Below the pieces are notes generated by a model, which was given only the letters and a program-made list of their open reading frames with translations, made no database searches and was not told where the DNA came from. DNA of 15,383 nucleotides from Eubacteriaceae bacterium UBA4266 (lineage in GTDB: Bacteria; Bacillota; Clostridia; Eubacteriales; Eubacteriaceae): positions 1-15,383 of the forward strand of contig DGWE01000002.1 in assembly GCA_002396065.1 (NCBI GenBank). Direction: 5' to 3'. The number at the start of each line of letters is the position of its first letter. Position 1 is the stretch's first letter. Shown here in pieces: positions 1 to 15,383 of this stretch. A program made the position numbers and the translations under genes.

Positions 1-672
1 AACGGCTGCCGGGAGGAAACCCTGGTGCAGAAGCTCAACATCCTGCAGATCCTCGCGGGCCGGGAGCCGACCCAGGACGCCTTCTTCGACCGGCTCACGG
101 ATTTGAAGTCGCTGATCGCCCACCACGAGGTGGACACCACCGGCGCGGTGACCCTGTCGACGATCCACTCCAGCAAGGGGCTGGAATTTGACAAGGTCTA
201 CATCATCGACGCGGTGGAGGGGGAATTCCCGTCCCAGGCGGCTCTCGAGGATTCCGCCGAAGGCCGGGCTCTTTACAACGAGGAGGTGCGCCTGTTTTAC
301 GTCGGGGTGACCCGGGCGCGCACCGAGGTGGAGCTCGTCAGCGTCCGCGGGCGGAAGGAATCCCGGTTCGTGGCGTCCTATTTAGGCGAGAAGAAAAAGA
401 AAAAACGGAAACCCGCCCATAAAAAAACGCCCATCGGGGCGGTGAAGGCGGCGATGGACCGGCGGCGGGAACTGGAGCGCCTGCGCGGCGCCAGCGCCGA
501 AAAGGCCAAGCGCTGGCACACCGGCGACAGCCTGATCCACAAGAAATTTGGGACGGGCAAAATCTTAAAAATCGACGGCGTGACGGCAGCGGTCCTCTTC
601 GCCGGGGAGCGGGACCCGCGGCAGATCGATTTAGCGGTCTGCGAGGGCCGGCATTTAATCCGGCGCGTGTAG
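1..672 (+). CDS. pcrA: UvrD/PcrA-type DNA helicase, C-terminal part (5' end outside window)
   Basis: Superfamily 1 ATP-dependent 3'-5' DNA helicase used in repair and in clearing replication and transcription conflicts. The frame is open from base 1, so only about the last 223 residues are present. Visible signatures are helicase motif V (TLSTIHSSKGLEFDKVYI, near 157-210) and motif VI (RLFYVGVTRAR, near 289-321). They are followed by a lysine-rich linker (KKKKKRK, near 391-411) and a C-terminal Tudor-like PcrA domain starting at DSLIHKKFGTGKI, which in Gram-positive PcrA contacts RNA polymerase. That tail and the Firmicute context favour PcrA over a generic UvrD. Its 3' end overlaps lspA, which is convergent, by 18 bases. 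The family call is firm; the symbol is slightly less so. Confidence 0.9.
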   Translation, partial: NGCREETLVQKLNILQILAGREPTQDAFFDRLTDLKSLIAHHEVDTTGAVTLSTIHSSKGLEFDKVYIIDAVEGEFPSQAALEDSAEGRALYNEEVRLFYVGVTRARTEVELVSVRGRKESRFVASYLGEKKKKKRKPAHKKTPIGAVKAAMDRRRELERLRGASAEKAKRWHTGDSLIHKKFGTGKILKIDGVTAAVLFAGERDPRQIDLAVCEGRHLIRRV

Positions 673-1116
673 CGCGTTTTTGAGAACCTGAATCATGATC
701 AGGGCGCAGCCGACGACGACGAAGCAGTCGGCGACGTTGAAAATCGCGAAGCCGATGAGTCTGAAATCGAAGAAATCGACGACGTAGCCGAGACGGATGC
801 GGTCGATCAAATTGCCGACAGCGCCGCCGATGACCAGCGCGAAGGCGGTGTTCATCGTCAGGTAGGCCTTGGTTTTGGGCAGGCTCACCAGCAGCCAGAT
901 CAGCACCGCGATCAGCGCCGAGGTGAGGACGATCAGGAAGATCGACTTGCCGGCGAAAATGCTGAAGGCGGCGCCGGTGTTTTCGATGTAGGTCAGGTGA
1001 AAGACCCGCGGGATGATGGGCACCGTTGTCACCGGGGCGAGAAAACGCACCGCCAGGGCCTTGACGATTTGGTCGCAGGCGATACAGACGGCGATGACTA
1101 TCGCGTAAAAGATCAT
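655..1116 (-). CDS. lspA: lipoprotein signal peptidase (signal peptidase II)
   Basis: Integral membrane aspartyl protease that cleaves the signal peptide from diacylglyceryl-modified prolipoproteins. The predicted product is 153 residues, normal for LspA, with about four hydrophobic segments. Family signatures are DQIVK near the N terminus, YIENTGAAFS, then GGAVGNLIDR and VVDFFDF, and FNVADCFV; the aspartates of GNLIDR and FNVAD are the catalytic pair in the family. A longer reading frame reaches 1233, but I chose the ATG at 1116-1114 because AGGAGG lies 7 bases upstream and the added 39 residues look like leader translation. It is convergent with pcrA, and its last 18 bases overlap the pcrA end. 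Confidence 0.95.
   Translation of the reverse strand: MIFYAIVIAVCIACDQIVKALAVRFLAPVTTVPIIPRVFHLTYIENTGAAFSIFAGKSIFLIVLTSALIAVLIWLLVSLPKTKAYLTMNTAFALVIGGAVGNLIDRIRLGYVVDFFDFRLIGFAIFNVADCFVVVGCALIMIQVLKNALHAPD
662..682 (+). terminator. weak hairpin with T5 tail at pcrA stop
   Basis: The stop codon region forms CGCG-TGTAG-CGCG with two flanking G-T wobbles, followed by TTTTT. It is short and lies inside the pcrA/lspA overlap, so it is only a candidate. Confidence 0.25.
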
Positions 1117-1156
1117 AGGAACCCTCCTGTGAGATAATTTAAAAATTGACACATCC

Positions 1157-1165
1157 AGTATATCA
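1157..1165 (-). promoter_or_regulatory. extended -10 promoter for lspA
   Basis: The minus strand reads TGATATACT, an extended -10 (TGn plus TATACT), about 40 bases before the lspA start. No good -35 is visible at 16-18 bases, which is acceptable for extended -10 promoters. Confidence 0.55.
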
Positions 1166-1167
1166 TG

Positions 1168-1193
1168 AACCGGGCAAATCGCCCGGGTTTTAT
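1168..1193 (+). terminator. GC hairpin with T tail ahead of hisS
   Basis: AACCGGGC-AAATC-GCCCGGGTT forms a 6-bp GC stem that extends over one bulged G to two A-T pairs, then TTTTATT. On the plus strand it could stop transcription running from pcrA antisense through lspA. It lies just upstream of the hisS -35, so a regulatory role is also possible. Confidence 0.4.
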
Positions 1194-1221
1194 TGAAATG
1201 GTCTGGATAAAATGATACACT
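1193..1221 (+). promoter_or_regulatory. sigma-A promoter for the hisS cluster
   Basis: TTGAAA (1193-1198), a 17-base spacer, then TACACT (1216-1221), about 50 bases before hisS. No T-box (specifier hairpin and antiterminator motif) is seen; the gap is too short for one. Confidence 0.55.
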
Positions 1222-1269
1222 AGCAACAGTCAAAAAACCAATACTTTTTAGAAGGAATGAAATAGCATT

Positions 1270-2517
1270 ATGGAAAAAATATCAGCAAGCCCGGTCCGCG
1301 GCACCCGCGACATTCTCCCCGAAGAAATGCGCGTCCGCGACGAGCTGGAACACACCATTGCGGGGATTTATCGGGCTCACGGCTTTTCGCGCATCGAAAC
1401 GCCGGCCCTGGAAAACATCGATCTGCTGCTGGGCTCCGACGGCGGCGACAACCTGAAGATGCTCTTCACCGTGCTCAAGCGCGGCAACAAGTTCAAGCCG
1501 ACGGCGGACTCGACCCCCCACGACCTCTGCGACCAGGGGCTGCGCTACGATTTGACGCTGCCGCTGTCCCGGTTTTACGCCCACAACGCCGACCAGCTGG
1601 AATCGCCCTTTAAGGCGATCCAGATCGGCAACGTCTTCCGCGCGGAACGCCCCCAGAAGGGCCGCTTCCGCTCCTTCAAGCAGTGCGACATCGACATCAT
1701 CGGCGACCCGAATGTGACGGCGGAAATCGAGCTGATCAACACGACGGCGACGGCGCTGATGGCCGCCGGCTTCGAGGATTTCACGATCAAGGTCAACGAC
1801 CGCAGGCTCTTGACCCAGTTTATCCTGCAGGCGGGCTTTAAGGCCGAAGACGTCGGCTCGGTGTGCATTTCCCTCGACAAGGTCGACAAGATCGGCACCG
1901 ACGGCATCAAGGCGGAACTCGTCGAAAAGGGCTACGATCAGGCCATGATCGACACATTCGTCGACGCGGTGGACGACGTGAATTTGGACAACGTCGGCGA
2001 CAAGGTGGACGCGCCGGAAGCGGTGGCGGATCTGAAGCGGGTCATCGACACGATTACGCGCCTCGCCAAAGACCGTTACAAGATCGAATTCGACTTCAAC
2101 CTGATCCGCGGCATGGGCTATTACACCGGCGAAGTCTTTGAAGTGCGCTGGGGCGACGTGGGCTACTCCATCGCCGGGGGCGGCCGCTACGACAACATGA
2201 TCGGCAAGTACATGAAGCAGTCGGTGCCGGCGGTGGGCTTCTCCATCGGCTTCGAACGCATCGTCGGGCTGCTCATGGAACGGGGCATCCACAAGCAGGG
2301 CGGGGCCAAGCGCGTCGCGCTGTTCCACCAGAAGAACGCCGACATGGTCGACGTCATCGCCAAGGCCGACAGCTTAAGAGACGCGGGCTACGACGTCAAC
2401 TTGATCGTCGAAAAGAAGAAGGTCGGCAAGCAGATTAACCACTGCGAAGAACAGGGCTACGCCGGGTTTATGGTCTACGGCCGGGACACGGACGTCCGCT
2501 TCTTCGAAGACAAGTAA
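1270..2517 (+). CDS. hisS: histidyl-tRNA synthetase, eukaryote-like type
   Basis: Class II synthetase charging tRNA-His in the cytoplasm; 415 residues. Motif 1 is near VRGTRDILPEEM (9-20). Motif 2 runs from FRAERPQKGRFRSF to QCDIDIIG (123-145). The histidine-specific motifs are RGMGYYTG (280-287) and GGGRYD (303-308), and motif 3 is GFSIGFERI (323-331). The C-terminal anticodon-binding domain starts near 347 and is short. LRYDLTLPLSRF (91-102), VNDRR (175-179) and SLDKVDKIG (201-209) resemble eukaryotic HisRS (LRYDLTVPFARY, VNDRR, SVDKLDKV) rather than the usual bacterial LRPEGT type. GAAGGA lies 13 bases before the ATG, a long spacing. The next gene starts one base after the stop, so they are probably cotranscribed. 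HisZ is unlikely because the histidine motifs are intact. Confidence 0.92.
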   Translation: MEKISASPVRGTRDILPEEMRVRDELEHTIAGIYRAHGFSRIETPALENIDLLLGSDGGDNLKMLFTVLKRGNKFKPTADSTPHDLCDQGLRYDLTLPLSRFYAHNADQLESPFKAIQIGNVFRAERPQKGRFRSFKQCDIDIIGDPNVTAEIELINTTATALMAAGFEDFTIKVNDRRLLTQFILQAGFKAEDVGSVCISLDKVDKIGTDGIKAELVEKGYDQAMIDTFVDAVDDVNLDNVGDKVDAPEAVADLKRVIDTITRLAKDRYKIEFDFNLIRGMGYYTGEVFEVRWGDVGYSIAGGGRYDNMIGKYMKQSVPAVGFSIGFERIVGLLMERGIHKQGGAKRVALFHQKNADMVDVIAKADSLRDAGYDVNLIVEKKKVGKQINHCEEQGYAGFMVYGRDTDVRFFEDK

Positions 2518-2518
2518 G

Positions 2519-3700
2519 ATGGTCGAGCTGATCGCGACGACGGCCTTCGGCTTAGAAAGCGTCGTCAAGCAGGAAGTGAAGGACTTGGGCTGCACGATCA
2601 CCGAGGTGGAGGACGGCCGGGTCCATTTCCAGGGGGATGCCGGGGCCATCGCCCGGGCCAACCTCTGGCTGCGCTGCGCCGACCGGGTGCTCCTCACCGT
2701 CGGGACCTTCAAGGCCGTCACCTTTGACGAGCTGTTTGAGAAGACCCGGGTCCTGCCCTGGGAGGCCTACATCCCGAAGGACGGGGCCTTCCCGGCGGCG
2801 AAGATTTCGTCGGTGAAGTCCCAGCTGTTCAGCAAATCCGACGGGCAGCGCATCGTCAAAAAGGCGGTGGCGGTGCGCCTGGGCCAGGCTTACGGCCTCG
2901 AAAAGCTGCCGGAGACCGGGGACGCCTACCCGATTTTCATCAAGCTGTTAAAAGACAAAGTGACGCTGGCCATCAACACCAGCGGCGAGGGGCTCAACAA
3001 GCGGGGCTACCGCGCCCACGGCAACGGCGCGCCGCTGAAGGAGACGATGGCGGCGGCGCTGGTCAAGCTCTCGAGGTGGCGGCCGGACCGCTTCTTTTTA
3101 GATCCGCTGTGCGGCTCGGGCACCATTGTCATCGAGGCGGCGATGATCGGCCGCCGGCAGGCGCCGGGGATGCACCGGCATTTCGACGCCGAGGCCTGGC
3201 CCATCGTCGGGCAAACTGCCTGGGATCAAGCGCGGGAAGAGGCTGAAGATGTGCTCAGCCGCAGCCCGAAATTCCGGGTGCTGGGCAGCGACATCGACCC
3301 GGCGGCCCTGAAGCAGGCCCGGATTAACGCCAAGTTCGCCGGGGTGACGGACTTCACGGCCTTCCAGAAGCTGCCGGTTGAACAGGTGCGCACCCACCGG
3401 CGCTACGGCGTCATCGTGACCAACCCGCCCTACGGCGTGCGCCTGTCGGACAAGGCCGACGTCGCCAAGCTGACCCGCGAGATGGGCCAGGTGTTTCGGG
3501 CGATGCCCGACTGGTCCTACTTCATCCTAAGCGGCTACGAGGATTTCGAGCGGGATTTCGGCCAGAAGGCGACGAAGAACCGCAAGCTCTACAACAGCAT
3601 GATCAAGACGTATTTCTATCAGTATTACGGGCCCCTGCCCCCGAGAAAGGGACGCCGGGCGGCGGTGGCCGGAGAAAGGGAAACAACCAATGAAAAATAA
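2519..3700 (+). CDS. THUMP-domain class I SAM-dependent rRNA methyltransferase (RlmL/YpsC family)
   Basis: Predicted 393-residue RNA methyltransferase of the COG0116 type, whose members methylate guanine N2 in 23S rRNA. The N-terminal ferredoxin-like and THUMP region covers about residues 1-155. The Rossmann methyltransferase half follows, with the SAM-binding motif DPLCGSGT (195-202), an acidic loop GSDIDP (256-261) and the catalytic TNPPYG (301-306) typical of exocyclic amino-group methylation. The basic C-terminal tail is variable. The ATG starts one base after hisS and has no strong SD, which suggests translational coupling. Its last 11 bases overlap rlmB. The family is clear; the exact methylated base is inferred from homologues. 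Confidence 0.88.
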   Translation: MVELIATTAFGLESVVKQEVKDLGCTITEVEDGRVHFQGDAGAIARANLWLRCADRVLLTVGTFKAVTFDELFEKTRVLPWEAYIPKDGAFPAAKISSVKSQLFSKSDGQRIVKKAVAVRLGQAYGLEKLPETGDAYPIFIKLLKDKVTLAINTSGEGLNKRGYRAHGNGAPLKETMAAALVKLSRWRPDRFFLDPLCGSGTIVIEAAMIGRRQAPGMHRHFDAEAWPIVGQTAWDQAREEAEDVLSRSPKFRVLGSDIDPAALKQARINAKFAGVTDFTAFQKLPVEQVRTHRRYGVIVTNPPYGVRLSDKADVAKLTREMGQVFRAMPDWSYFILSGYEDFERDFGQKATKNRKLYNSMIKTYFYQYYGPLPPRKGRRAAVAGERETTNEK

Positions 3701-4499
3701 CAGAGGCCCGCACAAGGGACGCAGAACCCGCTCGCGGGGGGAAAGCCCCCAGCCGGAAGCCTCGGGCTTTGTGATCGTCGGGAAGAATCCGGTGCGCGAG
3801 GCCCTCAGGGAGGACCGGCAGATCGACCGCCTGTACGTGATGAAGGACAACCGGGACCACGTCCTCGGGGACATCGTGGCCCAGGCGAAAAAGCGCGGCG
3901 TCATCGTCCACTCGGTGGAAAAGCAGAAGCTCAACCAGATCGCCCGGGACGCGGGCTTTGACAACACCAATCACCAGGGGATCGCCGCGATGATGGCGCC
4001 CTTTGATTTTCAGGCGTTAGAGGACGTGCTGGACCCGGAACAGGACCAGCTGATCGTGATCCTCGACCACATCCTCGACCCCCACAATTTCGGGGCCATT
4101 GTCCGCTCGGCCAATTTGTGCGGGGCGTCGGCGGTGATCTTCCCGGACCGACGCTCGGCGTCGGTGACGGCGGTGTCGATGAAGGCGTCGGCCGGGGCGA
4201 TGAACGCGACGGCGATGGTGAAGGTGGCCAACCTCTCCCAGGCCATCGAGACCCTGAAAGACGCCGGGTTCTGGATCGCGGCCGCCGATATGGACGGCGA
4301 ACCTTACTACAATCTGGACTGGACCGGGAAGATGGCCATCGTCATCGGAAGCGAAGGCGCCGGGGTCAGCCCCAATGTGCGCAAGCACTGTGACCTGATC
4401 GCGTCGATCCCCAATTACGGGACCATCGATTCCTTCAACGCCTCGGTCGCGGCGGGGGTGCTGCTCTGCGAGGCGGCCCGTCAGCGCCATGCCGGCTGA
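3690..4499 (+). CDS. rlmB: TrmH/SpoU-family 23S rRNA 2'-O-methyltransferase RlmB
   Basis: SPOUT methyltransferase acting on ribose 2'-OH of RNA, most likely 23S rRNA guanosine in the peptidyl-transferase region. The product is 269 residues. A basic tail (1-24) precedes the substrate-binding domain starting at GFVIVGKNPVREAL (26-39). The trefoil-knot catalytic domain has motif 1 DPHNFGAIVRSA (130-141), motif 2 IVIGSEGAG (217-225) and motif 3 IPNYGTIDSFNASVAAG (240-256). Motif 3 has S-F-N where S-L-N is common. A good SD (GGAGAAAGGG, 3671-3680) lies inside the preceding gene, overlapped by 11 bases. Its partner yacP also overlaps by 11 bases; this pair is conserved in Firmicutes. A tRNA-modifying role is possible but less likely. 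Confidence 0.92.
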   Translation: MKNNRGPHKGRRTRSRGESPQPEASGFVIVGKNPVREALREDRQIDRLYVMKDNRDHVLGDIVAQAKKRGVIVHSVEKQKLNQIARDAGFDNTNHQGIAAMMAPFDFQALEDVLDPEQDQLIVILDHILDPHNFGAIVRSANLCGASAVIFPDRRSASVTAVSMKASAGAMNATAMVKVANLSQAIETLKDAGFWIAAADMDGEPYYNLDWTGKMAIVIGSEGAGVSPNVRKHCDLIASIPNYGTIDSFNASVAAGVLLCEAARQRHAG

Positions 4500-5055
4500 T
4501 AAGCCGACGCTGATCGTCGACGGCTACAACGTGATCCACGAGCGGGCCCACGAGGCGAACCGCCCGGTGGGCGATTTGGAGAGCGAGCGGGCGCGGCTGA
4601 TCGACGAGCTGGCGGATTACAGCGGCTACCGCGGGGTGAACACGGTGGTGGTGTTCGACGCCTACAACCGCAAGGATTTCGAGGAGCGGGAGGTGACGGT
4701 CAGCGGGATCCGCGTCGTGTTCACGAAGTTCGGGGAGACGGCGGACACCTACATCGAGGCGCTGGTCTACGCCCTGTTGGGCAGCCACCGGGAGGCGCGC
4801 CGGGCCAATCGGCAGCGGCGGGTCGAGGTGGTCTCGTCGGACAGCGCGGTGCAGCAGCTGATCCTCGGGGGCGGCGCGACGCGGATGTCCTCCCGGGAGC
4901 TGCTCCTCGACTTTAAGGCGGTGAAGAAGCGGGCGGCCAAGGCGAAGCTCCACAAGACCCAGGCGGCTCCGGCCCACAACCGCCTGTCGGAATCCATGAA
5001 CGCCGACGTGGCGGAGATCCTCGACGGGATGCGCAAGTCGGACGTGGACGAATAA
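4489..5055 (+). CDS. yacP: NYN/PIN-like endoribonuclease, YacP (Rae1) family
   Basis: The 188-residue product matches the YacP family; the Bacillus subtilis member Rae1 is a ribosome-associated endonuclease cutting mRNA in the A site. The PIN-like fold shows IVDGYNVIH (9-17), VVVFDAYN (53-60), ETADTYIE (83-90) and SSDSAVQ (116-122). Acidic residues D11, D57, D87 and D118 sit where the metal site is expected. The C terminus is basic and probably binds RNA or ribosome. Its ATG overlaps rlmB by 11 bases and no strong SD is adjacent, so translation is probably coupled. Placement behind two rRNA methyltransferases and a synthetase fits a translation-related operon. Confidence 0.88.
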   Translation: MPADKPTLIVDGYNVIHERAHEANRPVGDLESERARLIDELADYSGYRGVNTVVVFDAYNRKDFEEREVTVSGIRVVFTKFGETADTYIEALVYALLGSHREARRANRQRRVEVVSSDSAVQQLILGGGATRMSSRELLLDFKAVKKRAAKAKLHKTQAAPAHNRLSESMNADVAEILDGMRKSDVDE

Positions 5056-5062
5056 TATACTT

Positions 5063-5093
5063 GAGCTCTGAAGGGTTTCGGAGCTCTTTTTTT
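5063..5093 (+). terminator. strong intrinsic terminator of the hisS-yacP cluster
   Basis: GAGCTCTGAA-GGGT-TTCGGAGCTC gives a 10-bp stem with one T-G pair and a 4-base loop, followed by TTTTTTT. It starts 8 bases after the yacP stop. Confidence 0.93.
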
Positions 5094-5184
5094 CGTGAAA
5101 TTTTGGCATATTTCCGGGGATGAAAATGTTTTCTTGTTCTAAATGTGAAATTATGTAAAAGTGAGAAATAATTTTAAAGGGGCG

Positions 5185-5213
5185 TAGACAAGGGCATTTG
5201 ACCGGTGTATAAT
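5185..5213 (+). promoter_or_regulatory. promoter P1 of the transketolase operon
   Basis: TAGACA (5185-5190), 17-base spacer, TATAAT (5208-5213). Near-consensus sigma-A promoter about 80 bases before the tkt start. Confidence 0.75.
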
Positions 5214-5224
5214 ACATGTAAAAG

Positions 5225-5252
5225 TTGACAGGGTTCTAATTGCTGAAATAAT
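5225..5252 (+). promoter_or_regulatory. promoter P2 of the transketolase operon
   Basis: TTGACA (5225-5230), 16-base spacer, AATAAT (5247-5252). A second promoter about 39 bases downstream of P1, giving a short leader to the tkt start. Confidence 0.6.
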
Positions 5253-5291
5253 GTAAAAGAACCGAAAAATGATTTGAATAAGGAGAATTTT

Positions 5292-6095
5292 ATGGAAGAT
5301 CTGAAAGCCATTGCTAAGGAAATCCGCCGTGATATCGTCAAAAGCATTGGAAAAGCGGCTTCTGGCCACCCAGGCGGCTCGCTGTCCGCAGTCGAAATGT
5401 TGACCCTCTTGTATTTTGAAAAGATGAATGTGGATCCGAAGAATCCGACCAAGGCAGACCGCGACCGCTTCGTCCTGTCCAAGGGGCACGCTGCACCGGC
5501 GCTTTACGCGACGCTGGCGAACCGCGGCTTTTTCCCGAAGGAAGAGCTCGACCATCTGCGTCAGGTCGGCGCGATGCTCCAGGGGCATCCTTCGATGCAC
5601 ACCCCGGGCGTCGATATGGCGACCGGCTCCCTCGGCCAAGGATTTTCCACGGCTGTGGGCATGGCCCTCGGCGCAAAGCACCAGGGTGCGCCTTACCACG
5701 TGTACACGATCCTCGGGGACGGCGAAATCGAAGAAGGCATCGTCTGGGAAGCGGCGATGGCGGCTTCCAATTACGGCCTGTCCAATCTGACGGCCTTCGT
5801 CGACAACAACAACCTGCAGATCGACGGCCAGATTTCGGACGTCATGAATCCGTACCCGATTGACGAAAAATTCGCGGCCTTCGGCTGGAACGTGATTGAC
5901 GTCGCCGACGGCAACGATTTCGATCAGCTGCGCGACGCGTTGGCTCAGGCCGAAGCCTGCACCGACAAGCCGTCGGTCCTCGTCTGCAAGACGGTCAAGG
6001 GCAAAGGCGTTTCCTTCATGGAAAACGAAGTGGGCTGGCACGGCAAGGGACCGAATCCGGAACAGGTCGAAGAGGCCCTGAAGGATTTGGCATAA
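5292..6095 (+). CDS. tkt: transketolase, N-terminal (pyrimidine/diphosphate-binding) subunit
   Basis: First half of a split transketolase, which moves two-carbon units between sugar phosphates in the pentose-phosphate pathway using thiamine diphosphate. 267 residues. Seen are SGHPGGSLS (24-32), DRFVLSKGHAAPAL (58-71), GSLGQGFSTAVG (112-123) and the ThDP/Mg motif GDGEIEEG (142-149) running to DNNN (171-174). Full-length transketolase is about 660 residues; this is the Clostridia-style two-gene version, and the other half follows 27 bases later. I chose ATG 5292, with AAGGAG 7 bases upstream, over an in-frame TTG at 5274 that would begin inside the leader. Confidence 0.95.
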   Translation: MEDLKAIAKEIRRDIVKSIGKAASGHPGGSLSAVEMLTLLYFEKMNVDPKNPTKADRDRFVLSKGHAAPALYATLANRGFFPKEELDHLRQVGAMLQGHPSMHTPGVDMATGSLGQGFSTAVGMALGAKHQGAPYHVYTILGDGEIEEGIVWEAAMAASNYGLSNLTAFVDNNNLQIDGQISDVMNPYPIDEKFAAFGWNVIDVADGNDFDQLRDALAQAEACTDKPSVLVCKTVKGKGVSFMENEVGWHGKGPNPEQVEEALKDLA

Positions 6096-6122
6096 TCGGG
6101 TTCCAACTGAGGAGTATATAGA

Positions 6123-7058
6123 ATGGAAAAAATCGCCACTAGAGAAGCTTACGGTAAATATCTTGTCGAACTGGGCAAGCAAAATCCGAAAATCGTCGTG
6201 TTTGACGGGGACTTATCCGGCGCGACGAAGACGTCTTATTTCAGAGAAGCTTTCCCGGACCGCCATTTCAACGCCGGGATCGCCGAAGCGGATTTGATGG
6301 GCATGGCCGCCGGGATTTCCACGACGGGCCTGATCCCCTTCGCGTCCACCTTCGCCATTTTCGGGGCGGGGCGCGCCTTTGAAATTATCCGCAACAGCAT
6401 CTGCTATTCCAACTTGAACGTGAATATCTGCTGCACCCACGCGGGGCTGTCGGTCGGGGAAGACGGCGGCTCTCACCAGTCGATCGAAGACATCGCGCTG
6501 ATGCGTGTCCTCCCGAATATGCACGTGTTTGTGCCGGCGGACGCGGTGGAAACCCGCCGCATGCTCGACGCGGCGCTGACCATCGACGGGCCGGTTTACA
6601 TCCGCCTGTGCCGTCTGGCGACCAACGTCGTCCTGCCTGAAGATTACGAATTTGTCCCGGGCAAGGCGGTGGAACTGAAGTCGGGCAGCGACGTGACGAT
6701 CATGGCCATCGGCCTGATGGTCGAACGGGCGCTGGAAGCGGCGGAAGCCCTGAAGGCGGAAGGCATCGACGCCCGCGTGCTGAACATGGGCTCGATCAAG
6801 CCGATCGACAAGGCGGCCATCGAAGCGGCGGCCAAGGAAACCGGCGCGATTGTCACCGCGGAAGAACACTCGATCATCGGCGGCCTGGCTGGCGCGGTCT
6901 GCGAAACCCTCGCGGAAACGACGCCGTGCCCGGTGGAAAAGGTCGGCGTGAACGACGTCTTCGGCCAGTCCGGCAAGGCGCAGGAAGTTCTCGAAGCCTA
7001 CGGCCTGACGGCAGATCACATCGTCAAGGCCGCCAAGGACGCCATCGCCCGCAAATAG
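6123..7058 (+). CDS. tkt: transketolase, C-terminal subunit
   Basis: Second half of the split transketolase, 311 residues. It carries the pyrimidine-binding domain with the catalytic glutamate in GIAEADLMGMAAG (52-64; E55, which activates the ThDP aminopyrimidine). THAGLSVGEDGGSHQS (105-120) is a family hallmark, and the transketolase C-terminal domain starts near 190. AGGAG lies about 8 bases before the ATG. It must pair with the upstream N subunit to form the active site. The related DXS enzyme is excluded by the split layout and the neighbouring transaldolase. Confidence 0.95.
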   Translation: MEKIATREAYGKYLVELGKQNPKIVVFDGDLSGATKTSYFREAFPDRHFNAGIAEADLMGMAAGISTTGLIPFASTFAIFGAGRAFEIIRNSICYSNLNVNICCTHAGLSVGEDGGSHQSIEDIALMRVLPNMHVFVPADAVETRRMLDAALTIDGPVYIRLCRLATNVVLPEDYEFVPGKAVELKSGSDVTIMAIGLMVERALEAAEALKAEGIDARVLNMGSIKPIDKAAIEAAAKETGAIVTAEEHSIIGGLAGAVCETLAETTPCPVEKVGVNDVFGQSGKAQEVLEAYGLTADHIVKAAKDAIARK

Positions 7059-7063
7059 TTAAA

Positions 7064-7094
7064 CCCCCGGCGGCTGCCCGTGGGGGCGGCTGCC
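7064..7094 (+). other. intercistronic GC hairpin and 10-bp direct repeat
   Basis: CCCCC (7064-7068) can pair with GGGGG (7082-7086), with an inner GGC/GCC. The 10-mer GGCGGCTGCC occurs at 7069-7078 and again at 7085-7094. It lies between the transketolase C gene and transaldolase, with no clean T-run directly after the stem, so it may stabilise or partly attenuate the mRNA. Confidence 0.4.
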
Positions 7095-7124
7095 AGTTTT
7101 CAATTTAAAGAGGAGTGTAAACAT

Positions 7125-7781
7125 ATGAAATTTTTTCTCGATACCGCGAATGTAGATGACATCCGCCGCGCCAACGACATGGGCGTGATTCAGGGCGTCA
7201 CGACCAACCCGTCGCTGATCGCGAAGGAAGGCCGCGACTTCAACGAAGTCATCAAGGAAATCACGTCGATCGTCGACGGGCCGATTTCCGGCGAAGTCAA
7301 GGCGACGACTACCGACGCCGAAGGCATGATCGCTGAAGGGCGCGAAATCGCCAAAATCCACCCGAATATGGTCGTCAAGATCCCGATGACCGAAGAAGGC
7401 CTGAAGGCGACGAAGGTGCTCTCTTCTGAAGGCATCAAGTGCAACGTGACCCTGATCTTCTCACCGGCTCAGGCGATCCTCGCGGCGCTGGCCGGCGCGG
7501 CTTACGTCTCACCGTTCCTCGGCCGCCTCGACGACATCGCAACCCCTGGGATCGAATTGGTCCAGACCATCGCCGAAGTCTTCGAAGTCCAGGGCATCGA
7601 AACGGAAATCATCGCGGCGTCGATCCGCAACCCGATCCACGTGGTCGACTGCGCGGCAGCCGGCGCGGACATCTGCACGATCCCGATGAAGGTTGTCGAA
7701 CAGATGACCCATCATCCGCTGACCGATATCGGCATTAAGAATTTCCAGCGGGATTACATCGCGGTTTTCGGCGATAAGTAA
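7125..7781 (+). CDS. tal: transaldolase, short (TalC/FSA-like) subfamily
   Basis: Schiff-base aldolase moving a dihydroxyacetone unit between sugar phosphates, completing the non-oxidative pentose-phosphate shunt with the transketolase genes upstream. 218 residues, the usual size of the short subfamily. Seen are [11 protein letters not shown] (3-13), [13 protein letters not shown] (24-36), the catalytic lysine in VVKIPMT (K85), and [18 protein letters not shown] has glutamate (E57) where E. coli fructose-6-phosphate aldolase has glutamine, favouring transaldolase over FSA. The start is the ATG at 7125 with AGGAG 9 bases upstream; an upstream in-frame GTG at 7080 would begin inside the hairpin region. 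Confidence 0.93.
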
Positions 7782-7815
7782 GGGGAAGCCTTCTCATCTT
7801 GCTTCAGCATTCGGG

Positions 7816-7842
7816 TCGGCCAGCCGCCGGCTCGATTTTTTT
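7816..7842 (+). terminator. intrinsic terminator after the pentose-phosphate operon
   Basis: TCGGCC-AGCCGCC-GGC(T)CGA makes a 6-bp stem with one bulged T, followed by a T7 run. Confidence 0.6.
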
Positions 7843-7852
7843 AAAATTTCCC

Positions 7853-7881
7853 TTGACTTTACAGAAGATATTCGGTAAGAT
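7853..7881 (+). promoter_or_regulatory. promoter of the tRNA pair
   Basis: TTGACT (7853-7858), 17-base spacer, TAAGAT (7876-7881), 19 bases before tRNA-Tyr. Confidence 0.7.
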
Positions 7882-7900
7882 ATAGAAGTTCTCAAGTGAT

Positions 7901-7985
7901 GGGGAAATGCCCGAGTGGCTAAAGGGGGCGGACTGTAAATCCGTTGACTTAGTCTACGATGGTTCGAATCCATCTTTCCCCACCA
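7901..7985 (+). tRNA. tRNA-Tyr (anticodon GTA)
   Basis: Class II tRNA with a long variable arm. The acceptor GGGGAAA (7901-7907) pairs with TTTCCCC (7975-7981). The anticodon loop CTGTAAA has GTA at 7935-7937. The variable arm contains GAC-TTA-GTC, the T arm is GATGG-TTCGAAT-CCATC, and discriminator A is followed by an encoded CCA. Confidence 0.97.
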
Positions 7986-7988
7986 TCT

Positions 7989-8064
7989 GCTATTGTAGCT
8001 CAGTAGGTAGAGCACCACCTCGGTAAGGTGGGGGTCACCGGTTCAAATCCGGTCAATAGCTCCA
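7989..8064 (+). tRNA. tRNA-Thr (anticodon GGT) with C at position 33
   Basis: All four stems close perfectly: acceptor GCTATTG/CAATAGC, D stem GCTC/GAGC, anticodon stem CCACC/GGTGG and T stem ACCGG/CCGGT, with encoded CCA. The anticodon loop reads TCGGTAA, so the anticodon is GGT (8022-8024) and the base before it (8021) is C where U33 is nearly invariant. G1-C72 and C2-G71 fit threonine identity. Confidence 0.95.
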
Positions 8065-8074
8065 TTGATGATTC

Positions 8075-8103
8075 AAGCCCGAAGCGATGCTTCGGGTTTT
8101 TTT
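8075..8103 (+). terminator. intrinsic terminator of the tRNA operon
   Basis: CCCGAAGC-GAT-GCTTCGGG, an 8-bp perfect stem extended by wobble and A-T pairs, followed by a T7 run, 11 bases after tRNA-Thr. The stretch from here to 8165 holds nothing I recognise. Confidence 0.93.
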
Positions 8104-8165
8104 GTTGCTTATTTTCAGGATTTGGGCATAAATAAAAATGGCAAGAAGTGCGAAAACTGTCGTAC

Positions 8166-8860
8166 TTAATACCTTTCGACGGAAACGCGATTCGTTCCTT
8201 CACTTAAAATTTCTGTCCAATGATCGGGGAAGCCAATGTCTTTCAATCTGATTGATGTTTTATAATGATCGATCAAGTCGTACAGGGGTAAGAAAAATTT
8301 GTAGTTCCATTGATCGGGCTCTGGATAAAGTTGTTTGAGCATATACAGTTGTGAAAACAGTTTGTGGTTTAAATGAATCCCTTTGTCTCGACGTCGTAGA
8401 GCGGGAACGGAAGGGAAAGACCAATAATACAATCTGGCGTAGTGGGCGCATCGGTTTCTTAAATCCGATAAGCCTTTCAGCCAGCCTGATAACGTTTTGT
8501 GAATTGATCAAAATCAAATTTTTCGTTAAAGTTGTCACGCTGTAAATAACCTTCTGCGCCATATTGATGTGAAAAGTAATAGACGATCTGCGTCCGCATG
8601 AATATCTCTATTTTTTCAATGTTCTTGAAGATGAGATTCCGTATTTCGCAATCGAATTTGTAAATGTCTCTGACCGCATCAAAGGAAATAGCTGCATCGT
8701 CGCTGGAAAATGGCAGTAAGTATCCACTCAATCGGTAATAATTAACTTGAGATAAAAACTTTTTACATTGTGCGTCATCGAGAATGGAAACGCCATGCTT
8801 TTTGAGAATTTCGACTTGCTCGTCAAAAGTTGTTGGTGATTTTAAAATGATTTCTGACAT
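8166..8860 (-). pseudogene. Abi_2-family (AbiD/AbiF-like) HEPN abortive-infection gene, internally deleted and frameshifted
   Basis: The N-terminal part (8860-8477, 127 codons) reads like Abi_2 proteins: TTFDEQVEILKKHGV, VNYYRLSGYLLPF, DIYKFDCEIRNLIF and KIEIFMRTQIVYY. It then hits a stop at 8477. The C-terminal part continues in another frame from about 8488 to 8166: WLKGLSDLRNRCAHYARLY, KLFSQLYMLKQLYP and IGFPDHWTEIL. RNRCAH is the family's R-x4-H HEPN ribonuclease motif. Intact members are about 300 residues; the two pieces total about 230 and the usual central block is missing. An internal deletion of roughly 70-80 codons with a frame change is therefore inferred. Start and control look intact: ATG 8860, SD GGAGGG 7 bases away, and a strong promoter. 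In the family, activation kills or stalls phage-infected cells by RNA cleavage; this copy should be inactive. Confidence 0.85.
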
Positions 8861-8867
8861 AAATTGG

Positions 8868-8906
8868 CCCTCCGGCTTTGCACTTCATTTTGAGAGGTGT
8901 GGAGGG
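8868..8906 (-). promoter_or_regulatory. abi leader hairpin that buries the Shine-Dalgarno
   Basis: On the minus strand CCCTCC (8906-8901) pairs with GGAGGG (8873-8868), which is the SD of the abi gene. An inner CAC/GTG stem (8899-8897 with 8883-8881) and a loop starting CTCTCA complete it. A homologous hairpin with compensatory changes lies at 9053-9088. Confidence 0.6.
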
Positions 8907-8919
8907 ATCTGTCACCATT

Positions 8920-8948
8920 AGAATACGCCCTTTGCGGTCTATTGTCAA
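8920..8948 (-). promoter_or_regulatory. promoter of the abi gene
   Basis: On the minus strand, TTGACA (8948-8943), 17-base spacer, TATTCT (8925-8920). The stem of the leader hairpin begins 13 bases after the -10. Confidence 0.75.
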
Positions 8949-9043
8949 TTTCTATTACATCCTTTAAGACCATTTACGCGAGGTCAGGAAAATGGTGATT
9001 TGTTGATTGATATTAATAATTTGATCAGAAAAGTTTTCTCTAT

Positions 9044-9095
9044 AAAAAATGTGCCCCCATTGGACACGTCTATGAGAGGTGTGGGGGCTCCTGTT
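9044..9095 (-). ncRNA. candidate small structured RNA related to the abi leader
   Basis: A predicted transcript of about 52 nt. GCCCCC (9088-9083) pairs with GGGGGC (9058-9053), and an inner ACAC/GTGT stem (9082-9079 with 9067-9064) closes an 11-base loop CTCTCATAGAC. ACA and a T6 run (9049-9044) follow, as in an intrinsic terminator. It has its own consensus promoter at 9102-9130 and no coding sequence behind it. Promoter spacing, the ACACCTCTCA motif and stem architecture match the abi leader at 8868-8906. It could be an sRNA partner of the Abi protein (RNA motifs beside abiF-type genes have been reported, from memory), or an orphaned leader whose gene was lost. The stretch 8949-9043 otherwise shows only AT-rich DNA with no credible ORF. 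Confidence 0.55.
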
Positions 9096-9101
9096 GTCGT
9101 T

Positions 9102-9130
9102 AGTATAGATGAGATTTCTCGTGCTGTCAA
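9102..9130 (-). promoter_or_regulatory. promoter of the small RNA candidate
   Basis: On the minus strand, TTGACA (9130-9125), 17-base spacer, TATACT (9107-9102). The -35 begins one base after the hicB stop codon. The spacer contains the palindrome GAGAAATCTC (9120-9111). Confidence 0.75.
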
Positions 9131-9131
9131 C

Positions 9132-9542
9132 TCAAGCGAGATGGAGTTTTTCGGTCAAGGCGTCCTGCAGCACCTGCGAGAAATTGACGTTGTTCTGTCT
9201 GGCGATGTTGTCCATCCACGCGGGAATGGACAGGGTCTTTTTCACGGCGCGGTTAGAGGTACGCTTGCGGTATTCGAGGGTATCGGCGAAGATCAAGGTC
9301 GCGAAGGCGTGATCGTCGTGAATCGACGCGTTGACGGCCTGCATCGACGAGGGTTTGGCGAAGGGCTCTTTGTTGTCCTCGTATTCGCACAACATCAAGG
9401 GTAAGACGTCGCTGGCGTTGAGCAGGGCGTCGTCGATGTCCTTGCCGCTGGTGTAGACGTGGGGCAGATCCGGAAATGCGACGGAAACGCCGCTGCCGTC
9501 CGGCTCGACGGTAAAGATCGCGGGATAAGTGTATTTAGCCAT
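9132..9542 (-). CDS. hicB: HicB-family antitoxin with RHH DNA-binding domain
   Basis: Antitoxin of a type II HicAB module; it blocks HicA and usually represses the operon. 136 residues. The N-terminal degraded RNase-H-like HicB fold shows YPAIFTVEPDGSGVSVAFPDLP (6-27, seen as two adjoining motifs), then SGKDIDDALLNASDVL. The C-terminal ribbon-helix-helix is near VKKTLSIPAWMDNIAR (100-115) through FSQVLQDAL. The SD AGGAGGT lies about 6 bases before the ATG, stronger than that of hicA, as expected for antitoxin excess. It starts 33 bases after the hicA stop in the same operon. No terminator is obvious directly after it; the small RNA promoter abuts its stop codon. Confidence 0.92.
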   Translation of the reverse strand: MAKYTYPAIFTVEPDGSGVSVAFPDLPHVYTSGKDIDDALLNASDVLPLMLCEYEDNKEPFAKPSSMQAVNASIHDDHAFATLIFADTLEYRKRTSNRAVKKTLSIPAWMDNIARQNNVNFSQVLQDALTEKLHLA

Positions 9543-9575
9543 TTTTTACCTCCTATAAAGTGAAGATGTGGGGCG

Positions 9576-9761
9576 TTATTTCAGCCCGGCATCTTTGAGA
9601 ATTCGGTTTAACGTGCCAGTTGCTGCTTCTTCGTGATCGTGACGGGAAAGGGCGAATGTGACGCCCGTTTTAGGGTTGATCCAGATTTCATGCCGGCCGC
9701 CTTCGCGGTAAAATTGGCATCCCGCCTTCCGCAGCTTCCTTTTGAGTTCGCCATATTTCAT
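9576..9761 (-). CDS. hicA: HicA-family mRNA interferase toxin
   Basis: Small double-stranded-RNA-binding-fold toxin that cleaves mRNA. 61 residues, the normal size. Key features are the N-terminal helix KYGELKRKLRKAGC, the catalytic-histidine motif GGRHEIWINPKTG (H24), and a conserved tail of the RHxxEEAxGTLxxILKDAG type (40-59). All conserved parts are present, so it looks functional. I chose the second ATG (9761-9759), with AAGGAG 6 bases upstream, because the first ATG (9767) touches the SD. Order hicA-hicB is the common one. The local DNA is less GC-rich than the housekeeping genes, in line with acquisition. Confidence 0.92.
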   Translation of the reverse strand: MKYGELKRKLRKAGCQFYREGGRHEIWINPKTGVTFALSRHDHEEAATGTLNRILKDAGLK

Positions 9762-9784
9762 TGTCATCTCCTTACTTTTAGTCC

Positions 9785-9813
9785 ATTTTATTACGTGATA
9801 ATACGTATGTCAA
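9785..9813 (-). promoter_or_regulatory. promoter of hicAB
   Basis: On the minus strand, TTGACA (9813-9808), 17-base spacer, TAAAAT (9790-9785), 23 bases before the hicA ATG. Confidence 0.8.
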
Positions 9814-9840
9814 GAAGAGTGATAAATAAAAATACGTATT
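9792..9840. repeat. TACGTA operator-like repeats at the hicAB promoter
   Basis: TACGT (9792-9796) and ACGTA (9803-9807) form an inverted repeat inside the promoter spacer. The 9-mer AATACGTAT occurs at 9800-9808 and again at 9831-9839, where AATACGTATT is a perfect palindrome. Centres are 31 bases apart, about three helical turns. Likely HicB binding sites. Confidence 0.55.
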
Positions 9841-9872
9841 CTAAGCGAATCTTCAGGATTTTCAGCTAAACG

Positions 9873-9900
9873 CAAAAAAGGCGGCGTTACACCGCCGCCT
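9873..9900 (-). terminator. intrinsic terminator overlapping the ImmA-like stop codon
   Basis: On the minus strand AGGCGGCG-GTGTAA-CGCCGCCT forms a perfect 8-bp stem followed by a T-run. The stop codon TAA lies in the loop, so the final codons encode half of the stem. Confidence 0.85.
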
Positions 9901-10129
9901 CGTGCCGTTCCCGTTCAATCCGGTCGACGGAGCCCGCGGCCCCGTAGTCCAAATCCCCGCGTCTAAAGTGGTTAAGCTCGTGCTCCAGGCACGCCCGCTT
10001 CATCTCGAGGGACAGGGCCTCGTTGATGAAAATCGCCACGTCGCCCTCGTCGTTCTTTGAAATCAAGCTGTGAATCCGCGGCGGCAGCGCCACCACGTGC
10101 ACCGGGATATCTTCTTCCCAAATCGTCAT
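9887..10129 (-). CDS. short ImmA/IrrE-like zinc metalloprotease
   Basis: 80-residue protein with HELNH (50-54), the zinc-peptidase HExxH motif, inside LEHELNHFRRGDLD. This matches the small ImmA/IrrE-like proteins found next to phage repressors; ImmA cleaves the element's repressor to allow induction. It is shorter than full ImmA (about 120-170). It lies downstream of the XRE gene in one minus-strand operon and ends in a terminator. The start is the ATG at 10129-10127, with AAAGGA 10 bases upstream; an ATG at 10138 is too near that SD. The gap to the XRE gene (10130-10235) shows no gene. The protease call is good, cleavage of the neighbouring repressor is inference. Confidence 0.72.
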   Translation of the reverse strand: MTIWEEDIPVHVVALPPRIHSLISKNDEGDVAIFINEALSLEMKRACLEHELNHFRRGDLDYGAAGSVDRIERERHEAAV

Positions 10130-10235
10130 GCATCTCATGTCCTTTCGTGAAAAAATTGATCTATATTCAAGGGCAGGGGCGGATCGTGGGACATCCTTTG
10201 GCCCGTATTTGACTTGATTAAAATTCTACTTGATA

Positions 10236-10634
10236 TTATTTCTTTTTGTTGCGTTCGGTCAGCCGGCGGATCATTTCGGCCGCCATCTGAATGTCCTCGG
10301 GGGCCGCGCCGCGGCTCGCGTCGAAGAGCATCCGCAGGTTGTCGTCCTCGTAGACCTGCTGGGCGATCTTCCGGGTGCCCGGGTCGATGTAGTACACGTC
10401 GTCGTCGGGTTCGTTGTTTTCCGGATCGGCGAAATCGTGGCTGATCAGGTCGTTGAGCGTGACGCCGAAGATGTCGGCCAGGCCCTCGAGGGTGCGCACG
10501 TTGGGCTCCGAGTCGCCGGATTCCCATTTTTGCACCGTCGTGAAGGAGCGGTAGCCGAGCATATCGGCGATATCGTCCTGGGACAGGCCGCATTCGTGGC
10601 GCAGAAACCGAATGTTTTTGGATAAGGTGGACAT
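10236..10634 (-). CDS. XRE-family HTH repressor (phage cI-like)
   Basis: 132-residue DNA-binding regulator. The N-terminal HTH_3 domain covers about 5-60: LSKNIRFLRHECGLSQDDIA, then VQKWESGDSEPN and LEGLADIFGVTLNDL. The acidic linker is followed by a C-terminal segment (LRMLFDASRGAAPEDIQMA and RRLTERNKKK) common in Firmicute phage repressors, where it serves dimerisation. It is divergent from the phage replication genes and followed by the ImmA-like gene, the classic lysogeny-switch arrangement. The start is uncertain: ATG 10634 is preferred, but a GTG nine bases upstream is possible and both have weak SDs. Confidence 0.9.
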   Translation of the reverse strand: MSTLSKNIRFLRHECGLSQDDIADMLGYRSFTTVQKWESGDSEPNVRTLEGLADIFGVTLNDLISHDFADPENNEPDDDVYYIDPGTRKIAQQVYEDDNLRMLFDASRGAAPEDIQMAAEMIRRLTERNKKK

Positions 10635-10678
10635 GGTCACCACTCACTTTCTAGGTTCTTATTTTTTGAGTTGCACTT

Positions 10679-10707
10679 ATTTTACACTATTTCAGATCGC
10701 CTTTCAA
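10679..10707 (-). promoter_or_regulatory. promoter of the XRE-ImmA operon
   Basis: On the minus strand, TTGAAA (10707-10702), 17-base spacer, TAAAAT (10684-10679), 44 bases before the ATG. Confidence 0.75.
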
Positions 10708-10715
10708 GCCAAATT

Positions 10716-10741
10716 TTGAAATTTTTTCGAAAAAACTTCAA
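10716..10741. promoter_or_regulatory. 26-bp near-perfect palindrome, candidate repressor operator
   Basis: TTGAA (10716-10720), one base, TTTTTTCGAAAAAA (10722-10735), one base, TTCAA (10737-10741). Only one symmetric pair is mismatched. It sits between the divergent -35 boxes (10702-10707 and 10750-10755), where an XRE dimer could control both. Confidence 0.6.
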
Positions 10742-10749
10742 GAAAAGCC

Positions 10750-10778
10750 TTGACACATGAATTGTATTCTCGTATAAT
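10750..10778 (+). promoter_or_regulatory. perfect-consensus promoter of the phage replication module
   Basis: TTGACA (10750-10755), 17-base spacer, TATAAT (10773-10778). A leader of about 140 bases follows. It carries the palindrome GCAAGT-CCA-ACTTGC (10821-10835), a G7/C3 element with a T8 tract (10842-10863), and CTTGA/TCAAG (10873-10889). Confidence 0.88.
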
Positions 10779-10925
10779 GAACGATGTTAAACTGCATTTG
10801 CCTGAGACATTGAATATGCTGCAAGTCCAACTTGCTGGAAAGGGGGGGCGCCCGATTTTTTTTGGCTGACGGCTTGAATGGTTATCAAGTCATAATAGGA
10901 AATATACATGATAAGGAGGCATTTT

Positions 10926-11927
10926 TTGGCAAATAAACGCGGCAGGCCCCGGAAAATGGGGCTGGATTGGTTTCCCTTCGACGTGACCCTGCTCACCGAC
11001 CGCAAGCTCAGGCGGCCCCGGGCGGAGTTCGGCAGCGCGGCGGTGCTGACCTACATCGCGCTGCTCTCGCTGATTTACCGCGACAAGGGGTATTATCTGG
11101 CGTACCAAGGCGACGGCCGGGAGGACGTGGCCCTGGACGTGGCGGATCTCATCGGCGGGGCCCTGGCGCCGGACGCCCTGGCCCAGGCGGATCAGATTCA
11201 GAAAATCATCGGCGCGCTGGTGGATCGGGGGCTGTTCGACCGGGCCTGCTTCGAGGCCGGGGTGCTGACCAGCCGCCGCATCCAGCGGACGTATTACAAC
11301 GCGGTCGCGGAGCGGACTAGCGTTCAAATCAATTGGGACGTTTGGATTTTGAGTGAAGAGGAGATGAGCGGGATTCAAAATAACAATCCGATTTTGAATT
11401 TATATCGTAAAGAAAAGAAAATATATGATAAACCGATTTTTTCTCCGGAAAAACCTATTTTTCCGGCGGAAAAATCGAATTTTCCGACGGGAAATTCGTA
11501 TAGGATAGGAGATGAGAAGATAAGAGAGGAGAGCATAGAAGAGGAGACTCTCTCCCCGGCTGACGCCGGGGCCTGCCGCGCTGACGCGCGGGGAGGGGAT
11601 CTCGCGCTCTACCGGGATTACTGGAATCACCACGTGGCCGAGCCTGCGGGGCTGACGAAGGTGCGGGAGGTGAGCCGTTGGAGCGAAAAGCGGCGGCAGA
11701 CGCTGACCCAGCGCGTCCGCGAGGAGGGCGCGCAGCACGTGCTCGACGTGTTCGATCGGGTGGCGCGCTCCAATTACCTCTCCGGGAAAATCGCCGACTG
11801 GCGGGCGGACTTCGACTGGGTCATCGCCGACGGCAATTTTCAGAAGATCGCCGAAGGGCGCTTCGACAACTACAAGGCGAAGGACGGCGGCAGTTTTTAC
11901 GACAAATTAGCGCGGGGTGACCTATGA
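10926..11927 (+). CDS. phage replisome organiser (Lin1244/Lin1753-like, DUF4373 type)
   Basis: 333-residue protein of phage replication modules. The N-terminal domain MGLDWFPFDVTLLTDRKL (11-28) and LTYIALLSLIYRDKGYYL (41-58) match the Lin1244/Lin1753-type N terminus. A variable middle (150-215) holds a 7-residue repeat (KPIFSPE, KPIFPAE, KSNFPTG). The C-terminal DnaD-like part has YRDYWN (229-234), SNYLSGKIADWRADFDWVI (282-300) and NFQKIAEGRFDNY. Such proteins bind origin DNA and recruit helicase loader. I chose the TTG at 10926, with AAGGAGG 6 bases upstream. An in-frame ATG at 10908 with AGGA 7 bases away is a serious alternative. It overlaps the next gene by 4 bases (ATGA). Confidence 0.8.
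   Translation: MANKRGRPRKMGLDWFPFDVTLLTDRKLRRPRAEFGSAAVLTYIALLSLIYRDKGYYLAYQGDGREDVALDVADLIGGALAPDALAQADQIQKIIGALVDRGLFDRACFEAGVLTSRRIQRTYYNAVAERTSVQINWDVWILSEEEMSGIQNNNPILNLYRKEKKIYDKPIFSPEKPIFPAEKSNFPTGNSYRIGDEKIREESIEEETLSPADAGACRADARGGDLALYRDYWNHHVAEPAGLTKVREVSRWSEKRRQTLTQRVREEGAQHVLDVFDRVARSNYLSGKIADWRADFDWVIADGNFQKIAEGRFDNYKAKDGGSFYDKLARGDL
11373..11399. repeat. 9-bp inverted repeat next to the origin-like dyads
   Basis: ATTCAAAAT (11373-11381) and ATTTTGAAT (11391-11399), perfect arms with a 9-base spacer. An AT-rich stretch (11400-11435) follows directly and leads into the dyads. Confidence 0.55.
11436..11496. repeat. three 19-bp dyads at 21-bp period, candidate replication origin
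   Basis: Dyads start at 11436, 11457 and 11478. The middle one (ATTTTTCCG-G-CGGAAAAAT) is a perfect palindrome. The third (AATTTTCCG-A-CGGGAAATT) has one mismatched pair. The first keeps the CGGAAAAA arm with a weaker left arm. The 21-bp period is two helical turns and gives the 7-residue protein repeat. Origins inside the initiator gene are known in lambdoid and Gram-positive phages. Confidence 0.65.
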
Positions 11928-12439
11928 ATTTAAAAGAAACCGGCCGCATCATGAAGATGATCAAGGCGGCTTACCCGAATTTTGACAAGAACGGCAGCGC
12001 CAAGGACATCGCGGCGCTGTGGGCGTGGCGCTTCAAGGAGACGGATTTCCGCACCGTCCTCGAGGCCGTGGGCGCCTACATCGACGGGGATCACGCCTTC
12101 GCGCCGACGGTGGGGCAGATCAAGGCGGTGATCCGCGCTGCCCAGCCGAAGCTCTCCGCCGCCGACGGCTGGGCTGAGATCGCCCGCGCCCTCAAGGATT
12201 CCCTGGCCAACGCCGAGGCCGAGTTTAATAAGCTCTCGCCGCCGGTGCGCGCCTACGTGAAAAGCCCCCAGACCCTCAGGAGCCTGGCCGGCTGCGACAT
12301 GGCCAGCCGGTTCTTCACCGACTACCAGGCCCAGTTTTTCGCGCGCTTCGCCGCCGCCCAGGCCGACGAGACGGAGGACTTCGCCGCCCTTAATTCCCCG
12401 GGAAATAATCGGGAGAGGCTTGAGAGCGGGGAGGATTAA
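11924..12439 (+). CDS. phage helicase loader-like protein (SPP1 G39P type)
   Basis: 171-residue protein. The N-terminal helical domain matches the loader/inhibitor family that delivers replicative helicase to the origin: KETGRIMKMIKAAYPNF (4-20), AALWAWRFKETDFRTVLEAV (30-49) and FAPTVGQIKAVIRAA (59-73). Tyrosine-proline near 17 and PTxxQIK are the usual anchors. The C terminus is alanine-rich and less conserved. Its ATG overlaps the stop of the replisome organiser (ATGA), so the two are coupled. The expected DnaB-type helicase gene is missing downstream, so the host helicase would have to be the partner, or the module is a relic. Confidence 0.7.
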   Translation: MNLKETGRIMKMIKAAYPNFDKNGSAKDIAALWAWRFKETDFRTVLEAVGAYIDGDHAFAPTVGQIKAVIRAAQPKLSAADGWAEIARALKDSLANAEAEFNKLSPPVRAYVKSPQTLRSLAGCDMASRFFTDYQAQFFARFAAAQADETEDFAALNSPGNNRERLESGED

Positions 12440-12453
12440 TCCGCAGTGAATAA

Positions 12454-12482
12454 TTGATTTGCGGCGTGAATTCCGTTATAAT
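12454..12482 (+). promoter_or_regulatory. promoter of the membrane protein gene
   Basis: TTGATT (12454-12459), 17-base spacer, TATAAT (12477-12482), starting 15 bases after the loader stop. The leader is about 60 bases. Confidence 0.75.
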
Positions 12483-12548
12483 GAGACAAATTTAAGCGTG
12501 ATTAACGAATTGATACAGAATGAACACATTATGATAGAAAGGAACGCC

Positions 12549-13319
12549 ATGAAACACAACAAAATCCTGATGCACGTCGCCATCGCCCTGTTCGCCCTGT
12601 CGGCGGCGATCTACGCGGCTCAGATTCTGATCTTCCGCGACCCGCGCACCACCGCCTTCTACATCTTTCAGGACTTCGCCTTCCTGCCGGCGTCCATCGC
12701 CATCGCCACCGTCGCCGTCGGGGCCATCCTCGACGAGCACGACCGCCAGGAGGCCCTGGCCTCGACCCGGATGCTGCGGAGCCAGTTCTTCACCAGCGTC
12801 GGCGCCCCGATGCTCAAGGCAATCACGTACTGCGCCAAATGCGGGACAAATATGGGCCAGCTCACGGCCATCGACGGGCCCGTCGACACGATCCGCCAGC
12901 GCCGCAAGCTCCAGCGGGAAATCGAAGCCCGCCAGGAGCAGATCGAGGGCGTCGACCTGCGGGTCAACCTGACCAAATCCGCCTACGACGGCATCCGGGA
13001 CATCCTGATGGCAAACCGGCTGGACCTGCTCATCCTCGGCTCGACCCACAATTTGAACGAGGCCGAGCGCTTCTCCGAGATGCTCTGGGGGATCTTCCAC
13101 CTGATGGACGAGTACCGGCTCCGGGGCGACTGGGAACAGCTCAGTCCCGAGGATGTCGCCCACCTCGAGGCGGATTTCGCCGAGGTGCTCAGGCTGATGC
13201 TCGCCAACAGCGTCGCCAACAATTTCTACCTGAAGACCACCTACCCGAATTTCTACGGCGCCGCCCAGGAGAAACTCCTGGCCCACCGCGCCGAAAATCG
13301 GGAGGACGACGGGGAATAA
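12549..13319 (+). CDS. two-helix membrane protein of an uncharacterised family
   Basis: 256 residues. Two N-terminal membrane segments (about 6-29 and 37-61) are followed by a mostly helical, probably cytoplasmic domain. It has a lone CAKC pair (95-98) and a basic-acidic heptad-like stretch (115-134) that may coil. The tail EMLWGIFHLMDEYRLR (177-192), DVAHLEADF (202-210) and YLKTTYPNF (227-235) resembles, from memory, a family of bacterial and archaeal membrane proteins with a LLWxxFHL/HLxxD/YPxL pattern and no known function. The start is ATG 12549 with AAAGGA 5 bases upstream; the frame is open to 12459 but that part lies in the promoter and leader. It has its own promoter and terminator, so it is an independent unit. 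I cannot assign a function. Confidence 0.75.
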   Translation: MKHNKILMHVAIALFALSAAIYAAQILIFRDPRTTAFYIFQDFAFLPASIAIATVAVGAILDEHDRQEALASTRMLRSQFFTSVGAPMLKAITYCAKCGTNMGQLTAIDGPVDTIRQRRKLQREIEARQEQIEGVDLRVNLTKSAYDGIRDILMANRLDLLILGSTHNLNEAERFSEMLWGIFHLMDEYRLRGDWEQLSPEDVAHLEADFAEVLRLMLANSVANNFYLKTTYPNFYGAAQEKLLAHRAENREDDGE

Positions 13320-13356
13320 GCATTAAAAGAATTAAAATGATTGGACTGATTTGAAT

Positions 13357-13384
13357 AACCTGCGGTTCGCCCGTGGGTTTTTTT
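13357..13384 (+). terminator. intrinsic terminator of the membrane protein gene
   Basis: AACCTGCGG-TTCGC-CCGTGGGTT, a 9-bp stem with two wobble pairs, then a T7 run. Confidence 0.88.
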
Positions 13385-13420
13385 GTTGGGAAAAATGGGA
13401 CGCGGCTATAAGCTTTCGGC

Positions 13421-13464
13421 ATAACCGATTCTAGCAAATCCGTATAACCTATTTTACAAATAGG
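13421..13464. promoter_or_regulatory. direct repeat and palindrome upstream of the CHR transporter promoter
   Basis: ATAACC-ATT-TA-CAAAT-like units start at 13421 and 13444 (23 bases apart). The second overlaps a perfect palindrome CCTATTT-TAC-AAATAGG (13448-13464) that ends 2 bases before the -35. It is placed like an activator or repressor site. Confidence 0.45.
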
Positions 13465-13466
13465 AA

Positions 13467-13495
13467 TTGACAGCATTGTCCTTCGGCGTTAAAAT
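13467..13495 (+). promoter_or_regulatory. promoter of the CHR transporter operon
   Basis: TTGACA (13467-13472), 17-base spacer, TAAAAT (13490-13495). Confidence 0.8.
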
Positions 13496-13550
13496 GGGGA
13501 CATAATCATACTAAACATACAGACACACTATGTATTCAAAGGAGTTCACC

Positions 13551-15011
13551 ATGAAAAATCGCACCCAGTCACCATCGGCTCACACCGCCCGCCAAGCAGG
13601 AAAAGGGTCCTTTTTCATGTGTATGCTCAAGATCGGCATCATCGGCTTCGGCGGCGGCACGGCGCTGATCCCGGTGATCGAGGACGCCGTCACCCGGGAA
13701 CACCCCTTCGTCTCCAAAGAAGACTACGACCGGGACGTGGTCGCCGCGGCCATCACCCCGGGGGCCCTGCCGGTGGAAATCGCGGCGGGCCTGGGCAAAT
13801 CCGTCGCCGGCCCCGGGGGGATGCTCCTCTCGGCGCTTTTAATGGCGCTGCCCGGCTGCCTGCTGACTTTAGTGATTCTGGCCGTGCTCTCCGGCGTCAA
13901 CAAAGCGGTGCTGACCCTGACCGACTGCCTGTCCATCGGGATCACCGCCTTCATCTTAACCCTATTAATCGCCTACGTCGTCCGGACCTACCGGGAAGGC
14001 GGGGGGGACCGCCGCACCGCCGCCGTCATCGCCGGGGTCTTCGCCCTGACCTGCGGGAAGAACCTGTTCACGATATTTGGGATCAAGGGCGTCCCGGCCG
14101 TGTCCCTCGACACGCTGTCGGTGCTCGGGCTGGCCTTCTTCGTGATCTTTTTCACAAAAGGCAAATTCGATTTAAAGAAGGGATTGGCCGTCGCCGGCGT
14201 CGCCGCCGCCTTTCTATTCGGCAAAGGGGCCCTGCGCCTCACCGCCATCGGGGCGATGGCCGCCCTCGGCGGCTGGGGGCTCGCCGCCGACATCCGGGGG
14301 GCCAAGGGGTCCATAGCGAAACCCGGCCAGTTCGGCCGCAAATGGGCGCTGGAAATGGGCATCTGGGGCAGCCTGCTCGCCGTGGCCGCGGCGCTGACCT
14401 TCATCGTCACCGGCCGCGCGCCGATCTTCGTCCTCCGGGGGCTGCTCTCGTCGCTGATTTCCTTCGGCGGCGGCGACGCCTACCTGTCGGTGGCCGAGGG
14501 GATGTTCGTCCAGACCGGGACCCTCTCCGCCGGCCATTTCTACGGCAATTTGATCCCGGTGGCCAACCTGCTGCCCGGGTCGATCCTCTGCAAAGTCCTC
14601 GCCGGCACCGGCTACTACGTCGGCTGGGGCGTGCGCCACTCCCTCGTGGACGCGGGGCTCCTCTGGCTCGCCGGGTTTCTCGTCGCGGTGGCCGGCAGCG
14701 GCATGACCTTCGGCACCGTCCGCCTGATTTACGACGCCCTGGAAAAGCTGGACACCTTCGCCTGCCTGTCCCGGTGGATCAGACCCATCGTCGCCGGGCT
14801 TTTACTCAACATCTGCTTGTCACTCATCAGCCAGAATCTGACCACCGGCGTCACTCTGGGCCTCTCCGCCGGCGCCGCCGCGGGCATCACCGCCGCGATC
14901 CTCGCCGTCAACCTGGTGCTGCTCTACAGCCGCCGGGCCAAATCCGGCGCGATGATCGCCTTCTCGGCCCTGGCCAGCGTCCTCACCGCCGGCTCCCTGG
15001 TCTTATTATAA
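13551..15011 (+). CDS. chrA: CHR-superfamily (chromate-type) oxyanion transporter, two fused CHR domains
   Basis: 486-residue polytopic membrane protein with roughly ten hydrophobic segments. The first CHR domain begins after residue 20 with MLKIGIIGFGGGTALIPVIE, then EDYDRDVVAAAITPGALPVE. The second half has LRGLLSSLISFGGGDAYLSV followed by NLIPVANLLPGSILCKVLAG, which is the same FGGG and PG architecture. Known members export chromate or move sulfate-like anions. Proline-glycine motifs are PGA and PGS rather than PGP, so the substrate may differ. The start is ATG 13551, with AAAGGAG 6 bases upstream; an ATG at 13530 is in the leader. An AprA-like flavoprotein follows 50 bases later without a terminator, so sulfate-type uptake is a reasonable inference. 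Confidence 0.85.
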   Translation: MKNRTQSPSAHTARQAGKGSFFMCMLKIGIIGFGGGTALIPVIEDAVTREHPFVSKEDYDRDVVAAAITPGALPVEIAAGLGKSVAGPGGMLLSALLMALPGCLLTLVILAVLSGVNKAVLTLTDCLSIGITAFILTLLIAYVVRTYREGGGDRRTAAVIAGVFALTCGKNLFTIFGIKGVPAVSLDTLSVLGLAFFVIFFTKGKFDLKKGLAVAGVAAAFLFGKGALRLTAIGAMAALGGWGLAADIRGAKGSIAKPGQFGRKWALEMGIWGSLLAVAAALTFIVTGRAPIFVLRGLLSSLISFGGGDAYLSVAEGMFVQTGTLSAGHFYGNLIPVANLLPGSILCKVLAGTGYYVGWGVRHSLVDAGLLWLAGFLVAVAGSGMTFGTVRLIYDALEKLDTFACLSRWIRPIVAGLLLNICLSLISQNLTTGVTLGLSAGAAAGITAAILAVNLVLLYSRRAKSGAMIAFSALASVLTAGSLVLL

Positions 15012-15061
15012 GAATGAGAAACCTGCATAGCTTTTATGCGTTTGAATAGAAAGGAAAATCG

Positions 15062-15383
15062 ATGACTGAACCCAACCCGATCACCTGGCAGACCCTGACC
15101 ACCGACGTCCTGATCGTCGGCGGGGGCACCGCCGGCTGCTTCGCGGCCGCCACCCTCGGCGCAAATCCCGACGTGTCGGTGCTGATCGCCGAAAAAGCCA
15201 ACATCACCCGCAGCGGCTGCCTCGCCGCCGGGGTCAACGCCCTCAACGCCTACATCACCGAGGGCCACGATCCCGCATTTTACGTCGATTACTGCCTGCG
15301 CGACGCCGACGGCATCGCCCGGCGCGACCTGCTGACGACGATGGCCGAGCGCCTCAACGCCGTCACCGCCGACCTCGAGGACG
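15062..15383 (+). CDS. AprA/fumarate-reductase-like FAD-binding protein, N-terminal part (3' end outside window)
   Basis: First 107 codons of a flavoprotein. DVLIVGGGTAGCFAAATL (about 15-32) is the FAD-binding GxGxxG-type Rossmann motif. TRSGCLAAGVNALNAY follows, then a YVDYCLRDADGIARRDLL segment. The order resembles adenylylsulfate reductase alpha subunit and its clostridial relatives, in which FAD carries electrons to APS. L-aspartate oxidase and fumarate reductase share the fold and cannot be excluded from this fragment. GAAAGGA lies 6 bases before the ATG. It probably belongs to the same transcript as the CHR transporter, so sulfate assimilation is suggested. Confidence 0.8.
   Translation, partial: MTEPNPITWQTLTTDVLIVGGGTAGCFAAATLGANPDVSVLIAEKANITRSGCLAAGVNALNAYITEGHDPAFYVDYCLRDADGIARRDLLTTMAERLNAVTADLED

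What the first reader, a model, noticed from the sequence alone, without database searches (positions are those of the whole stretch)
8868..9130. Two homologous promoter-hairpin units: the abi leader and a stand-alone small RNA candidate
Both units lie on the minus strand and share TTGACA, a 17-base spacer, a TAT(A/T)CT -10, then exactly 13 bases to a 6-bp GC stem. Directly inside it are ACACCTCTCA and an inner CAC/GTG stem. The outer stems are GCCCCC/GGGGGC (9083-9088 with 9053-9058) and CCCTCC/GGAGGG (8901-8906 with 8868-8873). Two positions change in a compensatory way (C-G to U-A, G-C to C-G), which is direct evidence of a conserved RNA fold. The upstream unit ends in U6 with no gene behind it, so it looks like an RNA gene paired with an Abi_2 HEPN protein. 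It may be an RNA antitoxin, a sensor or a decoy for the abi leader.
Basis: partly seen in the sequence, partly recalled or inferred. Interest (0 to 1): 0.82.

Follow-up and report, generated by a model that had tools for sequence, protein, structure and literature searches.

The report
Split abiF-type RNA antitoxin locus
Two small RNA hairpins beside a broken phage-defence toxin gene belong to the known abiF kind of RNA, probably one as a free antidote RNA and one as a lid on the toxin gene's start signal; similar free-standing hairpins turn up in many phages that lack the toxin.

Summary
Both are abiF-type RNAs (Rfam RF03085 class, though below its gathering score). A covariance model from 23 relatives, without the window, returns only these two places in the whole 1.31-Mb genome. 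The spacings and the fold, with covariation, recur upstream of Abi_2 genes elsewhere. So this is a known kind: RNA antitoxins of Abi_2/AbiF HEPN toxins (PMC12373285).

Two things are unusual. The antitoxin-like unit (9053-9088) stands alone with its own promoter and a T-run. The other unit is the abi leader, and its 3' arm GGAGGG is also abi's only visible Shine-Dalgarno. Of 35 abiF hairpins followed by an Abi start, only this one and one Lachnospiraceae locus (L088) have a strong SD in the stem. The abi gene is broken (about 65 residues missing, frame changed), so here the module is a relic or a solo RNA, unless the assembly errs.

Unexpected lead: orphan abiF RNAs occur in many phage contigs; 98 of 100 records tested, eight named ones among them, lack Abi_2. 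They are candidate RNA decoys against AbiF.

The parts
9102..9130 (-). promoter of the stand-alone unit: TTGACA (9130-9125), 17 nt, TATACT (9107-9102)
   Evidence: 11 of 12; -10 to stem 13 nt, the spacing found in 30 of 46 abiF units
9053..9088 (-). stand-alone abiF-type RNA hairpin (GCCCCC / A / CAC ... GTG / UCCAAU / GGGGGC), candidate antitoxin RNA
   Evidence: R2 22.4 bits, one of two hits in the genome; R1 12.0 bits; fold -17.5 kcal/mol
9044..9049 (-). T6 run 3 nt after the stem; terminator-like. An alternative stem 9067-9051 that excludes the abiF fold was also found
   Evidence: sequence; scan
8920..8948 (-). promoter of the abi leader: TTGACA (8948-8943), 17 nt, TATTCT (8925-8920)
   Evidence: 10 of 12
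8868..8906 (-). abi leader: abiF-type RNA hairpin
   Evidence: RF03085 24.0 bits, only match in own genome at E <= 10 (gathering score 37 not reached); R2 22.6 bits
8868..8873 (-). GGAGGG: 3' arm of the leader stem and at the same time the Shine-Dalgarno, 7 nt before the ATG at 8860
   Evidence: sequence; predicted unpaired probability of GGAGG 0.00; same layout in L088
8477..8860 (-). abi gene, first piece (127 aa), Abi_2 family, profile positions 1-92
   Evidence: PF07751 E 2.1e-21; PADLOC AbiD E 2.9e-38; PDB 8vz6_A E 1.2e-12
8166..8507 (-). abi gene, second piece in another frame, profile positions 158-183, keeps the HEPN motif RNRCAH; about 65 residues between the pieces are missing

Best explanation
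The locus is a split variant of an AbiF-type (type III-like) RNA-protein toxin-antitoxin module carried on a small prophage-like element. The upstream unit makes a short, self-terminating abiF RNA, the antitoxin that binds and silences the Abi_2 HEPN ribonuclease. The second unit is the 5' end of the abi mRNA: the same RNA fold, in which the 3' arm doubles as the Shine-Dalgarno, so that the folded leader hides the start signal and free toxin that binds its own leader would switch off its own translation. Shown here: homology of both units, promoters, placement before an Abi_2 gene, the SD inside the stem, and that abi is broken in this assembly. Inferred from published relatives: RNA binding by the Abi protein and antitoxin activity. 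Inferred from anatomy only: translational autorepression by the leader. In this genome the toxin looks dead, so what may still act is the stand-alone RNA.
For: Both units and nothing else in the genome match model R2; covariation in 23 relatives: 98.6% of cells paired, 6 of 9 pairs with changes on both sides, 0 of 500 shuffles reach the covariation score. Promoter geometry shared: 13 nt in 30 of 46 and 17 nt in 31 of 46 units, against 56 of 1000 random positions at 13 nt. 35 of 48 hairpins collected lie within 60 nt of an Abi ORF start. The abi piece matches PF07751, PADLOC AbiD and the solved AbiF-RNA complex 8vz6. SD in the stem in the window and in L088, both 7 nt before ATG, predicted fully paired. 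Published: abiF motifs of RCd22 needed for neutralisation, binding to AbiF (PMC12373285); translational control of abiD1 with an RBS-sequestering stem-loop (PMC2661086).
Against: The abi gene is broken, so no working toxin is shown. RF03085 misses the upstream unit and scores the leader below its gathering score. Only 3 of the 20 nearest-relative Abi_2 loci give an RNA hit with any of the models used, so abiF RNAs are not universal partners. Leader folding energy is unremarkable (22 of 200 shuffles as good). The SD-in-stem layout rests on two loci. No transcript or binding data.
Confidence: 0.6

Rival explanations
1. Two abiF systems met at one site: the upstream unit is the orphan antitoxin of a lost abi gene and the leader belongs to the second, now broken, gene. 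No division of labour; both are relics.
For: Orphan abiF RNAs are common: 12 of 28 hits in the class survey have no Abi ORF start within 60 nt. The upstream unit is closer to L055 (28 of 34 positions) than to the leader (25 of 34), and the leader is closer to L087 and L088 (27, 26). The abi gene is broken.
Against: The upstream unit's nearest relatives L054, L055 and L083 serve Abi proteins that are also among the nearest relatives of the window's Abi (39-43% identity), which fits one shared partner. Both promoters and both folds are still intact, which argues against long decay.
Confidence: 0.25
2. The stand-alone unit is a phage-derived decoy or anti-addiction RNA that silences AbiF toxins of other elements, independent of the neighbouring abi gene.
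For: The unit lies in a prophage-like stretch (repressor, replication initiation and helicase-loader families). Stand-alone abiF RNAs with T-runs are common in phage contigs without Abi_2 (98 of 100 records), and ToxI mimicry by phage PhiTE is a published precedent (PMC3475682, abstract).
Against: It sits directly upstream of an Abi_2 gene, the normal antitoxin position. No test of activity in trans.
Confidence: 0.12
3. Chance: two GC-rich hairpins with promoter-like sequences.
For: Leader folding z only -1.3; R1 puts a chance site at 11.8 bits, close to the upstream unit's 12.0.
Against: Only two hits in the genome, both here, both in the right orientation before the only Abi_2 gene.
Confidence: 0.03

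Closest known systems
AbiF-RCd22 of Clostridioides difficile (PMC12373285; abstract, sections 7, 9, 11 and part 1 of 13 read)
   Same: Abi_2 HEPN protein, abiF-motif hairpins upstream, sigma-A type promoter, terminator; two motifs per locus; the window's abi piece matches the phiC2 AbiF at 45.2%.
   Different: RCd22 holds both motifs in one RNA from one promoter, co-transcribed with abiF, with a separate terminator hairpin and an RBS outside the motif. Here each motif has its own promoter and the second one contains the SD. The window's abi is broken.
abiF RNA, Rfam RF03085
   Same: Outer 6-bp stem, single A, inner 3-bp stem, loop beginning CUCUYA, one-sided bulge; next to an Abi_2 gene.
   Different: Leader 24.0 bits, below the gathering score of 37; upstream unit not reported.
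PbAbiF-RNA complex, PDB 8vz6 (seen as a PDB hit and through PMC12373285 and PMC12737573; the original paper was not seen)
   Same: The abi piece matches the chain (E 1.2e-12).
   Different: Structure of another family branch; RNA contacts not compared here.
AbiD1 of Lactococcus lactis (PMC2661086; abstract and passages read)
   Same: Same protein group; a short leader with a terminator and an RBS-hiding stem-loop; translation is the control step.
   Different: There the RBS stem lies downstream of the terminator and is AU-rich; in the window the abiF-type stem itself holds the SD.
Pseudo-ToxI of phage PhiTE (PMC3475682; abstract read)
   Same: A phage RNA that mimics a type III antitoxin, the precedent for the phage orphans noted here.
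   Different: Different toxin family and RNA fold; activity shown there, not here.

Membership tests
abiF RNA (RF03085) | consensus fold: 6-bp outer stem, unpaired A, 3-bp inner stem, CUCUYA loop | tested here: met
   both units, all 9 pairs standard
abiF RNA (RF03085) | score at or above Rfam's gathering score of 37 bits | tested here: not met
   leader 24.0 bits; upstream unit not reported. Hence filed as abiF-like rather than as a curated member
abiF RNA (RF03085) | significant match to a model of the class built without the window | tested here: met
   R2 22.6 and 22.4 bits, sole genome hits, E 0.050 and 0.060; R2 contains L088, found by a pattern modelled on the leader
abiF RNA (RF03085) | lies upstream of an Abi_2 gene, same strand | tested here: met
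type III toxin-antitoxin (AbiF kind) | intact toxin gene | tested here: not met
   two pieces in different frames, about 65 residues missing; assembly error not excluded
type III toxin-antitoxin (AbiF kind) | RNA binds and neutralises the protein | not testable with these tools
   needs binding and growth assays
Abi_2 / AbiD-AbiF protein family | PF07751 over the curated cut-off and R-x4-H HEPN motif | tested here: met
   first piece 77.5 bits over cut-off 25.6; RNRCAH in the second piece
SD-sequestering (translational control) leader | SD inside a stable stem at the right distance from the start codon | tested here: met
   GGAGG paired, 7 nt between stem and ATG; effect on translation not tested

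The most novel reading that the evidence does not exclude
abiF RNAs have split into two jobs: leaders that act as toxin-sensing lids on the abi start signal, and stand-alone RNAs that act in trans. The window shows both side by side. The stand-alone form has spread into phages as an RNA counter-defence that soaks up AbiF-type HEPN toxins, which would make it a widespread natural RNA anti-defence.
Probability: 0.35. Interest if true: 0.8.

Novelty: new variant of a known kind. Interest (0 to 1): 0.55.

Why it matters
AbiF toxins and their RNAs are described as the root of Cas13 (PMC12373285, PMC12165695, PMC12737573, passages). How the RNA keeps the toxin off, and how the toxin gene is kept low, is known in detail for few systems. 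A locus where the antitoxin RNA and the leader are separate units, and where the leader's stem is the Shine-Dalgarno, gives a clean test of whether AbiF-type proteins regulate their own translation. The orphan abiF RNAs in phages, if they neutralise AbiF, would be a common RNA-based counter-defence hidden in unannotated stretches of phage genomes.

Tried and rejected
Close relatives by exact peptide patterns: none in genome contigs or viral contigs. Recent tandem duplication as the origin of the two units: not favoured, since each unit is closer to another locus than to its partner (short sequences, weak evidence). SD-in-stem as a general feature of abiF leaders: rejected. In one search, 23 of 35 have the SD outside, 6 show none to the script, and 6 were flagged inside; 4 of those 6 (L036, L048, L042, L058) are three-letter GGA matches made because the script took too early a start codon, which I discount by eye, leaving the window and L088. 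An exact-pattern scan for this layout over genome contigs gave 2 stretches, L088 (Abi ORF, E 3.7e-100) and L089 (no Abi hit); a looser one over viral contigs gave 22, none with an Abi hit. In one search the SD rows for L054 and L055 picked the wrong GGAG and are not used; of the other rows, L003 (0.01), L040 (0.24), L037 (0.43) and L044 (0.49) also have poorly exposed SDs in that crude fold and L031 has 0.88, so hidden SDs as such are not special to the window; the SD inside the abiF stem is. BLAST of a short motif from L092 against phages gave only weak hits, better ones with two other motif queries. Rfam hits RF02900, RF00316, RF00681 and RF00271 near the units are below gathering scores and taken as chance.

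Not done: structure prediction, the search for homologous proteins, phylogeny of the RNA, any expression data. The original AbiF-Cas13 paper (Zilberzwige-Tal et al.) and the paper that first described the abiF motif were not available; what is said of them comes from other papers. That the split layout or phage decoys are unreported rests on searches of an open-access library only (one search was aimed at the first abiF paper and at AbiD1); S-CREM1's abiF RNA was already reported (PMC9964418, passages).

Full report
What is there. On the minus strand two units follow the stop codon of a HicB-like gene. Each has TTGACA, a 17-nt spacer, TAT(A/T)CT, 13 nt and a GC-rich hairpin. The upstream hairpin (9053-9088) is GCCCCC-A-CAC-CUCUCAUAGAC-GUG-UCCAAU-GGGGGC followed by ACA and six T. 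The second hairpin (8868-8906) is CCCUCC-A-CAC-CUCUCAAAAUGAA-GUG-CAAAGCC-GGAGGG followed by CCAATTT and the ATG of an abi gene at 8860. All coordinates and both compensatory changes of the finding are right.

Identity. With permissive settings Rfam's abiF RNA (RF03085) matches the leader at 24.0 bits with every pair standard; in the whole 1.31-Mb genome this is its only match at E <= 10, E 0.037. The gathering score is 37, so this is a sub-threshold hit, and the upstream unit is not reported. I therefore built models from relatives. RF03085 hits 23 of 391 genomes drawn from the class (28 places, E <= 0.01). From 17 of these I built R1. Without any window sequence it ranks the two units first and second of 19 hits in the window, at 16.0 and 12.0 bits with the third at 11.8. 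A second model, R2, from 23 sequences including plasmid, phage and the L088 relatives, gives 22.6 and 22.4 bits against 9.7 for the next site, and in the whole genome returns only these two. R2 includes L088, which I had found with a pattern modelled on the leader, so R2 is not wholly independent of the window.

Covariation. In A4 (23 sequences, none from the window) 98.6% of cells are paired, 6 of 9 pairs have changes on both sides, the covariation score is 0.440 against 0.170 in shuffles, and 0 of 500 shuffles reach it; further pair types is the weakest measure, reached by 5 of 500. Sliding the partners by 1 to 3 columns drops pairing to 24-43%. A2 (17 sequences) agrees.

Promoter geometry. 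In 46 units the best sigma-70-like promoter leaves exactly 13 nt before the stem in 30 and has a 17-nt spacer in 31; of 1000 random positions 56 give 13 nt.

Partner. The gene behind the leader is Abi_2: first piece PF07751 E 2.1e-21, PADLOC AbiD E 2.9e-38, PDB 8vz6 chain A E 1.2e-12. Of 48 hairpins collected, 35 have an Abi ORF start within 60 nt downstream. Not every Abi_2 gene has such an RNA: of the 20 nearest-relative Abi_2 loci searched, RF03085 finds 2 and R1 and R2 find 3. Some of the others show different leader hairpins by eye.

The gene is broken. Piece 1 aligns to residues 5-124 of the intact 288-aa L088 protein and piece 2 to 190-287, in another frame and directly adjoining in the DNA, so about 65 residues are missing. 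The HEPN motif RNRCAH is kept in piece 2. It is the only Abi_2 locus found in this 66%-complete assembly. An assembly error cannot be excluded.

What is unusual. First, the two motifs are separate transcription units by sequence. In C. difficile RCd22 two abiF motifs lie in one RNA from one promoter (PMC12373285, section 7). In the 73 loci searched with R2 only L036, L057 and L058 hold a second motif, 1.1 kb upstream of the first in L036 and about 1 kb downstream of it in the other two. Second, the leader's 3' arm GGAGGG is the SD, 7 nt before the ATG. Among 35 abiF hairpins followed by an Abi start, a strong SD in the stem occurs in the window and in L088, a Lachnospiraceae MAG; in 23 it is outside. 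In L088 the spacing is also 7 nt, and both SDs are predicted fully paired. A scan of genome contigs for this exact layout gave only L088 and one unrelated stretch. The layout is rare.

How it most likely works. From the published relatives (PMC12373285, abstract and sections 7, 9, 11, 13 part 1) the abiF hairpins bind the Abi protein and neutralise it, in cis by early termination and in trans by binding. The stand-alone window unit has what a trans-acting antitoxin needs: promoter, fold and T-run. The leader has the fold that the protein should bind, with the SD inside it, so bound or merely folded leader would block translation. Translational control has a precedent in the same protein group: abiD1 has an RBS-hiding stem-loop, and phage Orf1 raises its translation (PMC2661086, abstract and passages). 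The autorepression step is inference from anatomy.

Origin. The units share 25 of 34 positions across the -10 and first half of the hairpin. The upstream unit shares 28 with L055, the leader 27 with L087 and 26 with L055 and with L088. A recent duplication is therefore not favoured, though the stretches are short. The abi proteins of L054 and L055 and of the phage contig L083, whose RNAs resemble the upstream unit, are among the window protein's nearest relatives.

Setting. Upstream lie HicB and HicA, a short M78-like ORF below the Pfam cut-off, an HTH repressor and, on the other strand, replication-initiation and helicase-loader families known from phages. Two tRNA genes lie just beyond the abi pieces. 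In two genomes of the genus (L243, L245) the flanks 1-8106 (to 8068 in L245) and 13421-15382 align, while of the content between only 11799-12278 does; a third (L244) aligns on the left flank only. So this is a variable, prophage-like site.

A lead beyond the window. With the bulge left free (3-10 nt), 104 of 120 have a perfect 6-bp outer stem; 3 of the 104 have an Abi ORF in the locus held (own HMM of 30 proteins), and 31 of the other 101 have a tRNA within about 600 nt. At fixed geometry, 79 of 120 pair fully, and the 81 distinct ones pair at 0.815 of positions against 0.652 in shuffles (maximum 0.691 of 1000), with 22 distinct fully paired stems. PF07751 was searched in the whole records of 92 of the 120 and in 8 named phage records: 98 of 100 have none; many are fragments. 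Named phages above the Rfam gathering score are Acinetobacter phage Acj61 (58.0 bits), Synechococcus phage S-CREM1 (52.2), Aeromonas phage PZL-Ah8 (50.1) and Salicola phage CGphi29 (50.1). Bacillus phages Grass and SBSphiJ5 match R1 at 45.1 bits but were not reported by Rfam at E <= 0.5. S-CREM1's was reported before, as a conserved sRNA gene (PMC9964418, passages). A phage RNA that mimics a type III antitoxin is known for ToxI (PMC3475682, abstract). Decoys against AbiF are the obvious reading; nothing here tests it.

Verdict. Real, known kind, new variant.

Noticed in passing
L092, L120-L237 (IMG/VR loci); L246, L248, L249, L250 (named phages): Orphan abiF RNAs in phages without Abi_2, often beside tRNA genes: candidate RNA decoys against AbiF toxins.
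   Followed up: partly
window 8166-8860: abi gene broken: two frames, about 65 residues missing, HEPN motif kept.
   Followed up: yes
L057 2412-2447, L058 2413-2450, L036 351-386: Second abiF-type motifs about 1 kb downstream (L057, L058; 15.2 and 17.5 bits) or 1.1 kb upstream (L036; 31.8 bits) of the first motif.
   Followed up: no
L101 5578-5613 and 5628-5663: Two abiF-type motifs in tandem in a viral contig, the second ending in GGAGGG shortly before an ATG of a non-Abi ORF.
   Followed up: no
L074, L075, L076, L082, L004, L006, L014, L020: Other hairpins stand before Abi_2 genes; some look like divergent abiF variants (CCCAC..GGCCUCUG..GUGGG) that the models used did not find.
   Followed up: no
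window 9067-9051, minus strand: A terminator-like stem that shares bases with the 3' half of the upstream abiF fold, so the two exclude each other: possible switch or ordinary terminator.
   Followed up: no
window 9132-9767, minus strand: HicB-like antitoxin and HicA toxin pair directly upstream of the RNA units.
   Followed up: no
window 8107-13420; L243, L245: Variable site in the genus: flanks shared, content differs, a replication-module stretch (11799-12278) shared.
   Followed up: partly
L028, L041, L045, L047, L049, L051, L052 and others: 12 of 28 class-level abiF RNA hits have no Abi ORF start within 60 nt: orphan antitoxin RNAs or anti-addiction RNAs in bacterial genomes.
   Followed up: no
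window 11430-11494: 21-bp tandem repeat, 3.1 copies, inside the replication-initiation ORF.
   Followed up: no
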